Shown here piece by piece: positions 1-64,000 of a DNA stretch of 64,000 nucleotides (positions are counted from its first letter, which is position 1; each line of letters begins with the position of its first letter). The notes beneath the pieces are model-generated. The model was given only the letters and a program-made list of their open reading frames with translations, had not been told where the DNA came from and did no database searches. This DNA is from Lepisosteus oculatus (Eukaryota > Chordata > Actinopteri > Semionotiformes > Lepisosteidae), in contig NC_090703.1 in assembly GCF_040954835.1 (NCBI RefSeq), positions 7,745,001 to 7,809,000 on the forward strand, written 5' to 3'. Position numbers and translations under genes: made by a program.

Positions 1-2540
1 CTGCTCTCTGGTTTACACGAGTGTTTGAAAGCCAAGGCCGACACTGCCAGTTAAAACACCCTTAATCGAGAATAAAAGCACAAACTCACAAAGGCCACGA
101 TCTTGCAGGTCATATGTGCAGAAACTATTGTGTGCAAATCATGGAAAAACCTGTCTAAACCGACTGGACTTCAATCTAGTTCAAGACTGGTGCGTGATGC
201 TGTAAACAGACTCCTGCGGACTGGATCAAGTTCCCTCAGGAAAAGAGCTGAGCATGGGAAACAGCCCTGCGGAGAGCAGTCTTTTTAGCCCCCTGTGACA
301 CGCAGCATTTTACACCCAGGCCCTGGAGATCCCCTTCCATCCCCTTCTATTTCTGATCCTGGATGTTCAGGGGGGATTTCTGTTCCATCTCGTGAGGTCA
401 GGGTGACAAGGATTTATCTTCCAGGGGCTTCACACACTCACAGTGGAGGCACACAGGGAGTTGGCAGCTCAGAGACACAACACCACATGACACCCCTAAA
501 GGGACACATCTTGGGAGTTCACCAACAGGGACGACAAAAAGGGGAGCACGACAATTGAAAATGCAGAACAATCACAGTTCAGATAGCACAACTGGGACAG
601 ACTGCCAAGGGTTGTTAGTGTACCGCCTTCCCTTTTAACCACTTTGATTTTCTTGCACTATAATAAAATGAATCCCCTTATCTTTCAGCTAAATCAAACT
701 CTCTTGCTTCTGTTACCAGAAACTGTAAAGCGGGGAAAAAAACAAAAACACATGCAGCTCAGCACAGTAAAGCAAAGCTCCGCGCTCAGGGACCATGATC
801 AGGAGGGCTGATGACAATTCAACATGGAAGTAGTGCACTGGAGTTGTGAACGTAGATCCCAGTGAACTCAAGAGTCCTGGAACGGGACTGTGCAGGTTAG
901 GTGGGTGAAATGAAGGGGGAGAGGCAGGGTAGTCAGAGATTTGCGCCATGAGCCACTGTGATCTCCACATGATTTCTGCCCAGACCCTAGATATTTCTCT
1001 CCCTGCAAGACACAGTTCACTGAAGAATCTTGTATCAGCATTCACACAAACTGACAAACTGACTAGAACAAAGCTCAGGATTTCTCCAAGAAGAGGAGGT
1101 CAGACGTGATGTACCCATTTTTCTTGTTCTGCCTGTGGTTTAGCTGTGGTGTCTTCTTGTTCAGTTGGCTATAGTCAGAACACCTTCTGATGTTGATTAC
1201 AATCAAAATTTGCTGTCTAATGATTATTCATGTCTCCAAACTAACTCTGAACAAAGTCACTTCCCCAGATTTGTTCATTCAGTAGACACCTAAAACGTGC
1301 ACTCAAAAAAGCTTCCTTCTGATACAATGAAAGCTCTATCGGTGGCAGAAGAGTCTGCATCAGTCTTTCTGAAGACTGGAGGTCCAGAAGTACAAAGGTC
1401 ATGCTATGGTTCCCAAGTGTTAGTGAGACTTACTTGCATGCTTACTGTCTACACTTTAATATAAAACAGTAGAGGGATCTATTGATGTCTCAGTCCCTTC
1501 TGATGTCTACCTTTTATAAAAACATCTTACACGGGTCAGCAACAGCTGATAAACTGGCACATACTTACTGCTGAATTTTGATAATAGTTACCAACTCATC
1601 CCTTGACAACAAAGGCATCATCCTTTTAACTGGATCGTAACTGCATGCAACAAGTTAACTAAACGACTGTTGTAAAACACCATTTTAAACCACTGTGTCA
1701 CAGAAAAGACCTGGGCTGAGCCTCAGATACTGATGCTAAGATTCGATTTCTCTTTTAAAACAGTGGTTCATGGCTTATTAATGCTGGAAAACAAATCTTA
1801 TTACTTGACAATAATACAGTTACTGTGAAAGTAGGAAAAGGCCACAATAAAATTACTTTCTAAAAAAAAAACACTTTCTAAAGTCACCATCAGAATGCAG
1901 ATATATCGACTGACTAAAAATGTATTTTTTGAAGTCACCAAGATATGTTCTGGCCACTCATACACAGGAATGAATAGGTTAAAGTCTCCAGGAGACCAGA
2001 AAGGCAGCATTGCTCATAGCAGATTTTAATGCATGTTATCTTGTGCATGAAAAAGAAAAGAACCTTGTAGATCTGTCTTAAAAGTGGCCCTACCCCACAA
2101 TGGGATTGAGGTAGGTTAAGTAAATTAAACTTGCACTGTTCAAAGCAGGATTCCAGGAAAGGAACAGAAATAAAACCCACCATAACCTGTTATTATCTTC
2201 AGGCCCAACAAAGACCAAGACAAATCTGTGTTCAGCACAATGTGAGGAGGAGGCGACATTAATAACTCTTTTAATGGCTAATTATACCAAAGTGACTTCC
2301 TGCTCATATTAAGAGGCTGTTAACCAGATTCTCCCACTTACAACCTCTTAAGTATTTATTGAAAAGCCATTTTCACAGACTTAAAGATTGGTACTCAAGA
2401 AGGAAGAAAACCAGTTTAAAAAAAATGAAATCCATGGACAAAACTCCTAGCTAGTAGGCAATGTGGATGATAAGTTACATGGTGCTGACTGGGGAACTGG
2501 AGTGGTACCCTGCTGGAGGTCCAGAGGCCATCCTGACCGT

Positions 2541-2879
2541 AGAGGCAGAGCAGGCTGGCACACAGGAAGAGGGCAGCTCAGAAGGCAGAGCAGGCCGGGA
2601 TCCTCGAGGAGGACAGCCCAGCAGGCAGAGCAGGCCGGGAAACAGGAGGAGAGCAGCCCAGCAGGCAGAGCAGGCCGGGAAACAGGAGGAGAGCAGCCCA
2701 GCAGGCAGAGCAGGCCGGGAAACGGGAGGAGAGCAGCCCAGCAGGCAGAGCAGGCCGGGAAACAGGAAGAGAGCAGCAGAGCAGGCCGGGATCCTCGAGG
2801 AGGGCAGCCCAGCAGGCAGAGCAGGCCGGGAAACAGGAAGAGAGCAGCCCAGCAGGCAGAGCAGGCCGGGAAACAGGGA
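2541..2879. repeat. 40-bp minisatellite, about 9 units
   Basis: The core GCAGAGCAGGC recurs at 2545, 2585, 2625, 2665, 2705, 2745, 2776, 2816 and 2856, giving a period of exactly 40 bp except for one unit shortened by 9 bp between 2745 and 2776. Two unit types are mixed: one has AAACAGGAGGAGAGCAG between cores, the other has ATCCTCGAGGAG at about 2600 and 2790. Because 40 is not a multiple of 3, all frames cycle through the repeat. This produces long repetitive open frames on both strands, which are artefacts and not genes. Confidence 0.92.
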
Positions 2880-4384
2880 GCCAGGGACCCTTGATGATGG
2901 CAGACAAGCAGGCAGAGAAGGCAGGCAGGCTGCCTCTGCCTACAAGAGGCACTGAGTGACGTTTGGAACAAGAAGCAGAAGTTTGTTTTGAGAGTGAAAA
3001 AATGGGGGGATAGAAATTGGGAACTGGAACAAACATTCAATCACAAAAAGCAATTCCATCTTTTGCTTCCAAAAAGAAAACTTACACCAGATGAAGACCG
3101 TTTTAGACACATGGCCATTTAAATTTAGTTATCTTTTGAAAATCATGAGTGACTAGTGTGTATTCCCCTCTAATTTACTCCCCTAGATAATAACACAAGC
3201 TCTGTGCTTTTTTGTGGGAATGGACATTAATTATTAGGGCAAAAGATGAGCAGAGACTGTAAAGGTATTAAACAAAGCAAGACCACAAAGTAACTACATG
3301 AGGCGCTCACGGTATGTGAAAACAAGGTTTTTTTTCATATCAGCATATTCTATTACTATAACTCAGAATAACCTGTCCAAACCAATCCAAAAGTAAGATC
3401 ATTTACTTTGGGGGGAAAACAAATGTGGAAATACTTTACTCAAACTCAACCGGAAAGGAATACCTATCAAACAGCAGCATTTTTACAAGGGCAATTCTCT
3501 GGTTTATCATATTATATGAAATCATGGTATCATAACTGTAGCTTCCTCTTCCCAGAGACAGCTGAGCCAATTTCTGTATCAGCTGGCAATCTTGCTTTGC
3601 CTCACTGGTACATTATCTTCATTCTGGGAATCCTTTGGTTAAGATGCTGGATTACTTCCTAAACATACCAGATTTTCCCTTTAAGTAGTGACAATTCTGT
3701 TCTAGGTCAGTGCATTGAAATATCATTGAAAGATTTTATCTTCCAATGGATAATCAGAAGAGTGGCCCACAAGCACTGTACCTAACCCGGCCAAGAAAAC
3801 AACCCCGTGTAATGGGAGGAACTGTCAGGATTAATACTGAGCAAGTCAATTTAAAAGGCTGTGCATCAGCAGCCTTTCATAATACAATACAGAGCTACTG
3901 TAGTATTGACAGCTGTCAAAGTGTTTCTCCACCACCGCTGGGGCGACAGGGAGGTGTGAGGTCATGGGTAGGGTCCTGACTGGCCACCCTTTCCCCCTTA
4001 CCACATTTTTTATGAATACAGACCTAACAACACCCTGACACAGCTGCTGCCACAGAAGAGCGGCATCTCCCTTGGCAGACAGCGCAATGGAGAAGAGCTG
4101 GAACCGTTAGACCACTGAGAAACATTGTGATAGCTCTGCGAAGATCTCTTCGGAGCCGGCTGCCTCCTTCCTTGCCTGGCCATGAATTCTGCAGCTCCGA
4201 GACCCAGACAGAGAAGCTATGAGAATGAGAAAGTCACCGTGGGTGAGAAAACCCACAGCGCAAAAGGTTAAAGGTCAGCCAGTAAAGAGTCCTTCTGTCG
4301 GGTTAACGTAACGTATAACGTAACGGATTTTTACAAATCACTGTCTCAGGAAGGCTGGAAGTATCGCCAAGGACACCAGTCATC

Positions 4385-4700
4385 CTGCTTTCTCATTTTT
4401 CTCCCCCCTTCCCTCTGGTAAGCGTTATAGGATCATAAAGGCACGTACGTCCCGATTAGGAGACCGTTTCTTCCCGCAAGCTGTTAGATTACTGAACTCT
4501 ACCCCAACTCTGGCTCACTCTGATGTGTTTTTTTTTTCTAAGATGTATGTTATTTAACTTGTTGTTGTTGTTGCTGCTGCTGCTGTTCTGTGTTTATGTT
4601 TTTGGTGTTTCCTTAATGTCTTTTTATTCTTTGTATTGGAGCAAACATGCAAATACGCATTTCACTGCACTTGTGCATATGAAAATAAACTGAACTGAAA
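4385..4700 (+). mobile_element. LINE 3' end (CR1/L2-like), degenerate
   Basis: One plus frame from about 4430 reads as the C-terminal end of a non-LTR reverse transcriptase ORF (the peptide RFFPQAVRLLNS is visible). It is followed by a T-rich 3' UTR with GTT/GCT triplet runs and a tail ending in ATTTCACTGCACTTGTGCAT then AATAAA near 4684. This layout is common for fish non-LTR retrotransposon tails. It is 5' truncated, has no intact ORF, and the family assignment is tentative. Confidence 0.6.
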
Positions 4701-7700
4701 GCTTTCATTTCAAGTTCCTGATCTCACACTTAACCACCAGAGGTGACAGTTATATCAGCTCAGTGACCATTATGTGACCACCATCCAGAATCCACCACAA
4801 GTTCCTCTTTCCACTGTTTATGTTGATGGATGGCTCACTACCCTCAGTGTTCAGATATACCATTTCTCAGACCTGAGCTGCCACCAAGCACAGTCCCACC
4901 AGTTCGAGTACAGATCTGTGTGCGTAGGGTGTCAGGACACGCCAAGCACAGCCCTAACTCACCTATTCATAACTTAAATAGCTAAATCACCAAAGTGACA
5001 ACAAAACTCTGACTCTAGGTCACATGGATCCTACCAGTCATTCTGCTCAAAATCGAAAGTTTGACCCTGATTGATCTTTCACCTTCACTGCTACTCATCA
5101 CTGTGCTGCAACCTGCAAAAACCAGACTCCTGTTATTGTCATTAATGTTGATGTGATGCAGGTTCTACGGCTTTAAGGTAACCAACACAAACAGATGGGT
5201 GGGTACATTGTAAAACTGAGAAGACAGCCATTCCAGACAGGTACAACAAAGCCCAAATGAAAGTTCTTCAAAACTGTGCGAAGCTTGGGACGATAACACA
5301 GAAACACAAAGTGTGAACAGGAATACAATGGGCCCGTCGGTGAAGTGCGAGCCAGGTTTTGTCGATACTCAGGTCTAGTCACATTCCACGCGCGTTTTCA
5401 GTTCTCTCTCTATTGAAGCCTCCCGGAGTACAAGGCTTCCCGACTCTCTCAGATTTCCTGCTTCAACTTGCAGAAACGGGAGCCCACTGGCTGAATGGCA
5501 CTGTCATCCCGACAAGAGCTAGACTCCCTTTTACCCCGGGGAACAATAAAAGACTTCAGTGTCTGAGGACAGAAAGAAAGGAATTTCCTCAACACATTCT
5601 TGTATTGTTAAGCATGGTACAGAACAGTTTTGCTTATGTGTGATGCTGGTTCCACGCAGAAGGCTCTGGGTGTTGTCTGATCTTTACTGTGAGCTCAGAC
5701 ATGAATCCGAGGTGAGTGTAAAACATTGCTGGGAGGCCCACAGCCAGAACCTCCTGTATAGCAAGGTCAGAGGTGACAGAGCTCAGGGCTGGCTGAGGGA
5801 GAATAAAGACGAGCATTGAAATCAGTCTGGCTCCCATTTGGGACTGGTCTACTTTGTTTCTATATTATGGAGCATCTTTACAGACAAATCACACACACTT
5901 CGCCTGGCCTAGGGCAGTTCAGAGGAAAGTCTGCTCTCCACCCCTGACACCAAAACAAGACAAAAACATTAGCAGTAGTAGAAGCATCTATTATTTTCTT
6001 TATAAACAGACCATACAAAAAGGTGAGGAGCCGCACATTCCCAGGACTGCTTATTTAAGAGTCACTTTAGGCATTTTAAATGATTTTGCTTAATTCCATA
6101 AAATTAGTAGCTTTTCTTTCTTGTAAAATTAGCATGCTCAACTTGGCAGAAAATATTTTATGTACGTCCTCCTGTGCGTTTGACGAAGGGAAAAGAGAGA
6201 CTAGGACTGTAAGAGGGCCCTGCAACAGAAAAGCTATTAACCATGGATATGTCCAGAGATTTTTCAGAGCCACACACAGTTCTGTTCATGTTGTGCTTCT
6301 AATAAAAGTCTAATAAGAACATCATGAAACATTTTTGCACTTTATCGCTGAACATAATTTCTACTTTGGGTAAAATGGGCATCTACTCCTGTCATGGTGG
6401 AGTCAGCAGTTAGTCCTTAGTATCCTGGGGAACCTGCTGTAGTTTGGACTGCATGTAGGAAGAGGTTCCTTTGAATTTGCCCACTGTGTCCCTCATCACT
6501 GGAACATAGGAACTGAGCCTCAGTGTAGCTGTCTCTGATTACACAGCACAGACACCAAATAGGTATTTTATTTATTTCTGTTTTACGCAGATAAAGGACA
6601 GATGACTGTAGCAATCTATACAGTTCTGGCCCTGAAGATGAGCTCAGAGATCCACTTAGAACAGCACAGTAATATCCTTCCTGGATACAATGCCCATTTC
6701 TTTCAGATGCAGGAGATCAGCCTACAGTATCACCATGGCCAGGCAGTTTATGTACAGAAAATAACCCATCATTGTTATCTCAATCGCACATTTGTTTATA
6801 GAAAAGCAATGTGGAATCTACAAAGCACTGCTCAATCTACTAAAACCACAGTTCATAACTTGCATCTCCGAACACCTGCATACACAGAAAAAGCAGACGT
6901 TTTACTAGTTTAGGAGGTGGTTGCAGTGCGTTTTTGCTTTCTGCTGGAGAAAAGGCACTCAGACCAAGTGACAGTGAAGACGTTTTCTTCCTTCTGGCCC
7001 ACCAGACTGAGAGCAGGAGGAGGTAGCAGGTCAGACAGCAGCACTGTAGCCGACACAGCAACTTTCACACTAAACACAACCAACTTCCCAGCCCTGCACA
7101 CTTCACTGCCTCCAGACTGCTTGGGTCCATTAAAGACAGGCTAAAAACAACAACGCTAATAATACCAATGCCTGTTTTCCTTCAGCCTTCCTCTTGCTTG
7201 GCTATATAAACAGTATCCTTAGAACTACAGTACTGCTCTTCAAAAACATGACAGCTACAGAACTGGTGAAGTCTCTGTACTGACACTGTACCAAGCTGCA
7301 AAGGTATCTGCTTTATAGCAGAAGAAGAATGGCTCATTTGTCTATAAAGAGCAGAACAATAAATAAGTGAAATCAGTACAAACGTTATGCTATACTTATT
7401 TTTGACAGCTCCCAGTGTAAATGCATCTTCAGAGAGAATGTGGATTTACTACAGTACCAGATCAGAGACGGAGATACCAGACCAACTTGAATCTTGCCGT
7501 TGGACACCAGCACAGGCTATTTCCTTCTCAAATTTATTTCCAACCCAGGTTTCCACATAAATGCAAACCGCCCTTCCTGCAAGACTGTTCTGAACTGTGT
7601 GTTACCAAAGGCATGCTTCTTGCTGTCCTCACAGCCAACTGTTCCCAAGCGGGGCCTCCGCGCAGACGGCGCCCCACGGCGAAAGACTGGAAACTCCTCA

Positions 7701-8192
7701 GCCCTGCAATCCGGACGCCATCAGTTAAAACCACCCCTGAACCTCCGTCCCCTCGTCACAAACACCCCGAGCCCAGCTGTCACAGCCTTCCTGCTCCGGG
7801 AATGCAGAGATGAAGGATTTCCAGTTTTGATCATACAGAAATGCCGAAGCCTGAAAGACATGGACTGGAGTTTTTCCCCCATTCGCTCGGCAGTCTCCAG
7901 CCTTTTCCCTTTTCAACCCTCTTTCCAGGAGGAGGCTTCTGGCTTATGCTATTTGTGGCGCTCCTGCAGAATGCACTCTAGGAATGATGGTGCTTAATTA
8001 TCTGGGCCAGTATTATTGGTTCTTTTTTTCTCTTCTCAGCTTTTGTTTTCTTTAATCCCCTATTTACAAACCCAAAATGTTATTCAGCTCAATTCAGCAG
8101 CTGCAACCTTTGCACCATGTAAGGATGTGCATCACACACGCTGTCCTCTGCTGCGCAGCCAGTCAGAGCTGGGCTGTGCGAAGGGCAGCGCG

Positions 8193-8216
8193 CACACACA
8201 CACACACACACACACA
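8193..8216. repeat. (CA)n microsatellite
   Basis: About 12 uninterrupted CA dinucleotides lie in PPP2R5E intron 2. Confidence 0.95.
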
Positions 8217-8883
8217 GCGGAGTGAATGGCGAGAGGAGGAGGGGTACACCTTTCACTATAAACATTTCACGCTCACAGGTGCCAAGCAGGTTTGAGGAGT
8301 CACTTCTGCGTGGCGAACCAAGGAGAACTCAACCCCACCAATTCTGAAGGCACCTTTCAAAAACTACACCACTGCTTGGGTGGGAACCAGCCACACAGTC
8401 TACTTATGGCGAGGTACTGCAGCCTGGACTGTAGGGATGGACCCAAGCTCTGATCAAGCTCCTTTGCAGCTTGAGCTACTCAAAAACCACCCGCTGCTTT
8501 GATCTTGCCTCTTGAAATGTCTTGCGTTTTTACCTCTTCATAAGGATTTTAGTTAACCATCAGCTGATTATTTTCCAAAAGGTTGATCTGATCTAGGAAC
8601 CACCTTCGAAGCCCCCTTGCTCAGCTCTTCTGTTTAGTAAGAGTGCTGCTGCAGGAGAGGAGACGGAGCCCCTGGGGCAGACTTGCCGAGTCAGGAGGAG
8701 AGCGTCATGGGACAGCGCGAACACTGACCAGCCTTCACATTCCCACTGCACTCCCCCTGTCTGTCCCCATTTAGGATGAACTAAGGGCCAGTCACAATGC
8801 CTTTAGTTAAATATGCAAGATAGAAAATTAGCATTGTCACATGATTTCTGCATGATATGATTTCCATTCAATTATACTTCTGC

Positions 8884-9175
8884 CGGAGCTGTGGTAGTTC
8901 AGATGACTAGCTCCTAACCGGAAGGTCCCGGGTTCAACCCCAGGTAGGGGCAAGCGATGGAGCTTGCTCTAATTCCTTTCTAGATAGCTCCCTGGTCCAC
9001 TCAGCCTGCTTTCCAAATGAGTACCGGGGGTTAATCCTGGGGGTAATAGGCAGGCCGGAGCGTGATGCTGACCACATCACCTCCACCTCCAGTGTCGGAT
9101 GGTCAAGATAAATGGTGCCCTTGCCACCCATTCCCCATGGGCCTTTATGGCCTGAAAAGGGGGCCTAACCTACCT
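8884..9175 (+). mobile_element. tRNA-derived SINE
   Basis: The head resembles a tRNA: an A-box-like stretch (GTGGTAGTTCAGATGACTAG) and a B-box-like GGTTCAACCCC about 40 bp later. It is followed by a non-tRNA body that includes ATGAGTACCGGGGGTTAATC and ends near GGGCCTTTATGGCCTG. The head cannot fold a full acceptor stem with its downstream partner, and the body continues well past tRNA length, so this is a SINE and not a functional tRNA gene. Confidence 0.7.
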
Positions 9176-9780
9176 ACACTTCTGGCAAAAATGTTTCCCT
9201 AGCTGGAATCTGCCGGAGAAGCCAGACTAACTCCCTTCAATAATGCAGGACCAAAACCCACGTCAACAGTGTCAGGATGAAGAAAAAAACATGGAAGCAA
9301 GAAAACCAGAAAACCTCATTAGAGCTTCTGCCACTTAAAGCTCTGCATTCCCCCCCCAAAGACATTCAAAAAGTGGGCTCTTAGCTTGCGTACCTTCCTG
9401 GCTCTTGGTCATCGGCAATCGGCAAAAACGCAGGGGAGCACAATACCGACACCCTGGTGCACAGTTAGGACTTGTCGGATTTCTCCCACATTCTTAACCG
9501 CAGGGTGTACATCGGCAATGTGGAACAACATTTTTTTAGAATAATGAAAAACGTAATTGTCTCACAAAGTGTCTAGTACACACTCCCTTTACATTTGAAA
9601 GACACAGGACAGCAGACAGCTGTAGGCGCTAGGTGATGACTGATATCATTCCATCCACAGAAATATTTACCCCAAACCCTGTCTCTCTCCAGAAGCATTC
9701 TGATTCTTGCTAAAGTGTCTGGAAGTGATCTTTTCCCTACAGGTGCTGTGTATTTTGCGTTGGGCACGCCTGCTCCTTAC

Positions 9781-9937
9781 CTTTCAGCAGAGGCAGAGGG
9801 GTGAGCTCGATGGGTTTGCCCTGAGATCTGAACTGGGAGGAACTCTGCGACCTCTTCTGTTTGGCCTTCCTGACAGACTTCCGAGAAAATCCGTCCACTT
9901 TGTCGACTGATGGAGGCGTAGTGGCTGCTGAGGACAT
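9781..9937 (-). CDS. PPP2R5E: PP2A B56-epsilon regulatory subunit, first coding exon (partial gene)
   Basis: This exon encodes the first 52 residues plus one base of the next codon of the epsilon isoform of the B56 (B') regulatory subunit of protein phosphatase 2A. B56 subunits bind the PP2A A-C core and steer it to substrates through the HEAT-like fold that follows this exon. The peptide starts [17 protein letters not shown] and ends [11 protein letters not shown], near identical to the N-terminus of vertebrate PPP2R5E, including its Lys/Arg/Ser-rich leader. The donor is AAAG|GTAAGG (last exon base 9781, phase 1), so the next codon would be completed as Asp, as in the family. The acceptor precedes 9941 after a pyrimidine-rich tract, four bases before the ATG. 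The rest of the gene lies beyond the window start. The start codon is chosen by family homology; an open frame continues upstream only through intron sequence. Confidence 0.95.
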
Positions 9938-12900
9938 ATCCCTGCTAAGCGAGAGAACAAGGAAGTTGTTCACACAACACACAATATGGAGATAAAATCA
10001 ATAATCCGCTTCTGTGCAAACTGGATGCAGCAACCCTTTGCATACGGGGTTTGTTTTTCTTTGTCCGCCCAATCTTGCAGCCATCTGAATGTAAAAAAGG
10101 CAGATTTATAAGGATTCTCACACCTATAATGACAGTACAAGTGACAAAAGTGCACTGCGTGTTCTATAACAGTAATGAAATAGGTTAATAATAAGACAGA
10201 CAACTATAACATGGATAATTTCACCTATTGTTAAATATATTACGAGTAAAAACAAGCTGACAGAATCTTAAGTAGGAATACAGGGAAAGAAGGAAAGTTC
10301 AGTCCTTACTCATCTTTCCCCAAAAGAAAGAGCCTGTGTCTTCCTGAGCTGGCCTATACCCAATGAATTTGCCTGTTATGTTGAACTAGGCTGAGCCAAT
10401 ACATTCACACTGCAGTAGTGCAGTGCCCACACTTCGTGAGACATTTAAGCAAACTCTGGTACACAACACCTCTGCTCTACAGACACGACTGTCCCTGATT
10501 ACCAAAAACTGTACTGAAACAAATGCGCCAATTCAAATGATCCAAAAACGAATCCTGATGGACTAAACTGTAAATTTGGGTTTTAAGAAACTTTACCAGA
10601 GATTGAAATGTTATTTTTTACTACAATAATTATTTTGGGGGTATCCTCAGATTAACCAAACTGTGATAATATCCTAATGGTCGTCTCCACTTTACCATTT
10701 AAAATCCCTGACCCCCCACAGATGCACAGCTTAAGAGACAGCAGTTTCATCTACTGTGTAAAAAGCACAACGGGCTCTGTCCTGTTATTGCTGCACAAAC
10801 TCTCTCTTCACTGTGGAGAGCTGAAGAGTGAATTCATTAACCTGTGGCCAAGGCATGAAATTCAAAGCTACATTCAAATCAACAGAAAGCAACAGTGACT
10901 AGTCCTAGGATACATATTTTGCAACATAATGCATGTAATAACCTCCAGACACAGAAAGTGCTCTGCAAACTTTAAATGAATTATTATAAAACGCATTAAT
11001 TATGCATTAAATATGAATGCCTGGTTAAAATTACTACTAGCTACGCCCAGCTATGTAAACAGTATCAGCAGTACAGAAGTAGCCGTGAAGACAGTGGGCT
11101 TGCAGCAATTCCGTTTGGCAAATGTGCACCAGTTCTCGACCAGTGTGCTCTCCTTACATAATCAGCCAGATGACATCTATCAAGGGAAAGGGATTAGGCA
11201 CAGGCAACAAGAGGCTTCAACCCTCTGAGAGCAGCAGGAAGTCAAAAAGCATTATCATAGCTAGTTGGAAGCTCTGGTTATTTGATCACACCGTCGAAGA
11301 ACACAAACTGGGAGTTCAGGTTAACTACCTACTGCAGCAACAATCAGGAAGGTTGTATTGCATGTATCAGTTTCGCGAGTCCAGGATGTGCAACGCAGAT
11401 GTGTGTGAGTGTCGAGGGGCTAGGAAGAGGACACACCTCTGTTCCTAGTTGACTGGAATAGAGTACCTGCTGTCAGGAGCCAGCCTAGCATGAAATGAGA
11501 CATGGTCCTTCCCCTGCCCTGTCACCTCTGCAGCTGTGCCTGCATGGGCAAAGATGCACATTACGTCTGCGACTCTTCTGAAATCTCCCTCTGCAGAGGA
11601 CGGGCTGGAAACATGGAGCTACGACACAGTCTAGTGGAGCACCAATCTTCAGAGTTTAACTGTGGGACTCCGTTCAGGATTCAGACTGGGAACCACAATG
11701 TTTCCACAACAGACAGCACTGTTTGGAAGAGCCTGGTGCTCATGTTCCCAGCTTTTGCCCTGATGGTCTGCAAGGTATTAAGACTCAAGATTAACTACAA
11801 ACACGGGAAACAGTATCACTCTCGCCTTGGATGAAATATTCCAAAGACTGCATCAAGAATGTCATACTGTTCCTGAGACATCAGATGTGTGCATGTGATA
11901 TGTTTTCTAACAGACACACTTAAGCTGCTTAATATATATAGGATTCTATAAGATATATAGGATGGTAGCTCTGAGCAGACATACATCCATCTCTGGAAGT
12001 GCCAATTGTCTTCAAAGAGCATTATGTAATCATACTTGGCCAGAATCATTATACCAGCAGGGCAGACATTCACATTTCTCCAGTACCCACTAATTGTAAA
12101 ATGCAGCAGTAAGACACCTGGTTGTTTGTGGACAGCAGGCAATTTCAGAGGTTAAGTGTACTGCAGATTAATCATGCGGTCTTAAATAATGTTGTGTTTA
12201 TGACGCAGACAGAGCCTGAACCTTTAAAGTTCAGAATTAACAGGAGAACATGCCGACGAAACTGAATGCAATTTGCGATAACTCTGCGTTGAAGAGAGGT
12301 AGTGGGACGCCACCTTTCCAAGGATCCAAAGATCTTTCACAAGGCAGGTGTGCAGCTGGAAAAGAACAAGCAATCGGTCAGCTCTGCTTCTCTTTGTGCT
12401 GGCCTGTTGAGTGGACTTGTGACCAGGAAGCAGGACTGGATTTACACTCACACTGATCATGTACACCTGCCTATCCCAGCCCAGGCTTCCTGAGTTTAAA
12501 ATAATAAAGAGAGCTTCAGGCAGGTTGATCAGGAGAGCATGCACGCACAGCATCTATTATTAATTGAAGATTAATAGCCACCCCAGCATGGTCACCAGAA
12601 GCAGACATATGGCTGACATCCTCCAAATCCCCTGCTGCACAGCTCGCTGAACACAGGAAGGGCTCAGAAGGCAACCCGATACCTGTCAACCCACGGTCAC
12701 TCGGAAGGCGACCTCTCCACGCTCTTCACTAGGGTACAAGGGAAGACTTCACGAAGGCGTGTAGTCCGCCACCACGCAAGCAATACGCGAGATGATGTGG
12801 AGGCTACTGCGGGGGCAGTTCCTCCCAGTCCTCAAATTGTGGTGAAGGCGATTCCCAGTTCATTTTTCGACACGTTAAAACGCCTGGAGTGTTACATTGT

Positions 12901-13734
12901 GCTTCGCGCTTGGTGTTTTTCGACTTTCTCTTTCTCTGAAACAGCTGAGCAGTACGCTGAAAAAAAATCCGTGTGGTTCGGCACATCAGGCGGAGGCAAT
13001 TATAATTACAATAGTGAGTAAAATCAGGTGCACGGTAGGTGATGAAACCGCCTGTTCCGCATTCCCCCGATCAAGGGCTTCAGGTTTTTTAAAACTTCTA
13101 CGGGAATGACGGTGAATACAGATTACAACCGCGGTGGATGCTCTTCACCTCTCCGCCGTCGCATAGGTGTGATAAATGACCACTTCTGAACCCTGATCGC
13201 AAAATATACAGCGGTAGCGATGAGAAACACCCCCCCCCCGCCGTCTCCCTCTCCGCCACCACACTCCCAAAAACACATACATATACATACCCAGGTTATC
13301 GTGTGACCCTCGTAAATAACCTGAGCCCAGCTCTCAGATACAAACAGCGAAGTGCTCTGCAGCACCCGAGAGAGGGGTCTGGGGATCAAACCGCAAGTTC
13401 AGCATTCTTCTAGGTGCCGATGCCCTTTCCGTCCAAGCATCAGAGACGCTTTTTTTTTCTACTTTCAATGCAGAAACCATTCATTGCAACAATCCCCCAC
13501 CCACCCCACACACTCCGCCGGCTGGTTTCTCCTCCCGGAACACAATTCTCCCCGGGAAACTTTGCTACCCGGTATACCGCCGCCACCGCGCCTGTCAACT
13601 CGCCCTGCTCCAGCAAGCGGGCCACCCCGCGTCCCCACACCCGTGCGGAGACGGGTGACATTTCCGCCAGTCGGCGAGGGGCTGCCCGCTGCCTTGAGGC
13701 GATCCGTGTCCCTGCTCTTCCTCCCGCCCCGGGC

Positions 13735-13772
13735 CTCTCTCTCTCTCTCACACACACACACACAACACACAC
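13735..13772. repeat. (CT)n(CA)n simple repeat
   Basis: A CT run passes directly into a CA run inside the CpG-rich part of PPP2R5E intron 1. It creates Leu/Ser/Thr/His-rich spurious peptides in overlapping frames. Confidence 0.9.
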
Positions 13773-14008
13773 TCTCCGATCGCGGTTCCCAGCGATCCCC
13801 CCCGCCGGGGTGGGCTGATGAACTCTCCGGTACCGGAGTGCCGCGAAAAAAGGCGGCTGACTGGACAGGCCTACCCACAGCAGCCCCGTGTAATCCAAGT
13901 GGATGTTCTGCCCAACTAGTGCTACAGACGCGGAATTCATCTAAACACAAAATCCCACATACGTTCAATTTAACTTAATTACATAAAACCTTCCGTGTTG
14001 CAAATGAG

Positions 14009-14031
14009 TTTTTTTTTTGGGGGGGGGGGGG
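14009..14031. repeat. T10 G13 homopolymer junction
   Basis: Ten T residues are followed directly by thirteen G residues. The length is likely to vary between individuals and assemblies. Confidence 0.9.
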
Positions 14032-14165
14032 CAGATATCTTTTAATTCCAGTTTTGCTTCATTACGTGAATACCGCGACACCGAACACAGGATCCCACTC
14101 GTTTCCTATCTACAACCGTGGGGCACAAACGGCAGCAGACGTTAAGAAACCGTGTCGTACTTTAC

Positions 14166-14540
14166 CTTGATCCTCTGGATACAGGAGCGGAGATGGCGAT
14201 GAGGAGTGACCCCGGTTAGCAGTGGTAACACTTGGATGTGTTCAAGTCCAGTCTAATCAGCCTCCTCCAGCAGCGGCAACAGCAGAACAAGCTATCTTGG
14301 CCTTTTTCAGACAGCCAAACCCACAAGCACCTTTTACCTTCTATCGAAATAATCCTCCGAGTCCCATCAATAACAAAATCCGGATGAGTAAAAAAACGGA
14401 ACGAAATGAATCACATTCCCTGATTAATGACGGAATCGCCAGCTTGCGGGGCACCTCTCGGCTTTTTGGTTATTTTTCTTTTGACTGTAATTTGGGGCAA
14501 TCTCTCTTCACCCTATTGTCAATATTACTGGGCTGAGTCC
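14166..14540 (-). other. PPP2R5E: Candidate PPP2R5E 5' UTR exon 1
   Basis: On the minus strand a good donor, ATCAAG|GTAAAG, ends an exon at 14166. It is the best-placed donor between the CCAAT promoter elements at 14.6 kb and the coding exon at 9.9 kb. Family knowledge: vertebrate PPP2R5E begins with a non-coding first exon separated from the ATG exon by a large intron. The upstream limit is a guess based on the distance to the CCAAT boxes; no TSS can be read from sequence alone. Confidence 0.4.
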
Positions 14541-14665
14541 ATGGCACACATAACACAAGCACAACCTAACATGCCGCAAGGCCATGGCCCACGAACCACA
14601 GCCATTGGCCAGTTTGAAGCGGAGGCGGAACGCGATTGGTCCTCTTGACGCGTCCGTCAATTTTT
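14541..14665 (-). promoter_or_regulatory. PPP2R5E: Candidate PPP2R5E promoter with paired CCAAT boxes
   Basis: Two inverted CCAAT boxes (ATTGG on plus) lie at 14604-14608 and 14635-14639. They are 31 bp apart, close to three helical turns, a spacing seen in NF-Y-driven promoters. Between them is a GC-rich GGAGGCGGAAC element. No TATA box is evident. The position fits transcription of PPP2R5E leftwards from about 14.5 kb. Confidence 0.5.
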
Positions 14666-16080
14666 TTTCCGAGCACAGACGCTCCTAGAGAGATGAATAA
14701 GTAGCCTAGGTTGGAGTGCAACCGACTAGGAAGGAGATTGGGTAGGAGCGAAGGTGGAAAATTCCCCGTATGGAATGAAGCTAAACCTGCTCTGAGAGCC
14801 CTACCTCTGTCGTGCCGTACTCTACTGTACCGTCCCACTGGTGCGACAGTCACGGAGGGGGACTTGCTAAATTATCCTGGCTCCGCTGAAGTGGAGAAGA
14901 TTACTAAGTATGTCATCGTAAGTAATGCCAAAGACTTCTGAAGTAAGTGTAAAACTTAATAATAATAATAATAATAATTATAATAATAATAGTTTTAGCA
15001 TCAGTGTCATAAGTTATCTTGAGCATTTTATTAACACTGAGAAAATCAAACTTGTATATACAGGTACATGCTAAATCTAACCCAAGAGATGAAGTGGATT
15101 TAATTTTAAAAAAGTTGTCTCTCAAACGACATTTTGTTTTTATCTGCCGTTTTATCCTTTTGTGCGTGCGGGGCTTTACCATACCAATCTGTGGAAGTGG
15201 GCGGCAGTGGGTTTTTTTTGCCCAGGACTCTGGACAAAACGGGTCTACGAGTTCAAATTCTGGGTGAGACGCTGCAATTGTGCTCTAAAGCAAGACGGCT
15301 CGTTTAGAGTGGTCTAGATTAACCCAGAATTCAGATTCACAGTAAGGGGCAATATCATGTTTTTAACACAATAGAAAGCAAATCCTGTACAATTTTGTCA
15401 ATGCTGTTGATTAGCATTAAATTATTGGCAAAGTAAAAAACCTCGGAACTATGTCTGAAAAGGAGACTTTAACGTACTGGGAACTACAACATGGAAATAA
15501 TGGTCATATGATATGTGATGTTAAAGGTCCCTGTCTCCTCCTTTAGTATTGAGAGTTTGTTTGTTCACTGATTCCATGCCCCTTGAGTGAAATTCAGACC
15601 CGATCGTACACTGAAACCAAAAGGTCTTGAGTGTGAACAGGCCACACGACATTTCTCACTGTCGGGGGCAACTCAACTGTCTGTATACTGGTACTGCAGT
15701 CGAGTGTGTGTTTTGATCGCAGACAAACTTTCACCATAGTGTCTATCAGACATTAAGAGGAGAAGGTCAGATTCAAGCTGACTGATAAGAAGAAGGAAAA
15801 AACCCTGTCTTATTCGTAGCCTTTCATATTTTCTTTTTGCGTGTGTAGTCATTAACTCAAGAAGAAGTAAGAAGGCTTCATAGCCTTAAATACAAAACGA
15901 CAGATTATCATGGATTATGGGCTCAGGCAAGATTATCACCTAGAAAATTGCCCAAAGTAAAACAGTTCTGTAGATTTCTTTTGTAAATATTTGCACTGCA
16001 CATACAGAGTAAAGTAGTGTCGCATGCACTTGTCAGAACAGATCGCTACGTGTTAATTGTAGAGTTTATACAGGTAATTA
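14666..16080. other. Intergenic region upstream of PPP2R5E
   Basis: No coding sequence is recognisable. Just upstream of the PPP2R5E promoter the plus strand has a consensus donor (CATC|GTAAGT, GT at 14918-14919) that could belong to a divergent non-coding transcript. A TAA repeat follows. The remainder is unremarkable AT-rich sequence. Confidence 0.4.
14957..14991. repeat. (TAA)n microsatellite
   Basis: About a dozen TAA/AAT triplets with one interruption (ATTATAAT). Confidence 0.93.
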
Positions 16081-16087
16081 CATGTAG

Positions 16088-16408
16088 TAATAATAATCGC
16101 TTACACGTATATAGCGCTTTTCTGGACACTCCACTCAAAGCGTTTTACAGGTAATGGGGACTCCCCTCCACCACCACCAGTGTGCAGCCCCACCTGGATG
16201 ATGCGACGGCAGCCATAGTGCGCCAGAACGCTCACCACATACCTGCTATCAGTGGGGAGAGCAGAGTGATGAAGCCAATTCATAGAGGGAGATTAATTTG
16301 GCCAGGACGCCGGGGTTACGCCCCTACTCTTTTCGAGAAACGCCCTGGGATTTTTAATGACCACAGAGAGTCAGGACCTCGGTTTTAAGTCTCATCCGAA
16401 GGACATGT
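16088..16408 (-). mobile_element. 5S rRNA-derived SINE, 5'-truncated copy A
   Basis: Read on the minus strand, this copy contains the shared body and tail of the two longer plus-strand copies at 26.9 and 44.3 kb: the ACTCTCTGTGGTCATTAAAA block, the CTGGCCAAAT block, the CACTATGGCTGCCGT block, and the end AGTGGAGTGTCCAGAAAAGC then a TTATTATTA-type tail at 16088-16100. The 5S-like head is missing, consistent with 5' truncation at insertion. Confidence 0.8.
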
Positions 16409-16734
16409 GACCATAGTGGTTAGGGCTGTGGACCGGGATGGAGAACCCCGAGTCTAGACGATGCTCAGAAAAAAAGACAGGTACGTTTCTTTATTTTAGA
16501 GCTGCTTGCTTCTCTTTAAAAAATGGACTAAAATGAATGCTGTTACTTTGGTGAGCAAGTGAAACATTTTTTTGTGAAACATTTTGATGGCCTGTGTTTT
16601 GCCTGTGACATTGGTCAGATGAGTATGTTTGTCGCTAGCCTTTCAGCATCTGTTTTTCAGCGTCCAGCTTTCTGTTAGAGAAACACCCCTACAGCCAGTG
16701 CAGCACAGCTCAGCCTCTGGCCTGTGTACCTGTT

Positions 16735-16862
16735 CTTGGGGTCTCCACCCTTGCCGCTCCTGCCCTGCCAGTTCGTCCCTCACCGCCTGGGCACGAACCC
16801 GGGTCTCCGGCGTCACGCAAGAGGGATCTTGCCAGCTGAGCTAAAGGAGAACTCCTTCAGCC
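16735..16862 (-). mobile_element. tRNA-derived SINE head
   Basis: On the minus strand an A-box-like TTTAGCTCAGCTGGCAAGA is followed by the B-box-like GGGTTCGTGCCC at the correct distance for a tRNA-related Pol III promoter. The arms do not pair into an acceptor stem and there is no sensible cloverleaf end, so I call a SINE head and not a tRNA gene. Confidence 0.5.
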
Positions 16863-17490
16863 CGAGCGGCTGAAATCCCCGTTATACGCAGGGGCGTATT
16901 CGTTACACCTGCTCTGGTGATCTGTATGTTGCTACTCTTCACATGCTAACCTTTTCTGAGCCACATCCAGCATTCTGAATCAATACGCCTCAATATAAAA
17001 GTAAAGTATTCATTTGTGCACACCACAACAGCACTTTCATTTTGTTAGCAGATCTAATTTATTTCCCAGAATGCAATCACATGCTGCTACAACAACTGGA
17101 GTGTGTGTGTGGGTGGTCAGTGCAGCTGCTCTGGAACAAATGGTGATGCTGCCTAATGTGTGATATTGCTTAAATTGTCTTGGTGCTAGTTCAAGGGGCT
17201 TACATATTCTTTTACGGTGTGTTACACTCTTAAAGATGCTTCATTCTTCTAGGGAACCCATCTCAACGCTGTGTGCGTTATTAACCAGTGCTGTCATGAT
17301 GTGAAGGAATAAAAGCCTCCATCCCCAACGTCAGCATGCGCCTACTGCATTGTGCTTGTGTTATGTGCAGGACAGTGTGTCTCTGGCGATTCCAGTTCAT
17401 CTCTCCGCTGGAACACTTCGCCCTGATCTTCACTAGCAGTAACCAGAGGTGTTTCTTCGAAACAAGTAGATAACGTGTGTTATACTAGAT

Positions 17491-17798
17491 CAGGGTCTCT
17501 AGCCTTGGTCTTGGAGAGCCCCAGTCCAATTATCCTTATAGATCACTCTAAATCTTCTGTTATCTTAAAGATGAAGAATGCTTGTTGCTTTCCATTGATC
17601 AATAAAGCAAGTCATGTTTGAGTGAAGGAACACTGGTCCTTGATGGCTGATGAAGTATTTGGATTTTCTTTCCAAATGAGCTCTACATTGAACACACCAC
17701 CTGTTTAATCATAGTTAAACCGTTCCGGGGTTTTATAAATAGGTGAATTAGGGGTTACCTAACATACCTATCCAGGACCAGGACTGGAGACCCCACTG
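17491..17798. mobile_element. Candidate hAT-like non-autonomous DNA transposon (MITE)
   Basis: The left end CAGGGTCTCTAGCCTTGGTC and the right end, read inward on the minus strand as CAGTGGGGTCTCCAGTCCTG, are imperfect terminal inverted repeats of about 23 bp and begin with the CAGNG seen in hAT elements. The 308-bp interior has no coding capacity. Flanking bases ACTAGAT (left) and GCTAAAT (right) may be a decayed target duplication, but the match is imperfect. Confidence 0.5.
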
Positions 17799-17944
17799 CT
17801 AAATTCCCCTTCTTTTTTTGCTTAGGCTGGTTGCAGGTAAAGATTATTCAAAACGTTTCACAACTGAAGAAAAAAAATTGCAATTTCATATTGTGGTACA
17901 TTAATGCAGTGAGACTTATATAGGTATTTAAAGGCAACTGTAAT

Positions 17945-18092
17945 GGGCTGTATGGACCATCCCAGCAAAAATTCAGTGTCCTGGCTTCTTTCAAGAAATG
18001 GCTGGATAAGACCCTTGCAGTCATGAGAAACTAATTACCAAACAAGCTGGATAATGCAAATGGCCTCTTCTCGTTTGTAATTGTTTTTATCT
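17945..18092 (+). mobile_element. CR1/L2-type LINE 3' end fragment
   Basis: The segment AGAAATGGCTGGATAAGA followed by AATGGCCTCTTCTCGTTTGT is the terminal signature shared by many fish CR1/L2 copies. The same closing phrase appears in variant form at 37.68 kb. It is a short 3' fragment without ORF. Confidence 0.6.
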
Positions 18093-18094
18093 GG

Positions 18095-19164
18095 ATTAAT
18101 GCGAGTATGTATGCAATCCATATGAGACATGAGAAGGGGTGAGAGAAGGGAGAGAGGGGTCGTATGGTGATGATGTAACCCAGGAAGTGAACATTACTGC
18201 TAAGAGAAAGCAAATCATAAGCCAACATGGCAACTTGACTGAAAAAGAGGCATTGCAAAGGGTAAAACCTTTAAGCGTGCTTTTATTTTAGGAAAAAGAT
18301 GTATAATAACCTGAAGTTAATGAAGTGTATTGCTACTATAGCCATTCAAAAACAACCATGCTCACAGTATTTCATTTGGCTTCTGTGCTGCACAGTAATA
18401 TTCATCCATTTTTAACGATGACAAATAATGCAGTATGAGTCAAAACAGACAAATGCAGAACAGAGAGCAGCTCGACAGTCCCACTGACTTCAGTGGAAAA
18501 GAATGGAGCCATTTCTCCAAATTCCATCACGTACTCATGTTATTTTTTGCTGCAGAACAAACAAAGAACATGGCACCTCACAGGACGTGGTATCTGCCTG
18601 ACTTTCACAGGAAGTACACTGCTACTGGGATCGCCAAAATAACAGTGTCTGTGTGGCAGAGCACGGAACAGCACACGGCATTAAAACTCCAGTTTGGATG
18701 AAATCATTCAAAATACCGTTCAGAAAGGGCAGGTACCATTCTAACTTCTGCATAATCACTAACAGAATGGTCTGAATCCACTGGGAAAGATGCATGAAGC
18801 AATTCACCAGCCAGCGGTTACAAATGACCAATCAGGCAGAGTGCACTCTCCTGCTCCTTGGGGAAAGTCCACGCTCAAGACTAGCAGCCCATCCTGCTGA
18901 GCTTATCCCAGGCTGTTTGCTGCTTGAGCAGACTGAGAATGTGACTGTCCCAGAAGAGGTACTAGCACTTGGCGTGAAGTACTTCTACTCTGCGTGTACA
19001 GCAAGGATCTGAACCCACTACCTTTCGATTAGGGCTCCAGAGATTCCTGCCATTGAACCCCGGTGAAGCAGTGTCTGAACGTTTTTTTCAGTCTTAGGGG
19101 TTAAACACATCAATAAGTGTCATTCTCAATTATTTTCAGAATACATTCTGAAGTATCGTTTTGT
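18095..19164. other. Intergenic stretch downstream of WDR89
   Basis: No gene is recognisable. It contains scattered short open frames without homology and the tRNA-like SINE head at its right end. Confidence 0.4.
19005..19076 (-). mobile_element. tRNA-derived SINE head, short
   Basis: On the minus strand, GGGGTTCAATGGCAGGAATC resembles an A box and GTGGGTTCAGATCC a B box, with tRNA-like spacing. It is short and probably decayed. No convincing cloverleaf can be drawn. Confidence 0.4.
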
Positions 19165-19169
19165 ACAAT

Positions 19170-19175
19170 TTTATT
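19170..19175 (-). terminator. WDR89: Candidate WDR89 poly(A) signal
   Basis: AATAAA on the minus strand, 477 bp beyond the WDR89 stop codon. It is the first good signal after the stop that I noticed. No cleavage-site evidence exists in the sequence. Confidence 0.35.
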
Positions 19176-19364
19176 AACTTCAGTAAATCAGAAACGGGAT
19201 AAAGACGACTGCTGTTTCTGAACCCCCGTACACCCCATCAACTCCCTGAACGTTCAGTGTTCGAGTCATCTGAAGCACACAAAGACACTGCAGGGGCTTG
19301 CCTTGCTCTCTGCTTCCCCACACATTTTCTCAACCCCTGAGTCTGAAACAGCATCTGGAGAGGC

Positions 19365-19379
19365 CCATTAGAGGGCACC
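19365..19379 (+). promoter_or_regulatory. CTCF-like motif, plus orientation
   Basis: CCATTAGAGGGCACC matches the CTCF core CCASYAGRKGGCRSY with one mismatch, at the S position. It lies in the putative WDR89 3' UTR. Occupancy is unknown. Confidence 0.35.
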
Positions 19380-19412
19380 AGAGTGAGGTCTGGTTGTAGA
19401 AAATACAGTCAA

Positions 19413-19440
19413 CCCCCTTAAAGGTTGTAGTTTAAGGGGG
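19413..19440. other. WDR89: 10-bp perfect stem-loop in WDR89 3' region
   Basis: CCCCCTTAAA and TTTAAGGGGG form a perfect 10-bp inverted repeat with an 8-base loop, about 210 bp after the WDR89 stop. As RNA it would fold into a hairpin within the 3' UTR. It could also be a remnant transposon terminus, since the left flank reads TACAGTCAACC. Confidence 0.5.
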
Positions 19441-19651
19441 ATCACCTTCGAGATGCACTGATATGGTAACATACAGCTCTTCGATTCATTCATTACGTAC
19501 TGTATCAGAGGAGAGGCCTTTTCTCATTCACCCTGTACGGCTTACATGGACACATACCCTACAATCCAGGGTGCCATCTCGTCTTAATGACATATTCCTG
19601 CTGCGTTTCAAAGGAGCCTCATCTCCTGTCTCACTGGCAGACCGGTATCCC

Positions 19652-20815
19652 TCATTTCTTCTCCCTCTTCCCACTGCCGATGTCGCGAGCTCTGGCTTTG
19701 TGCCGCAGGGCTGGGGCGCTCTTCAGAGAGCTTCTCTTGTCGCTGGACAGCTCCACGGCACCCGGCTTCCACAGCAGGAGCTGTGCATCCTCCCCCCCGG
19801 TGAGCAGAGCGCCCCCTTCAGGGTCCCAGTGGAAGCAGCGCACGGTGGCGGAGTGGCCCCCCCGCAGGGCACACACCTGCTTCAGCCCCCCGGGGCCGCA
19901 GTCCAGGAGGTGCAGATCCCCGCGGTGCGTCCCGCCCAGGACCAGCAGCTTCTCCTCCGCCTCCAGCCAGGCGCCGCCGATGAAGTAGTCCAGGGGTCCG
20001 CCCCCATCGATGGGCGCGGCCTCCCGGGCCCGAGGGGAACTCAGCAGGGTGAGGGGCTCCTCGGTGTCCAGCCGGGCCGTGTCCCACAGGTAGACGCCCT
20101 CGTCGTGGCTCAGGCACAGCAGCTGGCCGTACCCCCGGCCCGCCCAGCAGACGCGGCTGACCGAGGACTCGGAGTTGCAGGTGCCGAGCAGGGCCTCCTC
20201 CTCCGAGCCCCGGCGGATGTCGAACACGTTGACCAGGCCGTCCGTGGAGCCCGAGGCCAGGCGGTCCGGGTCGCGGGGGTGGAAGCGGACCTGGGTGACG
20301 TCGTCGCTGTGGGACTCGGAGTACACCCCTAACGGTGCCCCCCCGCCCGCGCCGCTCCCCGCCATCCGGGCGTCCCAGAACACCAGGAAGCTGTCCTCCT
20401 CCAGCCGCTCCGTGCCGGCACACAGGACGGCGCCGCTGGGGCTGACGTCGAAGCTGCAGAAGGCGTGCGCGGAGCAGCCCCGGAACACCTGCACCGCGGC
20501 CGAGCCGGGGCTGCGCGCGTCCCAGCAGCGCGCCGTGCCGTCGGCGGAGCCGGAGAACAGCAGGCTGCCGGAGGCCGGGGCGAACCTCACCCCGCACACC
20601 GGGCCGCCGTGACCGCTGCAGCGCCCCAGCAGCCTCAGCGTGTGGCCGTGGTGCAGCCGGATGGAGCAGTCGGAGCAGGACACGGCGACCAGCTGGTCCG
20701 CGGAGCCGGCCGCCCGCTCCGCGCACGCCAGCTCCAGGAGGTAGGTGGGCTCCGCCATCGGCTCCGCTCGCCTGGCGATAGCGAGGGCCGCGAACGCGAC
20801 CTCCAGCCTTTCCAT
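19652..20815 (-). CDS. WDR89: WD repeat-containing protein 89
   Basis: This is a complete single-exon coding sequence of 387 residues, the same length as human WDR89, which also has an uninterrupted CDS. The N-terminus aligns with the family (EPTYLLEL near residue 22), and so do CSDCSIRLH (47-55), ADGTARCWDAR (91-101), FLVFWDAR (143-150), YSESHSDDVTQVRFHP (165-180), STDGLVNVFDI (190-200), CLSHDEGVYLWD (234-245), and GGHSATVRCFHW through LLTGGEDAQLLLWKPGAVE (319-355). These are WD-repeat blades of a beta-propeller, and the C-tail is basic. Its molecular role is poorly known; propellers of this type act as protein-interaction scaffolds. I chose the first Met because residues 1-20 align with the family start, although position -3 is C; Met20 is the fallback. 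The exon is far richer in GC and CpG than its flanks. A 5' non-coding exon is expected. Confidence 0.96.
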   Translation of the reverse strand: MERLEVAFAALAIARRAEPMAEPTYLLELACAERAAGSADQLVAVSCSDCSIRLHHGHTLRLLGRCSGHGGPVCGVRFAPASGSLLFSGSADGTARCWDARSPGSAAVQVFRGCSAHAFCSFDVSPSGAVLCAGTERLEEDSFLVFWDARMAGSGAGGGAPLGVYSESHSDDVTQVRFHPRDPDRLASGSTDGLVNVFDIRRGSEEEALLGTCNSESSVSRVCWAGRGYGQLLCLSHDEGVYLWDTARLDTEEPLTLLSSPRAREAAPIDGGGPLDYFIGGAWLEAEEKLLVLGGTHRGDLHLLDCGPGGLKQVCALRGGHSATVRCFHWDPEGGALLTGGEDAQLLLWKPGAVELSSDKRSSLKSAPALRHKARARDIGSGKREKK

Positions 20816-20838
20816 CCGTCCAGCAGCGAGCTGTCCTC
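20816..20838 (-). other. WDR89: Probable splice acceptor just upstream of the WDR89 ATG
   Basis: On the minus strand a pyrimidine-rich tract (CCCCTCCTCCTCTCCC) is followed by GTGAGGACAG, placing an AG acceptor at 20831-20832, about 15 bases before the ATG. This fits the known arrangement of non-coding 5' exons spliced to a single coding exon. I could not place the upstream exon. Confidence 0.4.
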
Positions 20839-23534
20839 ACGGGAGAGGAGGAGGGGAGAAAAGACACACCTGCAGTCAGGACTTCAGCGACACCTCTCCC
20901 GTTTCCCCAGGGTGTTCAACATCTACAAACCAGCTCTGCACTGTGGAGGCAAGGCAGGCTTCTACAACTGCTGGGGAAGCGAAATCAATTAGTCCATTTA
21001 TGGAACGATACGTGTTTTTTTTTTTAATATAGCTGCTCATGTCCAATTAACGCAAGGCAACGCCACAATATGACAACTGGTATCATTTTTTAAAAATCGG
21101 TCATTCTAAAAGAATGCGCAGTTCCTTTTTACGAGGAAAATGAGATGAAATTCAAGCAAAAATAAATTCGCGTTTCTTGTCTGTTTCAGGCAGGCAAAAG
21201 AAAAGTGTTTTCTCGTAATATCGGGGGGAATACACTTTGTCAGAACCTGTAATAATTCTGTCAGTTTCTTAGTTTACAGGCCTGCCGGGAAGAGAAAAGT
21301 TAATGACCGCATTACCGTGTAAACGTAACACTGGACTTGAAGGATAATATTCAGCGCGTATTAATTTTAGGATCTTTAATCAGTGTTAAAAATAAATTAT
21401 GTAAACATATCTGAAGGGAAAATGAGAACCCCAAATGCTCTAAAGCGTCATCCACCTTCGTACTCGGGTATTGATGAATAAACTATCCAGAATTATCTGT
21501 TAATTTTCGTTTCAGTATGTAATTTTTCTATTTTATGAATCCTATGTCGTTGACTCTAGTGCTAAGAATAATACTTTCTCGAATTAACAGATCTTCCTAC
21601 CTCCGAACGTAACTTTCTCCTGGATTGCAGTATCTAACTTTCAGCTGATACAAAACACCATGCGCAGTACTCGTGTGTAACACCATCTAAGGTCCCTTAG
21701 AAACCCATACTATCTTAAGAACATTTCCGCTTTAAAAAGGTCGTGCTCTATTTTACTCTTTTTTATAATGGTGGTTGCTCTTCAAAATTTGTTAATTAAA
21801 AAATGAATGTTAAATCAAATAAGTACCTAAACGTATATGTAAATCGGACTGTCATTAAATTAAAAGGTAAGGGGTTAAAAATAAGGTAACATCCGAATCC
21901 AAACCACCAGAGGGCAGTAAAGCACTATCTGCTGCCCTGTTCTGGAGACCCGAAGAATATACCAGAATCTAAGAAAACTAAGAATATAGTTTCCAAACAA
22001 GGTAATCAGTGCTGTTGGACCTTGTAGTTCTGCAAACCTAAGCAACTACATTTTATAATGCACTCATAATTCCCAGCTGTTAAGATGTTATGGGGCACTG
22101 GAGATTTTCTTTGTTTTGTTCTCAAACTCAAAACTGAGTGCAGTATTTATGTGCCTTGCGATCATCTGGAGTCTCATCCATTTAGTAGTCTTTAGTAGGT
22201 TGACCCCTACCAGGAATAAGTCACGTCTCTGACAATGGATGGATGGACTATTCTGCCCCATGTTGAAAGAATGACCTCACCATAGTAACTAGACACATTA
22301 ACGCAGACCAACATCTTGCAAGTGGTTTAATTTATTACTCTCCTTTCTTGTTTTAAACCGTAAAATCGTTCTAAATCAACAGTTGATTGGAAGTCCTTAT
22401 AAGACAACATGTCCAAAGAAACAATATTTCTGGATGTTTTAAAAATACTAAATATTTGTTAGTTGATTGTGGTCTACTTCACGGTGAATGAAGAGATTAC
22501 TGCTGTCTCTGGCAGACAGTGTTGGCTCTCCTTCTCAGAGGCAGTGTGTCTCAGTCTTGGAGTAGAGCTGTTAAGACTCTGTGGACACAGAGTACAGTCG
22601 TAATCCCCTGTGTACCATCCTGGGCTCTGGTCCTGTGATGAAAGAGTCAACACCTACTCACACTGAGACAACCAAACATCCATGTGTTACTCCAGCCCCT
22701 GTGTAACCTCCAGTATTTCTCGGGAGGCTCCTAATTTCTGAGCCTTTCTTGGAGTCTCTGGGTTTTTCAAGAGTTAATCACAATTAACTGTGATCCCAAC
22801 CCAACAGCATAAATAACGTTGTTACACCAAAAGCACCCAGTGATCAAATTTAACGTGGTACCTTTCAAGACCTCTAGAAGGATGATCAGCAACAGATAAC
22901 CAGAGATCACTTTCAATCAGGTTTTCAAAATCACAGATTGCATTTTCCTGCACAGAGAGATGATGGTCCCTTTAGGGAATTCCTCCTGTGATATACTCTG
23001 CTCTAAATCCCCATGTGATACAGTCAGCAAAGTGCATATATAGTATTCATCCTGGAAGAATATAGCTATTATCTACTTCTTCAGGTGCCTCTAAATGTTG
23101 ATGGTGATTGTTGATGGTTAATGGTGGAGACAGATGGTACTCTGTACTTTTGTTCCGTAATCACTATGCACACCCTTATCCACCTGCCCCCTACAGAGCA
23201 GACCCAGCGCTCTCTATGAATTTCAGATGCCAGAGGGATCCTTGGAGGACATGAGAATTGAATGTTCGATCTTGTATCCTGTGCTCGGTTCCTGGACTGG
23301 GGGCAGGCTGGAATCACAAGGCTGTCTTTGTGAAGAGAACAGAAGACGCCCTGAGGCTGTCTCTGCCAGCTGTCCAGCTGAAATGTGATCCAGGAGGCTC
23401 CTATCAGTGAGGCCTGCCCAGGAAAATAGGATATCATCCACACTTTGCTTTTCCTGCTATGGATTGGTCATGGGTGGCTCTAACTTCCTGTACAGCAGGC
23501 TTCCTGGTCAACATCAGGTTTGCATGAACATAAA
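20839..23534. other. WDR89 upstream region
   Basis: This region should contain the WDR89 promoter and non-coding first exon, but no clear CpG island or TATA box fixes their position. Sequence from about 21.0 to 22.1 kb is AT-rich and free of obvious repeats. A CTCF-like site lies at 21904. Beyond 22.1 kb I see no gene. Confidence 0.3.
21904..21918 (+). promoter_or_regulatory. CTCF-like motif, plus orientation
   Basis: CCACCAGAGGGCAGT matches the CTCF core CCASYAGRKGGCRSY at every position. It is not inside a recognised repeat. It lies about 1.1 kb upstream of WDR89. Confidence 0.5.
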
Positions 23535-23845
23535 CTAAGTGTGCAAATGACAGAAGGCCAATAGCCCATCTTGCTTGCTTGGTTAATAATAGCCAATTGA
23601 TCCAAATATCTCAACCAGGCATTTCTTGAAAGAATCCAGGGTACTGGCCTTGACAACATGAAGAAGAGAATTTGCATCGCTGAAGTCCGATCAATACTTT
23701 CCGCTACAGCAAATTGTGTGTAAAATCTGTTAAATAAATAAGTAAATGGGTACATTTTTTGGTGAAGTTTAACAGTTGAATGGAGCACGTGTGGAGAAAT
23801 CTTCAAGGTTTCTGTGTTCTGCTCGTTTACGACTGATCCCACAAT
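23535..23845 (-). mobile_element. CR1/L2-type LINE 3' fragment, minus orientation
   Basis: On plus, GCAAATGACAGAAGGCCAATAGCCCATCTTG begins a block typical of reversed fish CR1/L2 3' regions; it continues with the 'last exposed residues' style motifs around 23.63-23.73 kb and an AAATAAATAAGTAAA stretch. It is heavily diverged, without ORF. Confidence 0.5.
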
Positions 23846-26504
23846 TACAGTCCTCTATGTGTTCTGTAATTAACCCTGAAGATAAAAGCAGTCAGCGCAC
23901 CACTCCAGATGTTTCTCAAGAACAGCCCACAGACAGGTTTGGGGAACAGATGTGAACAACCATGGCTTGTGCAGCACTGCATAAAGATACCACAGGCAAA
24001 GTAACCACATTCCCAGGGGGAAAAAACGAAATCTGTTCAGATTGAGCAATGCCAATTGAGCTCCCGAAGATTTTTTAGTGTTTGGATTCCTGTAATCGCT
24101 GAAGGTTAAAATTTCCTGCTGAACTGTTATGAGAATATGTTCCAGTGCTTTATTCTGTATTAGTTCTGGCTGCCTTTCAAGAATATCTTCCTTTCTCTCC
24201 CACATGTTTGCACACAGCCTCTTTTCCAGCTTGTGTTTCTGTGTTGCATGGTTTGTCACCAGAGGGAAAAGTGATGTCACAGTTTGTGGGGATCTCTCGT
24301 GTGGATCACTCCAGCGCAGTGCTGCATTCCCTGGAGGAAGGTCCTAAAAGCACAGTGCTAGCAACACATGATCCAAATAACAACGGAGACAACTAGCAGG
24401 GTGGGGGAGCTAAATCACATTAGCATGTTCACCAAAGCTATACACAGAGCACCAGAAAACATGCCAAGATTTTTTGGGGGATTTTGAGATTCGTTATGCC
24501 ATTTGGCAGAACTGAATGTAAAGACTTCTGCTCACTGTCACTTATTATTTACCAGAATCTAAACATCAGGGAGGGAGGATAGGGGGCTGGCCTCAGTTCG
24601 ATGTTTTACATTTTCAGTGGAACGGCAGAAAAAGGTGGATCTTCCCTTGCGTTCCTCCATTTTTCTCTTCTAATCAATGTTTTAATAACAACAACAGCCT
24701 AAAAAAAACTGTTTTAAAAATCTTACACATAGGAAGTGAACCTACTTCTTCTTTTTCTCTTCCCTTGCGTGGCTTAGAAAAAAATCCCCCAGATCATTCC
24801 CTTTTCTCTCTTTAACCCCTCAGTTCTCCATTGATCTGAGCTGGATTTCCTCACGCGTGAGCCTGCAGCCCCAGGCTCCGCTCCGTGTTTTGTGATCACA
24901 GGGAGACATGGGGAACAGGCTAGAGGCTGGGCCTGGAGCACAGAGACTTGTGGGAAACAGAAACCGGAGGAGAAAAGGAAGAAGGGAAGACTGTAGGGAA
25001 AACAGCAGACTCCTAAAGGAGGTCATGAGAAGGGACAGTGGGGAGCCCTGCTGATGAAGACAGCTTTGATCCCCCCGATTCCGAGCTGCTGATCGAAAAC
25101 ATCGCATGAGGGCTTAAGCCGTGAATCAATACGCCCAGCTACGCCACCAGGGAGGAGATTAGTTCATTCTTGGCTCAAAAGTAACAAGCTTGTCTGTGAA
25201 CCCAAGTACTGAGGGTTTCAGTATAATCTACTAATATGGCAAGTGTTCACTGAACTGTTTCATTGAATCTATTATGGCTCCAATAGGTTGGATGCATTAG
25301 CTTCAATCACCACCAACAGCTGCAGCCAACAGAGTGAAAGCCCGTAGATTCCAACTTCCTATTTGTTTTGACCTTATACACAGGAACAGCAGTGGCCTTC
25401 CAGGATTAACTATAGGGTTCTGAGACAGCAATGGGCAAAGCGCCGTGTGCAGAAAAGGCCTTAATAACGAGCCACTCGACTGAGCTGGCCAGAATGGCTG
25501 CCAGTCATCTTCACCTTGTTAATTGGCCTCAATGGTGACGCACCGCAGTGTTATCCATCTAGTACTGTTTCAACAGTTATCCTTTAAAACTTTATAACTT
25601 AAGACGTAGAGCATGACATACGGGCTAAATGAAGTCGGCACATTTTATTACTTTTATTGTCACGACTTCACGCTCTTAGGCAATTTTAAAATGGCTAAAT
25701 TGGCCCACAAAGGGGACTTACTTTGTTTTCAATTAAGCCTTAACCACTGCTAGCCTGAGTACTGTTGCTTGCCCACCCCACAGAGGCTCGTAAAGATGAC
25801 GGCAAAAAAAGTTTAAGCTATCAAATGTGATTTACTGGGATCTTGTAATAAGAACACAATTATAAGCGTTTGCATCATGAGACAAATCCTTGCGTTTTTC
25901 TTGGTAAGAAACTTATGATAATTATCGATATACAATACTGTGACAAGAAATACTTTCTTCGAATGACAGGATGCTCTTCGTTGTGTGTGGATAAATGTGG
26001 TGAACTTGGTACAAGTTTATTTTTCTCAATGATTTTTTTCAAGGGTGAGACGTGTGAAGGAAGCTTTAAAATGAGTTTTTTTTTTTGCCATTGCTACCAG
26101 GGCTTTAGATTTCAAACTGCTTTGAATCGCCACTGCAGTGCACTGAATAACAGGAACAGCATGGAAGATGGAAGTAAGGGCTGAACTCAAAGCATGTTTT
26201 GCTTCAATTTAGAATGACACCAAAACTACACCAAATCAAAACTCACAACAAGTTTGAGAAAAACAGAAGAGGATCATGTTTGTGATTTATAATCATTATA
26301 AAAAACTTACCGGGTTTTCATAAATATCAATACTATAACAAACCTATTTAGCAATGACAAATCAATCACTGTTGTTACTGTATTCATTTCTTTTATTTCA
26401 TAGGATAGTGTACACTACCTCAGTGTATAACCAGTTCATAGTAGGAAAAAGTGCATGCTTGAGCCGAGCACATTCATCAGGGCAGAGGTGGTCTAGCTTG
26501 GGGT
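23846..26504. other. Intergenic, no gene seen
   Basis: Open frames are short and without homology. Composition is ordinary and no repeat family was identified with confidence. Confidence 0.4.
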
Positions 26505-26660
26505 GTTAGCTCTTCATACCCGGACCTTGTCAGATCTTGGGATCAAAGCAAGGTTGGGTCTGGTCAGTGCTGGGATGGGAGACATCCAGGTTGTTGTTGC
26601 AAGTGTTGTAAGTGGACCAGGAGGTAGTGCTCTTCCCTTTGGACGAGCAATATTCCATTA
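26505..26660 (+). mobile_element. 5S rRNA-derived SINE head, copy B
   Basis: Positions 26519-26590 align with 5S rRNA internal sequence: a GTCAGATCTTGG block (5S: GTCTGATCTCGG), AAGCAAGGTTGGG, CTGGTCAGTGCT and GGGATGGGAGAC. These cover the 5S internal promoter (A box, intermediate element, C box). The SINE body that follows is short and degenerate. Confidence 0.8.
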
Positions 26661-26879
26661 CGATAAAAAGGAGACTTGGGAAAAGCACTACAGCTTGAGT
26701 TCTTGGAATAGTTTGCAATAGACTGGGGAAAAATATGTTTTACTAATAATGCTTTACATTACTTGTATTGAAAATAAACCCTCATCAGCTGCAAATATGC
26801 TCTAGACACCTGCTGCACACCAGCAAAAACGTAGAAACCTGGCACCTGCGATGACTGACAGCTGAGGGCATTTATAGCC

Positions 26880-27371
26880 AGCAGCCATATCACCCTGAAG
26901 CTCAGCAGATGTGAGCCTGGCCAGTACCTGGATGGCAGACCTCCTGGGATAACTAAGGTTGCTGCTGGAAGAGGTGTTAGTGGGGCCAGTAGAGGGCGCT
27001 CACCCTGCAGTCTGTATGGGTCCTAATGCCCCAGTATAGTGACGGAGACACTATACTGTAAACAGGCACCGTCCTTTGGTAGAGATGTAAAACTGAGGTC
27101 CTGACTCTCTGTGGTCATTAAAAATCCCAGGGTGCTTCTCAAAAAGAGTAGGGGTGTAACCCCGTGTCCTGGCCAAATTTCCCATTGGCCCTTACCAATC
27201 ACGGCCTCCTAATAATCCCCACCTATGAACTGGCTTCATCACTCTGCTCTCCTCCCCACTGAGAGCTGATGTGTGGTGCTGGAGGGGAGTCCCCATTACA
27301 AAGTGCTTTGAGTGGAGTGTCCAGAAAAGTGCTACAGTATGTAAGTGTAAGGATTTATTATTAATGATTAG
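26880..27371 (+). mobile_element. 5S rRNA-derived SINE, long copy C
   Basis: The shortened 5S-like head (CCATATCACCCTGAAGCTCA, then CTGGCCAGTACCTGGATGGC and AGACCTCCTGGGA) is followed by the family body and the tail AGTGGAGTGTCCAGAAAAGT with a TTATTATTA-type end. It is collinear with copy D at 44.3 kb over the whole length. The middle of the 5S head is deleted compared with copy B. The body carries a CTCF-type motif (listed separately). Confidence 0.88.
26986..27000 (+). promoter_or_regulatory. CTCF-like motif inside 5S-SINE copy C
   Basis: CCAGTAGAGGGCGCT fits the CTCF core CCASYAGRKGGCRSY at every position. It occupies the same place in the SINE body as the motif in copy D. Confidence 0.55.
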
Positions 27372-29050
27372 TATTTGAGAAGTTGTTTGGGTGAGCTCAG
27401 TGATACTCTGACCTCCTGGAAACCTAAACAAATCCTCTGAGGCCCACACCACGAGTACAGTCTAACTCCTCTTGGAGACAGTTCAATGAGACAATGAGAA
27501 TGGAATCGATGGCATTTAACACAGTGAACTGGAATGTTTTGAACAGGTTTTCCTTTAACAATGCCTCATTTCCCCCTCCCTCCTGAGATTCGTGCGTTTC
27601 CACTGCTCAGCAGTTTAGTGTAACACAGCCTAGAGCAAACTGTAACCTGGAAAACCGGATCCTTTGAAATGGACATTAATATTTCAGTCGATGTAAATCA
27701 ACACGCTAAGAAGAACTGACACAGGCCTAACGCTTAAAGAGTATTAAACCAAGCAAAGTTCACACAGAAGAGAAAGGTTTTCCTTATGTGCCAATGGAGT
27801 CGAGCTGCTCAGGAGAGAAAGCTGATTGCAGGTGCAGGGTCTGCATGCACGAGGACGAGGACCAGAATTAAAAATATGCTCCTACAGGCTAGAACACTTA
27901 TGATACAGAATAAGAGGTCAGACTGCTTTTTAGAAATAAATCAGCTCCACACCGTGGTGACCAAATGTATACTTCTCCGTTTATTTCTAATTAAAAAGCA
28001 AAACTATTTGCAGTTATCGACATATAACTCATAACTGTTGGAGCATCACAAAACCAAGGTAACAGGTTGTGGTGGTGGATGTTGATGTTCTGCGATTTGA
28101 CCGTCACCCTGTGTATATACAGATCCCCGCCTTATTCAACTTATTCAACCTCCACGGACAGAATACCACTGGAACAAAACACCAAGCACAAAACAGAGCA
28201 AGCACAGTAGTAAACTGGCAGCTTGCCCGTGTACATCATGCAGGGCCTGAGGCAGATGGTCAAATTATAGAACACTTATATCACAGATGCAGAAGTGGGA
28301 AGGTTCCTATGCAAGGGAGGTTGCTCATTTAAATATAGCAGGGCTTTGTATATACATTATACAGTACACACACGGCATTTGAATTTCCAGATACTCCCTG
28401 CGCTGGCGAGATGAAATGATACACCCGCGTTGTCGGCTTTGAAGTGAGTTACCAGCACGTGCCATTTTGAAGTTCCCACTAATCAGAAAGTGCCAAATCA
28501 CCCAGTCCTGTGAGAGCTTTCACAGGTACTGTGGGTATTCTTGTGCTTTTGTTCTCAGCAATAAGATTTCTGCCCACAGCAAATGCTGACTAAACCTGAG
28601 CTGGAACTACAGTATGAGCTCAATGGACCGTTCTGACACAGATTACCTCTAGATTACTCACTTTTTTTAAACCGACTTAAGCAAACCACAGTCCTCGTCT
28701 GACGATTCCTGTCATATAAATGCCAAAACTGCAGGGAATTGTCAATCAGTTCTAACACCCGACAGCAGGTGGTTTGGCGTTTGTCAATCAGCTGGAGACG
28801 GCAGCAATTCAAGGACACTTTCTGGTGTCTGGTGTAGCTGAGGAGGTCAGTTCTGGAATGATCAGACCTGACGAACCTCCATACCGACTACAATGACCTC
28901 CTTCAGCATTACCACCACGCCTTCTGATTCACAGCCTGATCAAAAAATATAAATATAAAAATAAATGTATGTTTCTAAAAATAAAATGTGACACTGTTTA
29001 CAACAGTTAAGAGCTTGTCCCCAAAATATGGAGATGTCTCTTTTGTGCAA
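27372..29050. other. WDR89-SGPP1 intergenic region
   Basis: No coding sequence is recognised. It ends with an AT-rich stretch near 28.93-29.0 kb. Confidence 0.35.
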
Positions 29051-29052
29051 AT

Positions 29053-32000
29053 TTTATTACGCAGGCCACCAATCATTAATTCTGGACAAACATTTTACTA
29101 AAGAGAGCAATGAAGAATAAAAAAAAAAATCAAAGCAATGAAAGGATACAGAAGTTGTTTTAAACAGATGCCCTTTAAGACACACAAAACTGAATTCTGT
29201 ATTTACAAGTGCAATTGCTACAGGATGACCAGACATCAAGTAGTTAAAGACAAATAACAGTTGGAATACACAATGGACCCATATGTACTCATATATTGTT
29301 CTTCTTCAACACATTCTAAAATTCTTTCAGAAGATAACTGCAGCCTACTTTTCTGAAGCACAAGAAGATGCATGAAGGCTTCAGTGCTCCTGGACATAGA
29401 CTTTATTACAGTAAAGGCACTAGGGTATCTAGAATAACAAAGCTGTACTCCTCTCCACAAAACTAGGGGACGATTTCTTTTTTTTGGTCAACATTTCATA
29501 GTAAAAGCTACCATCCATTTGCACAGTTTCTTTAAATTTGAATTTTCTTAACTTCAGAATGCACCAATGCAAAGCTTGGACTGGACACTGCATTGGCAGG
29601 AACACGTAAGAACTTAGAGACAGTAAAAAAATGCAAACAAAGACGACATTCTTCTGCCACCAAACTGATGACTTACAGGGTTTTGAGCCTAATGAGACAG
29701 ACTTTTAAGCTCATGTGACTACTTGACCACGACTGCTTCAGGAATAGTCTTTAACTACTGCTCCTGTCTGCCGCGAAAACTGAACTTTCATCTTGAAACA
29801 GAATAGTAAAGGTAGGAGAGGAAACATTCATCTTGGATAAAATCAAGAGAAAAAAAGAGTATGTATGTAAAAGCGAGAAGAATAAAATGATCTGGGATTA
29901 GATTTAAGGGCAGAAAACTATAAAACACTACACATTGATCTGTACGACACCAGGTTTACTCCTGTGTTTGTTAGGATGTACATGGCTTGCTGGAGTCTGA
30001 GTTGGGTTCACAACCCTTAGTGAAAGACTAGGACCTGATGTTTTGTGCTCTGCTGGCTTTCCTTGCTGTAAAGTAAAGTAAAACAGTCGAATCTGAAGGC
30101 CAAATAAAATCCATACAACACTGGGGACTGGTAACGTCCAGGGGTAAGGCTGCCTCAGATGGGATACTCAGTTTTATTGCTTTCTACCGATTTAATAAAA
30201 AACAATCTTAAAAGAGGAATGGCTATCCTAAACAGAACTATCCCCAAGATTAAAATTCAGTTCACAGCGTTTCAATCAATGGAAAAGTCGATCAAAAGTA
30301 GTTTCTATGCTGCAGAAGACTACAAGTTATAACATCTCCTTATTTCAATGTAATTCAATATGTTTTCCTAGCAGGTGACATTTGTAAAACCAGTAGTTTC
30401 ACATAAATGTGATCATAGATTAAAATGAGCAGAGTTACAGCAGGCAACTGCAAAACAAAGGCACATTTTTTTTTCTTGACAAAACTGCATGCAAGCTCAA
30501 AATAACCCTGACTTTAGAAATCCAACCCTGTAAAATCCCATTCATAGATGTGACACAATATTCTTAATTACACCTTTCCCAACACTGAGATCACTGGAAC
30601 AAAACAAGCACAAGACAAGGAGAAATAAAAAAAACAAAGGAAACACAGAAAGCCTCTCTGACTCCTGGCTTTTCTTTTTTCTCAGAGTGGCTGCACTGCA
30701 GCCTCTCTGCACGAGCAGAGGACAGAGTGAGGCAAGAGCACTGCAGTCACAGAGCAGGGAACCAGAAAGAAAAAGCCTGCCTGCTTTTAGTGGTTAACAT
30801 TCTGTAAATCTCTTCTAATCCAAGGATATTCCTTCTTCAAATAACAGTGCCCTTTTAAATTCACAATTTTGTTTTGTACAAATGAGGTCTTACAGTATTT
30901 ACTTATAATTTATGTACCGTACAAATGCAATAAAGAGCTTGGTAATTTTGGAAGCGAGACAATGAATACTGTATAAGACTGAATAAGCTCTTCCATCCTG
31001 TTCAGTTGGATTCCCCAAGACCTTCAAATGCCCAAAAGCTGCCCTTTCCAGGTGAGCCTTGTGTGAGGGGATAGGCCATGAATGAGAGCAGATAACTACA
31101 GCAAGACCAGAAGCAGAGGCGCACAGCATGGGCTGAGCGGTTCTTAAAATCCGACCGCAGCATTGAAACTGTTTTCATTGTGACTGTGCTCTTTCTCCGG
31201 GGGACACCTGCAGGTCGGACTTGGCGGCTCATGATAAAGCACCTCCCACCAGAGCTGCTGCAACTGCGCCCATCGCCCATCGCCCAGTTCGCGGTCATTG
31301 GTCACCAGCTCGGTGGCGCGGGAAGGGACGGCTCTACAGCGCATTCCGTAGAAGGACAGACGCCAGATTGTCCGAGACCCAGAGTGCGGCTCCTTGTTCT
31401 CCTCCTATCACTCTCATGCCATGCCGCCCACTGTGGGATTGGGGGGTGGGGGGTGTTCAGATTCTTTCAATATTTACATGACATTAATAAAAGCATTACT
31501 TGCAGCCACAACTCCACAGCGCCCTCCTGCTTAATGAGGGTAGCAGCTTGTCGTGATGTGTTGTCTTGTGTTCAAGGTCAGCCTGACCTCTTGACTAGAG
31601 ATACTTCCTAGTTCCCCCACTCCCCCCCCCTTTCCTGACCACCTCCTTTCTGGAGATTTTAGCCCAGGAAGCGACACGGAGCTTCTTATACAAGATGTTC
31701 AGTCCACAGGAAGCCAGTGTACGAGGCCCAGGCGGCTTTCAGCTCAGTCAGGAAGCCACCGGCAGCCCTGCCCTGATCCAAAGACTGAGATTACTCAAAG
31801 GGAAACAGGAAGACCAGGAAGCGACTTCCAATGTCACGAACACGAACACAGTCAAGGTACGTCTACTGGGCCGCACACCGGAAGAAATCTATTATAAGTG
31901 ATGCTTCCTTTAACCATATGATGTGCTTGTTCATGGCTTCACTCCTAACAGTCCTATCAGCACTAAAATCTGTTCTTCAGCTCTATGAACACGTTTTGCA

Positions 32001-32826
32001 CCACTGTGGGAGACAATCCACAGGGAACTGGAACAGAGCCCTTTGGGAGGAATAAAAAATTCAGTTCCACATACAGTACATCGGGTTTTTCGAAATACCT
32101 ATTCTAACAGAGATCCCTCAAATTAGGAAGACGGAGAATACTCAAGAATGTCCGATATGGGCCGGCGGGTGAGCCTTTGTCTAAAGGAGGAACTAGCATG
32201 GCCTGTAGTGGAGACTGGATCTCTGTCCGCTGGGCACGAGACCCGTGTTTCTGCCGGTTCTCTCGGGGTGCAGGGTGGTGAACGGCAGGGGGCCGGATGC
32301 AGAATCTTCACCAAACGAATGAATTTGCGTAATCAGTCTTGTATCACCCCCATCTGGGGTACACAGCGCCCTTCCGCTGGGACAGACCCAGATGTGTTCT
32401 CCCAAAGAGCCCGGATTCCAGCCCGCTTCATCAGTGCTGCGAGCAAAAAGGCACAACGAGCCGCACGACGAACCCGCATCCCAAAAGTGCCTTCTTTTCA
32501 GGCCGGCCGGGCCGGACGCCATTATCAGCTGAAGGTAGCCGCTCTGCAAACTGCCTGCAAGCTGCGGAAATAGAATTTCTTTCTTTTTTTTAAAAAAAAA
32601 AAAAAGGTAACATAAAAATACAAAAATGAAAAACAATGACCAAAACGAATCATCAACAAAAACGCAATAAAAGGCAGCAAGTGGGAGCAGGAAGTGGTCG
32701 ATTTAATCCACTCCCTCCCGTGTCGGCTCTGGAGACGCAAGGAGCCGGGGGGCCGAGGGGACTCGGGGTCGAGGGGGGTACGCGGGGGACGTGTGGAGAG
32801 AAGAGGGGAGGAGCTCCTCCCCGGCA
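29053..32826 (-). other. SGPP1: Probable SGPP1 3' UTR and downstream flank
   Basis: This stretch follows the SGPP1 stop codon on the minus strand. Candidate AATAAA poly(A) signals on the minus strand occur near 30.17 kb and at 29053-29058. Which one is used cannot be told, so the real 3' UTR may be shorter. An A/T homopolymer junction sits at about 32.58-32.61 kb. Short open frames at 31.1-31.6 kb and 32.1-32.6 kb have no recognisable homology. Confidence 0.35.
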
Positions 32827-33378
32827 TCAGAAGAGGTTGAGGTAGCTGAAGAGAAAGGGCACCAGGAACAGGGCGTTGAAGCCCACAGTGCCGTACACGA
32901 TGTAGCGGTAGGGCAGCTCCACCTCCATGCGCTGCCGGGCCTGCCGCACGTCGTGGCACGGGATCCGGAACAGCCGGCAGGCCAGCGGGATGGTCAGGGC
33001 CTTCATCACGGCCCGGGTGGCCAGCAGCACGGCCACGCCCAGCACGAAGCGCACGAGGCACCTGCCCACCAGGGCGGCGCTCAAGGGCGGCGGGGAGAAA
33101 GGCAGCTGTGTGAGCGGGGGGTCGGGCATCAGGCCCAGCAGGTAGTTGAGGTGGGACGCGCAGGCAATGCCGGCCCCCGTGCCCAGGATCTGCGCCGTGT
33201 CGCCCCGGGACGTGCTCCAGGTGTCCAGGGTGAAGGAGAACACCCCCATGGCCAGGTGCAGGCTGATGATGATGAGGGGCGCGTAGCGGCAGGTCAGGTT
33301 GAAGTTGTCGATCACCTCCAGCGCCGGATGGAACGCCACCAGGATCAGGATGCTGTACAGGAACCCCACAACGACGTC
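32827..33378 (-). CDS. SGPP1: Sphingosine-1-phosphate phosphatase 1, coding exon 3 (C-terminal)
   Basis: This exon encodes residues 300-482 and the stop. It begins exactly at the Asp that ends the third PAP2 phosphatase motif ([11 protein letters not shown] from exon 2, then D). After it come hydrophobic segments at about 304-316 and 332-350, the conserved block FSFTLDTWSTSRGDTA (347-361), further hydrophobic segments around 404-420 and 457-478, and the conserved ITIPLACRLFRIPC and ARQRMEVELPYRYI blocks. All are characteristic of vertebrate SGPP1. The acceptor is TTGTGCAG|GAC, phase 0, preceded by a UG repeat 40-56 nt upstream. The exon is GC-rich. The C-terminus ends SYLNLF, close in length to the family end. 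Confidence 0.96.
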   Translation of the reverse strand, partial: DVVVGFLYSILILVAFHPALEVIDNFNLTCRYAPLIIISLHLAMGVFSFTLDTWSTSRGDTAQILGTGAGIACASHLNYLLGLMPDPPLTQLPFSPPPLSAALVGRCLVRFVLGVAVLLATRAVMKALTIPLACRLFRIPCHDVRQARQRMEVELPYRYIVYGTVGFNALFLVPFLFSYLNLF

Positions 33379-33417
33379 CTGCACAACAGCAGAGGACATG
33401 CAGATCAGACGGCGCGT

Positions 33418-33434
33418 ACACACACACACACACA
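33418..33434 (-). repeat. SGPP1: (TG)8 tract upstream of the SGPP1 exon 3 acceptor
   Basis: Plus-strand (AC)n reads as UG repeats in the SGPP1 pre-mRNA, 40-56 nucleotides before the exon 3 acceptor. Confidence 0.9.
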
Positions 33435-35761
33435 TCAAAAACGCCGGCAGGCTAACAGCTAGGAAAGCAGCGCAGCGCAGCTTCCACGCATTAATCACCG
33501 CCGCCCTGGGGCGTCTCCCCGTTTCTCGTTCGAGTCGTGCAGAAGCAGCACGACGGATCACACTCAGAGCCCAGGCCACGGCTCCCAAAGAAGGAACCCC
33601 CGACCCAGCCATAATCAGCCGTGAAAATAGTGAACACACGTGTTCCTTGGTGCGATGTGTTTTGACGTGGGGGAAAAAACAATAGCCATATTCAAATTGC
33701 GGACTGCACAGAAATATTCCACCATCTAAAGGTACTATTGGATATGCAAATGCTACCTTATGCAAAACGTTTTATTCCAATTAAAAACAATTCAGCTGAC
33801 TGAAGCTCTCAATGAATGGTAGCAAAAAGAAGTCTCTGAATGGCAGGTTGAGAGGGTCTTTGCTAGCCTGCCCTCAAACTGAAATTATATACTACTGATT
33901 GATGGATTATTGGTTATTGTTGCACATTAAAATACATTTTATTTTAATTCAGTAAAGTATATATTTACCTCTTGTTTACAGTTCTATTAATACATTGTTT
34001 AATAGAGTAATAAAGTGTTAATACAGCGTTTTTATATTTTAAGCTACAGAGAGAGGAAAAGTGTGTAACGATTCTCATGTCAGCGTTTGGGTATACTGTT
34101 CCTGTTCAGCACAGCTCTTCAGAAACTGGCTGATCCAAAGTCCCCTGAACTCTTTCACAAGCGCTGCCCAGTCCCTGAGAGGCTGATAGCAAACCACAGC
34201 CAAACAGGGACCTCCGATTTAAAATCTGGGGTCCATTTCAACTCACAGCAGACAACGGACCTCTGAACATGAACCTTCTCTTTGTTCTGTCAGTACTATA
34301 CTGGTGTCTGTTCTTCTCTACTATAACTGTTGGGGAAGGGTTTTAACTGTATGTTATTTATGAGCACACAACTGGTCATTCTGATTTCCTCTTGGGCCTG
34401 AAATATTTTGACTAAAAATGACTTACAGCCCCATTTGGTCTTTCACCTCACAAATAAGAGATATTCGAGAAAGCTGGAAAAATGCGAGTTTTAGACAAGA
34501 TTAAAGATATACTACTGCCAGGCTCTCACTCTGGAAGCAATGCATTCTGCTTTTGCAATAAAGTACTCTTGGTGACAGAGTGCCTCCTCCAATGATCTTC
34601 ACAAAGGTCTGAGCTTTCTGAAATCCCTCTAATCCTAGAGAAACCCCCATAGGTTTTCTGGCTTGGCTGCTGTACACAAGACAGGATTGATCAGCTGGCT
34701 TGTGCTCTAAATGCTATTAATCCTTCAGTACACACACCTCAGCCTCCCAGAGAGCAGACTCCACTGAGCCACGCAGTCTGCACAGAGCTGCCGACAGAAT
34801 CAGCTTGAACACAGAGCGACAGGGCAGGCATACTGCACCACAAGAAATGTGGTCCCTTGAAGAGGACTCTAACCCAAGTCCAAATTTAAGAGCCAGTCAA
34901 ATCCCTGGGATCCAGAAAGCCCAAAAGTGGCCAATGAAAGTCTTAATGCCAACATTTCCTATTTTTAATTAATTGAACTGTGTTCTGTATTGCAGTATCA
35001 CTGTATTGCATGGTGTAAGTATTAAGGCTCTGTGCACATCAGGCTGAACCTTTTAAAAACCTGTTGGCTTCAAATATCTCTACTGTATATTAATCTTTAG
35101 TCTCCTACCACACTGAAAGCCGACTGCAGGGCTGCAGGAAAATGAAATCAGCTCTCGCATGGGGCTGACTGACATGAGAGCAGCTCTCATATCTGGCTAA
35201 TTGAGGCTAGTGACTCATCCCTGCAAACAGATAAGCATCAGCAAGGGACTTGTACACAAGGACTGATAAAGCATCCAATGAAAATGAGCTACAGGGGAAC
35301 AAGGAAAGCGCAGAAGAAAACACTTCATTCTAGTATTCACTCCACAGCAGGTAACAGGAGAGGACAATCTGTCTGGGACAATAGGAGTCTCAGACCGTGT
35401 GTAAATGAAGTAGATTATAATTAGTTAAATGGATTCACTTAGAAGACGCTCTGTCTAAAGTCAGGAGTGTGTAACTCAATTATCCCTGTCTGGATTTATA
35501 ATGAATGAAAGTATGAACTTTTTAGACAAAAAAGATTTCAAACATGCATTTATCCATTCGACTGGACCTGAAATGAGCAACGGTTCACTTTGAATACAAC
35601 ACAACAGCCAAGTCAAACAACTGTGTGAGATGAAAGGTAAATGTCTGTGGCTTTGCTACTGAAATTGAAATTCAAAAACAAATTATTTGTATGAAGAGTA
35701 TCAGTCTCATTACTATTTGTTCACTTTCAGTGTTATTTTATTGTGTCTTAAGGCGAATGCT

Positions 35762-35905
35762 GTATCATTCTGAATGATACTTTATGTGAATTTGAAATTA
35801 ATTGCACTAAAAGAGACTATTTATCAAGACCGAGCGCCAATGAGTCAGGTGTTTGAATTCACAGTTTTTTTTGTAAATAGTAAATACAACTGTTTTAGTG
35901 CAATT
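35762..35905. repeat. Inverted-repeat cluster in SGPP1 intron 2
   Basis: A 9-bp-arm palindrome (GTATCATTC T GAATGATAC, 35762-35780) is followed by AATTGCACTAAAA at 35800-35812 and its exact reverse complement at 35893-35905, 80 bp apart. This could be a decayed MITE or a cruciform-prone AT-rich element. Confidence 0.6.
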
Positions 35906-37624
35906 GGTGGACACATCTTATTCACAGTCTAATTCATAACTATTTTGGAGGAATTCACCCAGAATCCATATTATTCTACATGTCATTAAAACACAAAACT
36001 GGGCATGTTCACTGGGTGTCATTACACGAGAACAGCTCTCATGTCAGCCTGGATGACGTGTCTCCATGGGTCCCTGCTTCTGCAGGGTGCCCCAGCCGCT
36101 CCAGGCCCACCTCAGTCAAAGGTTTAAAGGTCAGTTCAAAGGTCAACTGCCCACTTCTCAGTGACCTGCAGCAGGAAAAGTGTGGAGACTGCGAGCTAGA
36201 GAGCTTCATCACAAGGAAGGGCCAGCCCATGCCAAGCCAGCACAGCCTGCGCTTGTGCCTTAGAGAGTGCGGTTTTTATCTCCCACGCCCTGGTCCTCCA
36301 CGGAACTGTGCTTTCTTGAGGAGGTCCTCTGACCAGGCAGTGCAGCAGGGCTCAGACTGACGAGGAGGCACAACGGAGAGCCAAGCTCACAGCTAAAACT
36401 GACAGTGTTCCCAAAGTCCTTTATAGATGAGGCAGGGGAAAATCAACATTTAAACAGGCCTTAAGTTATACTGAAATCTCATGTGTGTTTCTAAAAAAGC
36501 AAGGGAAATCTGTGCATTTCATACGACACACTGAGCTCTTAGCGGTACTGAGGAGTGCTTATGAACTGAGTGTGAAATTCCAGGGAAGCTGTGATACAAG
36601 ACCTCTGCACACATTCTGCCTCAACCGCTGTTGGGACTAGAGCCATCCAGCTCGCTGCCCTCTGACCCCACGCCCCTCCATGTGTTGCTGCCAGTGGGAT
36701 CACTCTGATGAGCGCCAACATGGGAGAGCTAAGCAAAACCCCGAGCAATGGGGGGTGTTGTAGCTCGGTAGGGACTGCCTTTGTCCCAGTGATGCAGGGG
36801 AGTAGGAGAGTGTAGACTTCACTGTACTGCAGTCCATCTCCATCTGATGATTCACAGCTTTCCCATCTTTCACAGTAAGCTTATGGCTTTCACTGTAACA
36901 TGAAACATTACTGACACTACCATGCCACTAAGAAAACCAATACTTTTGAGGAAAAGCAAATTGATTTATTTATTTTTTCCCCATTTGCAGCCTTGTAAAA
37001 CATTTGCACAAGTTTTATTTATCCTGTCTTCGCATGCAATGTTTTCTAATTCTGAATCATTTATTACATACGGATCCGCTTCATGTTTCGTTGGACGTAT
37101 GTTTAAACGTACATAAAACATGCAAGAGTGCTGTCTTTCACTGAGCATTTATTTTGAATGTTACTTTCTGTTCGTCTGTTCCTTTCCTAACAACACCGAG
37201 TGTTTCACACAAGATTAAATGAACCACGTCCATGGGCCAATAAAACCATTGGCAGCAATTCACACAGAGACCGTGAATGTGCTGCCAGCGCCTGCTCTCC
37301 TATCTGCCTGTGATCCCCGAGACGCAGGAGCCCACAGCCCTGCGTGACCAGCCCGACCTGCTCTTCCTCTGGCCTCTGCAGGCCCCATCACGCAGACCAG
37401 CCCTACGGGGTCCCGGCTCTCTCTTCCATTCGGCGGTCTTGAAAGGGCAGCTCTGAGGCCCGATTAACGAGACCTCATTCTCGCGTCCAAGAAAAGCCAC
37501 AGACACCGTTAATACTGTAAACTGGCAGGCCTCTGAACCTGAAACTGGCATAAAACGGGTCCGTGGGAACCTGAAACACGCTACCTGGCCTTGTTGTTGA
37601 AGCCGATACACTGGCTCCTATCGA

Positions 37625-37725
37625 AAACTGGCCGCATGACATTCCTGGATCAATAAACTATTGAAGAGCTGGAGGAGCCAAACGGCCTTCTCTTGTTTGG
37701 AACCATTTTTATGGTCTTAAATAAG
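37625..37725 (+). mobile_element. CR1/L2-type LINE terminal fragment
   Basis: CATTCCTGGATCAATAAACT followed by CCAAACGGCCTTCTCTTGTTTGG resembles the closing phrase of the copy at 17.95-18.09 kb. Very short. Confidence 0.5.
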
Positions 37726-40700
37726 CACTAACTTGCTTCAACATACTGTATATGCATGCCTGCTTTGGCTGGGTATTCACATGCATTTGAAATCTTGTGA
37801 TCTAAAGACCGTTGCTCAGCACTTAAATGAATGCTAACATAAGGAGAAACAACACTTTACTGATTTTAACCCCTTTGCGTAAAAACACTGAGGTTCACTG
37901 ACCGAGAAATGCTAGACGTCAATTCTTTAAGAGGACAGAAGGGCTACCCAGCTACAGCAGAATTTGCCAGAAGTGTCACTGACTCGGTGATTAAGTGCTC
38001 ATTGACTGGAAACGAGCTGTGGGTCTTGCACAATCACATTCTGGAAGCTGGAAGGAGACTCGGGATACTGAACCAGAGGAAACTGTGACCTGGGAACTTA
38101 AGATAAGGGAGACTAATGTACGCAGAAATTGAGTAAACAGAGAGCACAAAAAAACCTCAATCACAGTTTCATGATAAAGGCCTTTTCTGACGTGCCACCA
38201 GAATCATAGATTGTGATAAAACTGAAAACAGCGTAGGAGCTAAGGTCAAAGCTCTTGATTTATTAAATTCTTTAAATACACAAACCACAGAACAAGACTG
38301 TCATTTACAGTCTCTACTGGCATTTAAGCTACTTATATGCTTCTGACACAACACCAGTAAAGAATGGCTCTCTGCTGTTACACGTACAGAGCAAGGAGAC
38401 TAACCACAAAATGTTACCATCAGACAGACACCCAGTGCCTGGGGCTATTGATAAACAAGCTAGAATTAGACAGCACATTATCCTTACGCTGCCTCCTCAA
38501 GACTTTCCAAGTCTTTCTCTGCCCGAACACAGCAGGAACTCTACCGAACTGTATTACTGTACGAGCTAGCTCTCAGTGCGTGCCTCCTTCAAGACAGAGA
38601 GGCCTCAGAAAAATTTTGCAATGCTCCTGCCTCACCTTCCTGTCTTAGTTTCTTAACACTAGCACTAACTGACGTTCGCCACGCCAGTGAAGTCTAAAAG
38701 CTTGGCTTAGCACTACTGAACGTTTGCCTTAAAAGTGAAAAAGTAGCCTGGGCTCTGCACGGGTTTGCTGGCATCTTTGAGAGCTGTCGTGTTGTGTGAT
38801 CCCCTCTGAAGTCATGGCAATGGTTTCCAGTAAAGGGAGCACAGACACTCCTTACTGACCACAGAGAGCGCTGTACTTGTGAAGAAACAGCATTCTTGTT
38901 CGCAACAATGCCTATAGGCTGATTTACAAATGCTATAGACCCACTAATGTCTGTGCCTTTCTCAATGACATGCTGTATGTCTTTTTCCAGTTACAGATAG
39001 CTCAAAAGGATACACCGATAAATGGGCAGAAAGCTTTAATAAACCTTTCGATCTTGGCTAATTTACAGCACAACAGTCTAGTCTGCATATCTTGATGCGT
39101 TTGCCTAGCAAATCGCTTTGTAGAACCAAAGAAATCTACCCCCCACCTGAACAGATTTTTCTCTCTATAGCAGACAGAACCTTACTGTGTTACAGAAGAT
39201 GTCTGTAAAAGGCAAGGCAGTGGTGACTCATACTCATACTCTCACTGTAGCTGGCACTAGAAGGAAATCTGTTCTATTTCTGCTGACTTGTTCGGTTGGA
39301 AATTGCAGGGGAAAGATCCATGTAATGAATTATGATAAGGCTTTTATTGCACAGAAACAGTCTTTTAAGAGGACAGGCACTCATTTAAATAATGGCGACT
39401 CTTAACACTTTAGCAAGGTGGCATATTGGTTTCATGTCTCCTGCAGGGACCTCAGTAATGACATAAAACAGGCAGGGCTCAGGGCCCAGAGCTACACAGC
39501 GCTCAGCTCATCATGTGGATAATCCCCACAGCTACAGCATCTGGCACTCAACAGTGCTCAATTCAGTTTAATAGTGTCACAGTTACATGTACTGTAAATC
39601 GAGCATTATCATTAAGACTGAATATGCTTTCTTGCGAGACATCTTAGCTTTCATTCACACCCAGTCCCAGTCCATAGTTTTTCATCCCACTAAATTCTTG
39701 CTGTTCTGCAGCAGATCACGAGACCTGAAGACGAGACTCCAGAACTCAAAACGCCTGACTGCTTGAGTGATGTGGCAGAGAGTGATGTCAGCGGGGCAGA
39801 CGGAGCTGCTGGGTTGTTTCAGCAGCTTTTTTAGGTTTGTAGTTTCCAGTTTAAAGTGTCAATTTCTATTTGATTTATCTACTATGTAAACAATACACAC
39901 AGATGTACTTTCTGCACTGAACATTCAATGTGATCCAGTGCACTACAGACTGCTCCTAAACCTGTAGTTATTTCCTGCCTGCAATTTTACCTCCTGTGAC
40001 TTTTTTGGCATTTGTTCTTATTAGCAATAATTAATAGGCCTGTTTTATTTGTATTTCTGAGTACCACTGTCTATGACAATGTCCTTAATGATATGAAAAT
40101 GAATAATTATACTAAATGCAATTAACTGTATATTAATTATTTGTATTTAGTATATTGAGTCATAAAACAACTTTTGACTCGCAGAAAAGAGCTTTGCAAG
40201 TGACTCCTGGGAGAAAGTGAACAATATTCACAAGCAACACCTATGTGGCAAAGAGTACATTAGGGCAGGTTAATAAAACAAGGACAGCAAGTACTCAGAT
40301 CTACAGAGTAGCCAACAGCTAGCACAGAGCAGGTCAGAGAATGTGTAAGGCATCCAGCCAAACAGTGATTCTGCGAAGTTCTGAATTCTGGGGTTATAAA
40401 CTTCCCTCATTTACTTTTACTATATTACTATTCACTATACACTTGGTATACTTGCACAGCTGAAAGGCTAAAAAAACTTTCTGTCAGCAATGGTGGTTAG
40501 AAAGAGTGAAAACCTCCCTCCTTCTGTTTATAACCTCAGCAGTGATGCAATGCAGATATTGCAATCCTGTTCGGATAGCTTCTGCTTGTTTTTCAAAGCT
40601 TTGAAAGGTTGAGAAGCATATGTTATTTGGGACAGCTGCACCTTGGTTATTTTTCTTATATACTTTGCAGTTCAGTAATTTGAATGTAAGTGCATCATCC

Positions 40701-41021
40701 ACATTAATAACAATAGAGGAGATTTTACATAAAACACCCAAGCATGAGAGGATGCTATAAGATGTTAATGACATACCATGGGTAGTTTAATGGACTTGCA
40801 GAACCAAAGAATCTTCTCTCCAAAAGCTTTGGGGATCCAGCATCTACAAATCAACCTGCTTTTCTAGTCCCATGGTTAGAAAGAACTTGTGTTTGGAGCA
40901 CGTTCCTGTCCTAGTGCAGGAGACCACTGGAGGGCCTAACTGAGGTGACTACACACCTCAGGTCAGTGCATATACCGGGAACCCCTAAAGATATGAAAAC
41001 ACACAGAATCTTGTCTCTTAC

Positions 41022-41111
41022 CAGGATAGAGTGCATCCCCATGTAGATCCTGCTGATGCACACCAGGGAACACCAGCACACTGCCGAGGCCAGGCCCAGC
41101 AGGAAGGGGTA
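41022..41111 (-). CDS. SGPP1: Sphingosine-1-phosphate phosphatase 1, coding exon 2
   Basis: This 90-bp exon encodes residues 270-299 (starts [11 protein letters not shown], ends [11 protein letters not shown]), in phase 0 on both sides. It supplies Ser289, Arg290 and His296 of the third PAP2 motif SRxxxxxHxxxD; the final Asp (300) is the first residue of exon 3. In the PAP2 superfamily this His accepts the proton relay from Asp and acts as the nucleophile that forms the phospho-histidine intermediate. Splice sites are GGCTTCCAG|TAC and CTG|GTAAGA. The segment [19 protein letters not shown] is almost identical across vertebrate SGPP1. Confidence 0.96.
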
Positions 41112-42984
41112 CTGGAAGCCGAGAGGGCGGGAGGAGAGAGAAAGAAAAAAGGCAGTTGTCAGTGTTTGGATATCAGTATTTGTAGTCCTTGACAGTACAA
41201 ATCTCTTCGCTTTCTCGGAGACTAACACTGTGACCTGCCTTGTCTTTGGCGAACTCATTCAAGATGCTGAAAAGGCTACAAGAGAAGCTGTGGTACGGAG
41301 GGCAGCTCCCCAAACTGGGGGACGGTCTACTCAGGAAGAAATGAGGGAGGGCTTGTGTGTGTGATCCTAAAGATAGGTGAAAAGGAATGTACAGACTCCA
41401 TTGTACTTCTGACCTGCAAACTCGAGGGTAAAGCATACAAATGAAGCAGGAAAGCCAATCTGATTTGTTTTAAACGAGGTGACAAGCAACACACATCCAG
41501 CACTTGATACTGGTATCAATAAAAAAAAAAAAAACACAGCTTGTAAAAACAGGACATGGCTTAGACTGCCAGTCAAAGAGAGACACTTTTTTTTTTTATT
41601 CCTGTTGCCATGTCAAATGAGTCGAATGAAACTGGGAGATGATACAGGTTAATTCCACAACCAGGTGGACCGAATCTGAGTCTTGGTCTACCCTGCAGTA
41701 ATGGCAATTTGACTCCAATTCCTGGCCCTGCTGCGCTCCAGTACAATAAGATGAGTCCTTCCCTCTGAGAGGCAGAGTCACACACGGGAGTACAACAGTC
41801 TCCCACAGCAGAGCAGCAATCCGAGCCCCAGCGCAGCCACACCTCCGACTGTAGGCTCAACAGAACAGAGGTGTTTAAAAAGCTACTGAACAGCACACAA
41901 AATACACAGGGACGAGTCTGGTTTAGTATCCACATCAAGCCAGTTGTGGAATCCTATAATCACAGCGAGTGGCACAAATCTACATGCCTGGGCAGATGCT
42001 CTTCGTTATGTTCTCCCTCAGAGAAATGGACAAGTGCCATAATTCCCAGCAGCGCTGGGCTGGGTACTACAGAACTGCTCGGCCGCACTGGCTGGCTCAC
42101 TTGTTCACCTAGAGCCCTTATCTCAGCTCACGCCGCCAGGCGCGGGGATGGTGCATAATTGATGAGATCATTGTCCTGACCACCTGCGCAGGGAGGACGC
42201 TGACGATGCCCCAGGCTGCCCCTCTTCAGGGGCTGATCCTTCAGTTGGGGGTGGGGAGAGCTCCACAGTGGGCAGAACTGCTGAATCAAATATCTTCTAC
42301 CACCGGATAACAGTTTATGGCAACGACACACACATGCAGGCGAAAAAAACCCTGAACACATGGAGCCTGAACCCCCAAACCCAAGTAAGTAGAGAGCAGT
42401 GGTGACAGGGCTGAGGAAAGCTTTTTTATTTCCCCTGCCTGCCCTTTCATATGTTTTATGTCTGGTTACAATTTATTTCCAGCAGAAATGTCAAACTCCT
42501 ATCCCTCTGGCACGGCTCCATTCAGCTTCGGTGTGCTGGCTTTAGCAGCCCAAAGCGCCTGTGATGCTCCGCTAATCCTGTGATGCAAACAGAAGGCAGC
42601 ATGTCCCTATAGGCTCTGGACCACAATCAAACCACACAGTACAGCACAGGAACTTTCACTTCAAGAAGTGCAAAGAAACACTACCGTTGGCCTCCGTCGA
42701 AACGCCTGGTGGTGATTTTAAATTCAAAATCCTAAATAACACTGTATTAACAGAATCTAACAATTTAGATTCTAAATAAATTGTATTTAGAATTTCACTT
42801 GTTCTGGTCTTTAATAAAAGGTTTGTATTTTGTAGCACGGGGAAGATGTATATCTCCCGTCACACTGCCTAGCTCATTACAGCACTGGTTTCCACATCAT
42901 GATAAAGAGATATGAGCTTTAGGAACAGTCCAGAAAACAGAAACCGGACTTACAGCAGGGGTAAAGGACAGACAGATTAAAAAA

Positions 42985-43235
42985 GGCACAGTAACCTCTT
43001 CAGCCCTATAAAGGGACAGTTTAGGGGAGACATGATTGAAGGTTTTTGAAACCTTTTAAGGGGATCGATAAAGTTAAACTTATTTGTTATTTCCAATTAA
43101 GTGCAAGGGTATTTAAAGACATGGAATACGCAGACAAAAATGTGGAGGTCGTTTTAAAGTGCGTAGGGATCAATTAATGCCCTGTAAAAGAAAAGGTGAG
43201 CTCTTTGGGACTGAACGGCCTGTTTTAAATGGATG
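42985..43235 (+). mobile_element. CR1/L2-type LINE 3' fragment
   Basis: The sequence GGGGAGACATGATTGAAGGT, followed by TTTTAAGGGGATCGATAAAG and later GACTGAACGGCCTG, is the 3' UTR-adjacent region typical of vertebrate CR1/L2 copies ('GGGAGACATGATTGAAG...'). Stop codons are frequent. Confidence 0.6.
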
Positions 43236-44298
43236 TATTTCCGTCTTTTCTCACGATTTCTCTTCCTATCTAGAGGCCACTAGACAATTCTGTATGTCAT
43301 CTGTGTAATATGTTACACTTTTTATCTGGGCTGCACTACAACAAATTCCAATCAGCGTTGCTGACATAGCAATAACGTACTGAATCAAACTGAACTGAAC
43401 TGAATAACTGCTTGCTTTGCTACAGGTGTGGACGATTCCTGTGGCTTGTCGTAGCTCACTACCTGACTGACAAACATGATTCCGACCCAAAAGAAAAACA
43501 CAAGAGCTAGTTACATTAAACAGATCAACTGATATGAACCATGAACAAAATGTTAACAAGTGTTCTTACTGCTAACACAAACGTATTTACTATAACACAG
43601 TCTGTGTACTTAAAACACTTGCATTGCGTCTCAGAAAGGAGTGAGGGCAGAGTAACAACACTCAAACTGGGTTATTCGAGTCAAAATGTCTTCCTTCCTG
43701 GAAATGCGACAAAGGATTTACCCAAAAGGGGGGTATTCTGGGGACTCAATCACTGTTACCACTGGGGGACACAATCACTGTTACTTCTGATTAGTAAGAA
43801 CCAGACAAGTCAGAAAGTCTGATCATGGGAGGAGAGCTTTCAGTCCATCAGGGCTGTTCCTCTGGTCACCTTACTCTCAGCAGAATGGCACTTCATTGGC
43901 TGTGCGTCACCAGAGGTGCAAAGTCGAGCTGAAACAGACTACCTTGTCCAGAGCTTATCTCCGTATCCGCTGATCCGTGTTTCCACGCTGCCTGGCGTGA
44001 CAGCAGCACAGCAGGCCTCCTCTTCCTGAATGCTAAGAGGCTGCTTTGGTAGCCGGCTCTCCTTGACCAGCTCTGTTTATCGATGCCAGATGCAGGACTG
44101 GGACCCCTGTGGCAATTTCTCGCAATCCAGCAGGATGTACGGCTTTATGACCCAAAGGCTTGCTGTCAGACGCGAGTAAATATCTTATTTGTCAAGAGGG
44201 ATGTCAGGGTCATGGAGGTTGGTGTTACTGAATTAAACATGGAGTTTGCTGCAGGCACAGAAAGGCATCAGAGAGATGTCCACGCTTGTCCACACTTG

Positions 44299-44863
44299 CC
44301 AGCAGCTATATCACCCTGCAACTCACAACTGGCAGCCCCACTGAAGCTCAGCAGGTGTGAGCCTGGTCAGTACCTGGATGGGAGACCTCCTGGGAAAGCT
44401 AAGGTTGCTGCTGGAAGAGGTGTTAGTGGGGCCAGCAGGGGGCGCTCACCCTGCGGTCTGTGTGGGTCCTCATGCCCCAGTATAGGCGACAGGGACACTA
44501 TACTGTAAAAAGGGGCCGTCATTCGGATGAGACTCTCCGTGGTCATGAAAAATCCCAGGGCATTTCTCGAAAAGAGTAGAGGTGTTACCCCTGCATCCTG
44601 GCCACATTTCCCCCTGGCCTTGACCAATCACGGCCTCCTAATAATCCCCCTCTCTGAACCGGCTTCATCACTCTGTTCTCCTGCCCACTGAGAGCTGGTG
44701 TGTGGTGATTGTACTGTGTGCACTATGGCTGCTGTTGCATCATCCATATCCAGGTGGGGCTGCACATTGGTGGGGGTGGAGGGGATCCCCATTACCTGTT
44801 AAGCTCTTTGAATGGAGTGTCCAGAAAAGTGCTATGTACTGTAAGCGTTAGGAATTATTAATT
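44299..44863 (+). mobile_element. 5S rRNA-derived SINE, long copy D
   Basis: The head shows the 5S-like blocks TATCACCCTGCAACTC, CTGGTCAGTACCTGGATGGG and AGACCTCCTGGGAAAGC (5S: TACTTGGATGGGAGACCGCCTGGGAA). The body is collinear with copy C, then with copy A, ending AATGGAGTGTCCAGAAAAGT and ATTATTAATT. It includes the segment GCTGCTGTTGCATCATCC that copy C lacks, so it is the most complete of the five copies. It lies in SGPP1 intron 1, antisense to the gene. Confidence 0.9.
44432..44446 (+). promoter_or_regulatory. Canonical CTCF motif inside 5S-SINE copy D
   Basis: CCAGCAGGGGGCGCT is a full match to the CTCF core consensus, with GGG before it. It sits in the SINE body at the same position as the motif in copy C. 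Confidence 0.6.
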
Positions 44864-47800
44864 GTTCTCGTTGCTGTTGTTACTTCAATATACATCCCTA
44901 CAATTAAGCTACAATTCAGACTGTCACCACATTCATTCTGTTATTCACTTCCCGAGCCAAAGTCAAAGTCAAAAAGTTCTCTTTCAGGTCTTACTGGCTA
45001 ATCGAGAGATGGGCGTCCTGCATATGGAAAACCTGATGTTCCCCATCACAAGCAGTACCCCAGCCTTTTAACTGGAGATGTAAAGATACAGCTCACATCT
45101 ATAAGCTGTGAAAAAATACTTCATTTCCCAAGAGGTTTTGTTCATTCCAATAAAATGTTAAAATAATTTGCTTCAGATTCAGTATGAAAAAAGAAAATAC
45201 TTATCCTTCTACTACTTCTCACACTAAATTATGTCTTGTCTTGTAATAACGTCTTTCTCTGCGACAACTTCGTCAATAGTATCGGTTGAAGGCCAGAGCC
45301 CTGATAAACAGTTGCTTATGACAAACAGCAGATTGTACCACAATACAGCAACACTCCTACAGCTCAATAGAAAATATTAGTCTGAAAGCAGTGCCAAGAA
45401 AACATTAAATATCTCTAATGCGCTAGTGTAGTACAGTTTATGGGCACTGAAGTATGCTTGGCTGGTCTGAATGGGCTTTAGATTTCGTTTATGATCCTCT
45501 GATAACAGCTGTGAAGTAGGCCGACTCCATTGAGCTGCTGCAGGAGACTCACATGGACAGTGATAAAACACAGGCCGGATTCCGCCTTGAGCTGATCACA
45601 GCATTGCGCATGATAGCGCTCGGGTTAATGAGTACAGGATTAGCAAGAATGCACTTGGCATTCCCAGAAATTGCACTTTCAGCAGCAAAACAGATCCAGG
45701 GTCCACCCTGTGCAGAGTGACATAAGCCGGAGGTGTTGCTGGTGAGTGATCCTAGCTCAAGGACAAAGGAAAGACCTGCCCAGGCCTGTGCCCATCTTAA
45801 TCCAGAGGAAACAAACAATCTGCATCTGATCGCTCAGATCCTTAAGCATTATCCCACATCCCATAGATCATGGATCATTATTCCATAAAGGGACGTGTTC
45901 AGCAGTGATCTATTCCAAAATGTCTATTTATTTTGGAAAAACAGCTCTGGGTCCCTTGTCCCATTTATTTCCTTTTAATCAGCAGTAACATCCAGGTCCG
46001 CTGTTGAAGTGGGCCAGGGCTGTCTAGTCCTGGAGGGCCAGTGTGTCCTTTGGTTCACCATTTTCATCCCAGCTCTTAGCGGGACACAACCAGCTCGCTA
46101 CCGTCTTAACTGGGCACGACGCATTCTAATTACTCCAGCTCGAGTCCTCGGATTCTGGGGAACAGCTTGGAAAACAAATCAATGCGCAAAACTGCTGGGA
46201 CAAATACTTGGCCGATCTGCCACTGGTGACACGACAAACACCGGCGAACCCATTTGTGGCTGAAATAATCGATCCCGCAGCAGTGAGTGAGACCATGACC
46301 GTGACACACCCGGGTTTTCAGAGCTCATCCACAGGCGGTGATGAGCTTAAAGTGCTCTAAGTGGACAGGTACTGTACATTCCGTTCTCCCTTGAGTCATC
46401 ATCATGTCTGTAAATGATATATACTATCATGATCTAATATATAAATTATATACAACGTATATTATGATATACCATATTTTTTCATTGTGAAATTGTTCCA
46501 ATTGAACATCTTCTCCCAGCTGATGCTTTAACGAGACCCCAAAACCTGCAGACACTCCAGACTGGCCCCCCCTGATGTAGACTGTATGGGAGTCCCAACT
46601 GGACCTAGACTAAAAACGAATTAGGATTTGATTTGGACCCTGACTGGACATAGAAACTGCCAAAAGGAATTAACATTAATAACATGGATTGGTCACAAAA
46701 TAGTTCAGCAGGCACACCCTAACGTCCTCCCAGCTTCGAAACTCAGCAAGGGCTTTCTATTCCGTCGCTAGAGAAAAGGAGGTTTCATTTTGCCCGATTC
46801 TGGCCATACCCAGTTACTAATAGATCTCCGTTCGAGATCTATGAAACGGTGGACCTGGAGGCAAACACGGGGGTAAAACGCATTTGCTAACCTGATCTGA
46901 CATTGAAGAAAAGATCCTACATTCCTGCTGGCAAAAGAGGCAGAGACACACAGCGGTCTGCTAGGCCCTTCAGTTTCTCCTTCGGCGTGCCAGAAGGCAA
47001 CAGCGTTGGCACGAGACTAGCATACTCTCCGGCCAGCTCCGACTTCATTTCTCTCTTTTCCGAGTTAATATAAAACGCTCAGACCATCAATATTCTTCAG
47101 TCAGTTCTTGAGCCCTTGAGAGTCAGCAAAATCTTTGTCCCAGCGAAAAGCTTCCCCACGCAGCTAAGACACAAGAAAGAAAACTGCTTCCCAGCACGTC
47201 AGGGAACGTCTCAGGCTGTGCGTGCCAAATCTCTCATTCCCTTCCTTGTCCTGCACTGCTGTGCACTCTCCTTCTCTGCCTTGGACCTGACGCAGCTCTC
47301 TCCTTTATTTGGAAATCCTTCTATGGGACTCTTGACCTTCTCGGTCACCGCGCTCTCTTCGCTGCAGAGAGGCCCTGCTGTAGTCGACAGCAGAGAGGGA
47401 GAGCCAGCCGGCACCGGGACAAAAGGCATGACTCACGCCCGGCAGGCCGAGACAGCAACACACAGCAGATTACCCCATCAGCTGCAAAGTATCCATTAAC
47501 ACCAAAGCTGCACCAGCAGCAAACACTGGAACATCCACTGCAAACGTCAGTTTGTAGGATTAAGACGGTATGCGCACTTACTGTATAGTCCAGTGTGGGA
47601 CACTCCTAAACTTTATTATTCAATGTCATAGCAATTACTCTGAAATGAAAAGGGAGCTGGGAAGCAGATGGCTTCTCCTCACTTGTACTGCCCCTGAGAG
47701 TCCGAGTACACTACCACTGAAACTGTTACCCTCAAAGAACATGGGGACCTGTAATTGAGCCTGAGTGGATCTGTAAGGGGCTCTTTACCTTTCCTCTAAC

Positions 47801-50409
47801 AATAAAGTGTCCGAAAGTGTACAATATGACTGCTGCCTTTTCATCTCTCCCCTTTCACTGCTAAAGCCATGCACTGCTCACCTCAAAATCACCTTGCAGT
47901 GATTAAGTCCACATTGTTAAAAATACCCTTTAATCACAGAGAGGTAATTACAGCTTCTTTGCTATGGTAATCCCCGTAGCTGAAGCCAAAGTTAAACTAA
48001 TCTGAAATGTGAATTTAAAAAACATTCCCAATTGTTTCTCCCCCCTTTTCCCAACTGCAGGCTTTTGGAACACAGCCATCATTATATGCATTTGGTACTT
48101 TATGGACATCACCCCTGTGCCTGATGTACATCATCAGACAGATGTTTCATTTGTGCTTGTCTGCTTCAGTATAAACATGAGATGGCTTAAGCTGCCACGC
48201 ACTGAGGGTCTCGTCGCCGTCCCTGTGATCTCGCTCACACGTGGGCAGTCAGTCCTCACCCCCCTCACGCCGCCGCACTGCATGCTGGGACAACAGGAGG
48301 GCAGCAGCCCCTGGGTAATTTCCCACAGCCAAATCACAACAGAACCCAACAAGGGTTTTTCCAGACATCTGGAATTTAGTCCTCCAGTACTCACGAGCAG
48401 TGCATGTTTTCTGTTTTTTAGAAAAAAAAAAACAGATGGAAAAACCTTGGGACAGAATTCATCATCACCCACTGCTTCTCAGCCTAGGGTACGATAAAAC
48501 TGATTGCACGGTCATTGTTTCCGTAGCGATCATTCAGCAGAAGATGAGACTGTGTTTGGGGCATTCTTCCCTCACCGTGGAACATCTGGATGCAATAACT
48601 GAAAGTCTGCAGCGAGTCAGGTCTGAATTCCTGCATGGGCTTGAATGCTGCCTGCATTCCAAATCACTGACACAACCCCCCTGTGTGAAAACCATCCACC
48701 ACACAGGCAGAATCCAGAGAGGGGCCTATGGAGGCACATAGGAGGTGCAGAGGGAGAGCTGGCGTGGTGCGCCGCCCACAGCGAAGAAGAGCAAAACTAG
48801 GGGTCAATGCCTGATCACGCACACTGAGTTAGGAAAGACCGTGCTGTTACAGGAGTTACGAACACTTCTCCTTTTGTTCTCACTTTGCACAAGGAGGAAA
48901 GCTGACAGACTTTTGGGGCACAGAGATGTGAAAGGTATGTGAAAGGAGAACTTATGCACAAGCAGAGAACATGCAAATACAAGAAGTCACCAATTAAAAA
49001 TGTGCATGTAATGAGCCATATAATATACAATTCTCAAGTAACTAGCCTGCACATGAATGCTGAATGCCTGCTTTGTAGTTGCCTTATCAGCTATTTACTA
49101 GAAATCATAAAAGCGACACTGAGCATGTATGAGACAAATGTGAAGACTGAGGGAAAGGAAATTCTTCTGAAAGCACCAAAAACATGAAAAAGTAAAAACA
49201 AAGTCTTGTTAGGGCAGAACTGGGGCTTTCACTTCCTCATTATATGGCAGACAACCAGAGGAAACGTGGGCTACGGAGAGCACTCACAGGCCTGACTGTG
49301 ACATCAGCACCGCAGAAATGCTGATTTCCTGCAGTCTGAACACTCTGACACACACCCACCCTCCTCTCCCACTGCACTCTGCACAGTGAGACCTCCTGTT
49401 CCCCCCTTCAGTGTACTGCAGCAACACTTGTAAGCCGACCTGGACACTTACTATTTATTTGATCATAACACTGCTATCAAAAGGGTCAAATTGATCAGAG
49501 GGTCTTGGCTCATAGTAAAAACAGACCCTTAATGTTATCCCATGTGTAACCCTCCATCTATTTTTAACAGCAAGTCTTTGGATTTGGGAAAGCACCAGAG
49601 CACCTGAAGGAACCCCACACAAACAAAGGGAGAACATACAGACTGTAACTGGAAGATACACTTTGCATACTAAGAAAAACTATGCGTTTTATATATATAG
49701 AGTATATGACTTTATAGGTGATAGACATGTCAGTTAAGGAAAGATGAAGGAAACGCTGTCCCTGCAGAGGGGGGTGACGTTACCCCTTCTTTGGCCACAC
49801 TGATGCCCTAGTGACTCTGCAGAGACTTCACCTGAGGAGCACGAAAAGACAGCACCCAGAACCTGGCTTCCAGCTCTGAAATACAGATCCTTCCAAGTGA
49901 ACTAAGGCGCTCACACAGGCACACCAAGTAAGTCATACCCCAACTCGTGCTCAGCCTGCTTCCTGAACAGGCTGTCCGCGCCTGGTCCCTTCCACGCGCT
50001 TTGAGAAAGCGAGTTATGCAAGAGGTGACAGATCGTGTGCACGTGGCGGGTTCTCTCTCCTACCACAATGCTTCTCAAGAGTATGTAACACCGGTCAGGC
50101 CTGATCTCCCCCTCCCTGCAGGTTACAGACCAGCACTCGCACTGACCAGCTCTCGCAACACACCCCCGACCTCAACTCCGAGCCACGGCTGCACCTAATC
50201 TCAAAGAGCCCCCTGGTTTTTACCCAGCTGCCCGAGCCTGGTGCCAAACTGAGCCGAAGACCACGTCCGCTCACAACTCATGGCTCTCTGGACACCTGTC
50301 CTTCCTCACGAAGCTGGGATCACACCGGTCACCAGCCCTGATCTTTCCAGACTCGATCAAGATGCATCGTTGATGCTTGTCCTTAATTGTACTGAGCCTT
50401 CAACTATTG

Positions 50410-50601
50410 AACAAGTAAAGGTTTATTCCAGGCTGAAAAGAGAAGAAAAGAAACGCAACGTTACAGCTGTGGAGCCTTCTTCAGGTGTCCACTCTGTCCT
50501 CTCCAGGTCTTCCGCCTGAAGACACCCGAAGAAGACTCCACAGCCGAAACGTTGCGTTTCTTTTCCCCTCTTTCAGCCTGGAATACATTTTTACTTGTTC
50601 C
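50410..50601. mobile_element. Inverted pair of retroelement termini, possibly Penelope-like
   Basis: Two arms of about 80 bp are reverse complements with substitutions, separated by about 30 bp. The left arm, read on minus, has CCTGAAGAAGGCTCCACAG, then AACGTTGCGTTTCTTTTC, then CAGCCTGGAATAAACC and ACTTGTT. The right arm on plus has CCGAAGAAGACTCCACAGCC, GAAACGTTGCGTTTCTTTTC, CAGCCTGGAATACA and ACTTGTTC. The copies are head-to-head with tails outwards, and the left tail keeps AATAAA. Terminal sequences of this type recur in fish genomes, and I associate them with Penelope-like elements from memory; this is not proven here. Position: SGPP1 intron 1, about 0.9 kb after exon 1. Confidence 0.55.
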
Positions 50602-51473
50602 TTTACAGCCAGCGCATGCTACCTGCTCGAACTGCTCCAGCCTTTCACCCTGACAGAAGTGTAACCGGAGAGGACAGCGGAGGCCCACAGGAAGGTGTGC
50701 GTGCTGCCAGCCGGTCTGTCACAAACACCTTTCCAACACCACACCGCAGCCCTCCAAGAGCTCATCACATGCGAGGGGGGGGGGGGTGATGCTTTTTCTG
50801 GCACTCTGCTAATCAAATGATGAGATGTTTCTTATGTATATGCACAGAGGGCGGCCTGCGCCTGATGGCACTCCTGCAGATCAGCGTGTCGGAAGTGCCG
50901 GGGCGATGCTGTTGAAGCCGTGCCCTTGCGTCACGTGCGCGCGCGTTCCACGGGGAGGTGCAGGAAGGGAGCGCACCGGCACGGCGGGCCTGACGGAGAG
51001 GCGCAGGCATCAGGCAGGGCCAGCTGGACCACCTGGGGCCGAGACAGAAGGAGCCGGTTGTGCAACCGTGTCGCCTTGCGACAGCGGCAGGGCAAGAATC
51101 CGGCGAGCGCAACTTCAGCTGTCACATCCTGTGGTGGAAATCAGGGACACTGCAACCCCGTCTCACCTGAAACTTTCCCACAGGAAAGCCTTCAATAGGA
51201 CTGCTGCTATGGTGGTATCTAACATGCTGCTAGAATTAGTCAAGTGTGCCGGTGCATCGTCCCGGGATAAGCAGTCCGATGCACAGGGAAAGTTGGTGTA
51301 ACTTTACCTCCGGACACAATCCCAAGCCCTGCAGGTTTTGTCACTCTGCAGCAGTTAATAACGTATTCATTAAACCATCTGCTGCCTCCCCGGCTCTTAC
51401 TCGACACAGCGCTGTCACAGCCAGGTAAATACGTACGTGCCTACAGGCATGAATAACAAAACAGCCACTTTAC

Positions 51474-52280
51474 CTCCCATCTGCCATAGGTCAAGAGGAA
51501 CAGTCCCAGGGGGATGGCAGTGCCCGACATGGCGTGTGTCGAGGGCATGCTGTACTCGGAGTTGTAGAACATCTCCACTTTGACCACGGGCGGCGAGGAG
51601 GGCCGGGACCAGCGGATGATGTCCTTGGTGCACTGGCCCAGGTACATGACCCACACCCAGATCACGATCAGCCGCCGGCTCACATAGGCGTCGATGTTCC
51701 AGATGAAGAAGGGGAAGAAGGTGATGTAGAAAAGCTCGTTGCCCAGCTCGGTGCCGAAGGTGAACAGGTAGTACAGGAGTCGGTTCTCGATCACAAACTC
51801 CTGCCCGACCTCGCCGGTCAGGGAGTTCCTGCGCAGGGGCTTCGTCCTGGCCTCGCCGTTCACCCACTCCTTCCGGCCGGGGCGGTCAGAGCAACCCCCC
51901 GGAGCGGTGCCCCCCAGCCTCTCCCGGTCCCCGCCGTCGCTGGCCGCGGCGTGCCCGGCTGTCTCGCCCGCTGCTGCGGGGGTCGGCGCAAAGCCGTTCT
52001 GGAGGCCGTTTTTCGCGCCCCCCCGCTTGACAGTACTCCCAGGTGAGGCGGCTGCCCGCAGCCGGGGACCCCCAGTCTGTCCATCCTCCGGCTCCCCCTT
52101 GCCCGCGTTTCTCCCCGAGTCCCCGTGGCTGCTGCAGTCGCCGTTCCGCAGGGTCTGGTCGCTACAAGCGTCGGCAAAGGTCCCCCTGACGCCGCAGATG
52201 CGCTGGAAGCTCGCCACCTTGTGCGGGTCCTGGAGGTATTCGAGGAGCTGCCGGAGCCCCAGTTTTATTGCAGTAGCCAT
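51474..52280 (-). CDS. SGPP1: Sphingosine-1-phosphate phosphatase 1, coding exon 1 (N-terminal)
   Basis: SGPP1 is an ER membrane phosphatase of the PAP2 superfamily that dephosphorylates sphingosine-1-phosphate and related long-chain base phosphates, feeding sphingosine back to ceramide synthesis. This exon encodes residues 1-269. It has a conserved start (YLQDPHKVASFQRICGV, 15-31), a low-complexity Gly/Ala/acidic linker (about 45-145) that makes the predicted 482-aa protein longer than human (441 aa), the conserved LRRNSLTGE (149-157), and membrane segments near 168-197 and 204-214. It also has PAP2 motif 1 KDIIRWSRP (219-227) and motif 2 PSTH (246-249). Motif 3 lies in exons 2 and 3. The ATG at 52280 has A at -3 and G at +4. 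An in-frame ATG at 52346 would add 22 residues with no family counterpart, so I reject it. Exon ends GAG|GTAAAG, phase 0. Confidence 0.96.
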
Positions 52281-52750
52281 GTTTCTTTTTAAAAAAAAAA
52301 ACCCAAAACAAACACAACAAACAAGCGAGCGGTGAATCGCGCACACACACAGGCTTGGCTTGTGTAATCAGTGGTGCCCCACTGCCGAAGACTGGCCAGC
52401 TAATACGGCACTCTCAGTCATGCACAGCATATGACTCTCCGCTGGGTAGAGTTTTCACTGCCCAGGAGAAACGGAAGGGAGGAAAAAAAGGTCCCTTCAC
52501 TCCTTTGCCGGCTCCCGACACCCGAAAAGTAAAAGAGCGAGTAGAAATTCACATCTGGAGTGACTGCCGATCAGTTGTAAATCTGTGAAACCGAGTGGCG
52601 CGCCGCGCAGACACGCAAAACGCCCCTCTTCTGCTGCTCTCTATCCGGTCACTGACAGCAGCCCTGCCTGGAGGCGCGCTGACGACAGCGCGCACGCAGC
52701 CTGACGTCGGCAGGGTGTAATAATTACAGGGGCCGGCTGTCGGCGCTGTG
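52281..52750 (-). promoter_or_regulatory. SGPP1: SGPP1 5' UTR and CpG-rich promoter
   Basis: Upstream of the ATG the minus strand has a T-rich leader (GTTTGTTTTGGGTTTTTTTT), then CpG-dense sequence at 52.59-52.72 kb. TGACGTC at 52702-52708 is a CREB/ATF-type half-palindrome. No TATA box is evident. The TSS is not defined by sequence. Confidence 0.5.
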
Positions 52751-54529
52751 GCGGTGTTGCTGCCTAATGCGGTGGAGGTGGCGTTTGTGCTGAGGTACCC
52801 GTGCAGCGAAGCCGATGACTCCTGTTGTCACTGATAAAGATCCACGTGGAAGTGTGGCATGTTTTTTTTTTAAAGGCAGTGCGCTGTATCCGCACCCAGG
52901 CTCTTGGTGATGACAAAGGTTTTTCAAGAGCTGTGCGTGGCGGAAATTTTCACCGGGACTGAATTCCCATGTTATTAAAACGGGAGCAGCGTCAGCCCTC
53001 AGGACGCACAATGGTTATTTTTGTTTTCTGATCCGTTAATGGGCGATGAGGTGACGTGACGTGGCAGTGAGGACTGCTGCCACTGGGGTTGCTTGTGGGA
53101 AGACACCCATACACCCGGGGAAAAAAACACACGCAGGACGGACATGCAGACACCACGCACGAGTTTGGGAACTGAATGGAGGAGCCAAGAGCTGTCAGTT
53201 TGCATAAATGAAGATACACGGGCTTTGCTCGGTCCAGATTGAATTATGCTACCATTCTGCCACCATCAGCAGAGTAATAGGTGCTTTCCACTGTGGAACT
53301 AACTACAGTAGGTGCTCTCCAAGGGGGCTGGGATCATGGTTACTGTTGTGCACAGAGGACAGAGTTTGCGCTACAGCAGAAAAGGAAATGTTGAGACTGA
53401 ACCCTCTGCTATTGCAGTAGTTATGTCAGCTGGACTATTTTTAAAACCTCTTCCACAACTGACAAAGGATCACATACAGTAGACATACTCCCACCTTAGA
53501 GCTTAGTCTGGGTTTGAAGATTTCTCTCCATTATAGAACCTAGAAATTAATGCTGTATAACATATGTCCTTTTATTGATTGGTTCTGGGTTCTTTCACAC
53601 TCAACACTCCTCCTAATACACAACAAGCAATATTCATATTGAATTTGTCATTCCAGTTTAACAGCAGTTTTTCAATCTCCTCATATTTCAGAATCAAAGA
53701 GAAATGTTTGGCTTGGCTGTAAGAACTCTTAGATGGGTGCCCTGAATAATATATGTGACCTTTCCAAACTTGCTACTACTATATAAAGAAAAAAGGTAAC
53801 AGTTATGAGCTCAACAGAAGTAAAGGTTTTATGAATATGGCTTGAACCTCTGTCTCCGTGCCTGGTTGGAGGTCTGGTGCATCAGGATGTAATTTGAGCA
53901 AAAATCTGACATACAGAAATGGGATTTATGATCGAACAGAGACATATTGTTATAAAATAACAATATTTTATTGCTGGCAGTATTGGACTGTCGTCCATCA
54001 GTAAAGAAAATGAGAATACACTGAGCCTCAAAACTGAAAAACTGATAGTGGGAGGGTGCCTTATAAATCGCATATTGCCAGTGTGCATAATCATCTTTGA
54101 TATTGGAGAAGGGCTATTCTGTAGTGCTTTAATACAATCAGTACAAACATCTGCAGGAGATCATCTGGAAGGGGTGAACTTTTTACAGCCCTGAGAATCA
54201 CAAAGTCAGTCAAATCTGGTAAGTATAGCCATTTTAATTAGCATATTATCTTTTGTTTTTAGTGATTTTCTAAGTAATTAAATGCACACATAGAGAATTT
54301 TCTCTGTATCCCTTGGGAATATTTGACCAATATGACCAATAATTGCTTTGCTCTGTGCATATAAGGATAAGGAGTCCAGTCTGCAGATTCTTCTAGTTTA
54401 CTGACCACACTTGATTCTAGATCTGTATTATAAATGAGTAATCAAAGTGGTCTTTATACACATTTCTTATTTGGACCATTGATCTGTTCGGGCCAGTAAT
54501 TCTGGTTTTGTCTGAAAATTAGGAGGAGT
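52751..54529. other. SGPP1-SYNE2 intergenic, left part
   Basis: Nothing coding is recognised. GC content drops away from the SGPP1 CpG-rich region to AT-rich sequence beyond 53.4 kb. Confidence 0.4.
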
Positions 54530-54930
54530 GGAAAACACTGTAGAAGTGGCAAAGGAAGTTAGGATTAGAACAATTTAGACACAATTCAAGATTGGGCAAA
54601 CACCTGGTGGACGATACTTAATGTAGACAAGTGGAAAGTGTTAGGCAACAAGAACACTAGAACACGAAAAAGGGAAATAATGAATTTGAAGAAGCTCCTT
54701 AACAAAATGACTTGGGTGTTTATGTGGACACGCTATTTATAACACATTTTCCAGACAATATGGAGAAGCAATAAAATAGGCAAACAGAAAGTTTAGTGTA
54801 TATAGTAAAAAATGTAAAGTGCAAATTAAGGGATGTATTTTAAAGTTGTGCACTGAGGCTTACTTTAGAATATCATTTACATGTACAATGCTGTAATGGA
54901 AACAGTCAGGTATAGAGCAACCAGATACAA
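54530..54930 (+). mobile_element. LINE reverse-transcriptase C-terminal remnant (CR1/L2-type)
   Basis: Pieces resemble the end of a non-LTR RT ORF: TTAATGTAGACAAGTGGAAA (encoding a 'LNVDKWK'-like phrase), then CTTGGGTGTTTATGTGGACA, GGAGAAGCAATAAAATAGGC, and GTGCACTGAGGCTTACTTTAGAATA. Many stops and indels; a fossil. Confidence 0.5.
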
Positions 54931-54940
54931 TTGCAGTATC

Positions 54941-55275
54941 TAACCTTCTTACCTGATGCCTCATCAGATCTCACAGGCTAAGAAAGGCTGGGCATCGTCA
55001 GTGCTGGGGTGGGAGACCTGCAGCCAGGGGTGTTGATGGACCCATAGGTGGAGTGGAATGTAAAAACACATCACCAGTCCTTCAGGTGAGACGTTAAAAC
55101 AAGGCCCTGATTAATTCATCATTACAAATTTCGGGACACTGCCCGTTTCAACAGGGGTGTTAGTCCCAGTGTCCTGACAAAATCCTACTTGGCTTGTACA
55201 GTCTGTCCTACCTGGTGTCCCCCATAAATTCAATTGCTGGAGCATAATGGCTGCCACATGTCATAGACACCTAAC
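54941..55275 (+). mobile_element. 5S rRNA-derived SINE, copy E, diverged
   Basis: The 5S-like head is present (CTCATCAGATCTCACAGGCT, then GTCAGTGCTGGGGTGGGAGA, CCTGCAGCC), followed by family body blocks (CAGGTGAGACGTTAAAACAA, GGGGTGTTAGTCCCAGTGTC, GCATAATGGCTGCCACATG). It is the most diverged of the longer copies. The CTCF-motif position is degraded. Confidence 0.75.
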
Positions 55276-55458
55276 CAAGCATCACTAATACTTTAAAACA
55301 TGTTTGAAGATTTTCACGGTTTTAATGGAGTGGCGTCAGAAGAAATACGTTTGATAAAGGTGATCCGTAACGTGTTTTACCATGCCCTACAGTCTAAATA
55401 ACATCGCAATGGTTAAGAGTTCTTTGGAATTAGGTCTAGAAATTCTAGATGGGACACG

Positions 55459-55472
55459 AGCGCCACCTCGTG
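55459..55472 (-). promoter_or_regulatory. CTCF-like motif, minus orientation
   Basis: Read on minus, CACGAGGTGGCGCT matches the right 14 bases of the CTCF core CCASYAGRKGGCGCT, with G at the Y position. It is outside the recognised repeats. Confidence 0.4.
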
Positions 55473-57900
55473 TTAGGAAATACAAAAATATTAGACGGTC
55501 TAACGGAACATTGTTTTCATTCGCCTATTGTACACTATCGTATACATTTAAAACGTATGAGAATTAGGTCGACAAATAAATGAACTAGTTATCTGACACA
55601 GGGGACAGAGCTGTACAGTATGTATGTTTATCATGTTGTCAACCAGGTAAACCAGTAATCTCAGATTACAAGATTCTCACATGAGGTGAATAACTTTGTC
55701 AGAAGTGCACAAATAATAACAATCACCTGAGAACTACAATCCTTTAGATTTTTACTTGGTATTTGTAACAACTCAGGAAAAGAAAGCGATTCTGACCAGT
55801 TTATTTTGTATTATTGCAGTTACGTCGGCAAGATCTTTAACGGCAAAGAGCTAGAAGATTCTAATGACTTTAAAGACCAGCTTTGGTGTATCTCAGGAGC
55901 TCCACTTTTCTAAAGCCTTTCTTTATTGCAGCACCAATCTTTGTATTATAAATGTATTATACATTTATAAAACAAAGGTCTGTTGCTACCCCCCCAGAAT
56001 TCAGCGCTACATAAATATAGTCTCCATGTGCAGAATGTGTCCCTGCATATTATATCCTGGGTATTATATTGTTCCCAAGCAAGAAAAGAGGAAAAATAAA
56101 GGAAAACAGAGGCTGGAGTTGTATATGCTTATACGGACAGTGTACATGTACTAATGATACAGATATAGTCGCACACAGCATTGTCTACATACTGTACATA
56201 CTGGTCAACAGCAAAAAAAGTTTAGGGTGAGTTGAACCCAGGACAGTGGAACACTGTGGGAGCAGTGGGAGCCACTGTGACATCCTACAACCCCCAGAAA
56301 TAAATATTCCCTGTTTTTAATGTTGACAAAAGCCATCTCTCCTCAGAAAATAAAAGGCGATATAAGTGAACACTATTTTCTTGAAACCTATCCAAAACTG
56401 ATTCAGAAAGGATGCTACTAGTGAAGGCGCTCACGTCTCTAGCTCTCCATAACCGTAATATGCATGGCTAAAATGAACAGAAGCAAACAGTGAGACATCA
56501 ATTAGATATAGTAATTAGGTATTGCCCCCTGTAATAAACTGTAAACACGGAAAGAGACACGTGCAGTTACAGAAATGTACCAAAAGAGGGCAGTACAGCC
56601 CTTCGTTCTGTTTGGCGGCTGTCTGTCTGACAAGAGGCCTTGTTATTCTTGGAAAATGAATTACTCTCACCACAAAAGGGTTCCTGGAACAAACTAAATC
56701 AATTTTTAAAATAGTCCTGGTAAGACCCTAATAAATAGGGAATGGTACATACTCAGGTATTATTTTTGTTCCACAGAAAACCACCTGATCCTCTTAGACA
56801 GAATAAGACAGAATTCACACTAATATTCTAACAGTCCATGGTTTGGAGTATACTGTACTCATTACTGGTTCATTACACAAATAAAAACATTGGGCATGTC
56901 TAGTTCTGTTGGTTTACTCTAGGCTCCTGATTATAATTTCACAATTCATGACCTCAGACAGTCTCCCCCAGTTCGTCTACTGGAGTCCTGCAGAGAGATT
57001 TTACAGAGTATTCAGAAGTTGGGGCTCTCTCGTGCTCTGCCCATTGGTGCTGGGAACCAATGCTGTAGGGGTCACCTCTGTCCTGCTGAGCCTAGGTACG
57101 TCGTCAAGAGTGCTTGAGGAATTCTGTTACCATAGCTACAGCATTGCTCTGCCAGTCCATACATTACTGCACTCGACACTGTATTAACCTCGCCCTTTCC
57201 ACGACTAACACAACTGCAAGAAGTCTCACCAAATTACTTATGGTCAAGATTGCAGTAAACATTACTATCCCTATGATAAACTACATTACAAGAAAAGCCT
57301 TCAAGATTTTGTTTACGGATAATTTGTACATTTCTACATTCTTAAAAATACGTCTATGAAGGCTTTTAATCCGGGCGAACTCTGTGATTTGTACAGAAAT
57401 GGCCTTTTTCTGGTTTTCTGCCCGTTTTTGAATTTTTAAGTTCATTGCCTCCCGGTTGCGAACAGCGTATTCTGAAAAAGTGACTTGAACAAAGTTTCCA
57501 ATTCGCCTATTACACACGCGCCGGTCCGTTGTTAAGCAACATAATAGGTGCCGCAAAATTTCAGAAAACATTAAAACCACGAAACATTTAACTGGCAGTC
57601 TTTATATAACTCTAATCTGTCAGCGTGAATCGAGGTAATAAAAATTCCTTTTCTGTTTAAATGTTTTTACAGGCAACGATTTATAGTGGATATAGCATAA
57701 CATCAGAGTTTAATTTATATTGTATTTAACCATCGTAGGCGCACAATAAAATGCCTAACTACAATGAGGCGAGAAAGACGAAGCTTGGGTAGCGTTTAGA
57801 ACTTCATTTGGAAACGCACACTCACTACACTTAGTTTTCCCCCAGTGAATTCAGGTGATGAACTGCCCAAAACGCCTTGTTTGTAAACTTTCCTGCCTAG
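55473..57900. other. SGPP1-SYNE2 intergenic, right part
   Basis: No gene is recognised. A 99-residue minus frame at 57.28-57.58 kb is rich in Lys/Arg/Ile but matches no family I know and lacks a supporting context. Confidence 0.35.
56580..56594 (+). promoter_or_regulatory. Weak CTCF-like motif
   Basis: CCAAAAGAGGGCAGT matches the CTCF core except at two positions (S and Y). Confidence 0.2.
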
Positions 57901-57925
57901 TAAAAGTGCTTCCCTCACTGGCTGG

Positions 57926-58150
57926 TATATTTAGACAGCTCCGTCCCAGCCGCCCAAGGCGCTGCTCTCACTCAGAGGTGTAGACGGATAAGGCGGTGTA
58001 GGTGGAGTCAAACACTGCACAACCTTCGTTGTTCATCCCTGCGGCTCATTACGAGCCCACTGTAGTGAAGTTTGGTTATAGTTCTATTACTCGAACCCGG
58101 GTTCGATCGAAGGGATCGGGGATCGAGGCGCTTTCCAACTTTCGTCTCAG
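57926..58150 (+). promoter_or_regulatory. SYNE2: Candidate SYNE2 promoter and non-coding first exon
   Basis: A TATA-like TATATTTA at 57926-57933 is followed by CpG-containing, GC-richer sequence and an excellent donor, GTCTCAG|GTAAGC, with the last exon base at 58150. No ATG lies in the last 130 bases, so it would be a 5' UTR exon. Synteny (SGPP1 followed by SYNE2 on the opposite strand in human) predicts a plus-strand start here. The symbol is an inference from gene order; no nesprin-2 coding sequence is in the window. It could be an unrelated non-coding transcript. Confidence 0.4.
58091..58106. other. 16-bp perfect palindrome in the candidate first exon
   Basis: TCGAACCCGGGTTCGA is its own reverse complement and lies 45 bp before the donor of the candidate SYNE2 exon 1. 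Confidence 0.9.
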
Positions 58151-61100
58151 GTAAGCACACACCACAGCGGAATAATGGGAAGGTTACCAGGCTTGCTTTA
58201 CAAACTGATTAAATCTGACGAAGTTCCGCCACTGCCTAAATGAAAGGTTTCATTGTGCGATAATAACCTTAGCATGCAAACATACAGTATCAGAAGGAAT
58301 GCTGTGCCGTGTGTGCACTCATCGTTTTGGATATCTGCTGAACGCCACTTGTCCTATACACACAACTTATTTTAAGAAAGCTTCGACACTTTAAACAAAA
58401 TGCTTTTAATATTGATACCGGTTGATCAGTTTTACTGCGCGGGATCAGCATATAACACATGTGATTTCATGGCTATTCTGAGTTACAGTACATTGCAGTA
58501 CATTTTTGCAGCTCACGAGTAAAAAACACCCTTAGTTACTGCATCGCAACTTTCGATGGAAGGATCAGTTAACAGGACAACTCAAAAAATGACACTTGGC
58601 ACTTGAAGAACTTTCCGGGAGAGACTCGACTCGGATGATTCCTGGAGCTCAGGATTCCTGCGGCACAAGAGGGGGATACACGTGCACAACGTGTTTATTT
58701 TCAGCCGCGACAGGTTCACAGCAACTACGAGTCCGGCGCGCTCTCACTTTCCAAATCAGGGAGCAGTGACATTTACTGAGAGCCGGCCACTGAAGCACAG
58801 CTTGTACCCACAACAGCAAGACCTATTCTGATTCTGAAGTTCAAGACCAACTTTGAGTTGGATATCTCATGGTTAAACACGTGTTCGGTGTTTAAATGAT
58901 AGTCATAAGGTGATAGATGTAACATGGTGTTACAAATAGTGTTACAGTGCACACACTGCCACGAGGTGACACAAAGAAAGCCCTTTGCAGTTAGTCTCAT
59001 GGTATTCCTTGCTTATTGTATGTTTAGACCTCATTTTATTTTGCCTATATTGTTTTATTTTGCCTATCTGTGTCTGCATGCCTTTCGCATTAATCACCAA
59101 AGTTTCTTGTGAAAACTTTCACAAAGCCCTGCCATTGTTTTTCTAACCATGTGTTTGCCTGGTCCTATAGTGTTAGACCTTCTAATAACATTGCACAGAA
59201 TAATGGTCACAAAACAACTGCGGAAAACACAATTCAGCACACCAGAAGAGTCAACCTTTCTAAAGGGCATTTGACGTTGGAATGTGGAGCTTGAGAATCA
59301 AAGAAACCATTGCTTTTGATGATTTTAGGAATTGGAAGGTCGAAAAGTGTTTTATCAGGATCTTTTTTTCTCCTCCTGCATGATCATGAAACTTCAATGA
59401 ATGACAAAGCTTGACAAAATATCTATGGTCCAGTCTGGCTGTTTTTTTTCAAATTACAGTCAAATAAGACATGTGACCTGTGATAAATATTATGACACTG
59501 TGATATTCTTTGTCCTCACTACTGCCCTGGAAGTCTTGATGCAACACTGTTCCCCCGTTGCTGTGCTTGAAGATGTCATTGGTGTGAAGGACAGGGGCTA
59601 CAAACTCAGGAGCCAGTTGTTACTGTCATCTGAGACAGTGGTCTTGGTCTTGCATTCCTACATCCCATCATCACTAACACCCCTGACACTGGCAGGCAGC
59701 ATCCACAGGATCACAAGTCCTATTACACAGGACACCCTCACACAGGGTTGGTGGTACCCTGTGGAATGCCCAATTTATGTCGCACAACAAAGGCATGAAA
59801 CACATTCTAGTTCAACTTTAAGGAGTTTATTATATCATTGGCTTTATGCTATTAAGCGGAGCACAATGGTCTTTTGGTAGAGTATACCTTTCATCCTTCT
59901 ATTGTGTTGTTGTCCATGGAGATCTGTCAGCGGAAAGCCAGCCTGGGGAAAGATGGAGAGATATATAGGTGATCTGCTTTCAGAGACTTTTAGAAGCCTC
60001 CTGCATTAATAAGTGTGCACACAACCTGTTTTGTAGCTAAATTGTAAGGTGTCAATAACTGAACAGTTATCCCCTGCATCAGTAGTACTTTGAAAGGTTA
60101 ATTAACACATTTCACTCTGATTCTTCAGGTAGGGGCAACCAACTGTTTATCGTTTCCAAACTTATTATTTGATTAATGGTGCTTACTGAATGAGTCTGAC
60201 ACCATGACACTGACAGGTTGCAATATGACAACACAGTGGGAACAGGGAAACACTGCATTAGCCCCCTATGCTACAGTACATGGCCTCTTTGCATAATGAA
60301 AGAGTATGTACTCTAAAATCAGTTCTTTGTCACACGACAAGTGTTTTACTGCTTCATTAGAAGAACCTGTCTGGACACTCACCAGGTCTTCCTGTTTTGG
60401 AGGCTGATGTCATTGTTTAGAGTCGGATAAGTCATCTCTGGGGAGTGCACCATGTTCAGCTATTGGACTACGAGCACAAGTCAGTCCCAGGATTGACCTG
60501 CATGAGTTTTTTTCAGTATAGCAGAGTTCAACATCAAATGGAGCAAAGCACCAGTCCCATCAGCCTATATGGAAAAACACAAGGCATTGCTCTATAAAAA
60601 TGCACAACAGTCTTGGCACAGAGCTAATACAACTGTAACAGAACTATACACACAAAGTGAAATGAGGGCAACACTGCAGGATCTGGTAGCTTGGCCTGAT
60701 GCAAATGGCAGATGTTCATTCCAGCTTAGTGGAAATTTTGTGGAAAAATGGCACCATTCCAATATGCATGGGGATGCTCATTTTAGTTGAATACGCATTT
60801 TTGTTTGGTAAAGTTCCTTATATTTGAACACCAGTTGGCATAAAGTGTAATGCATTTGCATCAGTTTTCAAGCAGGAAGTACAGATTTAATGCAGAGAAG
60901 CAGCACCAATGGAGTAGCTGATCACAGCTGTGTTCCTTCACTGCAAAGGTGCAAAGGTGCAAGGCTCAGCAGTGGGAGTGGTGTCCCAGCCTGCACCCAT
61001 TTCTTTCCTAATGAGCTACATAGTGTCCCTTGGCACAGACGATCCCTGCAGATTGGGATGTCAAGATTAAAGAAAACAATGGAGCTACCTTGTTAAAGTG

Positions 61101-64000
61101 TCACACTCACACATGACTCTGAGGACTGTAAGAGCTTCACAGCAGCTGGAATCCCTCAGCTGGATGTCTCACTGTCATTCTTCCATCTTCCTTCTCTGCT
61201 GTGTTACCACTACAGCTGATAGTGCTGCTTCTACCTCTCATACTATTTGCATAAAATAACATAATAGGAAGAATAATTTACTCCCCTACAATAATGTTGA
61301 TAGTTCATCCTAGCCCAGGCCTGTGTTCATCACAGGTAGGTGTTGCCTGCTCTCTGACAGATAATACACTGCACATCTGATCCTCTGCTGCCTCCATTCG
61401 CTGTGCTGCAGAGGGACTTTGTTCCTCGGCAGGCAAAAGGTAGCAGAGCAGAGGCAAAGCCGCTGGCTGAGGGATAGCCCAGATTCCAGTCCATAGTGGG
61501 ACAAGGAGAGCACAGGACATCAGCGCAGCTCACCTCAAGGTCACCAGAATGTGTGTGGGCCAGATTGTGAGAGAATGTCTCCACAGGGATAGCCTCTCAT
61601 GACAGTCAATGTCATGGGAACATTGTTTTTATAAAGGCAATTGACACCTTCTTTTAAATGTAGAAGTATGAAACAGAACTATTTCTTGTCTATTATGTCC
61701 CCACATGATGTGGAACATGTATATGGGTTCCTTTCCTAAATCAAAGGACATCTTCTTTTAAACTGAAAGCGCCTGGAATCTGCACAATGACAGTCAATGG
61801 GAAGTTCCAGCACAGTCAGGAATAGAAACTGTATGAGTGAATGGATTAAAGGCTCCTGTCACTCTGTCACAAGGGGGGGGGGGTTATCTGGAGAGCCTGG
61901 GATTTTTCCACTCGCTCCTACAGCATTTCTGCCAGTAATCACTCTCTCAGTCACTCAGTCATGAACCAAAGTAAACCGATTCCTTTAATGAGTACTATTG
62001 AGAGGAGCTACTGTAGAACATTTTAATGTCATATCCACAATCAATGCTGTGAAATGGATCCGTGAAAAGTTTTTAACCCTAAGATTTTTTCACCTGAAAT
62101 ATTTTTTCTCTTTGTTCTTAGAAACAGTTAAACTAAATTTAAAAGGATATAGTACTAAACCTCCCAGTGCACTGTGTAGATGGAGATAAGTCCCAGTAAC
62201 TTCTGTGCAGCACCTAGTGCTTCAGATCCGTGTGGTTAAGATGTTCCAGGCTAAGTCCTAGAAATGAGACACCACAGAAGACCATTGTCTGAAAGACTGA
62301 TAATGGAAAGACAAGGAACACAACCTGATTTAGATCAACCGCATCATGAGATCAGCCGGAAATTGGTGGCTCTCTGGTTTGCAGTCTTGGGAGATATACT
62401 CAGGAGTTTATTGATAAAGAATAACAAATAAAAAGATACATCAGCTTGTCCTTGTACACTGATGCATCAGATCTGAAATGCTGAAGGTAAACAGGATTTA
62501 GGAGCTTTACGGGTGTTCTGTAGTGGGCTGGATCTGGCCCTGCCTGGACCTGTCATTATCTGCATGTGTCCCTGATGTTACCCAGTCCTTTCCCCACACA
62601 GTGGACAGGGAAATGTGACGTGTAATGTCCAGTCTAAGTGCTATGACTTTGCCAGCTATAGCTTTCGTTACGCTAACTGTGGCTTTAAGGATATTTTTAG
62701 GTTTACTTAGAGGTGTTTTGGAAGTTTTCCTTTTCTGTGTGAAGATCTCTTTTGGTTTAACATATCACTCGCCATGTCCTGATGGCTCCCTGGGTGTTTA
62801 CTGTATGTACCATACTTAATCCTTGTTGAACTTTACTCTGTTTTGAGTGTGTCTACAAGATAGTCAGTAACTGTGAAGCCATCTGCCTGAGTAAAACTCT
62901 TATAAATTCTTTCAGTAAAAATTATGGACAGTATATTGGCAGTTTGCCCATAGTTTTGGCAAGATTATGCCTGCATGGACCCAGCCTTTCTATAGTTTGA
63001 TTCATGCTTTATCACATAGTTGTGTGCTTTTATCATGGTATACCAAGGTACAGATTTACAAGGGGGGTGATTGATCTTTAGAGGGAGAGGAAACCTGGGG
63101 AGCTCCTGCTGGTTACTGTATGTATGTCCTGTCAGCTCTCTTTCACAGAGTCAAAAAGGACTTTAAGGCACTTTTGCTTCAGAGCTCCCTCTCCCCCTAA
63201 GCTGTAATTGCAATTGTTTCTGCCGATGCTTTTTAAACTGTACTCTGTATTGAGCTGTACCAGTGCAGCTCTGAATGAGAGTCGTTCAGGATTAGGACAT
63301 GTTGAGTCATGGAGCTATGAGCTCAGCTGTTACTTAAGACCAATTTCAGCTACACCTCTAATTCTGGAGAGATTTGTTTCAGTGACAGGTTTACCTGGCT
63401 ATTAATTAAGGCTTATTGATAAAGAATAACAGTACTAGAAAAGCTAGATTTAAGAGTTAGATAATGATGTTTAAAACATTGTTTAAGCAAACTATAATAG
63501 CCTGCCAGAGAGGGAGGAATGTGAGCAGACATTGCAGAAAAACATCTGTCTTTTGAGCAAGCCAGAGGGTATAGCATACTTTCAGTATGTAGTTATGAAA
63601 CTGCAGTCTTTTAAACAGAAACCTTTTACAGCCAGTCTAATGGGTAAGATGTGTTTCTGTGTCAGTGCGCATTGAAGGGCAGCTGCTTGTGTTTCATTGC
63701 TGTTTTGTGTTTGGTGGTGTGTGTTTGTCGGTGAGAAAGAGAGGTGTGCTTTCAGTTTCTCTCGATTCTGCCTGGCCTTCCTGCAGCATCAGCGCCAGAG
63801 CCAGAGAAATTCCTGTGCTGGCCTGAGGAGAAAGGGAAAGTGAAAGGAGAGCAGAGGAAATAAAAGGATGCTCTGCGTCTCAGCCCTGATGTGCTGAGCT
63901 TTTCTGCTGCAAAGGCATTCCTCTGATATTGCTGCTGCTCCTTGAACTGAGATCTGGTTTCTTTTAATCCTGATCCTCGGAGGCTGAGCTGGTTTCTGAA
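58151..64000 (+). other. SYNE2: Presumed SYNE2 intron 1 (partial)
   Basis: No coding exon is recognised up to the window end. The longest open frame (59401-59880, plus) has no recognisable domain and reads like chance sequence. A 19-bp exact direct repeat occurs at 62408 and 63413. A GAAA-rich IRF/PRDM1-like element lies at 63.83 kb. Confidence 0.35.
62408..63431. repeat. Exact 19-bp direct repeats about 1 kb apart
   Basis: TTATTGATAAAGAATAACA occurs at 62408-62426 and 63413-63431. Flanks differ on the right. Origin unknown: possibly two pieces of one dispersed repeat. Confidence 0.7.

Follow-up and report, generated by a model that had tools for sequence, protein, structure and literature searches.

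Predicted CTCF core motifs at a homologous position in copies of a 5S rRNA-derived SINE of Lepisosteus oculatus

The window analysed here comprises 64,000 nucleotides of Lepisosteus oculatus contig NC_090703.1 (positions 7,745,001 to 7,809,000 of the forward strand). The following gene features were assigned; for the exons of the SGPP1-like gene, the coordinates are those of the open frames that hold them.

19652..20836, minus strand: WDR89-like WD40 open frame (Pfam WD40, 1.2e-22)
32827..33771, minus strand: open frame containing the final coding exon of an SGPP1-like gene (from the open-frame list)
within 40911-41258: middle exon of the SGPP1-like gene
within 51441-52367: first exon of the SGPP1-like gene

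The frame at 19652..20836, for which NCBIfam gave no match, is presumably WDR89, and the gene composed of 32827..33771, 40911-41258 and 51441-52367 is taken by us to be SGPP1. Pfam gave no match for the frames 32827..33771 and 51441-52367, and neither PDB nor NCBIfam gave one for 51441-52367. The window also holds a dispersed, short, multi-copy element, found at five related places and reaching ~566 bp in its longest copy. Copies are named below by their position in kb.

16088..16404, minus strand: fragment of 3' body and tail, related to the 44.3- and 26.9-kb copies (blastn)
26520..26638, plus strand: diverged 5S-SINE copy with 5S-like head and motif-homologous stretch (coordinates of the tested part, not true ends)
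26614..26632, plus strand: decayed motif form GGACCAGGAGGTAGTGCTC at the homologous position of the 26.5-kb copy, 8.5 bits
26877..27366, plus strand: second full-type SINE copy, Rfam 5S_rRNA 40.9 bits over 26877-26970 (3' end approximate)
26983..27001, plus strand: CTCF-type core GGGCCAGTAGAGGGCGCTC (21.8 bits) in the 26.9-kb copy, at the corresponding position
44298..44863, plus strand: best-preserved 5S-derived SINE copy, ~566 bp, Rfam 5S_rRNA 51.5 bits over 44298-44416
44429..44447, plus strand: CTCF-type core GGGCCAGCAGGGGGCGCTC (23.5 bits) in the 44.3-kb copy, 12 bp beyond the 3' end of the Rfam 5S match
54952..55370, plus strand: old, degraded 5S-SINE copy, head 54952-55029 (3' end of the body uncertain)

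The 3' end of the 44.3-kb copy is approximate and was placed by alignment with the other copies. With the exon order that we assume, this copy lies antisense in the putative intron 1 of the SGPP1-like gene.

The Rfam gathering score for 5S_rRNA (38 bits) was exceeded by the heads of two of the five copies, at 44.3 and 26.9 kb. The heads at 26.5 and 54.9 kb gave no match in the Rfam 5S search and were compared pairwise with a 5S sequence. The 26.5-kb head was identical at 54 of 71 positions over 5S positions 28-98 (score 74; top of 300 shuffles 29) and the 54.9-kb head at 55 of 78 over positions 28-99 (score 60; top of 300 shuffles 28), which brings the copies with a pairwise 5S match well over the shuffles to four of five. 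The 16.1-kb fragment has neither the 5S head nor the motif region and gave no 5S match. The initial annotation had called all five copies 5S-derived; this was borne out by Rfam for the copies at 44.3 and 26.9 kb and by pairwise comparison for those at 26.5 and 54.9 kb, but not for the headless fragment. SINEs with a 5S rRNA-derived promoter form the class SINE3, as defined in the part of PMC10886601 used here, and the headed copies have the 5S rRNA-derived head of this class, with a putative RNA polymerase III promoter.

The 26.9-kb copy differs from the 44.3-kb copy at 51 of 451 aligned columns and shows an internal deletion in each of two regions, the 5S head and the 3' body. A 3' tail is common to these two copies and the 16.1-kb fragment, which in blastn was 75.9% identical to the 44.3-kb copy over 319 columns and 71.9% identical to the 26.9-kb copy over 324 columns. 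The 26.5-kb copy aligned with the 44.3-kb copy at a score of 68 (top of 200 shuffles 36.5). For the body of the 54.9-kb copy (from 55060), scores were 56.0 against the 26.9-kb copy (shuffle high 33), 62.5 against the 16.1-kb copy (shuffle high 34) and only 34.5 against the 44.3-kb copy (shuffle high 34). Ungapped identity to the 26.5-kb head was 74% for the 54.9-kb head and 62% for the 44.3-kb head. Target-site duplications were sought at four of the five copies (44.3, 26.9, 16.1 and 26.5 kb), all of them old: the best were 6-7 bp long, at 26.9, 16.1 and 26.5 kb, and were judged to lie within chance, and none was found at the 44.3-kb copy. The earlier count of five copies of one family thus stands as five related places, of which the one at 16.1 kb is a fragment and those at 26.5 and 54.9 kb have diverged further.

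CTCF-type motifs were scored with the matrix JASPAR MA0139.1 (maximum 27.4). The scores of the 44.3- and 26.9-kb motifs rank first and second in the window, and the best score over 100 shuffles was 20.4. Their 15-base cores, CCAGCAGGGGGCGCT at 44432-44446 and CCAGTAGAGGGCGCT at 26986-27000, both on the plus strand, show 0 mismatches to CCASYAGRKGGCGCT, as the initial annotation had held in calling them full matches to the CTCF core, and are the sole such matches in the window. With up to 2 mismatches, CCASYAGRKGGCGCT matched five times in the window, compared with a shuffle mean of 0.94 and at least 5 matches in 0 of 100 shuffles. The looser consensus CCASYAGRKGGCRSY gave three full matches, the third of which (21904-21918) lies outside any SINE found. 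The corresponding matrix match at 21901 reached 20.1 bits and is comparably strong, so the SINEs are not the sole source of good matches in the window. When 320 bp around each of the non-SINE matrix matches at 21901, 55458, 58956, 56577 and 43756 were compared with the window, nothing similar was found elsewhere in it; the match at 55458 is in reverse orientation, opposite to the two forward SINE motifs. Visual inspection of the 30 bp upstream of the motif, against the M2 consensus, showed no M2 partner. In a full-text literature search with short pieces of the element, the only match was PMC8269367, a CTCF paper; in the matching part it prints the sequence predicted from the specificity of CTCF zinc fingers 3-7, and the 44.3-kb core is letter-for-letter this five-triplet sequence.

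The motifs of the 26.9- and 44.3-kb copies fall in homologous alignment columns, 12 bp downstream of the 5S-like head, which confirms the earlier observation of an identical body position in the two best copies. Pairwise alignment of the 26.5-kb copy to both good copies sets its motif exactly at 26614..26632, and a five-way MAFFT alignment shifts it by one base. This is also the top matrix place on either strand of the 26.5-kb copy, the next best scoring below 0; that its best place is the homologous one points to an origin of the motif before the 26.5-kb lineage split off. No motif was alignable in the 54.9-kb copy. A stretch at 55038-55056 (3.65 bits), placed by eye as a motif remnant, was rejected, as alignment to the 44.3-kb copy puts it upstream of the motif. 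The four headed copies thus comprise two with the strict motif, one with a decayed form at the homologous place and one with none. A homologous motif in two good copies and a decayed one in a third indicate that the source SINE probably carried it, and very probably the motif was part of that source and was spread by the SINE. The core motif at a fixed body position is the feature that marks CTCF-carrying, B2-like SINEs, and it is present here as a predicted site. The suggestion that a 5S-SINE may have spread CTCF sites therefore keeps its footing, for predicted sites, although it is not new in general form (see below).

Between the two good copies, 2 of 19 motif sites differ, close to the rate over all columns given above. 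In 13-31% of neutral decay trials, the motif still scored at least 20 bits in both copies. No sign of post-insertion selection on the motif was detected between the 26.9- and 44.3-kb copies, a comparison of low power (n=2). Of the 144 aligned columns at the start, which take in the motif, 10 differ, versus 41 of 307 in the remainder (Fisher p 0.055). This signal was set aside, since a window kept at least as well arose in 33% of 5000 permutations.

These figures bear on the rival explanation that the motif is a chance resemblance in the SINE body, never relevant to CTCF and held in two places only through a common parent. Two copies of one parent amount to a single observation, the motif shows no sign of conservation beyond neutral drift, and none could be aligned in the 54.9-kb copy. 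However, the chance expectation in 566 bp of the element's base composition is 1.1e-4 for a score of ~21.8 bits or better and 2.3e-5 for one of 23.5 bits. Moreover, CTCF motifs are nearly identical in lamprey, chicken and human according to the portion of PMC5504073 consulted, so that a match this strong would likely be bindable whatever its origin. On balance, we regard chance resemblance as unlikely.

A far less probable explanation for the retention of the GC-rich stretch is a hairpin in the SINE RNA instead of a site on the DNA. In the 44.3-kb copy, GCAGGG and CCCTGC flank the 3' half of the motif and could pair, but the folding z-scores of three copies (0.49, 1.71 and -1.29) indicate no unusual stability, and the structures differ; of the two differences that the 26.9-kb motif shows, both lie within the CTCF consensus and one, judged by eye, would break the stem. 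Equally improbable is a boundary action through the 5S-type polymerase III promoter (TFIIIA/TFIIIC) independent of CTCF: the 5S stretch GGATGGGAGAC is nearly unchanged in the three heads compared, and the part of PMC8143547 drawn on describes MIR SINEs that insulate without CTCF and Alus bound by TFIIIC, but the heads have many changes and also deletions (26.9 kb).

The reading that we consider probable is that the copies are old members of the SINE3 class whose source, with 5S head and CTCF core, spread by retrotransposition and then drifted neutrally, leaving latent sites. In the source element, an RNA polymerase III promoter head of 5S type, presumably active, would have been followed ~12 bp on by the core CCAG(C/T)AG(G/A)GGGCGCT, which would then be expected in the family consensus. 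Each retrotransposition would have brought the motif to a new locus, possibly throughout the genome, in an orientation fixed relative to the element, and the copies would have drifted neutrally after insertion. Copies retaining the motif would be CTCF sites in a latent state, and methylation of the CpG within the motif may modulate them; zebrafish transposable elements are reportedly highly methylated (PMC9341505, in part), and the effect of methylation on CTCF is position-dependent and called an open question in the section of PMC8269367 used. Both good copies lie on the plus strand, and each could bind CTCF and stall cohesin arriving from one side, with a conceivable effect on the SGPP1-like gene.

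The motif is real, and the element is a further candidate member of a kind already known, the CTCF-carrying SINEs. The initial annotation was aware of no earlier description, which does not hold in general form: Lee et al. 2022 (PMC9341505, in the excerpt used) report 1016 CTCF-bound sites for zebrafish SINE3-1a, using ATAC footprints and a comparison of these with CTCF ChIP-seq. SINE3-1a, whose membership in the SINE3/5S class is taken from its name, is like the gar element a fish SINE and is among the transposable element subfamilies enriched for CTCF-bound sites (same excerpt). Its binding is footprint-based, whereas that of the gar element is predicted from sequence, and the two are likened by class name and description. 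Besides PMC9341505, no report on a 5S-SINE and CTCF was found among the matches listed (titles and abstract openings, mostly without subscription literature). In the SINEs of rodents (B2), dog (Lys) and opossum (MIR-family MAR_Mdo), a CTCF core in the body was likewise copied to new sites, B2 having taken it to >10,000 mouse locations; there, occupancy was measured, whereas the gar element has a 5S head and sites read from its letters (PMC3368268, as excerpted). In lamprey, hAT elements, LTR elements and one SINE/tRNA-V repeat harbour CTCF peaks, so that hAT-Tip100 and SINE/tRNA-V resemble the gar element as transposon-borne CTCF sites outside mammals; the lamprey carriers belong to DNA transposons, to LTR elements and to the tRNA type of SINE, in contrast to the 5S-headed SINE of gar, and the hAT-Tip100 motifs are without CpG, unlike the gar motif (PMC5504073, in part). 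SINE enrichment at TAD boundaries has exceptions in non-mammalian genomes (PMC9077971, in part). Searches for the element gave 0 matches in viral contigs for each of two exact patterns and no match in plasmids and phages; the single prokaryote match, to a Streptomyces contig, aligned over 23 bp and was taken as chance.

DeuSINEs, a superfamily with a conserved central Deu domain, and the gar element have in common a 5S-type head and, after it, a long body, as in AmnSINE1 (SINE3/5S), and are probably alike in body and tail. The parts of PMC5753468 and PMC8143547 consulted describe AmnSINE1 in connection with enhancers and not with CTCF. As a tentative and rather doubtful extension, the CTCF core beside the 5S head may be an ancestral module of vertebrate 5S-SINEs, predating the split between the 26.5-kb and the 26.9/44.3-kb copies and common to zebrafish SINE3. 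A single SINE superfamily would then long have seeded oriented sites in several vertebrate lineages, perhaps because the element itself may profit from an open site with CTCF bound.

Taken by itself the window carries little weight, with two latent sites near one gene and no sign of selection. If the motif belongs to the family consensus, the gar element would be a further 5S-SINE case of CTCF-site spread outside mammals, beside zebrafish SINE3-1a, and its copies of differing age would allow a direct test of the rate at which such sites are lost or retained.

CTCF-type motifs were searched as consensus strings and scored with a hand-entered copy of the JASPAR matrix MA0139.1 (maximum possible score 27.4 bits). 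The initial annotation had placed a CTCF core in each of two 5S-derived SINE copies, and both were recovered: CCAGTAGAGGGCGCT at 26986-27000 and CCAGCAGGGGGCGCT at 44432-44446, each on the + strand and with 0 mismatches to CCASYAGRKGGCGCT. With ≤ 2 mismatches, CCASYAGRKGGCGCT has 5 matches in the window (shuffle control: mean 0.94, ≥ 5 in 0 of 100 shuffles), and only the two SINE motifs match without a mismatch. The looser consensus CCASYAGRKGGCRSY gives 3 full matches, the third of which (21904) is not in the SINEs. The matrix, too, ranks the two SINE motifs first and second in the window, with 23.5 and 21.8 bits; next comes 21901 with 20.1 bits, and the highest score on 100 shuffles was 20.4 bits. 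Under an independent-base model, 1.1e-4 matches at 21.8 bits are expected per 566 bp of this composition. At ≥ 15 bits, 5 matches compare with a mean of 0.68 and a maximum of 3 in 100 shuffles. The core of the 44.3-kb motif is identical in every letter to the five-triplet sequence that the specificity of CTCF ZF3-7 predicts, as quoted in PMC8269367.

SINE copies and further matrix matches in the window
44298-44863, + strand, SINE copy (44.3 kb; 3' end approximate) inside a minus-strand SGPP1-like gene (open frames)
26877-27366, + strand, SINE copy (26.9 kb; 3' end approximate) downstream of the minus-strand SGPP1-like gene
26520-26638, + strand, SINE copy (26.5 kb), head and motif-homologous stretch
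54952-55370, + strand, SINE copy (54.9 kb), 3' end approximate
16088-16404, - strand, 3' fragment of the same family (16.1 kb), 75.9% over 319 columns
21901-21919, + strand, non-SINE CTCF-matrix match, 15-20 bits, ~1 kb upstream of a WDR89-like frame
55458-55476, - strand, non-SINE CTCF-matrix match, 15-20 bits, ~3 kb upstream of exon 1 of the SGPP1-like gene
58956-58974, + strand, non-SINE CTCF-matrix match, 15-20 bits

The gene around the 44.3-kb copy is taken to be SGPP1; two of its frames had no match in Pfam and one had none in PDB and NCBIfam. It adjoins a WD40 gene (Pfam WD40 match), presumably WDR89. The match at 55458 has the opposite orientation and converges with the SINE-borne motifs. 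Other repeats were observed: an inverted repeat at 50437-50573 (53-nt arms, 89% complementary, 31 nt between) resembles a MITE-type element or small hairpin, and the 79-nt inverted repeats at 17974-18052 and 23568-23646 (71% complementary) possibly represent another old repeat family. At 2447-3040, long open frames overlap in what is apparently a GC-rich minisatellite, built of a short repeated unit that reads AGRETGGEQPSRQSRPG-like in one frame.

Rfam matches to 5S rRNA exceeded the gathering score of 38 bits at 44298-44416 (51.5 bits) and 26877-26970 (40.9 bits). These two copies differ at 51 of 451 aligned columns (30 transitions, 21 transversions; K2P 0.123), and the motif occupies identical columns in both. 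Rfam reported no 5S match for the 26.5- and 54.9-kb heads; compared pairwise with 5S, they agree at 54/71 (score 74) and 55/78 positions (score 60), the highest scores in 300 shuffles being 29 and 28. In the ungapped repeat family D3, identity to the 26.5-kb copy is 74% for the 54.9-kb and 62% for the 44.3-kb copy. The 54.9-kb body is akin to those at 26.9 kb (score 56.0, shuffle high 33) and 16.1 kb (62.5, shuffle high 34), and its score against the 44.3-kb body is barely above chance (34.5, shuffle high 34). The 16.1-kb fragment has neither 5S head nor motif region. The SINEs of the window thus form a single superfamily made up of two or more lineages, and are not five like copies. Of the five copies of one family counted initially, superfamily kinship holds for all, but the 16.1-kb copy is headless and those at 26.5 and 54.9 kb are more diverged.

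A 5S head is present in 4/5 copies and a strict motif match in two of these four. Pairwise alignment of the 26.5-kb copy to both good copies places the motif exactly on a stretch of 8.5 bits, weak as a site, yet the best place on either strand (next < 0); the five-way MAFFT alignment is one base off. No stretch of the aligned 54.9-kb copy corresponds to the motif. From this distribution it is concluded that the source element very probably carried the motif, whose origin probably predates the separation of the 26.5-kb lineage.

No sign of selection on the motif was found with two copies only, a comparison of low power. For retention beyond neutral decay, a check proposed by the initial annotation, these copies give no sign: differences occur at 2/19 sites of the motif versus 51/451 overall, and 234 of 541 19-column alignment windows (motif window counted) are kept as well or better. 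When neutral decay was simulated with each copy taking half of the observed divergence, either with sixfold CpG decay or without it, both copies stayed at ≥ 20 bits in 13-31% of trials. The two good copies have 11 CpG sites between them; 3 are shared by both, including one inside the motif. The 5S-plus-motif part has 10/144 differences versus 41/307 in the rest (Fisher p 0.055; permutation over windows for better conservation, p 0.33).

The spread of CTCF sites by a 5S-SINE, initially thought undescribed, is already published for another fish: zebrafish SINE3-1a is reported to contribute 1016 CTCF-bound sites, inferred from ATAC footprints (PMC9341505), and the general claim is therefore in print. 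SINE3 is a SINE class with a 5S rRNA-derived promoter (PMC10886601), to which SINE3-1a is assigned from its name. Among the papers listed by literature searches, no other 5S-SINE/CTCF report was found. What may be new is the further lineage, and exactly where the motif sits beside the 5S head. Zebrafish SINEs make up 7.0% of TE fragments and 11% of the TE fragments within CTCF sites at TAD boundaries (PMC9341505). Counting against a general rule, exceptions to SINE enrichment at TAD boundaries include the non-mammalian genomes, for which poor assemblies may be the cause (PMC9077971). Excerpts elsewhere name B2, dog and opossum SINEs as CTCF carriers (PMC3368268), and hAT, LTR and SINE/tRNA-V repeats overlapping CTCF peaks in lamprey (PMC5504073).

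The SINE-borne motif contains a CpG; the hAT-borne motifs in lamprey are described without one (PMC5504073). Zebrafish TEs are described as highly methylated (PMC9341505), and the methylation sensitivity of CTCF is position-dependent and termed an open question (PMC8269367). We infer that CTCF may bind the SINE-borne motifs. Most likely the motif is passive cargo of the SINE: every insertion would place one oriented, potential CTCF site, and drift would decide whether it is kept or lost.
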